The notes beneath the pieces are model-generated. The model was given only the letters and a program-made list of their open reading frames with translations, made no database searches and was not told where the DNA came from. A stretch of DNA of 64,000 bases from Mytilinidion resinicola. Its lineage: Eukaryota; Ascomycota; Dothideomycetes; Mytilinidiales; Mytilinidiaceae. The translations under genes were made by a program, and so were the position numbers. This document shows, one piece after another, positions 1-64,000 of the stretch. The stretch is from assembly GCF_010093595.1 (NCBI RefSeq), contig NW_022985456.1, positions 681,114-745,113 of the forward strand. The letters run 5' to 3'. How positions within the stretch are numbered: position 1 is the first letter of the stretch; each line of letters begins with the position of its first letter.

Positions 1-352
1 AGGCCGCCACAAAGCGTAGAGAGCGCAAAAGAAAGCGAATTCAGAGGCAAGGAGTCCTAACAAAGGCACAGGGCTCTAATATAATCGCTCAAAAGGAAGC
101 TAATGAACAAATTGAGGGGGAAATGCGTCAAAATAGGAGGCGCCCGGGTGGAAGTGCACGGCAGCAGGCGCGCTGCAGGCGCTGCGGCGAGACAGGACAT
201 AACTCTCGTACGTGTCAAAAAGATAAGGAAATTGTTGTAGATTAGACTGCAGGTCGTATTAAGTTAATATCTATTGGCGTTGTGGAGCAATTTGCATTTA
301 ATGTTGCGATTTGCTTGTGAGGTGGGCCACTCGCTTGGGTGGGCCGCTCGCT
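1..352 (+). mobile_element. 3' fragment of pogo/Fot-type DNA transposon, little affected by RIP
   Basis: This is the 3' end of the same element family that lies in RIP-mutated form at 28,739-30,618; position 1 here matches about 30,267 there. Nearly all differences between the two copies are C->T or G->A, so this copy escaped most RIP. After the transposase stop, the tail holds degenerate 17-bp units (reverse complement AGCGAGYGGCCCACC) at about 315-352. They match the terminal repeat units of the full-length copy and mark the element's end. The 5' part lies outside the window, so whether the element is complete cannot be judged. Confidence 0.8.
3..245 (+). CDS. pogo-type (DDE_1) transposase, C-terminal 80 residues, partial
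   Basis: The frame is open from the window edge to a TAG at 243-245. It begins with a very basic stretch (KRRERKRKR) and ends with a CCHC zinc knuckle, CRRCGETGHNSRTC (C-x2-C-x4-H-x4-C), followed by about ten residues. A basic segment plus a terminal zinc knuckle is typical of fungal pogo/Fot transposases, whose catalytic DDE domain would lie upstream of the window. No stop codon interrupts this tail, unlike the RIP-mutated copy near 30.3-30.5 kb. It could be the end of an active transposase or of a truncated copy. Confidence 0.75.
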   Translation, partial: AATKRRERKRKRIQRQGVLTKAQGSNIIAQKEANEQIEGEMRQNRRRPGGSARQQARCRRCGETGHNSRTCQKDKEIVVD

Positions 353-397
353 TGTGGAGTACGTTAGTCCATATTACGTTGGCTTCTTTCCTGAAAA

Positions 398-3015
398 TGG
401 GGAGACCACAGCCCGCCTGGACTAGCTAGCCAAGCCCTCCTAAACAAGATTGATAAACTGCGCGAAATCAATGTCAAAACTATAGAGCTGCCTCAGCTTG
501 TGGTCGCGGGGGACCAGTCATCTGGCAAGTCCTCACTCTTAGAGAGTTTGACGGAGTTCTCATTCCCTCAAGATCCCGGTCTTTGTACTCGCTATGCCAC
601 CCAAACCTCTTGTCGTCGTGATTCCGAGAAGAAGGTTGTGGTCTCTATCATTCCTCGGCAAGGCGCAGTTGCGGCGGTAGAGGCTCGGCTTCGGGCTTTC
701 AGACGAAAAATTTCAGATTTTACGAATGAAGCCCTCAAAACTATCATCGCGGAGGCGAATACGGCCATGGGAATCAGGATGACGGTGAATGACACCGAGT
801 CTGGCCTGCAAACGTTCAGCGAGGATATCCTTAAGATCGAGATCAGTGGACCTGAGCAAGAGCACATTACGGTGATTGATGTGCCCGGCATATTCCGCGT
901 CCCTTCTCCGCCTCTTACCACGGATAGCGATGTTGCTTTGGTGAAGACCATAGTGGAGTCGTACATGCGGAACAGCCGGACCATCATTATCGCTGTTCTC
1001 CTATCGAATGTTGACATTACCACCCAGGAAATTCTTAAAATGGCAGAAGTTGCTGATCCGAGCGGAACGAGAACGATGGGGGTGCTTACAAAACCGGATC
1101 TAGTGACTGAGAACGCTACGCAAGATGCGATTATGGATCTTGTTCTCAGGAAGAGGAACCGGCTGAAGTTAGGATACTGTATTGTGAAGAACCGTAGTGC
1201 GCATGATCAAATATCCACAATGGCGGAGCGGCTTACCCAGGAAGTAACATTCTTCAGGGAAGCCCGTTGGCGACGAATGGAAAGTTCGGGACGGTGTGGT
1301 ATTGGATCGCTCAAAACCCAGCTCCAGGTGGCAGCTGGCGTAGGAAGGGCAAAGGATTAGTGACGAAAGCATGAGTGGTATTGAGGTGCTAACGAGTGGC
1401 TATATAGTGAATAGAGTAGGGGCTGCAGGTGGCACCGGTTGCAACGGTGGCAACGGTGGCAAACAACCGGTGAACCTTGACAAGCTGAGAAGTGAACCTT
1501 GTCCAGCTGAGACGCGTAGACAGATGTGCGTAGGAGCATTCTAACTGGCTGCCACCAGGATCTTCTCATGAGCATTTCGAAGAAGGAATTGCCGCATGTC
1601 AAGGCCGATGTTGGAAAGCAGTTGCGTCAGTGTCGAGAAGATTTGGAGAGTATGAGGCCGTCCCGCACGGAACAAAGCTCACAGAGGATGTATCTCGGGA
1701 GACTGGTATCCAAGTTTCAAGCGATTACCCAGTGCGCTTTGAACGGATACTATAACAGCGAAAGTGTCTTCACAGAGCTGCTAGGATTGAAGCTGATTAC
1801 GAATATTACGAAGGCTAATGAGCGGTTCTCAAACGAATTCTGGAAGAAAGGCCACAAGCGGCAATTCTCAGTCAATTGGGATGACGAAGGGGAGAGAGCG
1901 CACGATCTAACTGAGATCGGTGAGGGCAACATATCCTTCAAGGATCTGCTCTCTAGTTACCCTGAACTCCACGACATCGTCGACACGAACGTTTACTGGT
2001 GCCCGAAACCAACGGCGTTCAGTAGTGATTCGATCATCGATCACATCGAAAAGGTGTACCAATCGAACTGGGGCCCGGAACTTGTTGGTTTCTAGAACCC
2101 TCATTGTATATGCAACCATGTCCGTTTGTTTGTCAGTAGTCTTAGACAAACTACTACCTCTTTGTATTGCACAACCATATTAAGTGTGCTAGTAGTCCGT
2201 AGATAGATCATCTCAATCAAGATCTTTCACTCACTCATCTGGTCTTACAGAACTAGGAACGGTAAGCACTCTTGTGGAAAAGAGAAACGCATACTGACGT
2301 TGACACTTAAGTTCTCGGGCACGATCCTGGGTATCATATTTAGAGAACAATCCGAGAAATGGGAGCCACTTGTCCTTGCCCACGTCAGCGAATCGATTGC
2401 ACTCGTCCACGACTATATCTGCCGGCTCCTTGCCCACATCTGCACCGAGAAGCAGGTCCGTGAACAACTGTGGGATGACTATCCTCATCGACGAGCTTTG
2501 TAAGGCTTATGTGCAAGCGATGAAGCAAGCCCGCTTTCTGCTGCACGCCGAACGAGACGCTAGACCGTCTACATACAACCATTATTTCAATGCGGAAGTT
2601 CAGAAGAAGCGACAGGCTCGTATTGAGTCAGGCGATGAAACGCGAGGCTACCACTGTCACCCTCAAGGACTCAACGCTTTATAAGTCCGTTCCTCTCAAT
2701 AGCATGTCAAACTTGGTAGCCAACAAAGACAACGCCCAGCAAGAGCGGAAAGACATTCTGGACGTTCTTGCAAGCTACTACAAGGTATCTAGAAAGCGAT
2801 CCGTAGATGTCGTATGTACACAAGTTATCAGTCACTTTCTCCTTGAGGGAGACGGTAGCCCACTGAAGGTCTTCAACTCGGAGCTGGTTATGGGCCTTGA
2901 CGACGAGCAGCTTGAGATGATTGCTGGGGAAGATGCAGAGACAAAGCGTCGCCGATCGACGCTAGGGGCTGAGATCAAGAATCTAGAAGCTGCGATGAAA
3001 GTCCTGCGGGGTTGA
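398..3015 (+). pseudogene. dynamin-like large GTPase, decaying (frameshifts, no in-frame start)
   Basis: The product belongs to the fungal dynamin/Mx-like GTPase family. The P-loop is GDQSSGKSS (about 512-538), DVPG lies near 881 and TKPD near 1090. The middle domain resumes at 1559 (KKELPHVKADV), and the C-terminal GTPase effector domain spans about 2780-3010. Apparent coding segments are 398-1327, 1559-2083, 2312-about 2475, about 2475-2620 and about 2620-3015. The first two gaps are GT-AG bounded (231 and 228 nt) with CTAAC and CTGAC branch-like sites. The last two junctions, near 2475 and 2620, are plain frameshifts. No ATG is in frame upstream: the frame is closed by a TGA at 392-394, and the ATG at 397 is in another frame. 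Similarity starts within about 60 bp of the transposon end, so the 5' end was probably lost or disturbed there. Sequencing error is an alternative for the frameshifts. Confidence 0.75.
1328..1558 (+). other. 231-nt intron with transposon-like ends inside the dynamin-like gene
   Basis: The segment interrupts the dynamin reading frame exactly: CTC CAG before it joins GAT CTT after it with the frame kept. It starts GTGGCAGC and ends GCTGCCAC followed by CAG, so an 8-bp perfect terminal inverted repeat is flanked by a CAG on both sides. Splicing GT...AG would remove the insert plus one CAG. A TCTAAC branch-like site lies 16 nt before the acceptor. Inside are an 8-bp inverted repeat (ACCGGTTG at 1434-1441, CAACCGGT at 1464-1471) and two short tandem duplications (GCAACGGTG; GTGAACCTTG). 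The donor, GTGGCA, is weak. Confidence 0.5.
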
Positions 3016-3300
3016 GCTTGCAATAGTGGGTAGACTGACTTTCGGGGGGATAGCTGCGCAGGTACTACCAGGAGACCTCAGACTAGTAGTAGCTGCTGAA
3101 TAGAAGTGGTTGAAACAGTAGACGACAGTTGCAGGGACTTGTGACGACGCAAAGTTCAGAAAGATTCCAAGGCTCATTCAAAAAGATCGTTCGTGAGATT
3201 CCCATATCTCAAGGCTCGCAAATATTCCGCAAAATAAATCTCCCAAGGAGCATATGTATACACATCATCTCCAACATCCTCCAACACCCTTATTCCAGAC

Positions 3301-4992
3301 TTAAAACACATACCTGAAATGCGGATTCTGCTTATCCGTCAAATCCTTGAAGTCAGTGTCCGCATGCACCCTCGCATCCTTCGCCAGATCAACCCGATCT
3401 CTCCTCGTATTCTCCCACTTGCAGTGCCCGCAGTACATCGCAATCGTGATCAGACTTAGCACATAGCTGCCCAAGATAGCGCCCATACCCAGTGGATAAA
3501 GCGGCGCCTGCTCAGCCTTGAAGAACTGCGGCGCAATGATGTTGGAGACGCAGTAAGCGATGAAGATGAGCGCGTTGGTGGTGACTTTCTTGGTGTGTCC
3601 TGCCGTGTTGGCTGTGTTGATACCGAGCGCGACGATATAGGGCCCAAGGTAGAAGTAGGACATGTAGAGGGCTGCGAGGCGGCCATTGTAGTTGTGTAAG
3701 GGCAGCGTGTAGAGGAATACGGAGGAGATAAGGCCCACGATGATTCCGAAGGCTACCCAGGCGCTGCGGAGCTGGTGCTTGGGGAGGTACTTGGCGCAGA
3801 GGAAGACGCCGCCGTTGCACATGTATGAGCTGGCGGTCTGCATGATTCCGGTAGGCATCGTGAGCAGCACTGAGCGTTGGGAGGTGTAGCCCAAGCCCTT
3901 GATAATCAGAGGAGAAAAGTTAGTCAGGCCACCATTGGGGATCGAGATCCAGATGTTGAAGAAGAACATGAGCCATGTCTTTGGGTCTAAGAACGCTTCG
4001 ATCATCTGCTCGCGCTTGAAAGTTTTGTTTTCGACACCGGTCTGGTCAGCGCGAAGTCGCTCCACGAGAATAGCCTTTTGGCGTTCATTGATGAATTTGG
4101 TCTTGACGGGGTTGTCGGGGAGGAAGACACCAATGACAACGGCCCAGACGATAGTCATGGCACCAGTGATCCAAAACATGGACCTCCATACGTGGTCGCC
4201 AGCGATGAAGCCAATACCGTATCCGATACTAGAGAGTTGTTAAACGAGTCTTGACTGGATAAAGAAGTAATATCGAACTTACGGGCCAGTGAAGCACACG
4301 GAAAGGCCAGTGTACATAAGACCTGTCCGGAGAGGCTGTTCTCGACGAGTGTACCACATGCCAAGAACCAAGAAGTTGCCAGGGACAATTGGTGCTTCTA
4401 AGACGCCCAGCATGACTCGGAGAGCAATGAGAGTTGCGAAGTTGTTGGCGAATCCGGTGCCAATCAGAATGATACCCCAAAGCAATTGGGCCACAAACAT
4501 CAGCTTCGCGATGGGAAATCGCTGCAGGAGACTCCCGGACGGGAGACACCAAAAGAGATATCCAAACTACAGTCATGTTAGAAATTGTAACACTTGCTGT
4601 CTTTCTTCTAGACCTACGTAAAAAGCGCTGCCAACCCAGCTGTATCGGTCACCGGTGAGATCGGTGTCTTTTTTCATCCCGTAGACTAAGACCCAGTTAG
4701 CAATTGCGAAACCTGGTCATATCTCTCCAAACTTACGCGCAGCAGTAGATGTGGTGACTTTGTCCATGGCACCTAAAGTGACATTGAACCACAACAGGGG
4801 CACAAGTCGCAAGTCTAGCTTCCATCGCAGCCGGACCTGTTCCTTGCGGGTGTAGGCATTCTCGCCATCGAGCTGGCCGGCATAAGCGGCAGCAATGTCG
4901 ACGTCGTTGGAGACATAGCCATGCTTCATGGACTCGGTATCGCCCGCCTCACCCGGATTGACGGTCATCTTGGTGTCTTTGAAGTCGGCCAT
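3301..4992 (-). CDS. MFS transporter of the allantoate permease (DAL5/ACS) family
   Basis: A membrane transporter of 511 residues, probably importing an anionic organic solute such as a ureide, vitamin, nicotinate-like acid or dipeptide. Exons read on the minus strand are 4992-4737, 4685-4618, 4566-4283 and 4228-3301, with introns of 51, 51 and 54 nt carrying GTAAGT, GTAGGT and GTAAGT donors. The frame closes exactly. The start at 4992 is the first ATG in frame; the only upstream in-frame candidate is a TTG. The protein has an acidic N-tail, then LDLRLVPLLW entering helix 1, RFPIAKLMF, the family hallmark GVLEAPIVPGNFLVLGMWY, and a GYGIGFIAG helix. The long central loop (QTGVENKTFKREQ) and a second half of hydrophobic helices fit the 12-helix fold. 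Substrate cannot be assigned. It lies about 10 kb from the peptide cluster and is not obviously part of it. Confidence 0.88.
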
Positions 4993-5903
4993 GGAAGGCA
5001 ATGAACTTTAGGATAGTATGGTATCCCGATGGTGTGGATATGAAGAAGACAAGTAGAGCCACCCAGTGGTAGCAGAGTGGAGTTAAGAAGTAGTAGTGAC
5101 CCAGAGAGTTGGAACTCAGTGATCGGCAAACGGCTGCATGTGCTCTTCGTAGTCCCTGGGACCCCCGTCTTTTGTAGCCCTCTCTGCGATGACTACCTCG
5201 TCGTCCGAGATGCCACCGATGCCGCGTACGCATCTAAGAGTTCAAGATAGGTATCTCTAGACCGCTGCCAGCTCGCCCTCGACGCAGCGCGAGCCCCGGC
5301 ATTCTCTAGAACTATTGAAGTTGCTGATAAGAGTCGTGCCAGCGGTGCCTGGTGCTGGTGGCGAGGCTGCCCATACTGCGGAGACTCGGCGGGCAAGCAT
5401 GGTGTCGCGAGTCGTGGCTATCGGAGCCAGAGGGCCGTCTCGAGCTACGTCGTCGCACTCTCTTCGGCCGCTTTCTCCTATCGGCGTTTTCGCCTACAAC
5501 CTCGACTTCTGGATGCTTGTCGCGATGCGGAGTGCTGGGTTCGGATGGACGTGCGATGGGGAAGCATCTTCGGGATGGAGTTGATGATGGAGGTTAGAAA
5601 AGTCACGACTGCGAATTCGTGTTCGAAGGCATGGTAATTTATTTTGGGCACAATCTTTACCATTACTAGTTCCTATTACTGCCATTTCTGTTCGATATCT
5701 CTATCCTGGAGCCTTTACAACCTCAACATCGCGAGTAAAGCTTTGAACTTTCTGAAAGCTTCAACTCTCATCCTTATACTGCGTCACGTGCCAAAACCCA
5801 CATTATCTCGCTACGTTGCCTGCCACGGTCAGGTTTTTATCTCAATATCATACACGATTCTCATCTTTCCGCTAGCCAGGAGGGAGAATAACTCTCACAC
5901 GCA
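4993..5903. other. divergent intergenic region between MFS and amidotransferase genes
   Basis: This 0.9-kb stretch separates two divergently transcribed genes and should hold both promoters. Short open frames here (for example around 5193-5685) overlap on both strands, lack recognisable domains and look like chance frames in GC-balanced DNA. No RNA gene or repeat was seen. Confidence 0.5.
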
Positions 5904-6950
5904 ATGTCTCCCTCAACCCTCCACATCGCCATCCTAGACACCGACACTCCCGTTCCCACCGTCCTGGCTAAACGCGGCCTCTACAGCGACATCTTCACTT
6001 CCCTCCTACAAGACGCATCATCTCGACTTTCCTGGCCCACCATCACAACCACCGCCTACGATATCGTCGCCGGCCTATATCCCCCAACAGCGCTCCTCCC
6101 CACCCTCTCCGGCATTCTCATCACCGGCTCCGCGGCCTCTTCTTACGACAAAACGCCGTGGGTCCAGCTACTCGATGCCTGGATTTCGTTCATCTATGTC
6201 AATTACCCGAAAATTAAGATCTTTGGGAGTTGTTTCGGACACCAGATCGTATGTCAGAGTCTGCTGAGGGAGTATGGCGTGAGGGTTGAGAGAGATGGGA
6301 GCGGGTGGGAGGTTGGGGTGCATGAGATTAGGCTTGCGAAGGAGTTTCTGGGGGCGTTTTCAGCAATGAAGTCAACGGGCATGAAGGAGGCGGGGAAGGA
6401 ATTGAAGCAACTTCCCACCCCCGACGACACTCCATCGCCTACATCTTCGCCGTCAGCAGAGGCCTCTGCAGCAGACCCCTCAATCCTCCGCCTCCAGTTC
6501 GTCCACGCCGATCACGTCGTCCTCACTCCATCCCATCACTCTCCCGCTCCGTTTTCCCTCCCTTCGGATTGGGTTCTGCTAGGTAGCACGCCTCACTGCC
6601 ACTGTCAGGGTGTCTACCAGCCCTCTCGTATCCTTACATTCCAAGGTCATTTCGAGTTCGATAGGTTCGTGAACTCGGAAACAATCAAAATCTTTGGCAA
6701 AATAGCCGGCTGGGATGACGCGAGGGTCAAAGAGGTGCTAGAAGCGATCGATGCGGACGATGATAGTTTGAGGGCCGCGGAGATGGTTGTCAAGTTCTTC
6801 GCCGATGCAGCGGGGCCTGCGGTACAGAGCAGTCACAGGCCGATCAAGGCCACACAGGCATCGAAACCCCGGGGTGTGCAAAAGCAGACGAAGGAGAAGA
6901 TGAGGAGGAGTGGGAGGATTGAGGCGAGGTCGAGGCCGCTTTTGAAGTAG
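5904..6950 (+). CDS. class I glutamine amidotransferase-like protein
   Basis: A single-exon gene for 348 residues starting at the ATG after a pyrimidine-rich leader. It has the GATase1 fold used to release ammonia from glutamine or to hydrolyse gamma-glutamyl bonds. The nucleophile elbow is GSCFGHQ with Cys110, and the second part of the triad is visible in TFQGHFEFD (His249, Glu251). ILITGSAASSYD (about 71-82) matches the oxyanion strand of GMP-synthase-like stand-alone amidotransferases, such as yeast YLR126C-type proteins. An insertion rich in Pro/Ser/Thr (about 170-192) and a basic C-terminal tail (about 315-348) are unlike the core family and look disordered. Its substrate is unknown. 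No synthase domain is fused. Its position near an oxoprolinase and an aminotransferase hints at amino-acid or gamma-glutamyl metabolism, but that is inference. Confidence 0.85.
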   Translation: MSPSTLHIAILDTDTPVPTVLAKRGLYSDIFTSLLQDASSRLSWPTITTTAYDIVAGLYPPTALLPTLSGILITGSAASSYDKTPWVQLLDAWISFIYVNYPKIKIFGSCFGHQIVCQSLLREYGVRVERDGSGWEVGVHEIRLAKEFLGAFSAMKSTGMKEAGKELKQLPTPDDTPSPTSSPSAEASAADPSILRLQFVHADHVVLTPSHHSPAPFSLPSDWVLLGSTPHCHCQGVYQPSRILTFQGHFEFDRFVNSETIKIFGKIAGWDDARVKEVLEAIDADDDSLRAAEMVVKFFADAAGPAVQSSHRPIKATQASKPRGVQKQTKEKMRRSGRIEARSRPLLK

Positions 6951-7680
6951 GAGCATCATTTGAGATTGGGGAGATGGCTTGGTCTTGCTTTTATGACTTT
7001 ATGTATAAAACGCGGAGAAGACATGGAGGGGAGATACCATAGATTTGAGATTGAGCGGTGGTTCAGATATGGGAATGCGGGTCAAGAAGGCCTGATGTGC
7101 ATAAGATGGGACAGCATTCGCGTTGTCTTTGATAGAATAAAACTATTTGTAACGTTTGACGATCTGATTTCGAACGCCCTTCTGCTACCGCCTGGGGCGC
7201 TTCGACGCTGCTTCCAAGTCTGCAGGAAATGTCAGATCTTAGCGCATGCGAATTAGGCCCACAGCTAGCGAGGGTAACGATAGTTTGCCACTGTCGGGAG
7301 TGCTCCAGCACACTCGAAAAGATTCGAACTCCATGTCATGTTCTCGGAAGTGCGAATCTGACTCGCAACTTGATTGTTGTATTGAACGGCAGAGCTGGAA
7401 CGAGAAGATCGCTCTTTGGACTAACTATTCAGCTTGCTGGAGTACCATCGACAGCATCAAGTAAGTGCCAATGGATTGACTTCTTAGCCCTGTAAGAAAT
7501 TCCAAGTGAGTACCACAGCACCCAGTGGAGAGCCCCAAGGAGCGTCACAGCTAGGCGCTAGGCCTTAAGTATTATTTTTAGGTTTCATTTCACTAAGCCT
7601 TTATACATGATATAAGTAGTTATAGATCGAACCGTATCGGATGCTCTCGTTAAATGTATATATACTATACACACTTTCTA
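6951..7680. other. intergenic region between convergent genes
   Basis: The amidotransferase gene ends at 6950 and the minus-strand aminotransferase gene ends at 7681, so both 3' untranslated regions lie here. The small open frames present have no recognisable domains. A tRNA B-box-like GATTCGAAC sits at 7321-7329, but no cloverleaf could be built around it. Confidence 0.45.
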
Positions 7681-9162
7681 TCACGCCTTCCCACTCTTCG
7701 CTTCCTGCGAAATCATCGCTAACCGCCGAATGCCCTCCTTGATATCCTCCTCCGTGTGCCACGCCCAGCACAACCGTATCCCCCTTCCATACCCCTTTGC
7801 AGCCCTCTCAGCGCTTTTAACATCACCAGCGACCTGGAACATGTCTCCGAACGCGAACTTGAGCTCGTATTTGTCGAGCGCCTTTGTGGCGAGATCGCTT
7901 GCGGAGGGGACGCCAGCGGGGAGAAGAAGGTAAGTGAAGAAGCCGCCTGCTTCTCGGATCGGACTCGAAGTGCCGTTCTGGTGCACGCCGTTTGTGCTAT
8001 TGATGCTGTTCGTGCCGTTAACTTTGGTGGTGGTCTTGAGAGACGCCTCGTATGGCTTCCCAACTGAGAGCTCAAAGCCTAGAGGTACGAGATACTCTCG
8101 GATGGCATCCATGAGGACGTAGTAGCGAGCGCGGTAAACTGGGACGAGTGTTTCGGTGATGTGCTTGTCTAATGTTCCATTTACTAGCATTTCGTGGACG
8201 AAAGTTGGGACAAGATGGCTGGGTGCTCCCCCGGAGCGTGTTGAACCACTGAAGGAACAATCACTATCGCGTTCTTGATCACCTTTGGGAAGAATTACTC
8301 ACACCTGCGACAACTGCTTCGCAAATGCTGCAGTTCCCTCAGCCCATCCCACCCTACACCCAGGCGCAATGATCTTAGAAAAGCTTCCATTGCTCACGGT
8401 GTTGCCCCACTCGTCTACGGGACCGCCATCCAACGTTGCATCTACATCTACAATTCTGGGGGGCGGCTTTCCTAACCTGCTCACCGGGGCATTGGGGTCT
8501 TCAGGCCAACGGAGGACATCGTAGACATCATCCGTGACGACCAACGCATCGAACTGCCTCGCCAAACGCACGAGCTCTTCTCTCCGTTGCAAACTCAACG
8601 TCTTCGCCGAAGGGTTCGAGAAGGTGGGAACGAGATATATTAAGTGCTTGTACAGCTTCGCGTACCCAGCGCCGCCTTTGAGCAGCGGGACGTCTTCGCC
8701 GCCAGTCTTCTTGACTTCGTTTTCAGTTTCTTGGAGACTAGAGTGGAGGAATTCGATATCCAACCCCTCCTCATCTTCCGGCACACCACTCAGCTTGCCC
8801 TCGAAGCCCGCGTCGTGGAAGATGGGACATGCCAGAAAATACGAGGGCTCGACCATCCATATCCTGCGCGTGTATCTCGCATCCGTGAACTTGGAGAGTA
8901 TGTTTCCTAAATTCCCTGACGCCCCATTCGTAATGCATATCCGCTCATAGTTCGGTGCGACGGAGGAATGGGCGTATGTGGAGCAGAGCCAATCCGCGAC
9001 GCTTTTTCGTAGAGGCAGGTAGCCTTCGTCTGGCCCATAGATGAGACCGCTCGCGATCTTAGATGGGTCGGTCAGGACGGTAGATGCACCCGCGAGGAGG
9101 GAGGTGGCGGGAAAGAGGGAGGGCGAGGGCCAGCCTAATTGGAGGTTGATCGGGGTTAGCAT
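7681..9162 (-). CDS. PLP-dependent aminotransferase (class I/II, fold type I)
   Basis: The enzyme has 475 residues. Exons on the minus strand are 9162-8303 and 8248-7681; the 54-nt intron has a GTGAGT donor and TTCAG acceptor and keeps frame (SQ-V-GSTRSGG). The fold is recognisable from NLQLGWPSPSLFP at the N-terminus, YGPDEGYLPLR, ITNGASGNLGNI, PTFSNPSAKTLS (Asn183), VVTDDVYDVL (Asp211, Tyr214), the Schiff-base lysine in NGSFSKIIAPGCRVGW (Lys263) and phosphate-binding Arg270. These motifs place it among fungal valine-pyruvate/2-aminoadipate-like aminotransferases. The start at 9162 was chosen because family members begin just before the NLxxGWPSP motif. The frame stays open upstream to about 9234 without ATG, and a GTAAAC at 9212-9207 could be a donor for an extra 5' exon. 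It shares a 560-bp divergent promoter region with the oxoprolinase gene. Confidence 0.85.
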
Positions 9163-9723
9163 CGTGGTGATGAGGGATGATGAGGAAGATGGGACAAAAG
9201 CGTGGTGTTTACCAGAGCTTCTTTCATGGCCCAATGGCGCCTCAAATGGGCGTCATGATGGCATGGCTCGGGGTCGCAGTGTCCTAGGGCTCTTCGGGCA
9301 TTGTTTGGAGGTAACGCGGCATACTTCGTACCGATATGGTCGAGGTTGGGGTGGAGAGAGCGGTGGCGGATGCCCGTCCGAAGCTCGCACAGCAGACTCC
9401 GACGACAGTTTTCCCCGCTGCCGTCAACACATCCACCCTGTGTGCACCCTGCCACCACCCAGAGCTCCCCTGTCGTCGTTATCATCATGCAGGCGGGGAC
9501 GGGCTTCCGCCCAGAGGAGGACGTTGATGCCATCAGCGAATTGAGGCGCGGTGCGTTGGACTCGTTGTCAGTATTCTACTTGTTAAGGGATGCGTGAATT
9601 GCGCGGCGGAAAAAGACGTTCAAGTACCAATTTGAGACCACATCAACACAGTTCCCATCTCTTTCCTGCTCTCCTCTAGTCCTGCTGTTTCCATTGACTT
9701 TGCGACCTCCATCAATACGCAGT
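9163..9723. promoter_or_regulatory. divergent promoter region, aminotransferase / 5-oxoprolinase
   Basis: About 560 bp between two divergently transcribed amino-acid metabolism genes, which suggests shared regulation. No specific operator could be recognised. Open frames on both strands here are short and unlike known domains; a possible upstream non-coding or coding exon of the aminotransferase cannot be excluded. Confidence 0.4.
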
Positions 9724-12700
9724 ATGCCTTTCGTAGATGACGGGCGGAGCTCCCAAGCTTCGCGGATCCGAATCGCCATTGACCGTGGAGGAACATTCAC
9801 GGATTGTCTAGGCATCATTCCTGGAAGGCCAGATATTCTCATCAAGCTGCTAAGCAATGATCCCGCAAACTATGCAGATGCGCCTACAGAGGGCATCAGA
9901 CGCATTCTGCAGACTGCGACGGGGACTTAGTTACTACGAGGGCAGAAAATTGATACTAGCGGGATAGGTGAGCTAAGTTGACACGAAAGCTCTACACAAG
10001 TGTGCTAAATAGAGTAGAAAGCATCAAGATGGGTACAACGGTAGCCACGAATGCTCTACTGGAGCGCAGCTCGACGCCTTGTGCTCTGGTAGTTACTAAG
10101 GGATTCAAAGATCTCCTACGAATAGGAGACCAAACGCGTCCACGGCTGTTCGATCTCAACATCCGAAGACCCGAGACTCTCTTCAAAGAGGTGCTAGAAA
10201 TCGACGAGCGAGTCACGCTGCATACAGCCACCGAGGACGCGGCGCCCATACACCCACTCGAGGGCGAGACGTACGATCTGCGAACAGGCCTCTCAGGAGA
10301 GCCAGTTCGAGTTCTCCAGCAACTAGACAGCGAGAAGTCGAGAGAGGGTTTACAGCAGCTTTACGACTCCGGCGTTAGATCTCTAGCTGTGGTGCTTTTG
10401 CATTCATACACCTTTCCCGACCATGAGCTTGAACTCGCAAAAATTGCTTCAGACATTGGCTTCACTCAGATCTCGCTTTCCTCTCAGATTTTCCCTATGA
10501 TCAAAGCTGTCTCGAGAGGCTATTCAGCTACTGCTGATGCGTACTTGACTCCGCTCACACGCGCATATGTCAATGGCTTCAGGAAAGGCTTCGTTGGCGA
10601 CCTCGAAGACACCAAGGGCGCTAGGTGCGAGTTCATGCAAAGTGACGGAGGCTTAGTTGGCTGGCAGAAGTTCAGTGGGCTCAAAGCTATCCTCTCTGGT
10701 CCGGCTGGGGGTGTAGTGGGCATGAGCCGCACGTGCTACGATCTGGAGAGGAAGAAGCCCATCATTGGTTTTGACATGGGTGGTACCAGCACCGATGTCT
10801 CGAGATTTGCTGGAGCTCTTGAGCATACCTTTGAGTCGATGACGGCTGGTATTACAATTCAATCACCTCAGCTCGAAGTTGATACCGTGGCTGCTGGTAA
10901 GCTTCGGTGTTTTTATTACTGATTTCTGGCTCACTAACACATATCTTAGGCGGCGGAAGTATACTTTCATACCGCAACGGTCTCTTTCTAGCCGGCCCCG
11001 AGTCAGCCAGTGCCCATCCCGGCCCGGTAGCATACCGCAAAGGAGGTCCATTGACTGTCACGGACGCAAATCTAGTCCTTGGTCGACTACAAGCCGACTA
11101 TTTCCCCAAGATATTCGGCAAAGGCGAAAATGAGCCGCTCAACTATGAAGGAGCTCGTGCTGCGTTTCAAAAACTAGCATTCCAAGTGAACGCAGACCTT
11201 GAAGCATCCGGTGGAAAGACGAAATCGATTGAAGACCTCGCCCTTGGATTCCTGGAGGTGGCCAACGAGACTATGTGCCGACCCATCAGGGCGCTCACGG
11301 AGGCTAAGGGCTACAGGACATCTGATCATGATCTTGCAGTTTTTGGTGGAGCTGGTGGACAGCATGCTTGCGTAAGACTGTCAATCGGAGCTATTGCTAC
11401 GCTTTTGCTAACGATGATTAGGGTATTGCTTCAAACCTTGGTATTGATAGAATTCTCGTACACAGATACTCATCTGTTCTATCGGCCTATGGTATGACGC
11501 TGGCAGACCTCGTTCATGATGTCCAAGAACCGTGTTCTACTAATCTCGAGACCTCACTGGAGGAGTTGGATCAGCGACTTGCGAATCTCGAAAAGACTGC
11601 TGTCGAGAGTCTTGCTCACGAGGGAGTTCCGGAAAAGCTGATGAGCTTCGAACATTTCCTTAATTTATGTTATGCCGGCTCGGATACGACTTTCATGATT
11701 CAAAGACCCGAATCAGGGACCTTTGCTGAGGCCTTTGTCGCTGAGCACAAGAGGCAGTTCTCATTCATCATGCCTGGTCGAGATGTCTTAGTCGAAGACG
11801 TACGAGTCCGTGCTACCGCAAGGAGCCCTTCAATAGAGCCCACCTTTACGCTGAGCAAGCACCTCTCTGAATTCCCACCTAAACCCGTTTCATCGAAGAA
11901 AGCCGTAGACAGTGTTAAGATGTATTTCGAGGATGGTTGGTCTACGGCACCTTTGTATACTCTTGGAACGCTCTCTCCTGGAGATCTTGTCAGCGGACCG
12001 GCCATTATCTTAGACGATACCCAGACCATCGTCGTCAGCCCAAAGTCCAAGGCCATCATTCTCGACCGCCACGTTGTCATTGAGCTTGATCAGAAGAGTG
12101 CTGTATCAGAAATCACTTCAGATATCGCGAATAGAGTCGTTGACCCAGTCCAGCTTTCCGTCATGGCTCATCGCTTCATGTCCATCGCTGAGCAAATGGG
12201 ACACGCCCTCCAGAAGACCTCAGTCTCTGTCAACATCAAAGAACGACTGGACTTCAGCTGTGCTCTATTCAGCCCCGACGGTCGATTAGTTGCAAACGCC
12301 CCTCATGTTCCTGTCCACCTGGGCTCAATGGAACAAGCAGTCATGTATCAGCACAAACTGTACGAAGGAAAACTCCGCCCTGGCGATGTGGTCGTTTCCA
12401 ACCATCCCATCTCGGGGTAAGCTAGCCTATATTTATAGTAACACTGACTAGATCTATGCTAATGCCAGTCTCAGAGGAACACACTTACCAGATATAACCA
12501 CGATCACGCCCGTCTTCTCCGCCGACGGCAAAGAGATCATCTTCTATACCGCTTCCAGAGGTCATCACCAAGAAATCGGCGGCATCCTCCCCGGCTCCAT
12601 GCCAGCAGGCAGCGTCGAGCTCTTCGAAGAAGGCGCAACGATCGTATCCCACTTCCTCGTCCGCGATGGTCATTTCGACGAAGAGGGCATGACGAAGCTT

Positions 12701-13897
12701 CTCCTTCATGACCCAGCCCAATTCCGCGGCTGTAGCGGCACCCGCAACCTCGCCGACAACCTCAACGACCTCAAAGCTCAAGTCTCCGCCAATGCTAAAG
12801 GTGCTGCTCTCGTAACAGACCTTATAGGTGAACATGGTCTCGATACGGTCCACTTCAACATGCGCGCTATCACTTCCAACGCCGAATCGGCTGTCCGCGC
12901 TTTCCTCCTCCGCACCCACGCCGAACGTAAAGGCGAGCCATTGACTGCCATCGACTACATGGACGACGGCACTCCCATCGCCCTCACCATCACCATCGAT
13001 CCCACCACCGCATCCGCCCACTTCGACTTCACAGGCACAGGCGAGGAAGGCTACCACTCCTTCAACGCACCGGCCGCAATCACTCGCTCCGCCATCCTTT
13101 ATGTCCTCCGCTGCCTCATTGCGCAAGACATCCCCCTCAACGAAGGCTGTCTCCGGCCTCTTACTTTCACGATTCCAGAAGGCAGCATACTCAACCCTTC
13201 TGCCACTGCTGCTGTGTGCGCGGGTAATCCGATTACTAGCCAGCGCGTCACTGACGTCGTGATCCGCGCATTCGAAGCCTGCGCCGCCAGTCAAGGCGAC
13301 TGCAACGTCATCTCCTTCGGCCACGACGGCGATGCAGCTTACTCCGGTTTCGGCTTCGGCGAGACAATCTGCGGAGGCAGCGGTGCAGGACCCGGGTGGC
13401 ATGGGACCAGCGGCGTGCATATCCATATGACGAACACGCGGATCACCGACCCAGAGATCCTAGAGAAGCGTTACCCCGTCGTGCTTCGCCAATTTGAGAT
13501 CAGAGACGGCAGTGGCGGACGCGGTAAATGGAACGGGGGCAACGGGATCAGGCGAGTGTACGAGTTTGGGAAGGACATGGGTATGAGTGTTGTGAGTGAG
13601 CGGCGGGTGGTGAGACCGTATGGGATGAAAGGGGGCGGGGAGGGGGCGAATGGGGTCAATTTTCTGGCGAAGAAGAAGGAGGGCGGGGAAAGAAGGTAGT
13701 GTAGAGTGGGAGGCAGGAAGGATTTCAAGGTCGGAAGGGGAGATTGGTTTGTTATCGATACCCCCGGGGGAGGAGGTTGGGGGGTTGAGGGGGCAGCAGA
13801 TGGGGAAGAGGGGGAGAGTGAGGAGAAGAAGCAGAAGGAGGTAGATGACATCAGGTTTTTGACGAGATTCCAGATGGAGCAGGAGAGGTCGAATTAG
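9724..13897 (+). pseudogene. 5-oxoprolinase / hydantoinase (HyuA-HyuB fusion) with two in-frame UAG codons
   Basis: The family hydrolyses 5-oxoproline to glutamate with ATP in the cytosol (gamma-glutamyl cycle), or related hydantoins. Exons are 9724-9967, 10018-10896, 10950-11371, 11422-12416 and 12469-13897; four introns of 50-53 nt have good splice sites and the total is exactly 1323 codons. The HyuA part starts [15 protein letters not shown] and contains MGTTVATNALLER, LSGPAGGVVGMSR and GFDMGGTSTDVSRF. The HyuB part contains NHPISG, GTHLPDITTITPVF and near the end DTPGGGGWG. TAG codons at 9928-9930 (between GT and LLRGQKID) and 13697-13699 (before CRVGGRKDFKVG) interrupt an otherwise well kept sequence. 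The first fits a CAG to TAG change in a CpA context, the RIP target. The gene may be newly dead, strain-specific, read through, or affected by base-calling errors. Confidence 0.85.
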
Positions 13898-15284
13898 AGA
13901 GAGAGAAGTGAAAACGTGGTGTAGTCATGATTATGAAGCTCTAAATACCGCAGATTAATGCGTGGGACTTGGTACTTCATATCCTTTTCTTCCTAACGTC
14001 CAGCCATCCTTTCTTCAGGCCCTGAAACCCAGATTCTAGGACGGAATAGCTTCACACCTATTTCAATTCTCACTGCTCACGCTCCGACCTTTCTCCAACA
14101 GCGCGACTGCTTGACACCCCCACCTTCTATAGCTTCTTCGCTCGCGCATCAACCCCGCTACACCAGTCTCAATCACATTAAATCGCATGTACACACTGTA
14201 AGCCACGACCAGCGTGAAGCATGCTGACCCCCGCAGATGTTCCTTACACACGCAATCGGTGCGTGGATGCCAGGTCGCGTCATTTAAAGGGAATCGCAAT
14301 CCCAGCGAGCTTGCCTTTTATACGCCTCGCAGCGTTGAAAAACGAAGCCAAGTTCAACAAGGGTAAGAGAGATAGCGTTTTCTAAGACCGCCTTAACATT
14401 GCATTCGATCAATACCATAAGACTCGATACTCCCTCATATTATCAAAGGAAGATTTGACGTACGCATCTCTAAGGACAATTACCAAGCACTTCTAAGGTA
14501 GATGATGACCGGAATCTACACTAGAAGAGTCCGATATGATATACGGACTATCGCATGCTCTACAAAATTCGCCTTCCGTGGCTTCCAAGGACGCAGTGGC
14601 AAGATTTCAAGGTGCAGACGCCGTGGAATAAGAGTGATGGAGACGATCTGAAAAACTTCATCAAAGAAACAGTGGAGGACCGGAATATGAACCCGAAGCG
14701 TCTGAACACGCTCGATGGCATTGGCGCCACTATCATCCCCAGCATGGCATCGTCGTTATTGCCATCATCCTTCCCATGACTGTTCTCCCCAACGCTCGCG
14801 ATCCAAACCCCACCCGTGCCTGCCAAATTAAGCAACGCATCATCATACTCGCCATCATCGTCCACGAGGATTGGAGACCCCAAATTAGTGTACGACTGTT
14901 CCTGAGGCATAGGACTAAATGTTCCAGAATATGTTATCGACGATTACACGTGCTACTTATTGATGTTGGACGTGAACTTAGACATCGTTAGCGCGGCACT
15001 CTGGCTCAGCGTGTTTCATGCTAAGCTCTCTATTTGTTTTAATAACTCTCCGGTTATACAGCTGACGCAGGAGTAATGTCAGCTGCCCGTGATGGATTTC
15101 ACTTTTGCCCGGAATATCTTTTGCTCATTTCTCGTGCCTGAGTCTATAAAATCCAATCTTCAGCAAGTCCGAAGGAATGGTATGTTGGCGGAGATAATGT
15201 TTTGAAAATAACGGTAAAGAACAAACCCTCCTAGAATATGCCGCTGTTTTCCTGCCCACACAATCTCTTCTTGAAATTTAAAAC
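13898..15284. other. 1.4-kb region without a recognisable gene
   Basis: It lies between the oxoprolinase 3' end and the 3' end of the first UstYa-like gene. Overlapping frames occur at 14555-14779 (plus) and 14560-14910 (minus), but neither shows a known domain or a convincing exon structure. The minus-strand one, rich in Asp and Gly, could be a remnant of a regulatory gene; there is no positive evidence. CCGGAAT motifs occur near 14506 and 15106. Confidence 0.4.
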
Positions 15285-16279
15285 TCATATCCATAACCTA
15301 TCATTCGCTCTATTCTGATCCAGATACTCATAAATCTGCCCATAGTCTTTGCAAACATGCAGCGCATCCCATCCATCGCTCCCCATAAAGCCCTCTGGAA
15401 ACGTCGTCTCAGCTCCTTCCAGTGCTACATCTCCACAGCACATGATGCTCAGCCGGAGATACTCAAAGCAATGCTGCAGATGGAATGTCATCGCGGTTGG
15501 CAGCTCCCTAGGATTTTCTGACGTAATAGCGGAGTAGACGGCGAGGATGTTATACTGCACTCGCAATCGCGTATCAGCAACATCCGTGTGTCTTAAGTGA
15601 GAGAGTATTAGGAGGACATGGTAGCGCTTACGAGGCAATGTAACTGATGCGGCATCGATGTCGTGAGGACGGTCATGTTGGTATAGTCGTGGATAGGGGT
15701 GGGGAGGTTGTCATATTCGGCTGGATGCTCAACGTGAACGTATCCGAGCCCCTCTGGTTCCATTTGTTAGGAATCAAGCTCGGCTAGAAATGGACAGAGA
15801 TATAGATAGGAGGACGCACTTGGAACGATACTCAGCCATTTCTCCTGCACCGCATCGCTCCAGAACTCAGACGTGTTTTCGGGGACGAAGGACAGATCTC
15901 GGCCGAACTTCGTGATTTGTTGCGAGACTAGCATAACTGAGTTCAGCCGCCCGCCTTTCTTTTTCAAATATCATCTGAAATGGATTAGACAACACTTACA
16001 GCGGGGCGCGAAGCCCGTCACATCGCCAGCAAACTCGTACCGCTGCTTCTGCCACCCATGCCACCGCGACTCGGCAACCAGGACAAGAATAATGAGGATA
16101 AGTGACGTATCTACGATCCACCAATTCGAGCGTAGAAGCGCCCACGCCCGACCTCGCCGTGTCAATGCTCGTGGCGGGTGCCAGTCACTCTTTTCTCCTA
16201 TTAGCGACTCTTCGATCTCGGTTGAGGAGGCCGAGGGCTCGGAGGAGCGGACGGGGTGGTAGGCCGTATCCGGGGTCAT
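15285..16279 (-). CDS. UstYa-like (DUF3328) oxidase of the peptide cluster, copy 1
   Basis: A 259-residue membrane-anchored protein of the family that oxidatively cyclises dikaritin RiPPs (ustiloxin, phomopsin, asperipin) in the secretory pathway. Exons on the minus strand are 16279-16000, 15927-15820, 15753-15632 and 15554-15285; introns are 72, 66 and 77 nt and the frame closes exactly. Residues about 53-70 (IVDTSLILIILVLV) form one membrane helix after a basic tail. Family landmarks follow: DLSFVPENTSEFWSD, KWLSIVPKGLGYVHV, the first HxxHC as HQLHC (165-169) and the second as HLQHC (195-199) just before FEYLR. Both paired motifs, thought to bind a metal, are intact. The start at 16279 is preferred over an upstream in-frame GTG. 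The gene runs in the same direction as the precursor gene 650 bp upstream. Confidence 0.88.
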
Positions 16280-16930
16280 CTTTTGGTTGGAATGGCACAC
16301 TGAGTGGGCTGATTACGGTTTTTAAAAAGAGAAGGAGACGGCGATGAGAGGTCAATGTGCGCGGTCGATGTTAAATAGCTCGGACACGGCGCCCCGCGGG
16401 ACAATCTAACCGTCTCTGAGTAGGCACTACAGGCTCCCATGCCACTTTCATGCCGTTGACTCGCGAGAGATAGTCGGGGCCAGGGAGGCATACGCAGTCA
16501 CGGCAAATAGGTGAAATTCATGGGTTGAGCGATTCCATCTATAGTTGGAGGTAGGGAGCGCAGCAAAGATAAGTTACGAGAAGTCTCTGCTCATGGTATC
16601 GCTAGCTATCTTATCTCCAGAAAGAAATCAACGTAATCCACTTAAAGTCACCACGTCATCTTCATCTACATTCTACGTAGTAGAGGCCCTCCACCCTAAT
16701 AAAGAACGGACGCCTGGCGGCTATCTCGACGCAAGCTCAACCTCACTGATGGCTAGCTAAATAGGACTCCAGCTGTAAACCTCACCGAACTCACCTCTGC
16801 CACCGACTAGACCCGGTCCATTCTGTCGATCAAAGAAATCCTCAATATAGTCCTGCTGCCTTCATGGCTCGCCCACGGTCAATGGCGCTGGGCCTTCGAA
16901 GCCCCCGTAATAGCCACATGCACGGAAAGC
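16280..16930. promoter_or_regulatory. promoter region of UstYa-like copy 1; 3' region of the precursor gene
   Basis: About 650 bp between the precursor stop and the ATG of the first UstYa-like gene, both on the minus strand. No known domain or RNA was found. A GC-rich patch (GGCGCCCCGCGGG at 16388-16400) lies about 110 bp upstream of the ATG. No copy of the TTCCGGA motif of the divergent promoter is present here. Confidence 0.4.
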
Positions 16931-17403
16931 TTAGTTTTTGTAGCCTTGATGGCGTTAGCATCCTGTATTCACGTTCAAGGCTGCAAGTTACTTACCAATG
17001 CGGGCAGCGAGTAGATTGACTTCGTCATCACCACTGACTTGGGTTGGGTTTTCCGCGAGGGCATTATAAGCGGAGTCGCGCTTTTCCTTGTACCCGATAC
17101 GGGCAGCGAGAAGGTCGACCTCGTCATCGCTAGCAACTTGCGTAGGATTCTCCGCAAGAGCTTTGTACGCGGTGGAGTCGCGCTTGTCCTTGTACCCAAT
17201 ACGGGCAGCGAGGAGATTGACTTCATCGTCGCTGGCAACCTGCGTAGGATTCTCCGCAAGAGCTTTGTACGCGGTGGTATCGCGCTTGTCTTCATGACTT
17301 AGCATCACCTTTTAGGAGAAAGATATGTCAAAATGTTACCAGCAATAGGAGCCGCCGCAGCGAAGCTTGCCATGGCAAGAGTAAAGGCAAGTGTGAACTT
17401 CAT
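16931..17403 (-). CDS. secreted repeat-containing RiPP precursor (dikaritin-type) with Kex2 sites
   Basis: Predicted 123-residue precursor. Exons on the minus strand are 17403-17340, 17289-16996 and 16944-16931. Intron 1 (50 nt, GTAACA...AAG) and intron 2 (51 nt, GTAAGT, perfect GCTAAC branch site) keep frame. Residues 1-21 (MKFTLAFTLAMASF, then AAAAPIA) form a signal peptide. DKR follows at once, then three units at 25-58, 59-92 and 93-123. Each starts D(T/S)(T)AY(K/N)ALAENPTQV, has SDDEV or GDDEV in the middle and ends LLAARIGYK; units 1 and 2 end in DKR and EKR. The last unit stops at GYKN, encoded by a 14-nt final exon. Signal peptide, near-perfect repeats and Kex2 dibasic sites among UstYa-like genes define fungal dikaritin precursors. 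Candidate cores contain the conserved Tyr of ARIGYK, next to the Kex2 site, or of AYKA. Which one is modified cannot be told. The compound is not recognised. Confidence 0.85.
16996..17289 (-). repeat. three tandem 102/99-bp coding repeats of the precursor
   Basis: Three head-to-tail copies code for the precursor's repeat units. Copies 1 and 2 are 102 bp; the last lacks one codon (DSAYNA instead of DSTAYKA), and that in-frame loss supports the chosen reading frame. All three reading frames are open over much of the array, but only this one gives Lys-Arg sites at every boundary. Changes between copies are few and partly silent, pointing to recent duplication or gene conversion within the array. 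Confidence 0.85.
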
Positions 17404-18504
17404 ACTGGAGAGATCTTGCTGTTCCGGAGAATGCTGGTATTACTGACACGACAGCTAGAGCTTTGAGAGATGAGGAGATAGAGGCCCTTGGTCAAGCGGA
17501 TGCACGTAGTCAGTCTTGTATCTTCCACCTTCAGATCCCGCGAAGCTCCTCGGTCCAACCGACCATTCGAAATCCCTTACATCATTCGGTTCCTTGGATA
17601 GTTGGCCACATGGGCATCGAGAAATGGAGCTGCAGTGTGATAGTATTCCAACAGCACGCCATCGCCCGTTTGGGGGACACAGGCCGACCAGCCATGATTA
17701 GCATGTGCGATGGGCAACATTCTCCACTCTATATATTAAAGCACGGACTGAACAACTGGCAGGGCGTCGAATATAACGCTAAGCGCGGCATGAACAGTCT
17801 AGGATCGCTCCCTCAAGGTTGGTCGTTATTTCCCATAGAATGGTATGGGGTCGGTGGATTTAGGTTGCAGTCGAAGGCGGTCAACTGAGAGTAGGCATAG
17901 AGTACATACACCAGAAAGGAAAATCATTGCCCAGTATGCATCTACAGAAGCATCAGCTGGCGGCTAAACAAAATTGGTTACATTCGTCTTGACGTAGACG
18001 AAGGAACATATATGTAGGGATACAAAGCGGATGTAAGCTAGACAGTCCGATGGTAACCTACCTGACCTTTGCTACCGGGAAAAGAATGGCTGTATCGGAT
18101 TCATTCGGAATGGCATGTCCGGTGTTGAAATTGACGTCCCCAACGTACATCCGGAATCCCCTCCCCTCCGAAACCCTGACGCACGTGTAGCCTGAACTGT
18201 TCCGGATGGGGGTGAATTCCGGATGTACGTTGCCGCACAGAACGACCTGACATGGACCTTCATACAGGGCAGAATTGAACGGTGATCTGCTTATCTTCGG
18301 CACTTGATATGTATGTACACTGGTAAGCGGGGCTCATTGCATATCTCGGGTGTCTCCTTACCTTGCCTTTTAATCTCAAACGCTGATGTAACACAGCGCA
18401 CTTTGACACACAGCACCTTCTTCTTGTCCTAGTCTGCCAGACTGCTACTTTACCATCAACCATTCCTCAACTTCCTAACGTTTGATTCAAACATCTCTCC
18501 TAAC
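17404..18504. promoter_or_regulatory. 1.1-kb divergent promoter between the precursor and UstYa-like copy 2
   Basis: The precursor gene (minus) and the second UstYa-like gene (plus) are transcribed away from this region, so it probably drives both. CTGTTCCGGA occurs at 17418-17427 and again near 18198-18207. CCGG-centred sites cluster at 18,090-18,230. A TATA-like ATATATTAAA lies near 17,731. Frames within it (17463-17888 plus; 18058-18303 minus) show no known domain and are treated as non-coding. Confidence 0.55.
18141..18232. promoter_or_regulatory. 17-bp perfect inverted repeat with CCGG motifs, candidate operator
   Basis: The left arm, caacgtacatccggaat (18141-18157), is the exact reverse complement of the right arm, attccggatgtacgttg (18216-18232), with a 58-bp spacer. 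Each arm contains TCCGGA, which is itself palindromic, and another TTCCGGAT lies in the spacer near 18199. Fungal Zn2Cys6 activators bind paired CGG/CCG triplets, so this could be the site of a cluster-specific regulator; no such regulator gene is seen in the window. A hairpin or small inverted element is an alternative. Confidence 0.5.
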
Positions 18505-19521
18505 ATGTTTGGCTTCAAGTTTGGGTCTAAAAGGTTTCCGTTCATGGAACGGGAAAAAACAGTGTACGCTGCTCTCCGTGATGGAGCTTCATCTCCGAGT
18601 GATGACGACCTCGAGGAGAAGAACAGCTACGCGAGACCCACCTCGACGATGCCAGGACGGCTCTGGAGAATATCAGTAGTACTGTTGCTCCTGGCTACAA
18701 ACCTCTCGACTCTCATTGCTCTCATAACGACTAAACAACTTGCTGCTCAGATCGATTCAGGAGATCCGGTGTATACACCAAAGTCCTGGGGTGAGTTTGG
18801 AACGCGAAATACGGAGTCTAGGATATAGCGGCTAATTGATGCCATAGCTCGAGTTGACACACTCCCAACGACCTTTACACGGTTCAACTGGTGGACCGTA
18901 TACAGCGAAAAGAACTTCACGGAGACGGACGCTCTCTGGGACGCCATCAATCCCGCCCATGGCTTCATTGCCATGGATCGCGAGTGGGCGAAATCCCAAC
19001 ATTGGCCAGACAGCATGCACTTACCGAGCGATCCGAGCAAGAATGTGTATCTCCTGGAGGCGTATCACCTCCTCCACTGCGTGGCAAGTATTCCGCCACC
19101 TTGCAAGTTCAGTAATTTGACATTTTGCTGATGCCTTGACGAACAGACGGTTATCCGCAAGACCTTTTGGCAAGCCATACACCGCGAGGAGCCTTACTAC
19201 TTTAATCCCCCGCACGCAGGTCATTGCATCGATATGCTGCGGCAGTACGTGATGTGCAAAGCGGACAACACACCACTGTATCTTTTTGGCGATGACACCG
19301 CGGGAGATGAGCAGTACCGAAAATGCAACAATTGGGACGTTCTGAGGCAATTCGCTACTGATAATTCGGCATGCTACCGTGATACGCCACCAGATGTTGA
19401 CAAGAACACGTTCCCGCTTGGGGCCCACTTTGGGTACTGCGACGGTGGATATGACGGGCTAATAGAGGGGGAGAGGCGAGGGCCCTGGAAACACGGCGTT
19501 GTTTTTGACGGGCCGGATTGA
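18505..19521 (+). CDS. UstYa-like (DUF3328) oxidase of the peptide cluster, copy 2
   Basis: A 298-residue protein. Exons are 18505-18790, 18848-19083 and 19147-19521. Intron 1 is a normal 57-nt GT-AG intron. The second (19084-19146) is best read as a GC-AG intron with a GCAAGT donor, which keeps the family spacing after the first motif (HCVTVIRKTF); a GTGGCA donor three bases earlier would drop one Val. A membrane helix lies at about 54-76 after a charged N-tail. The motifs are HLLHC (169-173), in place of the commoner HQLHC, and HAGHC (197-201) followed by IDMLR. The C-terminal part is about 90 residues longer than in the other two copies and contains CKADNT, KCNNWDVLR and GYCDGGYDG, with several extra Cys. 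It may therefore act on a different bond or partner. It diverges from the precursor gene across a 1.1-kb promoter region. Confidence 0.85.
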
Positions 19522-20750
19522 GTGGCGCTAGGAAGACGCATGACACGGCGGTCGTGGACTAGATGTCGCGAAGTGTGCAGGGAGAGTGAGGGAGAGCGGC
19601 ATCACATGAAAGATGTAAACGAATGAAAGACCTAAATGACCGTCCTCTGTCTGACGAGTTGGTGAGTAACGGTAGGGGGTGAAGGTAGCTGGCTAGGTAA
19701 AGGAAGGATACGATGCATGGAAAATATCGGGAGAATCTGCGAGGTCGTAATAAGCAGGGAGGGAGAGTGGCATCACATGAAAGAATTTAATGAATGAAAG
19801 ACCTAAATGACTGTCCCCTGTCTGTCGAATTGGCAAATAATGGTAGGGGTTGAAGGTGTAGAGGAAGGATACGATGCATGGAGGATATTGGGAGAATCTG
19901 CGAGGTCGTAATAAGCTTGCCGAGACCCAAGCTTGCCTACCGGCCCGTTCCTAAATAGGCATCGCCTAGGTCGGATTGAAGGCCTATGTATCTACTACCC
20001 GAGCTTAATGTCCATGTGCATGATCGGTGAGATCGATGCCGCCACTTCCGTGACATATCTCGTGCTAGTCGGCATCGACGCGTGCCGGATTTTCCCTGGC
20101 CGCATCATCACACCGTTGCCCCGCACCGGCCTTGATATTGCACTCCACGCAAAAGTGATTCTGTAGAAGCAATGCAGCAAGGAATAGAATCCTACGTGAC
20201 TTGACATCCTGTGGAGCATATATCCTGTTTTCCCGGCCAATGACATTCCTACACGGTATTAGAAGCCCCACCCTACCTCAGTGATTGTGTTCAACATGTA
20301 TAGGATTTTCTCTCTGATATAGTGTTCAAGCATGCTGACAGCCACGGTATAGAAGTCGATCCATTCTATTAGGAAAATGCCATTCAATGTAGAACTACCG
20401 ACAGGACAAGCATATCTTCCTCAGCGCCTCTGAACAGACCTCGGGAGTCATCTTACTATCAACACTGCACCTACTGGCAGTTTTGGCTGACATCATGGCG
20501 ATCTTAACCAAATGCCTCACTGAAATCTACCCCTGCTCTGCGAGTGGAATGCTCTTGCCCCAGTTGGACTAGGTCCCGGTAAAATCCGTGACCTTTACTT
20601 CTGTCTATACTTCCTCGCGTACAGCATAGCTCGGCAATAAAGCCCTCTCCACTGATTCGTGCGTACCTCATTCTCATCAAAGCCTGCTTCAGGCGCAGCC
20701 TTCAGGACCCCCACCCACTTCTCCGCACGTCTCTTTCAAGGCATCTCACG
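19522..20750. other. intergenic region with a tandem duplication
   Basis: 1.2 kb between UstYa-like copies 2 and 3. It contains the direct duplication at 19578-19916 and otherwise no recognisable gene; the small frame at 19933-20166 has no known domain. The last few hundred bases should hold the promoter of UstYa-like copy 3; no TTCCGGA site was found there. Confidence 0.45.
19578..19916. repeat. two diverged tandem copies of a ~165-bp non-coding segment
   Basis: Copy 1 spans about 19578-19755 and copy 2 about 19756-19916. Shared blocks include GCATCACATGAAAGA (one base differs just upstream), GAATGAAAGACCTAAATGA and GATACGATGCATGGA, then GAGAATCTGCGAGGTCGTA. Copy 1 has a short extra piece (AGCTGGCTAGGTAAAGG). 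It lies just after the stop of UstYa-like copy 2. The copies differ by many substitutions, mostly transitions, so the duplication is not recent or has been under mild RIP. Confidence 0.75.
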
Positions 20751-21731
20751 ATGTCTTACGACGCCCCCAAAGAGCCCATCGACGGCCCCTCACCTCGCGG
20801 CTCCCTTTCCGACCTCGAAGAATGTCCTTTGACGGGCGAAGAATCACAATTCCCACTCAAGCAGCGGAAACGGCTCCACTGGCAGTGGCCCGCGAACGAC
20901 AGCCCATTTTGGAAGTACTACTCGCTCTTCACGACGACATGTACTCTCATTCTGCTTGTAACTCTCGTTCACGATAGCACTAGCTCGCGGAGGCCTACTG
21001 CCGCTGCGCCAAGCAAGCCAGACATGATTCCTCTAGAGTCCTATCCCCATCTCGCCGATACCTGGAAAAAGGAAAACCTCGTTAAGACGAAGTTCTATCG
21101 GGATACGCGATATATGTCCATTGACCATGACTTGGATTACTTGTGGCAAGAGCACGTTTTGATGTCCACAGGCAACATCAGGATCCCGTCGGAAAAAGGG
21201 AAAGGCAACAGCTCGTTGATGAGCATCAGCATGTGAGCAAGCCTAGGTCTCGCACTCTTCTTTTCAAATCGCGTGTTGAAATTCTAGTGAGAATGAAACT
21301 CACCAATCAAGGTTCCACCAAATGCACTGCCTCGCGAAAATGCGACTCGCGCTCCAGCAAGCACGGGAAGGTCTCATCGACATCGGCGTCGATTGGAGAG
21401 ACGACGCACACTGGCCGCATTGCTTTGATTATTTGCGTTCAGTACGTTAATTCACATTCCATCTCTTTACTGCCCCCCTGAATTTTTGCACAACGGCCTT
21501 CTGATACCGCGGTAGTCGATAATGTGCTACGCCGACGGAACGCTGGAGCAAGTGACTCTACAACCAGGACCGGTAGACGACGGGACGTTTGTGAAGGTCA
21601 TTGATGGCGGTGTCGAGACCCGGTATTGTCGGGATACGAAGCCGTTGTATGATCTTGAGAGGCAGTATGGGCCGAACTCGCACTATGGGCACGAGGCCGA
21701 TGATCAATTTCAGGTTGCACCGGGGAGATAG
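20751..21731 (+). CDS. UstYa-like (DUF3328) oxidase of the peptide cluster, copy 3
   Basis: A 275-residue protein. Exons are 20751-21232, 21312-21441 and 21516-21731; introns are 79 and 74 nt with GTGAGC and GTACGT donors, and the frame closes exactly. One membrane helix (YYSLFTTTCTLILLVTLV, about 55-74) follows a Ser/Pro-rich cytosolic tail. The first motif is HQMHC (163-167), the second HWPHC (194-198), followed by FDYLRSSIMCYADGTLE, a typical UstYa ending. The C-terminus (TKPLYDLERQYG) also matches the family. Both metal-type motifs are complete. It lies 400 bp upstream of, and in the same direction as, the methyltransferase gene. Three different UstYa-like proteins in one cluster suggest more than one oxidative step, or heteromeric oxidases as proposed for UstYa/UstYb. 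Confidence 0.88.
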
Positions 21732-22133
21732 GATTGGGTTGGGTTCATGTAGATGTATATTCTGGGCCTATAGTTGATATAGTAGACGATGATACTGCTG
21801 CCTACATGGTAGTTTACGTGCTGGATGAGGAGATTGGAACATCGTCGAGTGACTGCGCTGTCATTTAGACCCTGTAGCGGTTCGAGTTCCGAGATGAAGA
21901 GATAATGCTCTATATACCTCGTAAAAATGATGAACTCTGAGCTTGAACATAAGCTATTGCTATCAGTCTAATGCATGTCGGATCTCCAGTTGGTTGCTGC
22001 TATTGCCGAATTCTGCTCGCCCCTCGCCGACTCGAAATGTCACGCTACGTGACGTAGGGATATTTCGTCTGCAACCGCCTGGAATCGACGTACATATAAA
22101 TCTACCTGCTGGTATCGGCAACTTCTCGACCAC
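21732..22133. promoter_or_regulatory. intergenic region upstream of the methyltransferase gene
   Basis: A 400-bp spacer between two genes in the same direction. A tRNA B-box-like GGTTCGAGTTC (21879-21889) lacks a matching A box and no cloverleaf folds around it, so it is not called as a tRNA. The promoter of the methyltransferase should lie here; no specific site was recognised. Confidence 0.4.
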
Positions 22134-23601
22134 ATGAAGACCGCAACAATGTCAAACTCCCGAATCATACAGCTCGCGCAGCTGATCACCTCTCAAACCT
22201 CAGTTGTAGACAAACATATCCGCGACACCGGCCTTGTTCAGCCATCCTTCAATGAAGACGATTTCGCCCAATCAACCCAGCCCTCTCCACCCGAGGTCGA
22301 GCGCGCGAAAAAATCCGTGATTGAAGCAACCATCGAACTCCGCCAATTGCTCGAAGGGCCTATGAAGCTTTTGGTTCCTGATGTAAGAATAAGCAGCCTT
22401 CCCACCAACCCATATATTTCTGCTTCACACTTAAAGCATACCACTCCCGTCCGCACTAACACCCACCCAAAAGTCTAACTTCTTTCCCCTCGCCGCCATT
22501 TCGCGCTTCAACATCGCATCCAATGTCCCAATCAATTCCTCCATCTCCTTCGCCAACCTCGCGGAAGCCTGCGGACTGCTCGAGCACGACCTCCACCGCA
22601 TAATCCGCTACACCGCCGCCCACCACCACGTCTTCCGCGAACCAACTAAGGGATGGGTCGCGCACACCGCAGCATCTCGCCTACTCGCTGAAAGCAGCCC
22701 AGCGCGGGACGTGATGGTGCTCACTTTCGGGGAGTGCTGGCCTGCGCACGGGAAGGTGAGTGCGGTTGCTAGTTATCCCGAAAGCCCGAAAGCCCAAAAC
22801 AAAGACAATGAAGCTGGAGATGCGATCGTGCTTGTAAGCTTTCAACTAACGACAGTGTGGAAATTGTAGGCCCTCGACGCAATAGCACAGCGCAGCTCCG
22901 AACCAAGCATAAGCGGCTATGCCCTCGCTAACGCCACGACGCTGACGACGTTCGAGTTCCTGTCCCAGAACCCCGCGCGCGCTCAGAGCTTTGCGGGCGC
23001 CATGTCTTCGACCTCGGCCGCAAGTCTGGACGCCCTCGCGGCGTATTTCGACTGGGGCGCGCTGCCCTCCTCTAGCACTGTTGTCGATGTTGGAGGGTCG
23101 CAGGGCCACGTGAGCGTGCATCTTGCACAGCAGTTCTCGCAGCTGAGATTCGTGGTGCAGGATGTGCGTGAGGTTCTAGAGGGAGCTGAGGCGAAGGTTC
23201 CGGAGGGGCTGGAGGGGAGGGTGGGATTTCAGGTGCATGATTTCTTCGCTGAGCAGCCGGTCAAAGGAGCGAGAGTCTATTTGTTGAGGTACGTGCTGCA
23301 TGATTGGCCGGATAAGTACTGTATCCGGATGCTGCGGGCGCTGGTGCCGGCGTTGGTTGAGGGGGCGGTGGTGGTGTTGCAGGAGCATGTGTTGCCGGAG
23401 CCCGGGACTATAGGGTTGTTACAGGAGATGGGGGTGAGGTCGATGGATGCTATTATGCTCTCCCTCTTCAACTCTCGGGAAAGGGATGAGAAGGATTGGA
23501 GGGAGTTGCTTAGGGAAGCTAATAAGGGATTCGTGGTGGAGTCTATAGAGCGGATTAAGGAGAACCCGACAACAGGGGTTATCGTTGTAAGGTGGACGTA
23601 A
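22134..23601 (+). CDS. SAM-dependent O-methyltransferase (plant COMT-like) of the peptide cluster
   Basis: A 420-residue enzyme. Exons are 22134-22382, 22474-22755 and 22870-23601; introns of 91 and 114 nt both end in clear CTAAC branch regions. The N-terminal half holds the winged-helix dimerisation domain typical of plant-type O-methyltransferases (ASNVPINSSISFANLAEACG; LLEHDLHRIIRY). The C-terminal half holds the Rossmann fold: motif I VVDVGGSQGH (248-257), and RYVLHDWPD (317-325) with the general base His321. Fungal members methylate hydroxyl groups in polyketide and peptide pathways. A tailoring role on the cluster's peptide, for instance on a Tyr-derived phenol or beta-hydroxyl, is inference from position only. 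A second in-frame ATG at 22149 is an alternative start. The gene ends about 20 bp before the AT-rich, RIP-mutated region begins. Confidence 0.87.
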
Positions 23602-23867
23602 TTGTACCTCCTAGAAGAGTAAGCAACTAAAAGTTTAAGTAAGTAGAAGCTATCGTAACTATTATTAAAGAGAGAGGAAAGAGTATAAACAGCGTAAATA
23701 AGCTAGGATAAATATACTTAGGTTAAAATTAATATAAACTCTAATTTCTATAAACGTTTAGCTAGTTATATATATATTAGGGGAAGGAAAAAAAGCCACC
23801 CCTTAGGTGGCGCGCTAGTAAGTTTAGCTAAATACTATATAGCTAAGCTTTTAGCTAGGTTTTCTAT
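23602..23867. other. AT-rich edge of the transposon region
   Basis: Composition changes abruptly just after the methyltransferase stop. A short perfect hairpin, GCCACC-CCTTA-GGTGGC, lies near 23795-23811. A 28-bp segment at 23716-23743 recurs at 26959-26986 in the same orientation on the other side of the MULE element. No gene is visible. Confidence 0.5.
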
Positions 23868-24113
23868 GGACGAGCTTAATTACCACCCCCCTATTCTCTC
23901 CGCATCACCCCCCTTTTCTCTTCCTGCCACCCCCCCCTACATCTAGCCTAGCGCCGGCCCGTATTAATATTGTTCCACCAATCATATTCACTCGCTTATT
24001 AGATACGTAAAACGGCAAGGCTATACAAATCGGAAAGGATGTATACACGAATCGCATAGGATGTATATATATACAACAACAACAGTCTATTCACTCCATC
24101 TACTCTAGCTAGT

Positions 24114-26453
24114 CTAGAAGCGGAAAGCGCCTAGATGGCCGCCTCTTAATTGCTGATTGAAAGGAACGCCGTATACACCATTGTACCAAGGTCTTACACC
24201 TAAAGATTCTCCTTCACTACGAACAGCCTCTTCCTCAGGAGTACACAGAGGGCCATCCTCAAGCGCTGTTTGACTGTCAGGGACTAAGGAAATAGAGCCC
24301 TGGGCCGCTGTTAGGGTGCCTACTTGTCCGGCGGAGAGGTCTGGTGCTGTATTTATGAACTGTACAGGATTGTTGAATACTACAATGGTCCTCTCGACCG
24401 CCGGCGTGTCTGTAGAGACACCTGCCATAGTAATTTGGCTGGCTGGTGTCGCAATCTGCATCGATTGTGTTGGTTCCTGTCCACTTGCAACACTCTGCTC
24501 TTGTTGTGCACGAGCAGTAGTCTTACGAGTTCGCCGGAGATGTGATGTTCCTCCACGTGATCCTGGTCCTCCACCACGCCGTTGTGCTCGCTGCGCTACG
24601 CTCACTGGATCTTGTTNNNNNNNNNNNNNNNNNNNNNNNNNNNNNNNNNNNNNNNNNNNNNNNNNNNNNNNNNNNNNNNNNNNNNNNNNNNNNNNNNNNN
24701 NNNNNNNNNNNNNNNNNNNNNNNNNNNNNNNNNNNNNNNNNNNNNNNNNNNNNNNNNNNNNNNNNNNNNNNNNNNNNNNNNNNNNNNNNNNNNNNNNNNN
24801 NNNNNNNNNNNNNNNNNNNNNNNNNNNNNNNAGAAGGAGAGGATCTACAGGAAGGTCCACCTCGTTTGGAACAGGACGATTGAACCACCAGTGTTGATGA
24901 ACATCCTCTAGCACAACTTTATACTCAGCTATCGATATAGCGTGCAGTTTTCTGTGTATTTCGTGACAGCATGGCATGCCGTACGTCCCTCTAAATGTTC
25001 TGTTGCATATCAGGTTAAAATCGTCATCCTTAGCCTTCTTGATCTGCTTGGCGATCAATCGGAGGCCCTGCTCAGTAACTTTTCCAATAACCTCACTAAA
25101 TTCGGGCAGCTTTACCTCGTGCTGAGGAGCTCTACGTTGTCGGCCAAGCTAGTCCTTTAGCTCTACACCTTAGCGGTGAATGTATTAAGATAGTAGTGTA
25201 ACTACATTATATAAGTCACCTGTCGAGATCTGAAGATATAATTTAATGCTGCCGTTTAAACCTTCGAGCCGTAAGATTATAGTGTTGCCGAAGTGCGGCA
25301 GAAGGCTAGTATAATATGTAGCAATCTCCTTTCTATATAGCCACCACTTTTTAGTAAGGTAATTAATTAGGAGTTATTTATACGTATAATCTAATTTTAT
25401 CTTATTCTAAGCGGCTATAAACTTATCTTCTATAGGTTTTGCTAGGCAGAAGTTAAGCTTATTAATAAATTTCTTTCGATCTTTCTATATAGCCTTAATC
25501 TCAGCTATTATTAGATTTTAAAAGGCACGTGCTGCATTCTATAGATCTATAGTATTAGTTACTGCTTACTTATCGTTCTTCTAGATAGCTATAGCCTTGC
25601 TGGCGATGTTTTTCTGCACGTGCTATTTGTATAGAAGTTAAGAAACAGTAGGAAAGAACTTAGCCAGCGCATTTTTAAGTGCTAGCTCTTTATCTATAAT
25701 AAAAACGCCTAGCGAAACTCCTAGGCGCTAGTATATAAGATAAAGCTCACGTACTATAAAGATATAGTCCCCCTCTTCTTTTTCTAGAAGGAAATAATAG
25801 CCTAGCTTATAGTTCCTACCCTAGTTAGTAACGCCGTTAATATAGAAAAGCGGTATCTTAAACTTATTTATTTTATAGGTGCAGTTAAGAAGAATAATAT
25901 TAGGATTCCTCTGGAATATCTAAACACTTTTAGGATATATAAAGTATAGATACTTAATATAGTTTACTTTATCTAGCTTGTATTTATAGTAGTAATAAGC
26001 GTCCGGGTTATTACCGCCGTGTTCCTTAAGCACCTTAAGTATAGCCTAAGTTAGAGTAAGCCTTTAAAGCTTTATTTTCTTCTACTCCTATCTTTTATTA
26101 TATAGGTCCTGCATCGTTATATTCTTACCCTTAGTAAGTAGGTTATTAAAAATAGCACTAACAGGCGTGCCTCTATTAAGCTAATTATATATAGTTTAAA
26201 TTATATCCTTATCTAGATCTTAGTATACGGCTGGAGTCCTTTTATTAGTATTAAACGGCTTATAATTATAAATAGAAACCTTAACTTTAAAAAACTAATT
26301 ACTTAGCTATAAATTTCTTATAAAAGCTCCTTTTATAAGGTAATTAGACTTCTTTATACAGGTGTTCTTCTTCCTATTAGCCGGCTTATATATACCCGCA
26401 TAATCGCAATAAATAAGCACCTTCCGCACCTAAGGTGGAGTGCGCTTATCCAT
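24114..26453 (-). pseudogene. MULE transposase, broken by RIP stops and an assembly gap
   Basis: A frame of about 780 residues from ATG 26453 to the stop at 24114. In the mutated half one still reads the MULE catalytic domain: LDCTYKTNKF-like (about 25.8-25.9 kb), NGVTN, IIDKELALKNAL (about 25.7 kb) and WHVQKNI (about 25.6 kb), broken by TAG/TAA codons. The intact half (from about 25,148 down) reads LPEFSEVIGKVTEQG and then the SWIM zinc finger, CNRTFRGTYGMPCCHEIH, with conserved Cys/His. After the SWIM domain come the gap and a Ser/Arg-rich tail. The transposase would bind the terminal repeats and cut and paste the element. This copy cannot make it. Confidence 0.8.
24617..24831. other. assembly gap (215 N)
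   Basis: A run of N within the C-terminal part of the MULE transposase. The true length is unknown; the reading frame appears kept across it, so the estimate may be right or set by read pairs. Repeated copies of the element could have caused the gap and could also have joined two copies. Confidence 0.95.
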
Positions 26454-26779
26454 TTTATTATTATATTTAACAATCGCGTATCCTTCCTTTTTTACCTAAT
26501 TGTTAACGGACTTTATACCCTTATCTACGGATGCATAGCGGCCCTAGAGGGGCGGCCGGAGCGGTATAGTAGTAAGGGTAGTAATATAGAGAACGTGGTG
26601 TTAATATATTATAAGTGCGCAGTTAATATAAATTCCTTATTAAGTATAAATAGTAAGTAAATATAATTAGTGGAATAATATTAATACGGGCCGGCGCTAG
26701 GCTAGATATAGGGGGGGTGGCAGGAAGAGAAAAGGGGGGTAATACGGAGAGAATAGGGGGGTAGTAATTAAGCTTGTTC

Positions 26780-28736
26780 TTTTCTATAGCTAATATTTAG
26801 AGAGTAGCTTTTTAGTATATAAGTTATTAATTCTAGGTTATAGTACTGCAACCTAAGCAATATAAAAAAGGAATAAAAATAAATATATTTTTCTATAAGT
26901 TAGTTATAAACTTATAGTTTAAAAAGTATAGCCTATAATTTTATTTTCCGTTAAAATAACTTAGGTTGGAATTAATATAAACTCTATTATATTATAGATG
27001 CTATAAAGGCGGACTATATAGAAAAATAAAATAAACTATTTTTTAAAGCGCTTTTTTAGTTATAGAAAGTCTTAAAGTAGGCCTATTAAAAAGGCCCCTT
27101 TATTATATGCTTATATAAGCGAGTCTTATAAATATTAGAAAATTAATACGGCTTTTATAGCCTTATATATTATTATTATTATTATATTCTATTAGGCTAG
27201 TATAGCTTATATTAGGGTATATATAGCAGTGCTATCTAGGTTTTATTTATAAAATAAAACTGTTTATCTATAATATTTAGGTAAAAACCTTATTTTCTAT
27301 AGTATATAACTCCTTATATTTTTTTAGTTTATACGCCGCTATAGGAAATATATAGTAGCTTTATAAGCGTTGCTATAAAGTAAGCTATTTTAATATATTT
27401 TTTAGGATTAATCCGGGTTTTTTTATAAGGCCTAGGTTCTAAAATAGTATAAATTCCGGGATATTAGTAAGGTTTAAGGTTAGTAGAAGGGTATATATAT
27501 TACTATTTATACGTATATATACCTTTATATTAAAAGTAGAAAAAAGAATTAAATTTTTTATATTACGTACTACTACTAGTATTTAAGATATCTACCTAGT
27601 ACTTTACTATAAAACCTATTTTTATACTCTATATACTATATAGTTACTAATTATATAATTAAATTCCTTAATTACTACCTATATATTAAGTTTCTTAAAT
27701 ACTAGTAATTAAGTTTTTACTACCGGTATTTAAGTTTCTACTACTAGGAATTTTTTCTACTATTAGTATTTAAGTTTTTATATCCGGTATTTAAGTTTTT
27801 ATATCCGGTATTTAAGTTTTTATAGCTAGTATTTAAGTTTCTATAGCTAGTATTTAACTTTTTTACTACTTATAATAGGGGAAATCTACTAAACTCTTTT
27901 AATTTTAAGTAGTAGTTAAGAAATATTAACTAGTAATAGAAGATATTTATTTAGTTTTAAAAAAAGTTTATTTAGCTATAGAGGAATTAAATTAGTAATA
28001 AGGAAATATATTTAATATATATAAAAAACTTAATAGTTATATACTTTTTAAATCTAATAAAGTATTAGTATATAGTTAGGGTTAGTTAATAGTTAGTAGT
28101 TAGTAATTAGTATTTAGTAGTTCTAAAAAAAATATAGAAGTATAATAGTATAGATTAAAACTATATCTAAACTATATACTAATTTATAGGTTTTTTAGTT
28201 TAATATAATAGAAATTTTAAACCTTTAATATTCGAAGTAAAAAAAACCCTTAGAACTCCTAATACTTTATATAAAAGAAACCTTAATACCTTATATAACT
28301 AGAAAACTTTAAACTTTTATCTTATTATAAATATAATTTAAGTCTAATTCTAGTATTAAGTTTAAGCCTTTAATATAAAAAGTTTCTTTTTTAATAGTAA
28401 AAATAGTTTTAGTAAAGTTTTCTACTAAATAGTAAGTATTTTTATTTCCTTTTAATAGCTTAAAGCTATATAAATCTCTATCTTCTAAATTTCTAGCTAA
28501 GTAGGTAGCTAATAATATAATATTTTTATAGTAGTATAGACTAGGCTTTAGTCTATTAGCTAGGTATACTTCTAAAGATAAATAGTATTCTAAGTAAGTA
28601 TTACTATTATCTAATAAGCCTAAGTTAAGTACTTTTTCTTTAATAGATAGAATGCCTTTATATATTAGTTTACTTTTAGAATTAGAGCAGTTATTAATAT
28701 TATGCTATTTATAGTTACTATTTCTAATATATAATA
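26780..28736. other. AT-rich, RIP-degraded DNA without recognisable genes
   Basis: 2 kb of DNA almost without CpA/TpG. No protein domain could be read in any frame. It is probably an old, heavily mutated transposon. The only clear internal structure is the short tandem array near 27.7-27.86 kb. Confidence 0.6.
27700..27862. repeat. short AT-rich tandem repeat array
   Basis: About six imperfect copies of a 22-25 bp unit built on TATTTAAGTTTTTATATCC or its variant with TAGCTAG in place of ATCCGG. The two central copies are identical. It looks like a minisatellite in degraded DNA. Confidence 0.65.
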
Positions 28737-28738
28737 TA

Positions 28739-30618
28739 AGCGAGCCGGCTACCTAAGTAAGCCAGCCACCTAAGCGAGCCGGCTACCTAAGTAAGCCGGC
28801 CACTTAAGTAAGCCGGCTACCTTATTACTAAAACGCGCTCTATTAGCTTTTAACTACTATATTTTAATAACGTAATATATAATTAATCTAAAAAGAAGGC
28901 CGAATCTGCCTAGCTATTTTAGCAATTAATAAGAATTAACTTTAAAGCGAACAACGCGCTATTATAATATATAACGTCTCTAAAAGCACGCTCTAAAACC
29001 AACGCGCCGGAACTACCGCTTAACGCGATTATAAGCCTAATTTATAAAAGCTTGTAAAGCTAGAGGAATTAGTTATTATTAAATATATACTCGATCTAGA
29101 TTTGTAAGGGTTTACGCCTAGCTTAAACGCTGTAAAAGATATAGCTAATAAGTTACTTAGAGAGCGCGGTGCCGGCCAGGTTAGTAAAAACTAGCTATAT
29201 AACTTTATTAAGCGGACCGATAAGCTTTAGATATAGTTTAATTAAAAGTATAATTGCTAGAAAGCTCTATATAAAGATCTAAGGATTATTATACTGTAGT
29301 TTAAGCTTATATATAATATAAAGGTAAAGTATAGTATTATAGATAATAACTTCTATAACTTTAATAGAACCGGCTTCTAGATAGGTGTTATTTTAACAGA
29401 AGTAGTTATTATAGGCTCTAAGAGATAAAATTAACTAAAAGCTATATAACTAGGTAATTACAAGTAGGCTACTATAATTAAGGCTATTAACGCATATATA
29501 TAGGTAATCCCGCTATTTATTATCCTTACGGGCAAGTACTACCTTTCTATATAGTATAAGGGCAGTAATATACTACTAGACTAGGCTATAGCAGTAAGTA
29601 ATAATAGCTAGATAATAAATAAGCTTAGTATTATATTGCTATAATATTTTAATACGTATATAAAGGACTATACTATAGGCGTATATTACTTACTTATTTT
29701 AGATAGTTATAAAAGCTATAACTCGCTTAAATTTAAAGAGCTTTATAAGAAGAATAATATTATTACGCTATATATACCGCCGCACGCCTTATATCTATTA
29801 CAGCCGCTTAATATAGGCTGTTTTACGCCGTTAAAAAAAGCGTATAGTCGCTAAATTAAGGATCTAGCGCGCAACTATATTAACTATATTATAAAGCTTA
29901 AGTTCCTACTAGCTTTTAAAGTAGTATTTAACAACTTATTTATAAAAAGCAATATTTGCGCAAGCTTTTAAGGCGCCGGCCTTATACCGCTTAATCTAGA
30001 GGCAGTATTTTTAAAGCTTAATATTATACTTTATATACTGTCGCCTTTTGCTATAGTAGAGGCTTAATAGGAATTAAAAATACTAAGTAATACTTTTAAG
30101 CTAGGCTTTTAATTAGCTTTAATTTATAATCGCATTTAAATATATTAAAATAGCTCTCCTACTGCAATTCTTAAGTTACTTAATTCGCTTATTAAAGGCG
30201 CTAAAATATAGATATATAGGGTAGTATTATTGCGCGATTAGGTTATAAGCCTTTAAAAGGCGAATAAGGCCGCTATAAAGTATAGAGAGCGCAAAAAAAA
30301 GTAAATTTAGAGGTAAAAAGTTCTAATAAAAGTATAGGGGTCTAATATAATCGCTTAAAAGGAAGCTAATAAATAAATTAAGGGCGAAATACGTTAAAAT
30401 AGAAGGCGCCCGGGTAGAAGTATACAGCAATAAGCGCGCTATAAGCGCTGCGGCAAGATAGGATATAATACTTATACGTGTTAAAAAAATAAGGAAGTTA
30501 TTATAGAATAGACTATAAGTTAAATTTAGTTAATATCTATTAGCGTTATAGAGCAATCTACGTTTAAAGCTATTAAAAGTTAATAAAGTAGCTAGCTTAC
30601 TTAGGTGGCCGGCTTACT
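28739..30618 (+). mobile_element. full-length pogo/Fot-type DNA transposon, RIP-degraded
   Basis: The 5' end consists of five 17-bp units of the form AGYRAGCCRGCYACYTA (28739-28823). The 3' end carries the inverted version (about 30590-30618). TA dinucleotides flank both ends, as expected for the Tc1/mariner-pogo superfamily. Inside is a broken plus-strand transposase. The 3' third matches the nearly unmutated fragment at 1-352, which shows what RIP changed. Confidence 0.8.
28890..30510 (+). pseudogene. pogo-type transposase (CENP-B HTH + DDE_1), RIP-degraded
   Basis: Joining segments across stops, one reads GFTPSLNAVKDIANKLLRERGAGQV (about 29.1 kb), which belongs to the CENP-B-type helix-turn-helix. 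Next come NFNRTGF-like (ancestral NFDETGF, about 29.35 kb), LILDSYKSYNS (about 29.7 kb) and PPHALYLLQPLNIGCF (about 29.79 kb), the DDE_1 catalytic core. The zinc-knuckle tail is at about 30.44-30.5 kb. Most breaks are TAG or TAA where the family has CAG/CAA/TGG, and catalytic Asp/Glu codons are changed by G->A. Boundaries are approximate. Confidence 0.75.
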
Positions 30619-31355
30619 TATATTGTATATTATCACGTGTTTATTCTTTTTTTACCTGCGTTAGGTAATAACTTTTGCTAGCCTACTAGCGGTTTAGTTA
30701 AAATATATAGCCGTCTTCTTTATTAGCAGGGGATAAAATTGCTTTTTAAAAATAGAGGTTAATTTTTTCTAAAGTAATAGAAGAAGGGAAATATATAAGG
30801 GCTTCTAGACTAGAAGGCCGCTTATCTATAGTAGTATAGATGCGGAATCGGCTATTATATTATACTATAAACTATATATCTATATTATAATCTTTCTATA
30901 ACTTTTAAAATTTATTATTAAGGGTCTTTAATCGCTTCCGGATATTTTCGTTTATAGCTTACTTTAACTTTAACTATATAAGTATTTATATTAGCTGCTT
31001 TAAGAATATAGCTATAAATACTAAAGTATTAGCTAGCGTTAGTTAAATACGCGCAACCTCTACTATAATATAAAGGCTAGAAGCGAATTCTATATCCTAG
31101 GTATAAACAGTAGAATACGTAAAAAATAGACTTATATTATAATCTAGTTTTTAGATTATAGTTCTAATTTCTAGGTTTTTAGAGGCCGCCTAGTTTTTTT
31201 TTAAAAAAAAACTTAACTAGGAATTTATAGCGTAGGGCGTATATTCTTTAAGCTAGGCTATATATTCGTTTGGCGGTTATACTATTTTATATACATTTTA
31301 TCTAAGGCTTAGCTACTTTAGATAACGTTTTCGGCGCTTTATAGTTAGCGCAGTA
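30619..31355. other. AT-rich DNA, possible unidentified transposon relic
   Basis: About 740 bp between the pogo element and the Gypsy LTR. It is RIP-degraded; no domain could be assigned. It is the target sequence into which the first Gypsy element inserted (CAGTA duplicated at 31351-31355 and 44878-44882), so it should continue at 44,883. Confidence 0.5.
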
Positions 31356-31701
31356 TATTATAGTAGTACTATAAGCAGGAGTTTAAGAGCTTAGGAGGAA
31401 GCTTTAATTAGATGCTAAATACGTTACTATATAGGGAATTAAGACGTTGTGTAAGGAATAGGAAATCGAGAGCGCCGGCGGAGAAGATATGCCGGCGGAA
31501 CGTGTGTATAGTATAAGCTCGCGAGCTCCGTGCAAGATTAGGTAACAACGCTATATAATCTAGTCTATAACCTAGACTACAACCTAGACTAGGTTATATA
31601 ATCTAGGCTATATTCTAGGATATAATCTAGACTAGGAGCTAGACTAGATATATAATCGGCAAATTATAGTAGGTAAAATATTACAGGTAGTTACTATAAT
31701 A
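31356..31701 (-). repeat. LTR of Gypsy element A (left copy)
   Basis: 346 bp, same length as the right copy. It contains a palindrome-rich stretch of CTAGRCTAG-like motifs (about 31558-31650) and GCCGGCGGAGAAGATATGCCGGCGG. It keeps slightly more unmutated CA/TG than the right copy in places (for example ACGTGTGTATAG against ATATATATATAG). Confidence 0.85.
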
Positions 31702-34700
31702 GTACCCCTCTTCTAAACCTAAGTCTTTTAGGCGTTAAAGTCGTGTTATATAGCCCTAGGGTAGTTAGTAGAAGCCTTCTGCGCAGGGCTTTTATAATTG
31801 TATAATTATATATTAGGTGGCTTAGGTATATTAGGGTGCCGGCGATAATAATCGGCGGCAGCTATTATATCTTTAAGCTCTAAAGCAGGCTCCCAGGATA
31901 ATTTATTATAGCTAGTCTATTTAATAAGGTATTTATATCGCTTCCGGCGTTGGTTAAAGCAGAGGTCTTTAATACGGTTAATATAGTACTTTAGTTCGCT
32001 ATTAACTTTAACAGGTTTAGGAGAAGAGTTTTCTTAGCCAGGAAGGTAATCTAAGGACAGGGCGGCAGGCCGTAGAAGGGAGATATAGAAGACAGGGTGG
32101 ATCTTTATTATATTAGGCAGGCCTAATTAATAGGCGTATAGTAAAACCACTTATATAATTGGAAACTTTCTAAGGTTCTTCTAGTTAAGCTTCTTAGACT
32201 TTTGTTTTATACGGATATTTCGGGCGTTTAGCTAGACTTTATCGCCAACGCGGTAGGATAGTGCACCAGTGCGCCGATAGTTAGCGAACTCTTCCTGCAT
32301 CGCTTATACCTAAGTTATCTCTTTACGGATAAATTGTTTAATATTAGTTATCTTATCGATTATCTAGTTAGCCTTGCGGGCTTACAGCGTTTAATAGGAA
32401 GGGCGCTGTATTCCTATAGGGGGTTTAAAGCCTATTTAAGGGTTTTATCCTATAATAGCAATAAATAGTATTACTATAGTCGATTTAGATCTTATATTAT
32501 TTGCTTTAAATTAAGCTAACGGCAGCTAGGTTACCTAGTTATCTTGCTAGTAATTTATATAGGCCCGGAGGACTTATTCTAGTATAGAATTTACCTTCTC
32601 CGTCTGGCCATCCGTTTCGGGGTAGAAGGCTAATAATAGTCGGGCTTTAATTTATAGTTGTCTATATAGTTCGTTCTAAAATACGGAAATAAACTATAAT
32701 CCTTAGTTAGAAACATATATATTAGGAAAGCCGTAGTGCACCTAAATATACTGGTAGAACAGGTTAGCAGTAGCTTAAGCTGTAATTGTTTTGCAAGGAA
32801 TAATATATTAATACTTACTTAGACAATCTACTATAACTATAATATTAGTACAGCCTTTAGATTTAGGTAGATCTATAATAAAATCGACTAAAACATCCTG
32901 CTAGCGGCGCAGCGGAACCGGTAGTAGCTTTAGGAAGCTGTTGTACTTTTTTTTTAAAGCCTTTATACAGCGATAGGTATAATAATAGGCTATATATTAG
33001 CGGATTATCTTAAATATCCGGGGCTAGTAGTATTCTTTCTAGAGAATTTTAAGGGTTTTTCCGCGCCCTAGATAGCCGCCTACAGGTGAATTGTATATAT
33101 ACTAAAGGAGCTTAATCTTTAGTTTATTATAGTTAGGAATTATAAGGCGGTTATAGTAAAATAGTTTGTTATTACGGACTTTATATTTGCTTAAGGTGAT
33201 TTTCTTTAAACATCGGGTTCTAGATTATATTAGCTCTAGAACTTCTTATATAAATTTATTATTTAGGTACTTTTCCTTAATAATCTCTTAAATTATACGA
33301 TTAGTTTCCGTAAAATTTAACTTAGTAAATAACTTAGGGCGCAATAAGGTCTAGTTTCGGGCCGCTTAGGCTTCTTCCTGTGCGGGTATATTCTATATAT
33401 AGTAGGTTAAGGCGTTTAGCTTTTCTCTAAACTTGCTAGGTCGATATATAATTATAAAGTTAAAGCAGGATAGGTACTCTGCCTAATAGGCTTACTAGTG
33501 GCTAAGCTATTTTATAGTAGTAAAGTACTGCAGGTTTTTATAATTGCTAAGAACCTAGATTAGAAGTGCAGCACCCTCTAGCTTAGAGCGCTATTATTCG
33601 AAATATCGGACGATTGCTAGGAGTTCCTTATCGTAAATCTTGTAGTTATTTTCGGCTAGGTTTAGCCGCTTAGAGAAGTAGGCTACGGGTTATAGATTAT
33701 CTGTTTATAATAGGATTCCGGCGTTTATATAGTTGGATAAGTTAGCTTTAAAAGTTATTAGTAGATCCAGGTTAAAGTAGCGGAGGATTAGGGCAGTTAT
33801 AAAAGCTATTTTAAGGCGTTTAAATACTTCCTTATAGGTATTATCGAATTAGAATTGCACGCCCTTCTTTATAAGGGCAATTAAGGGTGCAGCTAACCTA
33901 GAGAAATTATCGATAAATTATTAGTAGAAGTTAGCAAATCCTATAAAGGCTTATACGTCCTTTATATTATAAGGGGTCTCCTAGTTATAGATATTATTAA
34001 TCTTATTCGGGTTTATACTAATTCTGTTAGTTGTTATTATATACCCTAGGTACGTAATACTACTCTAGTAGAATTCGTATTTATTAATATTAAGTTGCAG
34101 TCCTGTATTTTCTAAGGCCTTAAGAACTAGCCTTATATAGTGCTGGTGTTCCTTAAAGCTTTTACTATATATTAGGATATCGTCGATATACGCAGTATAG
34201 AATACGTCCAGGTATAGGCGGAGTATATTATTTACGTAGTGCTGGAATATACTAGAGGCGTTAGCTAGTCTAAAGGGTATAACTAGGTATTTAAATAGGC
34301 TATATTATGTCCGGAAGGCTGTTAGCTATTTATCTCCTTTTGCGATCTATAAGCAATTAAACGCCGAGATAATATTAAGCTTAGTATAGTACTTAGCCTT
34401 GCTAAGTCGGGCTAGAGTTTTTTAGATTAAAGGAATCGGATAACAGTTCTTAATAGTCACCGCATTTAGCGCTTAGTAGTCGACGCAGAATTATAAACCT
34501 TCTCCTAGTTTCTTAATAAAGATAATAGAAAAGGCAACGGGCGATAAGCTAGCGCGAATAAACCCTTTCGCGAGGTTATTATTAAGGTACTTTCGGAGCA
34601 TCTTTAGTTTATTCTGGGATATACCGTATAGCGGGCTAAATCTAGGTTGCTTTCCTTTTTCTAGGACAATTTTATAATTATATATACAGTAATTAGGCAG

Positions 34701-36476
34701 CTTATTAGCCTTTTAGCAGGAGAAGTTTTTTAAGAACGGGTGGTATTCTACAGGAACCTTTATCGCTGGGTTGGTATACTTTTTCTTAGCTAAGGCCTTA
34801 TTAATATTAGCAATAGTAATAGCGAAGATTTTATAATTAGGTTATCGGGCTAATTAGGTTAATATCTCTGCCTTAAGCAGATAGATATCTAGCTCTACAT
34901 CGGGTTCTGTATTAGGTTTTAATTCTAATTTAAGTTTAGGTTTAGGTTTAGGTTTAGGTTTAGGTTCGGGTTTAGGTTTAGGTTCGGGTTTATTTAGCTA
35001 GCGGTTTATTTTAGGAAGCTAGTAGTTATATTAGTGTTATATACGCAGGCTTAACTATTAAGAATAGAAGTGTTTAGTTATTAAGTAAGGGGCTTTACTA
35101 TAAGCCTTCTAGCCAGGGTTTTTATTATTATTATATTAGAATATATTAGCAGGTTTATGCAGGCAATAAGCCTGGCAATAGAAGAAGCGGAAGAGTAGCT
35201 GTTAGTTATTATAATTAATTCTAACGCGGTGCTTATACAGCTATAGCTATTCTAGTATTAGGTTATATTTTCCAATTTCTAGTATATAGAGGCGGATTAG
35301 TTCTATATAGTTTAGGTGGCGGAGGGTTACGCGTATAGAGTGCGTAATCCTTTCTTTTTTTAGTTATTTTCCGTTAAATCTAGTTAGGCGTAAGATAATT
35401 AGTAGCAGTTTAAGATAAAGGTTCTATGCGCGCACTAGAAATCTGTAAATATAACCTATACCTATAGCTTTGCTATTAATTAGGGCTTAGGTATCTAGTT
35501 ATATAGAACCTTACTATAGGAAAAATAGGGTAAAAATCTATTATTTCTAGGAGTTAGCTACAGGTTCTTTAAATAGGTTTATAGAAATCCGGGGTTAGAA
35601 TAGTCCTAGGGGGCGACTTAAGCCCGGGACCGGGCTTTTAACGGCTTCTTTATACGGGACTAGCATTTTCCTCTAGAATAATTAAAGCTAGAGGATAAGT
35701 TTATAGATATAGATAAACGGCGGACAGGTAAAAATTAAAAAGGACTTATAGCTTATGCGTATATATAAGAGCTTACAGGCCTATTTAGGCTAGAGAATTA
35801 GACTTATAGCAGTAGTATAGAGCAGTTGCAGAAAATATAGCTATACTTGCGGTACTTATAGCAGAGCCCCTTTCGGCGGTATTCCTCTTATTTAGCAGAT
35901 CTAACCGGCGTATAATTAGATGCGTCGATTTCCATCGCGTTTAGGTTTTTCTAAGTCGGGGCTTAATATCGGGAAGAGCGGTTAGTTAGAAGGAATTAAA
36001 GATTATTATTATATACTAAGATAAGGTTGGCGTAGCTATTTAAGTCGTCCGGGATAGCAATACTAACTATAGCTCGACGGAGTTTATTAGAGAGCAAATG
36101 CCGGAGTTAGGTTATTAGGCCAATTTTATTTAAACCTGTATTAGCCGCAAAGCGTCGGAATTCGGCGAAGTATAACGTAAAACTCCGCTTTCCTTATTTT
36201 AATAAATATAACCTGCTTAGAGCCGTAAGTTTCTTATTTAGGTCGCTGTATATAGCCTATAGGAATTAGATAAGTAGCTTAATAGTATATATATCTTAAT
36301 CTATTAAGGGAGCTACTAATATTAACAGGTTGTGTTTAAGTTAAGAATAGGTATAAAGCAGCCGGGCTCGTTTAGTAGGGTATTGGTCTGCGTTCTATTC
36401 TAGTTTATACTGGAGTTTCTGGATAAAAATAGGGAGATTCTTGCGGCGTTTATTAAATATTAGAGGGTTAGGTAGG

Positions 36477-37014
36477 TGTAACAGGTTGTCTTTTCTATAC
36501 CTTCTAAGTGTCTTACACTAAGGCAGGGTATAGGCAAGTCGTTATCGGGGTGTAATAGTCTTTAAAAGGTAAGGCAATAATTAATTAAGGTCTAAGACAG
36601 GGTTATTACTTCTAATAGGTAGTATTAAAGTCTTAAGTTAAATATAAGGTTCCTATCTATATAAAGGAGCGTCCCTTTATATAAAAGCTCCGTCCTAAAA
36701 AACCTCTTACTTATATAGCTTGCAGCCTTAAGCCCCTTAAGCTGCTTCCTTAGCTTATAGCCTTAAGCCTCTTAAGCGCTCGCCTTGCTTATTTTCTTAA
36801 GCTTCTCGAGCTATTATATAACCCTGTTCTTATAATATCTTATTCTTAGATTATTTCTATCTACTAGCAGTCTATAGGGGAATCTAGGATCCCTATACGT
36901 CCTACACGTGACTTTTTTAGTTCTATAACCTAGTTCTGCGTAATTAGTTTTATCTGCTTACTTATCTTTATAAGTGCCTCTGCGCTCGGGTTGTTTATAT
37001 TACGGGTTATAACA
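36477..37014 (-). repeat. LTR of Gypsy element B (left copy)
   Basis: 538 bp. It contains a run of CCTTAAGCCCCTTAAGCTGC-type short repeats (about 36,725-36,800). It pairs with 43656-44193 and with the inverted solo LTR at 48618-49139. It retains more CA/TG dinucleotides than the right LTR, for instance CACTTAC at its end. Confidence 0.87.
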
Positions 37015-37379
37015 CTTACTCCCCCTTTTAAGGCTTTCGGCCCGAAAGTACTTCTATAGTAGGGTCTTAGATAAGTAGCTAGCAATACTCTATCTATTAG
37101 GCTGTTATTATACTACTCTGTTTTTTCCTTTATAATATCCAACGCTTTAAAAGCTAAGAAACGAGAAAGTTATCTTATACTTGCTAATCGTATTAACGCG
37201 TCTGGTTTAAAAGTTATACCTTATTCCTAGTGCAAGTCTCGGGGTTTATCGTATATAGTTTCTATATCTAACTTAGATTGTTATACCGCCTGCGTTTAGG
37301 CGCAATAGTTAAACTGTAATATTGCTAGCATCTTAGCAGCTGCCTATAAGCTGTTATAATCTACTATTACTTATAACTA

Positions 37380-37880
37380 TATCCTAGCTAACCTTTCTAG
37401 GGCGGAAGTTGGCTTATAAGAAGGATAAACTTTATTATAAGGAGTTAGAGACTTATATAACCCTAAAAGCGGCTATAGCAAAGCTTAATTACCTGGACTT
37501 TTAAAAGAAGCTGTTGCGTAAGCGTGGTAAGAAGATAATATATTATAGTTTCGAGACTCTAGAAGAGCTTAAGGAAGATAATTAGAAGGAGGCTAAGCTA
37601 AAAAAACGAGAGCGTGTTGAGCAGAAAGGCTTGCCTTCTGCCTCGGGGACTGTTAGGTATTCTTCTTTCTTCCTGGGTGTACCGGGCACTGCCAGCCGTC
37701 TGTTCTATTGCCATGCATTCTAATTATATAGCAGTGGCATTCCTTCTCCGGGTTCCTTTAATCCTTCCTGGCTGGACAGTGCGCTATCGCCGTTTTTCTA
37801 GGCTATTCCGGATTCTAGCGGTAAAACTGCTGCAGGAGTTTCTAATAGTTCGCTAAACTCTTAACCAGTTCCTATATATT
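37380..37880 (+). pseudogene. unidentified plus-strand coding remnant antisense to pol in element B
   Basis: One plus-strand frame reads coherently across several TAG/TAA codons: RKLAYKKDKLYYKELE, then AAIAKLNYLDF, KKRERVEQKGLPSASGTV, FFLGVPGTASRLFYCHAF and SGIPSPGSFNPSWLDSA. The Lys/Glu-rich part followed by a Ser/Pro/Gly-rich part looks like real protein, but I do not recognise the family. It lies between the pol end and the 3' LTR, on the strand opposite to pol. The part at about 37,610-37,850 has clearly more CA/TG and higher GC than its surroundings. It may be an extra retrotransposon ORF or captured host sequence. Confidence 0.45.
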
Positions 37881-39989
37881 CTCGGAGATACTGTATCCTT
37901 TCCACTTAATTAGGTACTTCTTTCGCTAATTATACTATCGGGAATCTAGGATTTGCTCGACCTTATATTTATTATTATTGTTAACCTTTATATTATTTTC
38001 TAGCTTAGCGTTTAGTAGTGCGGGTTCTAGTAGTAATACGTGGAAAACCGGGTGTATTTTTATTCTGTTGGGTAGCCTAAGCTTATAGTTTACTAGGCTA
38101 ATAACATTTTATATTTCGAATAGTCTAATCTTAATATAGTCTAACTTTGTGCTTAGTTGCTTTATTTTAATATTTTTGCGGAGTAGGTAGACTCTATCTC
38201 CCCTTTTAAAGGTTAGTGCAACACTCCGGTATTAGTTATAATATCTTGCTAACCTTAGTATTAGGAATTAGATATCTATTAAGAGCTGCCTTTATAGCTC
38301 TTTAATATTTTTAACTAATAGCAGTGCCCTCTAGGCCCTTATACTATTAAGTTAGGGTTTTTAATACGCCTCTAGATCGAAACTATAGTTTATAAAAAAA
38401 GGCGATACCTTTATTAACTCTATAGATATACTATTATAGGCGAACTAGGCTATTAGTAGTAGTAATACCTAATTATCCTGCCTGTAATTAATATAGTATT
38501 ATAGGTACTATTCTAAAGTCTAATTAAGCCTTTCCGTTTACCCGTCCGTTTAAGGGTAAAACGCCGTGGAAAGCTTATGCTTTGTCCTTAGTTATGCGGT
38601 AAAGGTCTGCCAGAATTTCGATATAAAAAGCTTGTCTCGGTCTGAAATTATCTTCTAGGGTAGCCTATAGTTGCTAATAACATACTTTAAGAAAGCGTAG
38701 GCCAGATTTTCTGCCGTTAATACTTCTTAATAAGGGATAAAGTATATATATTTAGTTAGTCGATCCGTAACTACTAATATTGCGTTGTACTTTATACCTA
38801 TTATAGGTTTAATAGACTGTAGTAGCTTAACTATAAAGTCCTATATAATAGATTTCTATACTTTTTCCAGTATAGAGGAACTTTTTATTAGTCCGTATAG
38901 TGCGTGTTATACCGACTTATTCTTCGCGTATTTGCATCTATATACAATTTTCTCCGTTAGTTTCCGGAGTCCGGGGAAATAGAATATTCTTGCAATTTTT
39001 TCCCGTGTTTTTTCTACTTCCTAGTACCCGTGCACTAGTATACTATAGAATTCCTTAATAAGCTCTTTTTATAAGGTCTTAGGTATAAATATCTTATCCT
39101 GTAAGGTAATAATACCGTTCTAAATTTCTCCGCGTTCCTGGTTTATAGGCTCTAGGCGCAAGCTTTGCTAGTTATAACCCGCTAAATCCCGGCTTTTTTA
39201 ATCTACCTTTTATGCTGCCTTAATTTATCTATACTACTTATTATCCTTAGACCTATAAGCAACTGCTGCTTATATATAGTTAAATTTAAGGGTTCCTGGA
39301 CTAGTTTCCTTAAGTATAGGTTGCCTGGTCTTCTCGGCTCCTTCTATATAGTCCGGCCTTCTGCTAAATATATCTGCACGAGTATTTTCAGATCTTTTCC
39401 AATACGTAATCCTAAAATTAAAGGTTCCTAGTTTTTCTAACTATCTCTTCTATCTCCTATTTAACTCCTTAGTTATAGTAAAGTATATTAGATTCTTATA
39501 GTCCGTATACACCTATACTATATATACTGCCCCTTTAAGGTAAACTTTCTACTGTTTAAATACTTCTATTATAGCTAACAGTTTTTTATTATAGATATTA
39601 TAGTTTAGCTTAGCTATACTTAGCTTTTATAAGTAGAACGCTATAGAATATAGTTTTCTTTATTCGTCTAGTTGGTTAAGTATTGCTCCTACTGCCTTAT
39701 CCGACGCATCGCTTTTAATAGTAACTAGTTTCTATAGGTTAAAAATTGCTAATACTAGTTTCGAAGTAAACTGTGCCTTTAACCTATTAAATACACTCTA
39801 TACTTCTAGGGTCTATCTGTATTTAATATCTTTTCTAGTAAGTTCTATAAGTAGCTCTGTAATTTTCGAGTAGCCCTTAATAAACTGCCTGTAGTAGTTA
39901 GCTAACCCTAGGAACAACTGTAGTTCCTTTAAATTCGCGGGCTCTAGCTATTTTTAGATAGAGAATACCTTGCCTTTTTCTATCTTAAT

Positions 39990-40247
39990 CTATCCTAGAC
40001 TAATAACGCATCCTAGGAATCCGACTTTCTGCCTATAAAACTCGCACTTATCTAGGTTTACTATAAGGTTATATTTTTTAAGTCTTTTAAGTACCTTTCG
40101 CACGTGTATTTTATATTCGCTTAGCGTTTCTAAGTATATAAGGATATTATCGAGGTATACCACTGTAAACCGATCTAAGTAGCCTCTTAACGCTAAGTTA
40201 ACTACTGCCTGGAACATTACTAGCGCGTTGGTAAGCCCGAATAGCAT
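39990..40247 (-). pseudogene. reverse transcriptase core of Gypsy element B (fragment)
   Basis: The longest open piece of the element's pol gene. It reads FGLTNALVMFQAVVN, then VVYLDNILIYLETLSEYK and VGFLGCVIS. The catalytic YxDD box appears as YLDN, the last Asp being changed to Asn by a G->A change as RIP produces. The alignment to Gypsy reverse transcriptases is clear; stops lie on both sides. Confidence 0.85.
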
Positions 40248-43200
40248 TACTGTATACTTAAAGTGTCCGTATTAAGTTCTAAAAGCCGTCTTCTATTCTT
40301 CTCCTTCTCTTATCCGAATCAAATAATATCCTTCGCATAGGTTTAACTTTATAAAGTATTTAGCCTTATATAGTCGGTCTTTAAGTTCGGAGATTAAAAG
40401 TAATAGATAGCGGTTTTTAATTATAATCTTGTTTAGTTATCTATAGTCTATATAAAGGCGTAGTTTGCTATTTATTTTTAGGATAAATATTATAGGGTAA
40501 CCTGCGGGCGATTCTAATAGTCTAATAAATCCTTGCTTTAGGTTCTTTTCCAGGTATTCTTCCAGCACTTCTAGCTCGTTCTAGGCTAGTAAATAGATTA
40601 GTCTAAACTGCGGTTATTCGCCTAGTACTAGGGGAATATAGTAATCCTAAGGTTAGTGCTTTAGTAATATATTCTAAACCTTTTCTATAAAGATTTCTTT
40701 AAATTTATTGTATTTTTCTAGCACGACTAGTACTATTACTGCCTTAGCTAGCTGCCGGCTGCTTAGGGGTCTAGGCCACTATTAGCTTGCTGCCCTATCT
40801 TCTTTTTAGGCTTCTTTGCCTTTTAAGGTATCTGTATTAATATCTTGTTTTTGCTTAGGCTTATCCTAGCGCGGGGTGCCTTTTAGTCCGCTTTCCGATT
40901 AAATCCTTATTTTACTAGACTTCTAATCGACTTAGGAGTTATACTGCTTTAGCTATAGTATGCCTAAGATTATATTATATCTCGCCGTGTTAGTTATATC
41001 TATGCTAATAGTTTCTCTGTATTTTTTAATCTATATAACGCCTAGTTAAGTTTCTATAGTTACTTACCTATTGCCGTATTACACGGGTGTGCTATCTACT
41101 ATATATAGTCTATAGGGTCTGTTTTTCTATTGCTAAGGGATCTGGTTTCTCCTAATAAAGTTATAGGATATAAAATTTCTTTGCGCGCTACTATCTAGTA
41201 GTGCTCTTGCCGGGTTCCTACTAATTTTAACCGATAGAATTACGTGTTTATAGTTCTAAATAGGAATAGAGTTAGGCTATATTGCCGGGTTCCTTTTTTT
41301 CTCTATAATATAGGCTTTTCCTACTAGAGTAGCAATAGTTGCAGTTTACGTTCCTTTATCTTTAGCTGCTCTATAGGACCTTATTCTTAGCTGCTCTGGC
41401 CGTCCTATTACTTAAGCGCCTGCTCGTTTTTTAGCTGTTCTTATAGCTAATAGTTTATATGTTTTGTTTCGCAATATACTAGATATAAGTCCTGGTAGTA
41501 TATCCGCTAGTCTTTACTTTTCCTATATTCTATTAGGTACTAAGGGTCCGTAACTATAGTAGCTACTTCTATAAGTTCGTTTTTCTTGCCTATAATATAG
41601 TGCTCTGTTTCCTTAAACAGTACTAGTTGCGTAATAATATAATATCTTGTCCGATATAGGTACTATCCTCGATATTTCTTATATATTACGTGCTTATCGC
41701 ATTTGTCTTTAATATAAGATACCTAAGATATCTATCTATAAAGTAGGTGGTTTCTGTCCAGCCGTTTATCTTCCTTATTATAGACGCCTATTTTACTAAT
41801 AGGGTGTAAAGCTCTATAGATCTTAATCTTAGTTTGCCTTTTATATAGCTTTAGCGGTTCTCGCTTTAGCCCTATACTAAATTTGCCGTTGCTAGACTAC
41901 TTTTCTAGTTCGCGGTCTTTATTACTATTATAGTACTTTTTACTGTCCTTAACAGGTGATTTATTATTCCGTTTTATCTAGATATTACGGCTTAAGCCTT
42001 CGAATATATCTAGCTTTACGCGGGTTTCCGTATTAAGAGTTAGCGTTGTTGTTGTTCCTGCGGCTGTGGCTATTTTTTCTCCTTCTTCTTTAATAAGTTA
42101 TCCGGTAACTCTTCCTATAGCTCTTAGGAATTAGTAACTTGCTAGTTCTTTTAGCTCTGCGCCTGCTATAGCGTTTTCGGCCTCTTATACCTCTTGCGCT
42201 TCTCGTTCTTTATTAAGGCGTGCGAGAATTTCTCTTGCGCTTTACTTATACGTGGCTACAACTCTATTAACCTATACTTCTATATCTAGTAACTCGGCTT
42301 TACTATTGTCTAGTAGCTCGGGTATATTAGTTTAGGGTTCTAATCGCGGTTTAATTATCTAGAACGCCTTATTCGTTTCTAATAGGTAGTTAATCTCTAT
42401 ACTCTTAACTTCTACATCGGCGTAGTAGTTGTCTATAGGATTGCTGTTATACTCTTTATTCCTTATTATAGCAATAGTATATCCCTTTATCCTTTATATT
42501 AGATAGTACCCTATTGCCTGCTTATCTAACTAATAGGTAAAGCAGTTGTTATTATAGCACGCGGTCTATAATATAGAATTATAGCGGTCTATATTCGGTT
42601 TTATTATAACAGCTGCTGTTCGGGTGTTCCTAGAGCACTTATTCGCAAAGTATCCCTGTTCTCCGTATAATAGGCATGCGCTGTTACGCTTTCTTTTTTA
42701 CCTCTCTTTATTAGTAATTAGTTTACCCTTCTAGTTATTGCGTTGTTTTATAATATTAATCTTTATGCGATCTCCGTAGTTGCAGTTGGTTACTCTTAGC
42801 TTTGGTCTAGCTAGTTGGGCGTAAGAACGAAGTTCTTTTTTATCTGCCCGTTCTAGTTATTGCTCGTGCTATTAACTATTAATTTATATTGCTATTTCCT
42901 TAAGTTTATAGAGTATTAGAGGCCTTTCGCCTCGTGTAATTTTATTTTTAATATCTTCTTTAAGACCTCTATAGTATTATGCTTATAGAGCTTTATCTTC
43001 CTATAATAGCTTAGACGCGATTTGTATAAATTCTAAAGTATAGCGGCTGGTTAAGCCCTTCTGCTTTAGAACTGCTATTTTCTATTCTACTATCCGTTCC
43101 TTATCGGTGTCTCTAAAGGTTATCTAAAGTGCTAACTTAAAGTATCTATAGTTGCTAAATATAATATTGGTTTCTAGTTTCCGATCGTCTGCGTCGGCGT

Positions 43201-43655
43201 TGCCGAGCTAGTCTATAAGCATCGGGTTAAACTAGTCGAACGCTTTTTTCTTTAAAAAGGTGGCTGCTATGCAGACCTTATCCGATTTAAATTCGAGGTT
43301 GCTTTAGTTCGTGTGCAAGTATAGTCTTATCTGCGTTATAAACGCTTGCAAAGCTCCTCTCTCCCTAGTAAACTCTTCGGGCTTATTTATTTTATAGCCT
43401 CTATAGCTAACTACTCTAGTAGTAGTAAGCTCTCCTTAAACGGTCTATAGATTTTCCTATAGAGCCGTAATTTCTTCGTTCTTAGTATTGCTAGCTTCTT
43501 CCAGTGTTTATATTCGTGTAAGCAACGCCTATATGCGTGTTGCTACCTTAGTTATAGTTAGGGTTAGTCCAGCAGTTATACTACCTAAAGGGGTTAGTAG
43601 GGCTATCTTAATTAATTGTTTATATGCGACTTCTTTAATATAGCAGTGTTTAAAG

Positions 43656-44193
43656 TATAACAGGTTATTTCTTTTATACCTTCTAAGTATCTTACACTAA
43701 GGCAGGGTATAGGCAAGTTGTTATTAGGGTGTAATAGTCTTTAAAAGGTAAGGTAATAATTAATTAAGGCCTAAGATAGGGTTATTACTTCTAATAGGTA
43801 GTATTAAAGTCTTAAGTTAAATATAAGGTTCCTATTTATATAAAGGAGCGTCCCTTTATATAAAAGCTCCGTTCTAAAAAACCTCTTACTTGTATAGCTT
43901 GCAGCCTTAAGCCCCTTAAGCTGCTTCCTTAGCTCGCAGCCTTAAGCCTCTTAAGCGCTCGCCTTGCTTATTCTCTTAAGCCTCTTAAGCTATTATATAA
44001 CCCTGTCCTCGTAATATTTTATTCTTAAATCGTTCCTATCTACTAGCAGTCTATAGGGGAATCCAGAATCCCTATGCGTTCTATATATAACCCTTTTAGT
44101 CCTATAACCTAGTTCTGCGTAATTAGTCTTATCTGCTTACTTATCTCCGCGAGTGCCTCTACGCTTAGGTTGTTTATATTATAGGTTATAATA
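43656..44193 (-). repeat. LTR of Gypsy element B (right copy, 5' LTR for the minus-strand element)
   Basis: 538 bp, the same length as its partner at 36477-37014. The differences are nearly all transitions in CpA/TpG context. It is directly followed by the GTAGG duplication and the remaining part of element A. Confidence 0.87.
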
Positions 44194-44531
44194 GTAGGCG
44201 GTCGGATTTTATAGTACACGCGTTAGGACGCGTTAGAAAGGTATTAAAGGAAGAAGGGGGTGTAACCTTAATAGTTAGCGTCCGTGTATAGTTTATAGGA
44301 GCGACAGGCTTTAAGCTATTATTTAATTTATAATAGTATTCCCGGATTATTAAAATTTCCTTTTATAACGCTGCTATCTCTTTTATAAAGGCAGATTATT
44401 AGTTTTATAGGGCTCCTGCGAATAAGAATTATACTATAGCAAGCTATTCCTTTATAGAGGTAACTAGCTCTAGAAGTATAGCAGTCGGGTTGTTTAGGGT
44501 TATTATAAGGGTAAGAGTTAATATAATATAA

Positions 44532-44877
44532 TATTACGGTAGTGCTATAAGCAGGAGTTTAAAAGCTTAGGAGAAAGCTTTAATTAGATGCTAAATACGT
44601 TACTATATAGGGAATTAAGACGTTGTATAAGGAATAGGAAATCGAGAGCGCCGGCGGAGAAGATATGCCGGCGGAATATATATATAGCATAAGCTCGCGA
44701 GCTCTATACGAGATTAGGTAACAATGCTATATAATCTAGTTTATAACCTAGACTACAACCTAGACTAGGTTATATAATCTAGGCTATATTCTAGGATATA
44801 ATCTAGACTAGGAGCTAGACTAGATATATAATCGGCGAATTATAGTAGGTAAAGTATTACAGGTAGTTACTATAATA
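44532..44877 (-). repeat. LTR of Gypsy element A (right copy, 5' LTR for the minus-strand element)
   Basis: 346 bp beginning TATTACGGTAGTGC and ending TACTATAATA, followed directly by CAGTA. The inner side (44199-44531) is the short 5' internal part of element A left after insertion of element B. Confidence 0.85.
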
Positions 44878-44882
44878 CAGTA

Positions 44883-46300
44883 TTAGGCTCTAAACTCCTA
44901 TATTTTTTAGGTTTATAGAACTAGTCTAGGTTAGTATAAAACTATATTTAGCTAGTAGAGTAGGTAGTACCTATATAGAGTTGTAAGGTATACTATATAA
45001 ATAAAAAAAGTAACTTAAGCTAATAAAATCCTTGCGATAAAATAAAAAGTAGGATTTACAGAGCGTTTTATATAGGATTTTTAGGCAGGAATAAGGGACG
45101 AAAGATAGGAAATAAAAGGATAGGTGTTAAATATTATAGTTAATAGTAGCTAAGATAACGTAATAGGGAATAGGAATAGATATATATATAAGGCACCCCG
45201 CCTATTTATAGCTATATAATTAAGTTAATACTATTACTTATTTAATAGGTTATAAGCCCGGACTTATATACAGCAATATTTAATAATATTACTTATAGCT
45301 AAGCTTCCGCACTAAGTAATACTCCTTTTAACTTAAGAATCTAATTATAGTCCAGCAACTCTATAAAAAAACGCCGAAATAAAGAGCCTAGAGTTTCTAA
45401 AAAAAATAAAGCGAATAAACTTTTTTCCGCTACTATTATAGATATTAGACTGTTATAGATATAAAACTGCTATAGATATAAAACGGTTATAGATATTATA
45501 TTATTGCAGATATTACGCTAGATATATTACGGCTTAACTTAATTACAATATTATTCTATAAAAGAGCTAGCTAGAAAGATATTAACTTCTAGATCTAGTT
45601 TTACTTAGTTACTAGCTTTAAAAAGACTAATATTAGCTCTATAATAAATCCGCTACTTTTAGATAAATAATAAGCTTAATCTCCTTATATACTATCGCGC
45701 CTATTACTGGATATTTAATTAGATATAAAAAATATACTTTCCGACCCTAATAAAGAAGTTACTTATTTAAGCCTATACGTGCCTGCCTATTAAAAAACGC
45801 GTATACTGTGTATTAATTACCGCTATACTAGTTATTATATTATTTTATAGTGCTTATTAAAGCGAAAACGCTATACGCTCTAAACTAAAACTAAACTACT
45901 ATCTCTATTCTAAGCCTTAACCTAAAAATAATGCTAAAACTTCTAAGTCCTCTATTTTAAGGTATAAGGGAGATAATAAATCTATAGGAACCCCTAATAG
46001 AACTATAAGTTAGTATAACCTTTAGCTAAATAAACGGAAAACCTTATAGAAAATTAAGCCGCAATACCTAGTAGACTGCCTCTACTTCCCTTACTTTTTT
46101 AAGTTATATAAAAATTACTTAGACTTGCGCAGAGTATAAGATAGTAACTATATTCCTCTATTCTACTTACCTACGCCGGATTTATTAGACTATAGCCCTT
46201 CTATTATTTTAAGCTAGCTTAGTAAAGTATTAAGCCTAGAGCTTTTTAGTCTAAAAGCGCGCTTTATTAGCCTACTAGATTATAGTCTCTCTACTATAGT
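44883..46300. other. AT-rich transposon relic DNA, mostly unassigned
   Basis: 1.4 kb of RIP-mutated sequence after element A. It should continue the sequence seen before 31,356, and the latter half may hold the 5' end of the Copia relic. No LTR pair for that Copia element could be recognised by eye. Confidence 0.4.
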
Positions 46301-49300
46301 AAGCTAGACTAGTAAAATATTAGGTGTAGAATTCTTTAGCTTTAAAAAGCGTCTACCTATACTATAACTAATATTATAAAATTTAAGTAATTTAGCTTAA
46401 ATATATTCTATAACGCTATTCTAACCCTTAATAACGCTAATAACTAGTTTAAATAGAATTAAAAGGTGAATAAGTTTATTTAAATATCTGCTATTGCCGA
46501 TAATAGAGCAGCTCCTCTAGTAGAAAAAAAGGAAGCTTAATAATAGACCTATTACTAAAAGTTTTACTTAGTAATAATTACGGGAAAGTTAACGCATAAT
46601 ATAGCGCAACGGATTAACGCCTCTAATATTTCTTAAGTTTAATTGCTTTTTAAGGCGGTTAAGAATAGCTTTAAACCGGAAGGCTCTAGAACCTATATTA
46701 ACCTCTAGCAACAATATATATCCTTTACCTAAGAAAAGTGCGGAAGCGCTTAAGCCTTTAGCGCCGAAATTAGAAGAATTTACGCGGAGAAAGTCCTACT
46801 TAACCCTAACTATATTAGCTTAGAAATTAAGCGAATATTTTTCTTTATATATGCGCTTAGCTCTAAGTATAAAAGCTTCCGCAACTATATATTTAGATAA
46901 ATAAACCTTATTAATAAAAGGAACGCAGATAGAAATATAATAAAAGCGGCACCTATATTTAACTATATTAAAAATAAGGCTATTAAGAAAAAGTATAGAA
47001 AGAAGCAACTAAGTAAATAACTAATAAAGGTATAAGCACTTTCTGCCCTTGCTTTAGTCTAAGGGCCAGGCGATAAGAAACTTATACTATTACCGGATAG
47101 AAGTATATATTAAATCGAGATCGATAATATTCCCTACTGCTTATTCTATTATAAACCTTATTATATAGACTTTAAATACTTTAATAAGAATTCTATACTA
47201 AAGGATTAGAGGCAGAATAAAAAGGGATATAAAATAAGGTTAGGCAGTTTATATACGGGCATAAGTAAAGTGCGGAAAAAACAACCTACTACTAATAATA
47301 AAGACAATAATATAGGTGGCCTAAAAAACCTAAAAAAGCCTACTTTTATAGCAATAAAGGCCTTAAAGAAGACGTAAATAAAGTATTTAGTAAGGATATT
47401 AAAAGCAATCTTACTATATTTAACTATACCCTTATAATAACGGCTATAAAAACGCTTCTAATCCGTAAGGCGTAGATTATTAATAGTAGGTGCGCTTAGC
47501 ACGTCTGTAATAACGCTTTAAAATTTATTTAAATAGATAAGTATTATAGACTACTATTTAGAAGCGTTAATACCTTAATATCCTTTTTAGGAGTAAAAAT
47601 AGCAAATATTCTGTGCAAAGTATAAGGTAGAAGGAAATAGCTTATTTTTAATAATATTCTTTTTATCCTATCCGCGTATATAAACCTTATATTTATACTT
47701 TAGCTGCTTAAATAAAAGGTAAAGGTCGAGTTTTTAAGCTAGGGTACTAGTATTCGCAATAAATTAAACGGAAAAAACCTGTATACTGTAGGCTAGTATT
47801 TATAATAAATTAAATAGAAAAAACCTATATACTACAGGCTAGTATTAGGAAGTCTACTCGCTTAATCTATAGACCTATCTCGCCTTTCTAGCTTATTATA
47901 TTAGTCCGCAAATAATACTCTAGTATAACCGGCTAGCTTATATAAGTAATATAAATCTATAATAGCTTAAAAAGTAAGCCTATAGTATTTAAGATATAGA
48001 ACTACAGTAACTATAACCCGTGTTTCTAGGGTTAAATAACTAAAAAGCCTTATAACCGCTTAAACTAAAGCTATAGAGAAGAATATTTAATAGAACTTCT
48101 CTATATTAATATTACAGGGCTATTTAATAAGGGACTTAACAGCAGTTATTACTAGCTTACTATTATTAATAATTTAACCGGCTGGATAAAGATTATCCCT
48201 ATTCCGCAAAAATAAGAATTTATTATTAAGTTACTATATTTTTTCCTTAATTATAATAAACGTCCTAAATAAAAATACAGATAGATACACTTTAATCGGA
48301 TCCCTAAGTAAGTAGGAGAAGAAATAAAGTTTATACTTTTTTCTTAGATAATATAAGCTAAAGTTACAGGCGTTAATTAATACTAGCAGAATAGTATTGC
48401 TAAAAAAGCCTATAAGACAATTTATAATCGGGTTAGACCTACGCTAGTATATATAAAACTCCCGTCTAAATTCTGGCTAAAAATTGCTTAAACTGCTACT
48501 TTCCTTTCTAACTAATTGCTGTTATTAAAGCTTAATATAATACTATATTAAGCTTAGTACAGCAAAAAGCCTAACTTATTATAACTAAAAGTAATCGGAT
48601 CTAAAAAGGAATACTTATATTATAACCCGTAATATAAACTACCTAAGTATAGCAGTACTTAAAGAAATAAGCAGGTAAATTAGACTAATTATATAGGACT
48701 AAGTTATAGAACTATACGGGTTATATATAGAATATATAGGAATCCTAGATTCCCCTATAAACTGCTAGTAGATAGGAATAGTTAAAGAACAGGATATTAT
48801 ATGCATGCTTATTAAGAATTAAACGAGTAAAAGTAAGTATACTTATTAAGAATCGAATAAGCAAAAGTAAGCGTGCTTATTAGAAATTAAGTAAGCAACT
48901 ATAAGTATATAGGTTTTTTAGAACGGAGCTTTTATATATAAAAACGCTCTTTTATATAAATAGAAACCTTATATTTAACTTAAGACTTTAATACTACCTA
49001 TTAGAAGTAATAACCCCGTTTTATACCTAAAATTAATCTTGCCTTACCTTTTAAAAACTATTGCACCCCGATAATAACTTGCCTATACCCTGCCTTAGTG
49101 TGTAATACTTAAAAGGTATAGAAAAAATAACCTATTATAACTTAGTTCTACTAAAATAAAAAAAATAATTAATAGAGCTAAAAATAAGACTATACGTTCT
49201 ACTAGGCTATAAAGGAAATACTAACTACTGTATTCTACTAGAAAATAGGAGGATTATTAGAACTTTAAATACTAAATTTTATAAAGTTTTTATAACTCCC

Positions 49301-51900
49301 TCTATATAAACTATAGAAGATATAGAAGCTAAATAATATAGTTTACCTAAGGTAATAGCTGCTGCCGCAGGAGGAAGTAGGGCAGTAAAATTCTAAAGCT
49401 AAATACTAGTAAGTATATAGTAAGTATTTATACTAGCCTTTAGGCGCTAAATATCTATAGTACTAAAGCAAGCGCTATTTTAGCTAAGTAATAATAACTT
49501 ATAAGCGCTGTTTTAGTTAAATAATAATAACTCGCAAATACTGCCTTAATTAAGTAATAATAACTTATAAGTACTAACCTAGTTAAGTAATAATAACTTG
49601 CAAAAGTAAATATCGTCTTAATTAAGTAATAAGGACTTGCAGCCTGTTACTAAATAGGGAGATAGAACCTTATCGCCTATATAGAGTAATAATAGCTTTA
49701 GGCTATTTTTAAATATTCTATAAAAAAACAACTTATTACCTAATAGTAACTAGTAATAAAATAATACTTAATAAAATTAAACGGTAAAAGAATAGCTATA
49801 ATATCTAGAACTTTAAACTAATCGCCTAGTATATATAGTGTAATAAAAAGTACTAAAACTTTATTCTAAACTTAGGTTCCGGGCTTTATAAGCTATTTAG
49901 GATATATTTAGCAATAGTAAAGGGGAACTTATACTAATAAATATACCTAAGGGTAATATAATCCTAATATTTTTAATAATAGCTATAGAAGGAACAGAAC
50001 CCTTTAAGCTAAGAACTTTTTAGTAAGTAAAAAATAATATAAGCTAGCCTAAATAGGAAAAAGCAATACTTAAAAAAGTTGGCTTACTTAAATAGAATAA
50101 GATATAGATATTACAGTAACGATATATCGGGTATTTAAACGCGAGATAGATAAGTATTAGATTTAAAGAAGGATAACTATATACTATTACTATAGTTGGT
50201 TATAAAACGTTAAAATACCGAGTTAAATTAGGGACGGGAGCCAGGCTATATATAAAACGAGAAAAGGGGCTTATATATAGCGCGTAGCCCTAATAGAATC
50301 GGGAATTAGGTAGCAGGCGTATAGCGCACGCGTGCGTATATATGCGGGAATAAGGTGTTAGGGGATTAATACTTAGAGGGAGGCTATAATTAATACTGTA
50401 ATAATAGAAGCTTATTAATTTTTCTAGAAATTAGTAAGTTTTTAGCAGGAAATAGGTTTTTAAACTTAAATAAGAACTATATAGGGAAGTTATCCGTTAT
50501 AAAAGCAGATAGGTAGTAAAAGGCTTTATATAAAAGAAAGGCGTCGACTATAATAAAACGTTTACCTTAGTTATTAAGCTAATAAGCTATAAAGCCCTAT
50601 TTATAATTAGGGCCGCTTTTAGTTTTAAGATTAAATAGATAGATATTAAAACGGTATTTTTATACAGGGATATAGACTATAAAATCTACGTTAAACAGCT
50701 TTATAATATAATAGATAGTATACTAAAGGTCTATAAACTTTAAAAGGCGCTTTATAGCTTAAAGTAAGCACTATATATTTAGTATTAAACCCTTATAAAC
50801 TTCCTATATAGCCTTAGCTTTAAACTAATTAGCGCCGACTTTAGAATTTTTATATAGAGTAATATATATATTATAGTATATATTAATAACCTCCTAATTA
50901 TTAAACTAAGTATTGCAGAAATTAAAAAGATTAAAAAAGGCCTTAGAAACTATTTCTAAATAATAGACCTTAGACTATATAGCTACTATCTCGGCATATT
51001 TATTTAGTAAGACTGTTAGAATAGAATACTATACCTAAGCTAAAAAGCCTATATTAATAAGGTTGTTTACTAGTTTAGAATTAGCAACTGTACTTTTATT
51101 AGTACGCCGATTAAAACCTTACTACTGCTAGAGAACAACTTAGAATATAACTACCTGCTAGATTAAAAAATAGAATACTAATATATAGTAGGATTTTTAA
51201 TATATATTATACTTAGAACTAGAAAAAATATTATATATATAGTTTCTATAGTAAGCCGGTATCTAGCAAATCCTAGGCTATAGTATATAAAGCTTATTTA
51301 ACGTATTCTATAATACCTTAAAGGTATAAAAGATTTTAGACTTATATATAAGGGATACCTCTAGATATTAAAAGGCTTTATAGATATAGACTAGGCCAGG
51401 TGTCGCAATATAAAATAATTAACGGCTGGATATCTATTTAATATTAGGAGTAGAGTAATTAGCTAGCAGTTTAAGCGCTAGAGTATTATCGCTCTATTAA
51501 CCTATAAAGCAGAATTTATAGAATAGATATAAGCGACTAAGAAAGCAATTTAGTTAAGAAAACTCTTTAATAAGCTAAATATAGGCTAAGGAAAAGCCGC
51601 AATAATTATATATAATAATAACTAGGGAAATCTAGTATAAGTAGTAAAAAAAGGGTTAAAACGCTAGAATAGTTAAACTAAAGTATATTCTAACTATAGT
51701 ATAAATCGCTAATAGGTTTACTAAGCCTTTTATATAAAACAGATTTAAATAGTTTTAGAAAGGGCTAGGTATTAAGTAATCCGTATAAACTATTAGCTTT
51801 AAGTAGAGGCAGAATATATAGGCATTTTTTCCTTTTTTTATATAAGCTTATAGGGGTATAGAATAGGTGTATATAATATAGAAAAGTTATAAATTTTTTT
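46300..51900 (+). mobile_element. Ty1/Copia retrotransposon relic, RIP-degraded
   Basis: Plus-strand pol in Copia order. A zinc-knuckle-like YCLFYYKPYYIDFKYF (about 47.13 kb) and protease-like SRCAQHVCNN (about 47.5 kb) come first. An integrase region (about 47.9-49.3 kb, split by the solo LTR) follows, then the reverse transcriptase with KGVDYNETFALVIK and MDVKTAFLYGDID-like (about 50.5-50.65 kb) and YVDDLLIIG (about 50.89 kb). RNase H lies at about 51.4-51.7 kb. The order integrase before reverse transcriptase is diagnostic of Copia. Many TAG/TAA codons interrupt it. Ends are approximate. Confidence 0.78.
48618..49139 (+). repeat. inverted solo LTR of the element B family
   Basis: About 522 bp matching the reverse complement of the element B LTR, from TATTATAACCCG to AACCTATTATA. 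A perfect ACTTA target duplication flanks it (48613-48617, 49140-49144). It splits the Copia integrase region and is what remains after LTR-LTR recombination of a full insertion, so an element of family B entered the Copia copy. Confidence 0.85.
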
Positions 51901-52049
51901 TATATTATATAAGCTAAGGAGGAATATATATAGATATATTAGACGCTAAGTTCTATACTAATTAGAGCCTTTTCGGCTTATATACCTTCTTAGATTTAAA
52001 TATAATATAAAAGCTAGAGTAGTTATTAACTAGATTTAGTGCTTATAAA

Positions 52050-53720
52050 AGCTATAATTTATAAAGCTTTTCGCTTTTTTAGAGTTAAGCTTTTGCTTAT
52101 TTAGTTTATAAAGCTTTTACTTTTTTAGGTTTAAGCTTTTTACTTGTCTATTATTGCTAATAGTTTAGTATTAAGCTTATTACTTATTTAATCGCATAAT
52201 TATACTATACGCTTATTAGCTTTTAGAAGTAGCTTAAAAAGCGGCTTAGGGCGCAGATTATATACTTAGAAACTTATTAAAGTAAAGCTATAAAACCTAA
52301 TTCTTATATTACTATTAAGGTAATAGCTTTATTAAGCTATTAGCAGGCTGGGCTTTAGTTTAAATATAGGCTAGATTAATTCGCTTTGCTTATACTTCTT
52401 AGCGTAGCCAGTAATAGTATATATTAACGTGTTAAAGCGTTGTCTTAAGCTTTAGTATAGCTGCTTAAATTAAGTAAATTATTTGCTAATTATCGCAATA
52501 TAGAACTTAGTCGTTATCTAGCTTAAAATTAATAGATTTAAAAAGCCTTTACTACTATATAAGCTCTATAGCGGCTAAAAAAGCGGTAATAAGCTCTGCT
52601 TTAGTAGTTAATTTAGTTACGCAACGTTATAGTATAGCTTTCTAATTAATAGGGCCGCTAAATAGAAAGAAAATATAGCCTTATAAGCTTTTCTATATAG
52701 TGTTATAATTAGTATATAAGGTATTAGTAGCTCTAAAAAAGTCGGGTTTTTCTAAATTAATAATATATACGGTATTAATAGGTACTAAGGTATTATAGTA
52801 GAGAGTTCGAGCTTTTATATTCTATAGATATATAAGCATTTAATAGGCAGTATTAAAATACTATTATAATAAATTAATTAAGAATTCGGCTAGCTTTAAG
52901 TAAGCTTTTAAAATATCGGGTTTTATAGCGCTAGCAATATATCTAATAGAGCCTGTTAGCTATATATAGCAATAGATATTAGTATTATTCTTTAGCTCTA
53001 TTAATAAAAGCAGCTTTTTAAATAGCAGCAGTATTATAGGTAAGTAAATAGGCTTTAGTAATAGAAATTTCTATAACAGCGTATTAAAATACGCTTTTTA
53101 TAATAGCTATATAGCTCTATATTATCTATTATATTTAATTTAAATCCTGTAGAAAATACTAAGCTTTCCTAAAAATCTAATTTTATAATAATAGAATAGC
53201 TTCTATTTAAAGCTTTTAAAAGCGGATTAATATAATAGCGTTATAAGCACGATAATATTATTAATATAGAAGAAGATAATTAGCTTATTATTTTTCTATA
53301 TATATAGGGCGTTTTTAATCTTTTATAGCCTAAAGTTTTAAAGTATTTTTATAAGCTCCTAATACTAAAGTAATAGTAAGGTTTTTAAGCTATAGAGTGC
53401 TTAGTTAAGCTTTTAAAGGTAATCTAGATTAGAAAATCCTTTAGGTAAATAGTAATAGACTTTTAATTTTAATTAAGTATTTATAAATATATTAACAGCG
53501 TTATAGTATTATATTTCTATATTAAAATAAGCTGCTATTACGATTAGAGCTTAGAAGCATTTAATTATAAGTATAGCTGTATAGGTTTCCTTAGTTATTA
53601 TTTAGAGGTCTTTTTATACGCAAATTTAAGCCTTATATTTAGTAATATCGGCGTTAAGTTTATATTTATATACCTAGATTAATAGTAGAACTTTATTATT
53701 TTAAGTATTTAGGTTCTTTT
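52050..53720 (-). mobile_element. second Copia-type fragment, minus strand
   Basis: Minus-strand reading across stops gives Copia reverse transcriptase and RNase H pieces: LKRALYSLKTLL near 53.4 kb, where the family has ALYGLKQ, and a LLSSSILIILSCL-like remnant of the catalytic box near 53.26 kb. No LTRs or target duplication were found. Boundaries are approximate. Confidence 0.55.
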
Positions 53721-56700
53721 AAGCTAGCTAGCTATTACAGTCTTAGGCAGCAGGATTGCCCTAGCTAGCTTAGGCAGGTAGGTAGAAGTAATAACTAAAT
53801 TTACTACGTGTTCTATAATATACGGCAGGCAGGCGGGTTAAATAATAAAATATAGCTTAAAAAGCTATAAAAAGGCAGGGCGGCGGTTAGCAGGTATACT
53901 CCTGCTAAGGCTTATATAAGCCTTTATAATAAGGCCTCTCGCCAGGTTCTAATATTACGTGTTATACTATATAGTAAGCTTTACTATTTAAGCTATAATA
54001 GTACTCCTCTTTTTACGGCCGAACTCTATTAAGGCCTAAAAACCGGGCTTTTTAGGGTAACAGCAATAGAATAACCGGATAGCTTCCTTAGTATATTCTA
54101 GATAGTTAGCAGGCTCTTCTATAACTTTATTATATCCGGTCTATTTTACTATATATTTTAGGCAGGGGCGGCTATAACCGCGACGCTTCTATTAAAAGTT
54201 AATAACTTTCTTAACTTTCTACTCCTCTAAGCCTTTAACTTTAACTAGCAGCAGTAGTTTTTAATACTAGCCGGGTAGCGGATTATTTACAGTAGGTTTT
54301 AGTAAACTAATATAGAAGATATTATAGTTATATATACTTTTTAGTAAGGTTAGGTAGTATATATAAGGGCTAATAACCTTTTCTACGCAGAATAGTTTAA
54401 GATTTTTCTAATCTAGCTTTTTCTAGAGGCGGAGGGTTTTAATATTTTTAGTATTTAACTATACTAAGTTATTAACTTAATAGTTATAAGCAGGGTAATA
54501 GTTATAGTTTATATTATCCTTATATCGGGTATAAAAAGCAGTAAGTTTAGACTTTAGATATTCTAGAATCTCTTTTATACGCTTAGTAAAGCGCTTAGCG
54601 TTTTTAGCAGGCAGGCGGGTTAATAGTTTAACCGGCTTAAAACCTAAATATAGATAAAAGCCGTAGTTTATAAAAAAGGGGGAGATATAGGTACTTTCGG
54701 AATTTATAGTATTAATTAACAGTTTAGCTAAAGGTAGCTATTTAGCCTAGTTATCCTATAAATAGAATGTATATACCCGTAAGTACTATTCTAGAATAGT
54801 ATTAGCTTTTTTAGTCTAGCTATTAGTTTTAGAATAGTATATAGTTAATAGTAGGCAGTTAATTTTTAGGCGGCTAGTTAGGTATTTCTAGAATTTAGCT
54901 ATAAACTAGGGCCCTTAGTTAGATATAATAGAGGCAGGCAGGCTATATAGTTTCTAGATATTCTTTAGAAAAAGGTTTATAATATTTTCCGTATTGCAGG
55001 TTCCTTTACAGGTAAAAAAGTGTTTTATTTTAGTTAGGCGGTCTACTATAATAAGGATTATATTATACTTTCCGCTATATAGCAAGTATATAATAAAATC
55101 TATTAATATATTATGCTAGGCTTTTTTAGGAATAGGCAGCGGCTTTAGAATACCCTAGTAGGCTTCTTATAATAAAGTAGTTCTTTTATATATCTAGTAG
55201 TTCCTAACCTAATAGTTTATATAAGGTAGTATTCCAGGCTAGTAGTAACTATAGGCTATTAGGCTATATATTTTAGATCTTCTAGGGTGGCCGGTAATAG
55301 CGTTCCTGTAGTATATACGCAGAAGTTCTATTTTTAGTTTATTATAGTTAGGTATATATAGGCAGTTCTAATAGTATAGGTATCTACTTTTTTTCTAGTA
55401 TTTAGCTAATATAAGCTTTATATAATAGCAGTATTCTTTTTTAAGGCTTTTAAAACTAACAGCGGAATAGAGTCTTTTTTATATACTATTTTTAGCAGGG
55501 CGGTAATTATAGAAAGTAGTTTTATATTTTTTTTAGTCTTTTATTTATCTTATAGGGCGTTGTCTAAGGGAGTTAGTAATAAGCCTTCTTACCGGGTCCT
55601 TATAGGTGCTAGAGCTATTATTTTAGCTTTATTTTTAAAGGTTACTTTTCTTATAGTTTTTTTTTCTATTTTATTCTTAAAGTTTAATTTCTTTAGAATT
55701 ATCTAGCTCTAGTAGCGGAGACGTTTATCCTCTTCTTTAGGCAGGTTTTCTAACCTTCTAGTTAAAGAATTAGGCTTTACCCTAAGTTTTCCGGGTTAAT
55801 ATATAATTTTAAAGTTAAAACAGGATAGGAATTTAGACTAGCAGGCCTAGCAGTAGTTTAGTAGTTTTATTATTATAAAGTACTCTAGATTATAGTAGTC
55901 GGTAATAACTTTAATAGGTAAGACGGCGCCTTTAAGCTCTAGTTTCTATTCTTTAAAGTATTAGATAATAGTAAGCAGTTTCTTATTATATATCTTATAG
56001 TTATATTCTATAACTAAGTGCTTTTTTAAAAAGAATATAATAGGGCGCAGGATTCCGTCGTCTTTATACTATAATAAGACGCTAGCTAAAATATAATTAG
56101 ATATATCCGTTTTTATAATAATAGGCTTATTCTAGTTAAATAGTACTAGAATAGGTGTAAAAGTAAAGGCTTTTTTTAATTTAGTAAAAGCTTTCTAACA
56201 GGCAGTATCCTATATAAAGGCAACGCCCTTTTTTATTAGGCGTACTAGCAGAGCAATAATTTTTAAAAAGTTTCTAATAAATTAGCAGTAGAAGTTTCTA
56301 AATCCTATAAAAGCTTATATATTAGTTAGGTAAGTTAGTATCTCCTAGTCTATTACGGCTTTAATTTTTTCTAGGTCTATTTACAGGCCGTTAGCTCCTA
56401 TAATAATACCTAGAAATGTTATTTCTTTAGTAAAGAACTTATATTTCTTAATTTTTACGTAGAGTCCTGCTTTTTATAGTAGTTTTAGTATAGTGCGGAT
56501 ATACTCTAGGTGTTTAGTTTAGTTCTAGCTATAAATTAGAATATTATTTAAGTAGGCAGTATAGAAAACGTTAAAATACTTTTATAAAGTATTATTTATA
56601 AATTACTAGAATATTATAGGGGCTCCGGTAAGCCTAAATAGTATTACTAAGGTTTTAAATAGTTCTAGTCGGGTTCGGAATATAGTAAGCTATTTTTAAC

Positions 56701-57264
56701 CCTTTTTAACCCTTTTTTATATATAGGTTATTAAAGGCAGATATAATATTAATTTTTATAAAGTACTTTATTTTTTTTAGGTTGCTTAAGGTTTCCTTTA
56801 TTAATAGTAGCAGGTAGTAGTTCTTAACTATTATAGTATTTAGCGCTTAGTAGTTAACGTAAAAGTAGAGGCCTTTTCTAGGCTTTTTTATAAATAATAT
56901 AGGTAATATAGTAGGTAAAGAGCTAAGGCGGATAAATCCTTTCTTTAGATTATTTGCTACCTATTTTCTTAAAGCTATTAGCTTATTACAGAATATTAGG
57001 TATAAAGGTTTAAAAAAGGGTGTTTTTCCTTTTTCTAACTTAATTTTATAGTTATACAGGCAGTATAATAGCAGGCAGTCGGCGTTTTTAGGCGAAAAAA
57101 TATCGGTAAACTTTTATAGTTCTTTAGGCAGGCGGTTTAGGTTAAAGCCCTTTTTTTTTAGATAGAATATAGTTAATATTATTTAGTAATATAGAGAAAA
57201 GTTTATATATTTTTTTTTATAGGTAGGCGCTATATACGCGTAAGGAAACAGGTACTATATTCTT
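53721..57264 (-). mobile_element. third Gypsy-type fragment with chromodomain tail, minus strand
   Basis: Minus-strand pol of a Gypsy/chromovirus type. The reverse transcriptase with YLNNILIYS lies near 56.55 kb (ancestral YLDDILIYS). RNase H includes KTDISNYILASVLL near 56.1 kb. Integrase follows, and an ENYxxAxEAI/YPxKPG chromodomain-type tail lies near 54.0-54.1 kb. No LTR pair was seen. The right end stops abruptly where the helicase repeat begins (57,265), so this element or the repeat is truncated. Confidence 0.7.
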
Positions 57265-60200
57265 CTATTAACCTATAGGTAAAACATATCGTGGTATATA
57301 CTATATTATAATTTAAAACTAAACTGTGCGCTGCAATAATATAATTTAGAAACGAAAATCAAATTATACCGTAGTAAACCCTAACCGAATTTGCTAGTTC
57401 CAACGCTGCAGGCAAGTTATCGACTATTGCGCATTAAATACACTATTCGGATTAACGATGCGACCGTTAGATTATATTGTCGTCGTCGTATTAGAGTAGT
57501 TAGGGTTGTAATAATATTCGTGGCTGTGCGCAGCGATCGCAGTTAAGGCGCGAACGTAGGAGGGTAGTTAAGTACCTAAAGTTTGTAATAGATATAGTCG
57601 TTGCAAGCTATTTATAAGCCCTAGGTACCCGGAAATTAGGACCTACTATACTACTAGTTGCACCCAGGTATATAAGGTTGTAGATAGATCCCCTAAATAT
57701 ATAGTTAAGTAATAGGTGTAATAATCTAGGTGGCTAAAAGCAGAAGGCGTTAGGAAGGGTCTAAGTAGCGGTGAGAGTAGTTAAAAGCACGTCCGGCCGC
57801 TATTAACACGGCGATTAACACGTTTATTAATTATCTATTATCTAATATTCTATTATCCTATTATTATATTAAACCGTAAATCCGTTACAGCAATTATTAT
57901 AGCAATCGTATTAAACGCTATAGAATAATTTACCCGAATTTTCGAGTATATCCCGCAGTACTATATTATAGTTTGCCGAGTTTATAGCTATAGCATTACT
58001 AAAACGCAGTTATAAATGCATTTAACTAAGCACTACTAGGAATTAATATTAGCAACACGAAAATCTATATAAAAGGCCGTAGCAGATATAGAAAATTAGG
58101 CCCAGAACAATAGGCAGGTTGTTTTCCTAGCACCCACCGCTAAACCCGTGCCGTATTTACCTATTTAGTATAACGGATTAAAATATTTAGGAACCTATAA
58201 AAACAACTAGCTGTATAGAGCTATAGTGCGCGGTTTATAGAATATATAGACCTATTATAAGAAGGAGTATAGGTAGAAGAATTCGCAAAAGTAAGGACGT
58301 TATTACTAAAGGCAGCAGAGTATTATACAGCGGGCGAAGATATAGGAAGTTGGCGTATATTACCAAAAATTCAGCAGTAAGGCGTTATTAGCCCGATTAT
58401 TCTAGGTAAACGCGCATAACCTAGCTGCTAAGAGAGAAGAATAGAAGAATCCTATCCAGGAGGCATTAAAGGCCGTATTTACACAGGCAATAATTAATAT
58501 TAAGAAAGCTAATAAGGAAGCGAGCAGTTAGATCTAGGCTAATAACAACCGATTTAAGGTTAATATATAGTTAAACCGCGCTAGATAGGCAAAGTATTTA
58601 AAGAAATTAGATAGCAAGTAGTTAGAGTTATTAATACGCAAGCCTAAGAAGAGAGAGGGAGCGTTGGCCAATTTATGTTTTGCAGTTAAGATAGTAATTT
58701 AGAAGGCGCAGCAAGCATTTAAAGCTAGTATAGTTGGATTAGTAGCTATAAATTATATTAATTAACGTGAAACCGGCAATAAAACAAACGAGAAGCCGTT
58801 TAGCGCATACTAGACGGGCAAGACAATAGTTAAATACAGCGCGTGTTAGTTGGCTATTATCCGTTATATTTAGAGAACCTGCAGAATAGAGCCGATTTGC
58901 AGTAAAAAGATAGAAAAGTTAGAGAGTAAGGGCGATATCTAAAACTAGAAGCTAGTATTTAGGTTAATAGGTAAATAGGGGTTAGCGTTGGCAAAGATCG
59001 AAATAATAGTAGGGCAGGATAAAGAGAAGAATAGCAATAATAGTAATATTAGCGATAATAGTAGTAATAGCAACAACAGTTATATAATTAATAAGAAGAA
59101 GTAAGAGAGGTTAGAAGAGGCCGTTTTAGCATTTATATTAGCGTTGTTAGACCACCCGTTCACGAATAATAAGTACACCAGCGCATTAATTAGCAGTATA
59201 GCCGTTTTAGGTATTAGCTAGTAATGCGGTTAGGAAAGCGCGTTAATATATACGCCTAAAATTGCAGCTATTATTAATATATCCCGCATGTTAGTTTTAT
59301 ATTAGGCTATAAAAATGCGTAAAAAGCGCGCGGCGGATATATAACAGAAGGAGTATTTTAGCTAGAAAAACGCTAAGGAAATAGCGCCGGCGCATTTTAA
59401 ATTTATGTAAGAAATAGCAGACCGGTTTATAATATTAGTTTAATATAGCGGAATACCGCACCCTATAGATTAGTTGCAGCGGTTAAAGGCGTATAGGATA
59501 AAAATCCGGTACACTACTAATACTAAGGGCGTAATTAAGTAGATAGACGATATATTATTATATAGTAATATTCGATTTAGCATGCTCTAGTTGCGTTTAA
59601 TAGTCTACAGGTTAGTAAAAACAGCCCGGGTCGAGTTGCACCGGGATTTATTATTATTAGAAGAGGTTAATTAAGTTATACAGGGGCTATTAAGTAGACA
59701 GGAAGCCGTTGTATTACCAGCTATTAATTAGGCGCATTTAGTAGATAACCCAGCCAAGTAATAGTTAGGATAGAGTTTTATTAAAAACCCGCAAAATTAA
59801 GAGTTAGGATTTAGGGGTGTGTATAGAAAGAGGTGGTTAAGTAATCGGGTTAGCTAGGAGCAGAAGATTAGGAAGAGGTTTATTAATATTAGAGCTAGCG
59901 ACCTAGCAGCTGCTATAGCAGCAAAAGGTAAGTAAGGGTTAGTATAGAAGGGGAAGGAGATTAAGAAGTATATATAAGCGATGTAAGTATTCCGGTAGTA
60001 TTTAGCAGCGTTGGTGCATATAACAGGTGGGTTGCCAGCGCGTGGAATAGAGTTAATAATAGTGCAGTATTAAAACAGCCCGAATAGTAATAGTAGAGGG
60101 ATTTTTATTAAAGATAGGTTAGTAGTATATATAATAGCATACTATAAAGGTATAGAAGTTAGTAGAAAGGCTAAAGTTATCTACTAATATTTACTACGCG

Positions 60201-63200
60201 CGGTGGGCGAATTAGTAGTATATTATTTATAGTTGGTATTACTATTTTAGCAGAGGTTAGAAAGTATATAGGGCGGTTAACTAGCAGAGATTAGTCTATT
60301 TATATAGGAGCCCGAGCCCGAAAAGGGTTAAATAATACTATAGAGGAAGCGGAGGCGGGTTTAAATTAATAATACAGCAAGCGCAGAAAATAAAGAGGAT
60401 AAAGAAAAGAAGGATAAAGAGGAGGATAAAAAGCAAGGAGAAAAAGAATATAAAGTAATAGAAGAAACCGAAAACATCGCCGAGGATAAAGGGGGAAAGA
60501 ATATAGTTCTATTACCTAAGAAATAGAATTCTAACCGTTTAAAAATAGTATTATAAGAAGTATTATTGTAATAGATAGGGGTTAAGTTAAATATTATAGT
60601 ATAGAGACACGGTACTAAGGCTATATACCGTTAATATATTAATTCTAAGGCGGTTATAAAGGCGGTAGTGCAGGGCGATAAGAACGATTTAGATAATAAA
60701 GACAAAGTATTTAATATCTAGACCGGCTATAGATCTAGGATTAAAGGGGGAATATATAGTTAGTCGATTATAGAGTCGATATTTAGCACTAAGGCAAGAA
60801 GGGTATAGTTGCAGAGGGTTAGTATAAAGTAGTATTAGTTTTTATAGTTCCTATGCGCGATACAGACTAAGCTAAAAAAAAGAACCTGCGCAGCAGCCGA
60901 TAGAAAGAAGGCTATTAAAAAGGAATATTAATAGTGGAAGATAATAAAATTAGTAGATATAAAGCAGCAGTTAAAAGCGTTAGTAGGCGAAAAGGCCGAA
61001 TTTCGGGGCGTATAGAGACTAGTATTAAAGGCTATTATATACTATAAGAGCCCGGTAGTTGCTATTATAGGCACAGGTAGAGGCAAGAGCATATTATTTA
61101 TATTGCTAGTATTATATTTAACAGGCGTAATAGTAGTAGTTATGCTATTAGTATTATTATAGAAGGATATAAAAAGCCGTTGTAATAAAGCCGGCATTAG
61201 TTGCGTTGAATAGAATAGTTAAAGTCCGCAAAAATAGGCGCAGGTCGTGTTGGTCACGCCGGAGTCGGCGGTTAGGGAGGTATTTAGCAATTTTATTAAC
61301 CGACAGCGGTTAATAGAACGGTTGGACCGGATTATAATTAATAAATGCCACGTAATTTTGGATTTAGTAGGCGGGTGGAGGAGCAGAATATTAGCGTTAA
61401 GGAATTTAGTTATAATAGAAACGCAGTTAGTGTATTTAATAGCAATAATCTAGCCCTAAAAAGAAAAGGAATTTATTTAATTAATAGGGTTGCCAGCTAG
61501 GGAAGAATGCCAGTGGTTTTAGGGGCCAACAACGCGGAAAAATATTATATACTGCATTTAATAATACAATATATAATAGGAAGAAAACGCAGTTGTTAAG
61601 TTAGTAGAGAGTTTAAAGCAGAAGCACCCGGGGGGGCAGGTAATTATATATTGCAACACGGTGAAGAAGACAATTCGATTGGTAGAAGTTTTAGAGTGCG
61701 TTTATTTCCACCGAAATATAGGAAGCAGCAAGGAGAAGAGCGAGTTGGTAAAGCAGTTAACTAAAGGGCGATAGCAGGTGTTTACGGCCACGAACGCATT
61801 GGGGTTAGGCATTAATGCGCTAATAATTCGAGCGGTAGTGCACGTTGGAACAATTCGAAAAATGCGGCATTACGCGCAGGAGAGCGGAAGGGCAGGGCGT
61901 AATAGGCGGAAAAGTAAAGCAATAATTATGCACGGATTCCGAACAGATAAAAGGGGCGTTGTTTATAAGCAGGATTTTAGGGAGGACGTTAAGAAGGAAA
62001 TACAGGGATTTATTATAGGTAGAGGTTGTATAAGAAAGATAATTAATAGTGTAATAGATAGGAACTAAAAGCAAGTAGAATGCGAAGAGGGGGAACAGAG
62101 ATATTAGCAATATTAAGCGCGTTTAGAAGTAGCGGTTAATAAAAAGAAGGCAGTTATAGAAGCCGAAGTAATAACCGATATAGTAGTTGCTAACAGGGAT
62201 ATAGATAAGATTGTTTCGATTAATTAGAATATACGCGCCAGTATAATAGTTGTAATTAAGGACGCCGATAAGCCCGATAATAATATATAGGGCGTTACCA
62301 CAGTAGACAGCGTGTTAGGGGTACTACTAGCAACGCCCCGGATGGAAAAAAAGGCGGTTGCAGAGAGAGTGGAATTTAAGCAGCAGTTATTAGTTTAAAA
62401 GGCACGAGCAATTAGAAAGGCAAGTTTATAGTTAATAGAAGTATTAGAGGTGGATAGATTAGTTGAATTAATAGAGCAGTAGAAGGTGGGTTGCCAGCAA
62501 TATTAGGTATAGGAGGAAAGGAGTAAGGGGCATAATATTTGGCATTGCGATAAGCCGGAAGCGGAGAATATTCGGGTAGCAATTAAGATATTTTAAGAAA
62601 AGATAAACCTAATAAAGAAGGCGCAAGGAAAGGGGGCAAAAATATTATAGGCACTGTTTTTAGGGTGTTAGGAGTGCGGATTACTATAGGGGGTTTGCGT
62701 AAGTTATAAAAAGGATACAACGCAGGAAGGGTAGCAGAAGTAAAGGGGAAAAAAGTGTTAGTATAAAGAAGTATTAGCAGCAGTAGTATACGCAGTATAG
62801 GTGCAGTATTCTAAGGAGTTTAGAGATTTTGTTAAGAAGGAGATGTAAAAGGGGGGGTAGAAAGAAGGCAGCAACAGGGATTAGAGGAGCGTGTTATAAT
62901 AGTTTAGCGGGAAGGTTTAATAGGGTGGATTAGAGTTAAATTAAATATATTAGGGATTTATTAGATTTATAGAGCAGGTTAGGAGATAGGAAGTTTAGGG
63001 TTATTAAAGTTTTAAAGGGGGAGGTAGGTAGGTGCCTGTATAGGGTTAAGGGAAGGCGGCGGCAGTAAATATTTAAAGTAGGATAAAAAAGTAAGTGTTA
63101 AGTATAGAGTAAAAGTTTAAAAAAGTTTGTTTTTAAAAAGGGGGGGTAGGTAGGTGCCCGTGTGGGATTAGGGAAAAGCGGCGGCAGCGGATATTTAGAG

Positions 63201-63279
63201 TAGAGTATAGAAGTAAAAGGGAAATATAGAGTTAGAGTTTAAAAGGGGTGTTTTTTAAAAAGAGGGGGTAGGTAGGTGC
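57265..63279 (+). repeat. 6,015-bp tandem unit carrying a RecQ helicase relic (telomere-linked-helicase type)
   Basis: The sequence from CCTATTAACCTATAGGT (57,265) recurs at 63,280 with a period of 6,015 bp and about 700 bp of visible high identity to the window end, so the unit is tandem, head to tail. The first copy shows more TA where the second has CA or TG. Near the right end the unit holds short satellite-like repeats. Tandem RecQ-containing units are typical of fungal subtelomeres. Confidence 0.8.
57930..62960 (+). pseudogene. OrsD-like zinc finger / RecQ helicase (telomere-linked-helicase type), RIP-degraded
   Basis: The N-terminal part reads EFTRIFEHIPQYYIIVCRVY and TQLQMHLTKHY, a C2H2-like segment as in DUF3505/OrsD proteins often fused to fungal RecQ helicases; one Cys is Tyr here but Cys in the second copy. 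The helicase part has GTGRGKS (Walker A, about 61,075), LVTPESA (61,250), a box II remnant NKCHVILD where families have DECH, and TATNALGLGI with QESGRAGR (61,785-61,900, motifs V and VI). A Cys/His-rich tail follows (about 62.5-62.7 kb). Box II shows G->A changes at both acidic codons, so ATPase activity would be lost even without the many stops. Two open pieces remain at 61247-61453 and 61778-62068. Confidence 0.75.
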
Positions 63280-63280
63280 C
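63018..63280. repeat. three copies of a ~122-bp satellite at the unit junction
   Basis: GGTAGGTAGGTGCC occurs at about 63023, 63145 and 63267. The first two copies are followed by related sequence (GGGAWWRGCGGCGGCAG... and a TTTAAAAAG-rich end). The third runs directly into the start of the next helicase unit. This shows where neighbouring units recombine or were duplicated. Confidence 0.7.
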
Positions 63281-64000
63281 TATTAACCTATAGGTAAAAC
63301 ATATCGTGGCATATGCTATATTATGATTTAAAACTGAACCGTGCGCTGCAACAATATAATTTAGAAACGAAAATCAAATCATACCGTGGCAAACCCCAAC
63401 CGAATTTGCTGGTTCCAACGCTGCAGGCAAGTTATTGACCATTGCGCATTAAATGCACTATTCGGATTAACGATGCGACCGTTGGATTATGTTGTCGTCG
63501 TCGCGTTGGGGTAGTTAGGGTTGTAATAATGTTCGTGGCCGTGCGCAGCGATCGCAGTTAAGGCGCGAACGTAGGAGGGTAGTTAAGTACCCAAAGTTTG
63601 TAATAGATATAGTCGTTGCAAGCTATTTGCAAGCCCCAGGTACCCGGAAATCAGGACCCACTATGCCACCAGTTGCACCCAGGCACGCAAGGTTGTAGAT
63701 GGATCCCCCAGATGCATAGTTAAGTAACGGGTGTAACAATCCAGGTGGCCAAGAGCAGGAGGCGTTGGGAAGGGTCTAAGTAGCGGTGAGAGTAGTTAAA
63801 AGCACGTCCGGCCGCCATTAACACGGCGATTAACACGTTTATTAATTATCTATTATCTAATATTCTATTATCCTATTATTATATTAAACCGTGAATCTGT
63901 TACAGCAATTATTATAGCAATCGTATTAAACGCTATAGAACAATTCACCCGAATTTTCGAGCATATCCCGCAGTACCGCATCGTAGTTTGCCGAGTTTGT
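63280..64000 (+). repeat. start of a second helicase unit, little mutated, cut by the window end
   Basis: The 721 bp match 57,265-57,985. Where the first copy has TA, this copy frequently keeps CA or TG (GGCATATGCTATATTATG against GGTATATACTATATTATA). Its frame at the end reads EFTRIFEHIPQYRIVVCRVC, with the zinc-finger Cys kept. Confidence 0.85.

Follow-up and report, generated by a model that had tools for sequence, protein, structure and literature searches.

Organization of the locus

The window considered here, a stretch of 64,000 nucleotides from contig NW_022985456.1 of the bark-associated fungus Mytilinidion resinicola, contains a compact group of five genes: a gene encoding a small precursor protein with three repeat units, three UstYa-family genes designated Y1, Y2, and Y3, and an O-methyltransferase gene (Table 1). 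In agreement with a preliminary description of this DNA, all five genes lie inside 8.3 kb, and the bounds assigned to the group in that description (15285-23601) coincide exactly with the stop of Y1 and the stop of the methyltransferase gene. Introns were inferred from splice signals, reading frame, and homologues; all five frames are open, and the predicted intron borders are GT-AG with a single GC-AG exception.

Table 1. Features of the five-gene cluster, in positions of the window.
Feature	Position	Strand	Basis
Y1, 259 aa	15285..16279; exons 16279-16000, 15927-15820, 15753-15632, 15554-15285	-	PF11807, E 6.7e-16
Precursor gene, 123 aa	16931..17403; exons 17403-17340, 17289-16996, 16944-16931	-	Gene model, relatives P0001-P0005, pN/pS
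Last precursor exon, 14 nt, finishing the third unit to RIGYKN, then stop	16931..16944	-	Model; relatives
Precursor exon bearing three repeat units, 102-nt period	16996..17289	-	Repeat analysis
Signal-peptide-like precursor exon, MKFTLAFTLAMASFAAAAPIA	17340..17403	-	Model; P0003 start similar, ahead of its first Lys-Arg
Divergent intergenic region, precursor/Y2	17404..18504	.	Sequence
Imperfect inverted repeat, 34 nt, in precursor/Y2 intergenic region	18141-18174 / 18199-18232		
Y2, 298 aa	18505..19521; exons 18505-18790, 18848-19083 (GC donor), 19147-19521	+	PF11807, E 4.9e-27
Y3, 275 aa (final model)	20751..21731; exons 20751-21232, 21312-21441, 21516-21731	+	PF11807
O-methyltransferase gene, 420 aa	22134..23601; exons 22134-22382, 22474-22755, 22870-23601	+	PF00891, E 1.7e-24

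The cluster is separated from the telomere by approximately 46 kb of AT-rich DNA whose dinucleotide indices are RIP-like, and it is the last gene group recognised before that DNA; in its own GC content and RIP indices it resembles the left flank. Words of 8-12 nt shared by four upstream (promoter) regions were no more frequent than in shuffled sequence. Among the selected open reading frames scanned, an MFS domain was found at 3301-4239, approximately 11 kb from the cluster.

The precursor and its repeat units

The N-terminus of the precursor is hydrophobic and continues into AAAAPIADKR, a putative secretion signal that resembles the beginning of the relative P0003 in sequence. Reading the second exon from GTGATGCTAAG results in a stop or the wrong phase and was rejected; an acceptor before ACAAGCGC preserves the frame and yields AAPIADKR, comparable to AAPITEKR in P0003.

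At the DNA level the repeat has a period of 102 nt, 2.9 copies, and a TRF score of 375. The three near-identical repeats reported previously were recovered, as was the Lys-Arg before each of them (3/3), but the length of 33-34 residues given for them requires correction, the units being 34, 34, and 31 residues long. They begin DT, DS, and DS, respectively, and each ends RIGYK(D/E/N); the third, whose end is encoded by the 14-nt third exon, has no trailing Lys-Arg. Synonymous differences exceed amino-acid differences in every comparison, a pattern not attributable to chance (unit 1 vs. 2, pS 0.38 and pN 0.04; unit 1 vs. 3, pS 0.88 and pN 0.08; unit 2 vs. 3, pS 0.79 and pN 0.10). Since most synonymous but few amino-acid sites differ between units 1 and 2 and unit 3, the units are under strong purifying selection. 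The precursor gave no Pfam match at E<=0.01.

Relatives of the precursor in other fungi

Large protein searches covered the precursor, Y3, and Y1. For the precursor, this search, similar to the repeat-unit search that the preliminary description had proposed as a check, returned five relatives (P0001-P0005), three of which come from Trichophyton and Arthroderma and share the RIGY ending; known precursors thus number six, three of them close relatives. Among units of the Arthroderma and Trichophyton relatives selected by the presence of RIG, 13 of 16 continue to Y, and the remaining three are last units in which the annotation departs directly beyond RIG, at the place of an intron in the window. 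One Arthroderma last unit terminates exactly at RIGY. Every piece carrying the ENP/LNP motif in the relatives also carries RIG (14/14), and a Tyr near the unit start is invariant in all 14 complete units. In two relatives the first unit has AP directly after Lys-Arg.

At the level of the genus rather than of one strain, Trichophyton possesses both precursor relatives and a UstYa protein joined to an orthologue of the cluster's methyltransferase (P0004, P0005, P0018). The occurrence of precursor relatives in genomes without UstYa genes, which the preliminary description had named as counting against its reading, was not encountered so far as seen; for Arthroderma sp. PD_2, there is no UstYa protein among the matches listed. 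A precursor gene adjoining UstYa genes was seen only in the M. resinicola window. By searches of the full text of papers, the precursor family is uncharacterised, and the strings RIGYK and AENPTQV retrieved unrelated papers only.

UstYa-family genes and the O-methyltransferase

The assignment of three flanking genes to the UstYa family holds, as all three match PF11807, and each encodes two HXXHC motifs: HQLHC (165) and HLQHC (195) in Y1, HLLHC (169) and HAGHC (197) in Y2, and HQMHC (163) and HWPHC (194) in Y3. All three genes lie within approximately 4.4 kb of the precursor start. The Y1 model is identical to a public M. resinicola protein (P0026; 259/259 residues). An initial Y3 model was replaced after comparison with homologues; both the Pfam E value of Y3 (3.4e-19) and its homologue search were obtained with that first model. 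The structure that AlphaFold predicted for Y1 was of poor quality (mean pLDDT 64), and no solved structure matched it at E<=0.001, so that a metal site could not be seen, and a search for solved relatives of Y1 likewise returned none.

Orthologues of Y1 and Y3 lie on contigs of equal size, taken to be the same contig, in three species of other genera. Y3 matches came from 11 named taxa, six of which (Pyrenochaeta, Mollisia, Lophium, Setomelanomma, Polyplosphaeria, and Trichophyton) have no Y1-clade member among the 120 Y1 matches listed, indicating that the gene set is not always complete. Viral and genome contig collections scanned with the Rasamsonia Y3 gave no confirmed match.

The fifth gene is an O-methyltransferase, as previously proposed, by its match to PF00891, and carries the motifs VVDVGGSQG and HDWPD. 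In the T. violaceum model P0018, a Y3-like UstYa protein is continuous with an orthologue of the M. resinicola enzyme, identical to it at 108 of 214 aligned columns. HpiI and LepI, both pericyclases, are among the best solved relatives of the M. resinicola methyltransferase; a pericyclase role was rejected because, in the alignment with LepI, the protein keeps His, presumably the catalytic base, where LepI has Arg.

Comparison with known peptide pathways

Comparisons with published systems draw on the available portions of the sources cited and hold within those portions. The five-gene definition of dikaritins by Ding et al. includes a tyrosinase, a methyltransferase, and a transporter or peptidase; working clusters short of some of these genes were found later, and a later definition treats UstYa (DUF3328) genes with two HXXHC motifs as class-defining (PMC12048977). 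The M. resinicola cluster has repeated units parted by Kex2 sites, nearby UstYa genes with the double motif, and, by PF00891, the methyltransferase. A tyrosinase, which the ustiloxin and phomopsin pathways require (PMC7329392), was not found on the contig: exon-level six-frame searches gave 16 tyrosinase-family and nine S41 peptidase matches in the genome, none of either on the cluster's contig, in keeping with the earlier remark that neither gene is visible nearby. The EDYXI core motif of the ustiloxin/phomopsin subgroup (PMC6339444) is absent from the precursor sequence, as are a pheromone Pfam domain and, in the window units, the STE13 XA/XP signature after Lys-Arg.

The asperipin-2a cluster (AprA, AprY, AprT, AprR) is similar in combining a repeat precursor with a UstYa-type oxidase in only four genes, with no tyrosinase among them in the text available (PMC6514808, PMC7329392). 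It differs in having one UstYa gene rather than three, units of eight rather than 31-34 residues, a reductase and transporter rather than an O-methyltransferase, and a different core. The ustiloxin cluster (UstA, UstYa, UstYb, UstQ, UstM, and others) shares Lys-Arg-delimited repeats, UstYa genes (two there), and a methyltransferase, and has a signal peptide where the M. resinicola precursor has a signal-like start, but as described it has 13-residue units with EDYXI in place of 31-34-residue units with RIGY(K), a tyrosinase, for which the M. resinicola contig gave no match, and a flavin monooxygenase, for which the ORFs scanned gave no match. UstM is an N-methyltransferase (PMC12048977). In the phomopsin cluster (PhomA and five UstYa-type genes), a repeat precursor is likewise surrounded by several genes of the UstYa type, yet its reported core is unrelated, and it includes a tyrosinase, with S41 peptidases in the related clusters. 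Lichen clan R1 clusters have double-HXXHC UstYa-type genes beside an O-methyltransferase as well as a tyrosinase, with no repeat precursor identified in the portion available (PMC12048977), whereas the M. resinicola precursor is clear. By structure, that precursor belongs among the Kex2-processed repeat proteins (PMC7329392, PMC6339444), and it contains none of the Pezizomycotina motifs EDYXI, DADAATXYV, YVW, SPPHKT, and QKLKVD given for them (PMC6339444). In one survey, UstYa genes lie near 1,758 of 7,878 such proteins (22%) and hardly ever near mating factors (PMC7329392).

Proposed pathway and alternative readings

The dikaritin-type reading of the preliminary description is supported by this anatomy of a Kex2-processed repeat precursor and UstYa oxidases, and by the recurrence of its parts together elsewhere. 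Because other fungi have relatives of its parts, the cluster looks like a real pathway; its probable product is an uncharacterised peptide that is cut from a secreted precursor with repeats and modified by oxidation, and there is good reason to assign its five genes to a dikaritin-like (ust-RiPS) ribosomal pathway. The precursor would enter the secretory pathway, where Kex2 would cut after each Lys-Arg, releasing three nearly identical peptides of 31-34 residues. Membrane-anchored UstYa-type oxidases may then act at Tyr and introduce at least one crosslink, the O-methyltransferase may add a methyl group, and end-trimming proteases encoded elsewhere in the genome would complete the peptide. The core, which the preliminary description placed in ARIGYK or AYKA, is most likely RIGY(K), at the unit end just before Lys-Arg, in which case the AENPTQV stretch may serve as recognition sequence.

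Conceivably, the same kind of pathway instead draws its core from the N-terminal part of the unit, with AENPTQV...RIGYK as follower, although we judge this unlikely. The candidate cores (AYKAL, SYPEL, AYEIM, AYAAV) comprise Tyr, two variable residues, and one hydrophobic residue, and differences between species after an invariant Tyr are expected where the core diversifies next to a recognition sequence that is conserved, an arrangement that leaves the core free to evolve (PMC12048977, in the part available). However, RIGY(K), adjacent to Lys-Arg, is the most constant stretch, and the Arthroderma unit that ends exactly at RIGY also argues for a core there.

Slightly less likely still is that the UstYa enzymes close no ring and that their oxidation of the peptide is a hydroxylation, a halogenation, or another such change. 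In the cyclochlorotine cluster, UstYa-family proteins are described as hydroxylating and chlorinating (PMC12048977), and the lack of a tyrosinase match on the contig is compatible with such a role; yet the known setting for ring closure is that of UstYa genes next to repeat units containing Tyr (PMC7329392), and the asperipin-2a cluster has only four genes, with no tyrosinase (PMC6514808).

We give little credence to the repeats being a linear secreted signal or pheromone, with UstYa genes adjacent by chance or for another substrate: for 78% of Kex2-processed repeat proteins there is no UstYa gene in the vicinity (PMC7329392) and the AP of two relatives recalls the STE13 signature (PMC6339444), but the window units begin otherwise, three UstYa genes lie close to the precursor, Y1 and Y3 orthologues accompany each other in three other genera, and pheromone precursors, three exceptions aside, are reported without UstYa neighbours (PMC7329392). 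It is similarly improbable that the cluster is silent or decaying at the edge of the subtelomere, a reading suggested by its position ahead of the AT-rich DNA and by the absence of the M. resinicola precursor among its own database matches, but opposed by the five open frames, the flank-like GC content and RIP indices, and the strong constraint on the units.

A bolder view, which we consider quite speculative, is that of an uncharacterised RiPP family spanning at least two fungal classes, skin fungi included, with an invariant RIGY end and start-side Tyr in a unit of 31-34 residues. Instead of a core of 4-6 residues being cut out, the entire unit would be closed into a single large ring by the three UstYa enzymes, which would link its two Tyr-bearing ends, the cluster having moved between Eurotiomycetes and Mytilinidiales.

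Implications

To our knowledge, products have been established for few of the peptides that depend on UstYa enzymes. With its five genes, its long conserved unit, and Y1 and Y3 orthologues that share a contig in three genera, the M. resinicola cluster offers a compact case for asking what role each UstYa enzyme plays without a tyrosinase. The Trichophyton and Arthroderma relatives suggest that related peptides may come from skin-dwelling fungi, and the peptide product of the M. resinicola cluster can now be sought.

Gene content and chromosomal setting of the cluster

The window lies at C20:681114-745113 on a contig (C20) of 750,812 bases, within a genome of 47.1 Mb in 44 contigs belonging to Mytilinidion resinicola, a member of the order Mytilinidiales, class Dothideomycetes; bark is the habitat of mytilinidioid fungi (PMC11514609). 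The cluster observed in the preliminary description is borne out, in that a precursor with three units, three PF11807 genes and a PF00891 methyltransferase could all be modelled, arranged from left to right as Y1, precursor, Y2, Y3 (Y1 to Y3 being the UstYa-family genes) and O-methyltransferase.

Modelled genes of the cluster and neighboring sequence features
Feature	Window position	Strand	Evidence
UstYa Y1	16279-15285	minus	PF11807, E 6.7e-16
Precursor	17403-16931	minus	gene model
UstYa Y2	18505-19521	plus	PF11807, E 4.9e-27
UstYa Y3	20751-21731	plus	PF11807, E 3.4e-19 (first Y3 model)
O-methyltransferase	22134-23601	plus	PF00891, E 1.7e-24
Hydantoinase/oxoprolinase	9972-13699		adjoining A- and B-type domains
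Inverted repeat	18141-18232		34 nt, 85% complementary
Tandem duplication	19585-19916		102-nt piece 85%, 59-nt piece 93% identical
Open frame, 344 aa	24114-25148	minus	215-N run at 24617-24831
AT-rich stretch (about 46 kb)	24001-64000, with L013 1-5699		reaches TTAGGG repeats
Tandem element, 122 nt	63014-63281		by eye like sequence before the telomere

The predicted introns of the five genes are all GT-AG, bar one GC-AG in Y2, and the Y1 model is identical in 259/259 residues to a public M. resinicola protein (P0026). Two HXXHC motifs are found in each of the three UstYa proteins, and in each the most hydrophobic 19-residue stretch begins at residue 53-56. The divergent promoter of the precursor and Y2 contains an inverted repeat with TCCGGA words, which may be a site for a regulator or what is left of a mobile element; no further exact copy of its 17-nt outer part occurs in the genome. 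Directly after Y2 stands a tandem duplication.

The left flank encodes a dynamin, an MFS protein, an aminotransferase and a hydantoinase/oxoprolinase, with an isocitrate lyase and a Zn2Cys6 regulator farther out; we see no reason to count these genes in the cluster, and the hydantoinase/oxoprolinase, immediately to its left, is taken as an ordinary metabolic gene. Right of 24 kb, the two scanned of eight open reading frames of at least 100 aa gave no Pfam match; the N-containing 344-aa frame has none. The contig terminates in TTAGGG repeats about 46 kb from the last base of the cluster (C20:704714), and the intervening DNA is AT-rich (GC 22-44%), with RIP-like dinucleotide indices across window 24-64 kb; the 122-nt tandem element resembles, by eye, sequence immediately before the telomere. 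That no tyrosinase or peptidase gene lies nearby, as previously proposed, agrees with an exon-by-exon search, which short-exon genes could escape, in which none of 16 tyrosinase family matches and none of nine S41 peptidase matches in the genome fell on C20.

The precursor and its relatives

The three-exon model yields MKFTLAFTLAMASFAAAAPIADKR, followed by the units DTTAYKALAENPTQVASDDEVNLLAARIGYKDKR, DSTAYKALAENPTQVASDDEVDLLAARIGYKEKR and DSAYNALAENPTQVSGDDEVNLLAARIGYKN. The 14-nt third exon supplies the last residues, the unspliced frame reading RIGK and then a stop. Codon comparison between units gave pS/pN (synonymous/non-synonymous differences) of 0.38/0.04, 0.88/0.08 and 0.79/0.10. No Pfam domain matched the precursor at E<=0.01, and a search of the genome at E<=10 gave no second copy.

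A protein search with the precursor recovered five relatives out of 1,619 candidates, a small sample in which three are close kin: P0001 and P0002 from ENA, P0003 from Arthroderma sp. PD_2, P0004 from Trichophyton tonsurans and P0005 from T. benhamiae. None of the five is identical to the window protein, and the gene is therefore probably without public annotation. From the relatives and the window precursor, 16 Lys-Arg pieces were chosen for containing RIG, four N-terminal leaders being excluded; the presence of RIG in all 16 is thus a result of this choice, but RIG also occurs in every piece with an ENP/LNP motif (14/14). RIGY is found in 13 of the 16, the other three being last units whose annotated sequence diverges directly after RIG, at the position of the window's second intron. 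A Tyr stands near the start of all 14 complete units, 13 of which carry AENP and one, from Trichophyton, ALNP; most of the variation falls in the acidic middle and close to this Tyr.

Distribution and history of the associated genes

Searches returned 306 proteins for Y1, of which 120 were listed, and 20 for the first Y3 model. A FastTree analysis of the 120 of 306 Y1 matches placed the window in a clade of seven (support 0.99) with Rasamsonia emersonii, Onygenales sp. PD_12, Lindgomyces, Clohesyomyces, Zopfia and one unnamed protein. Co-location was testable in three of the six other members (for the rest the assemblies or isolates differ or the contig is unnamed), and in all three testable ones the Y1 and Y3 orthologues lie on contigs of equal size (481,215; 449,360; 382,732), which we infer to be one contig carrying both. 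Counting against a fixed gene set, Y3 had matches in 11 named taxa, six of which (Pyrenochaeta, Mollisia, Lophium, Setomelanomma, Polyplosphaeria and Trichophyton) have no Y1-clade member among the 120 listed matches.

A Trichophyton violaceum protein named as an O-methyltransferase (P0018) starts with a Y3-like UstYa part, in which both HXXHC motifs are present, followed by an orthologue of the window's methyltransferase, in the same order as in the window. The P0018 model has neither the membrane segment nor the C-terminal half of the methyltransferase, and so may be misannotated or decayed. Being a fusion of the two, it suggests that misannotated models may conceal UstYa genes of this family. 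M. resinicola's own Y3 is absent from the 20 matches, one possible reason being a similarly fused model exceeding the size limit of the search.

In an IQ-TREE analysis of 12 chosen Y1 proteins of the 120, bootstrap support for the clade of seven was 86; a group of Lindgomyces, Clohesyomyces, Zopfia and the unnamed protein (99) excluded the window, which stood beside Rasamsonia and Onygenales at only 53. A second tree, of the window Y3 and all 20 matches, gave 90 for the corresponding group of nine and 52 for the window's side of eight. Both genes fall, with weak support, with Eurotiomycetes and not with Dothideomycetes outside their own order. One would expect Mytilinidion to be closer to the Pleosporales genera; the placements hint at horizontal movement or old duplication.

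Relation to known fungal peptides

The literature includes definitions of dikaritin clusters and the double HXXHC motif (PMC12048977), and the ustiloxin and asperipin pathways (PMC6514808). One survey covered 7,878 Kex2-processed repeat proteins (KEPs), 1,758 with UstYa genes nearby; the share of repeats containing Tyr is 65.6% next to UstYa genes vs 38.2% elsewhere, and unit sizes are 13 residues for ustiloxin, 14 for phomopsin and 8 for asperipin-2a (PMC7329392). The unit of the window precursor is two to four times as long as these. None of the conserved KEP motifs in the available text of a further source resembles those of the window precursor (PMC6339444), and a literature search, covering main texts and a minority of subscription journals, found no description of the precursor family.

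The dikaritin-type reading is the best one, its product and crosslink being predicted. Since UstYa-linked repeat precursors are already numerous, the cluster is a further member of a large known class, with a precursor family that is uncharacterised, a long unit and a conserved RIGY(K) end.
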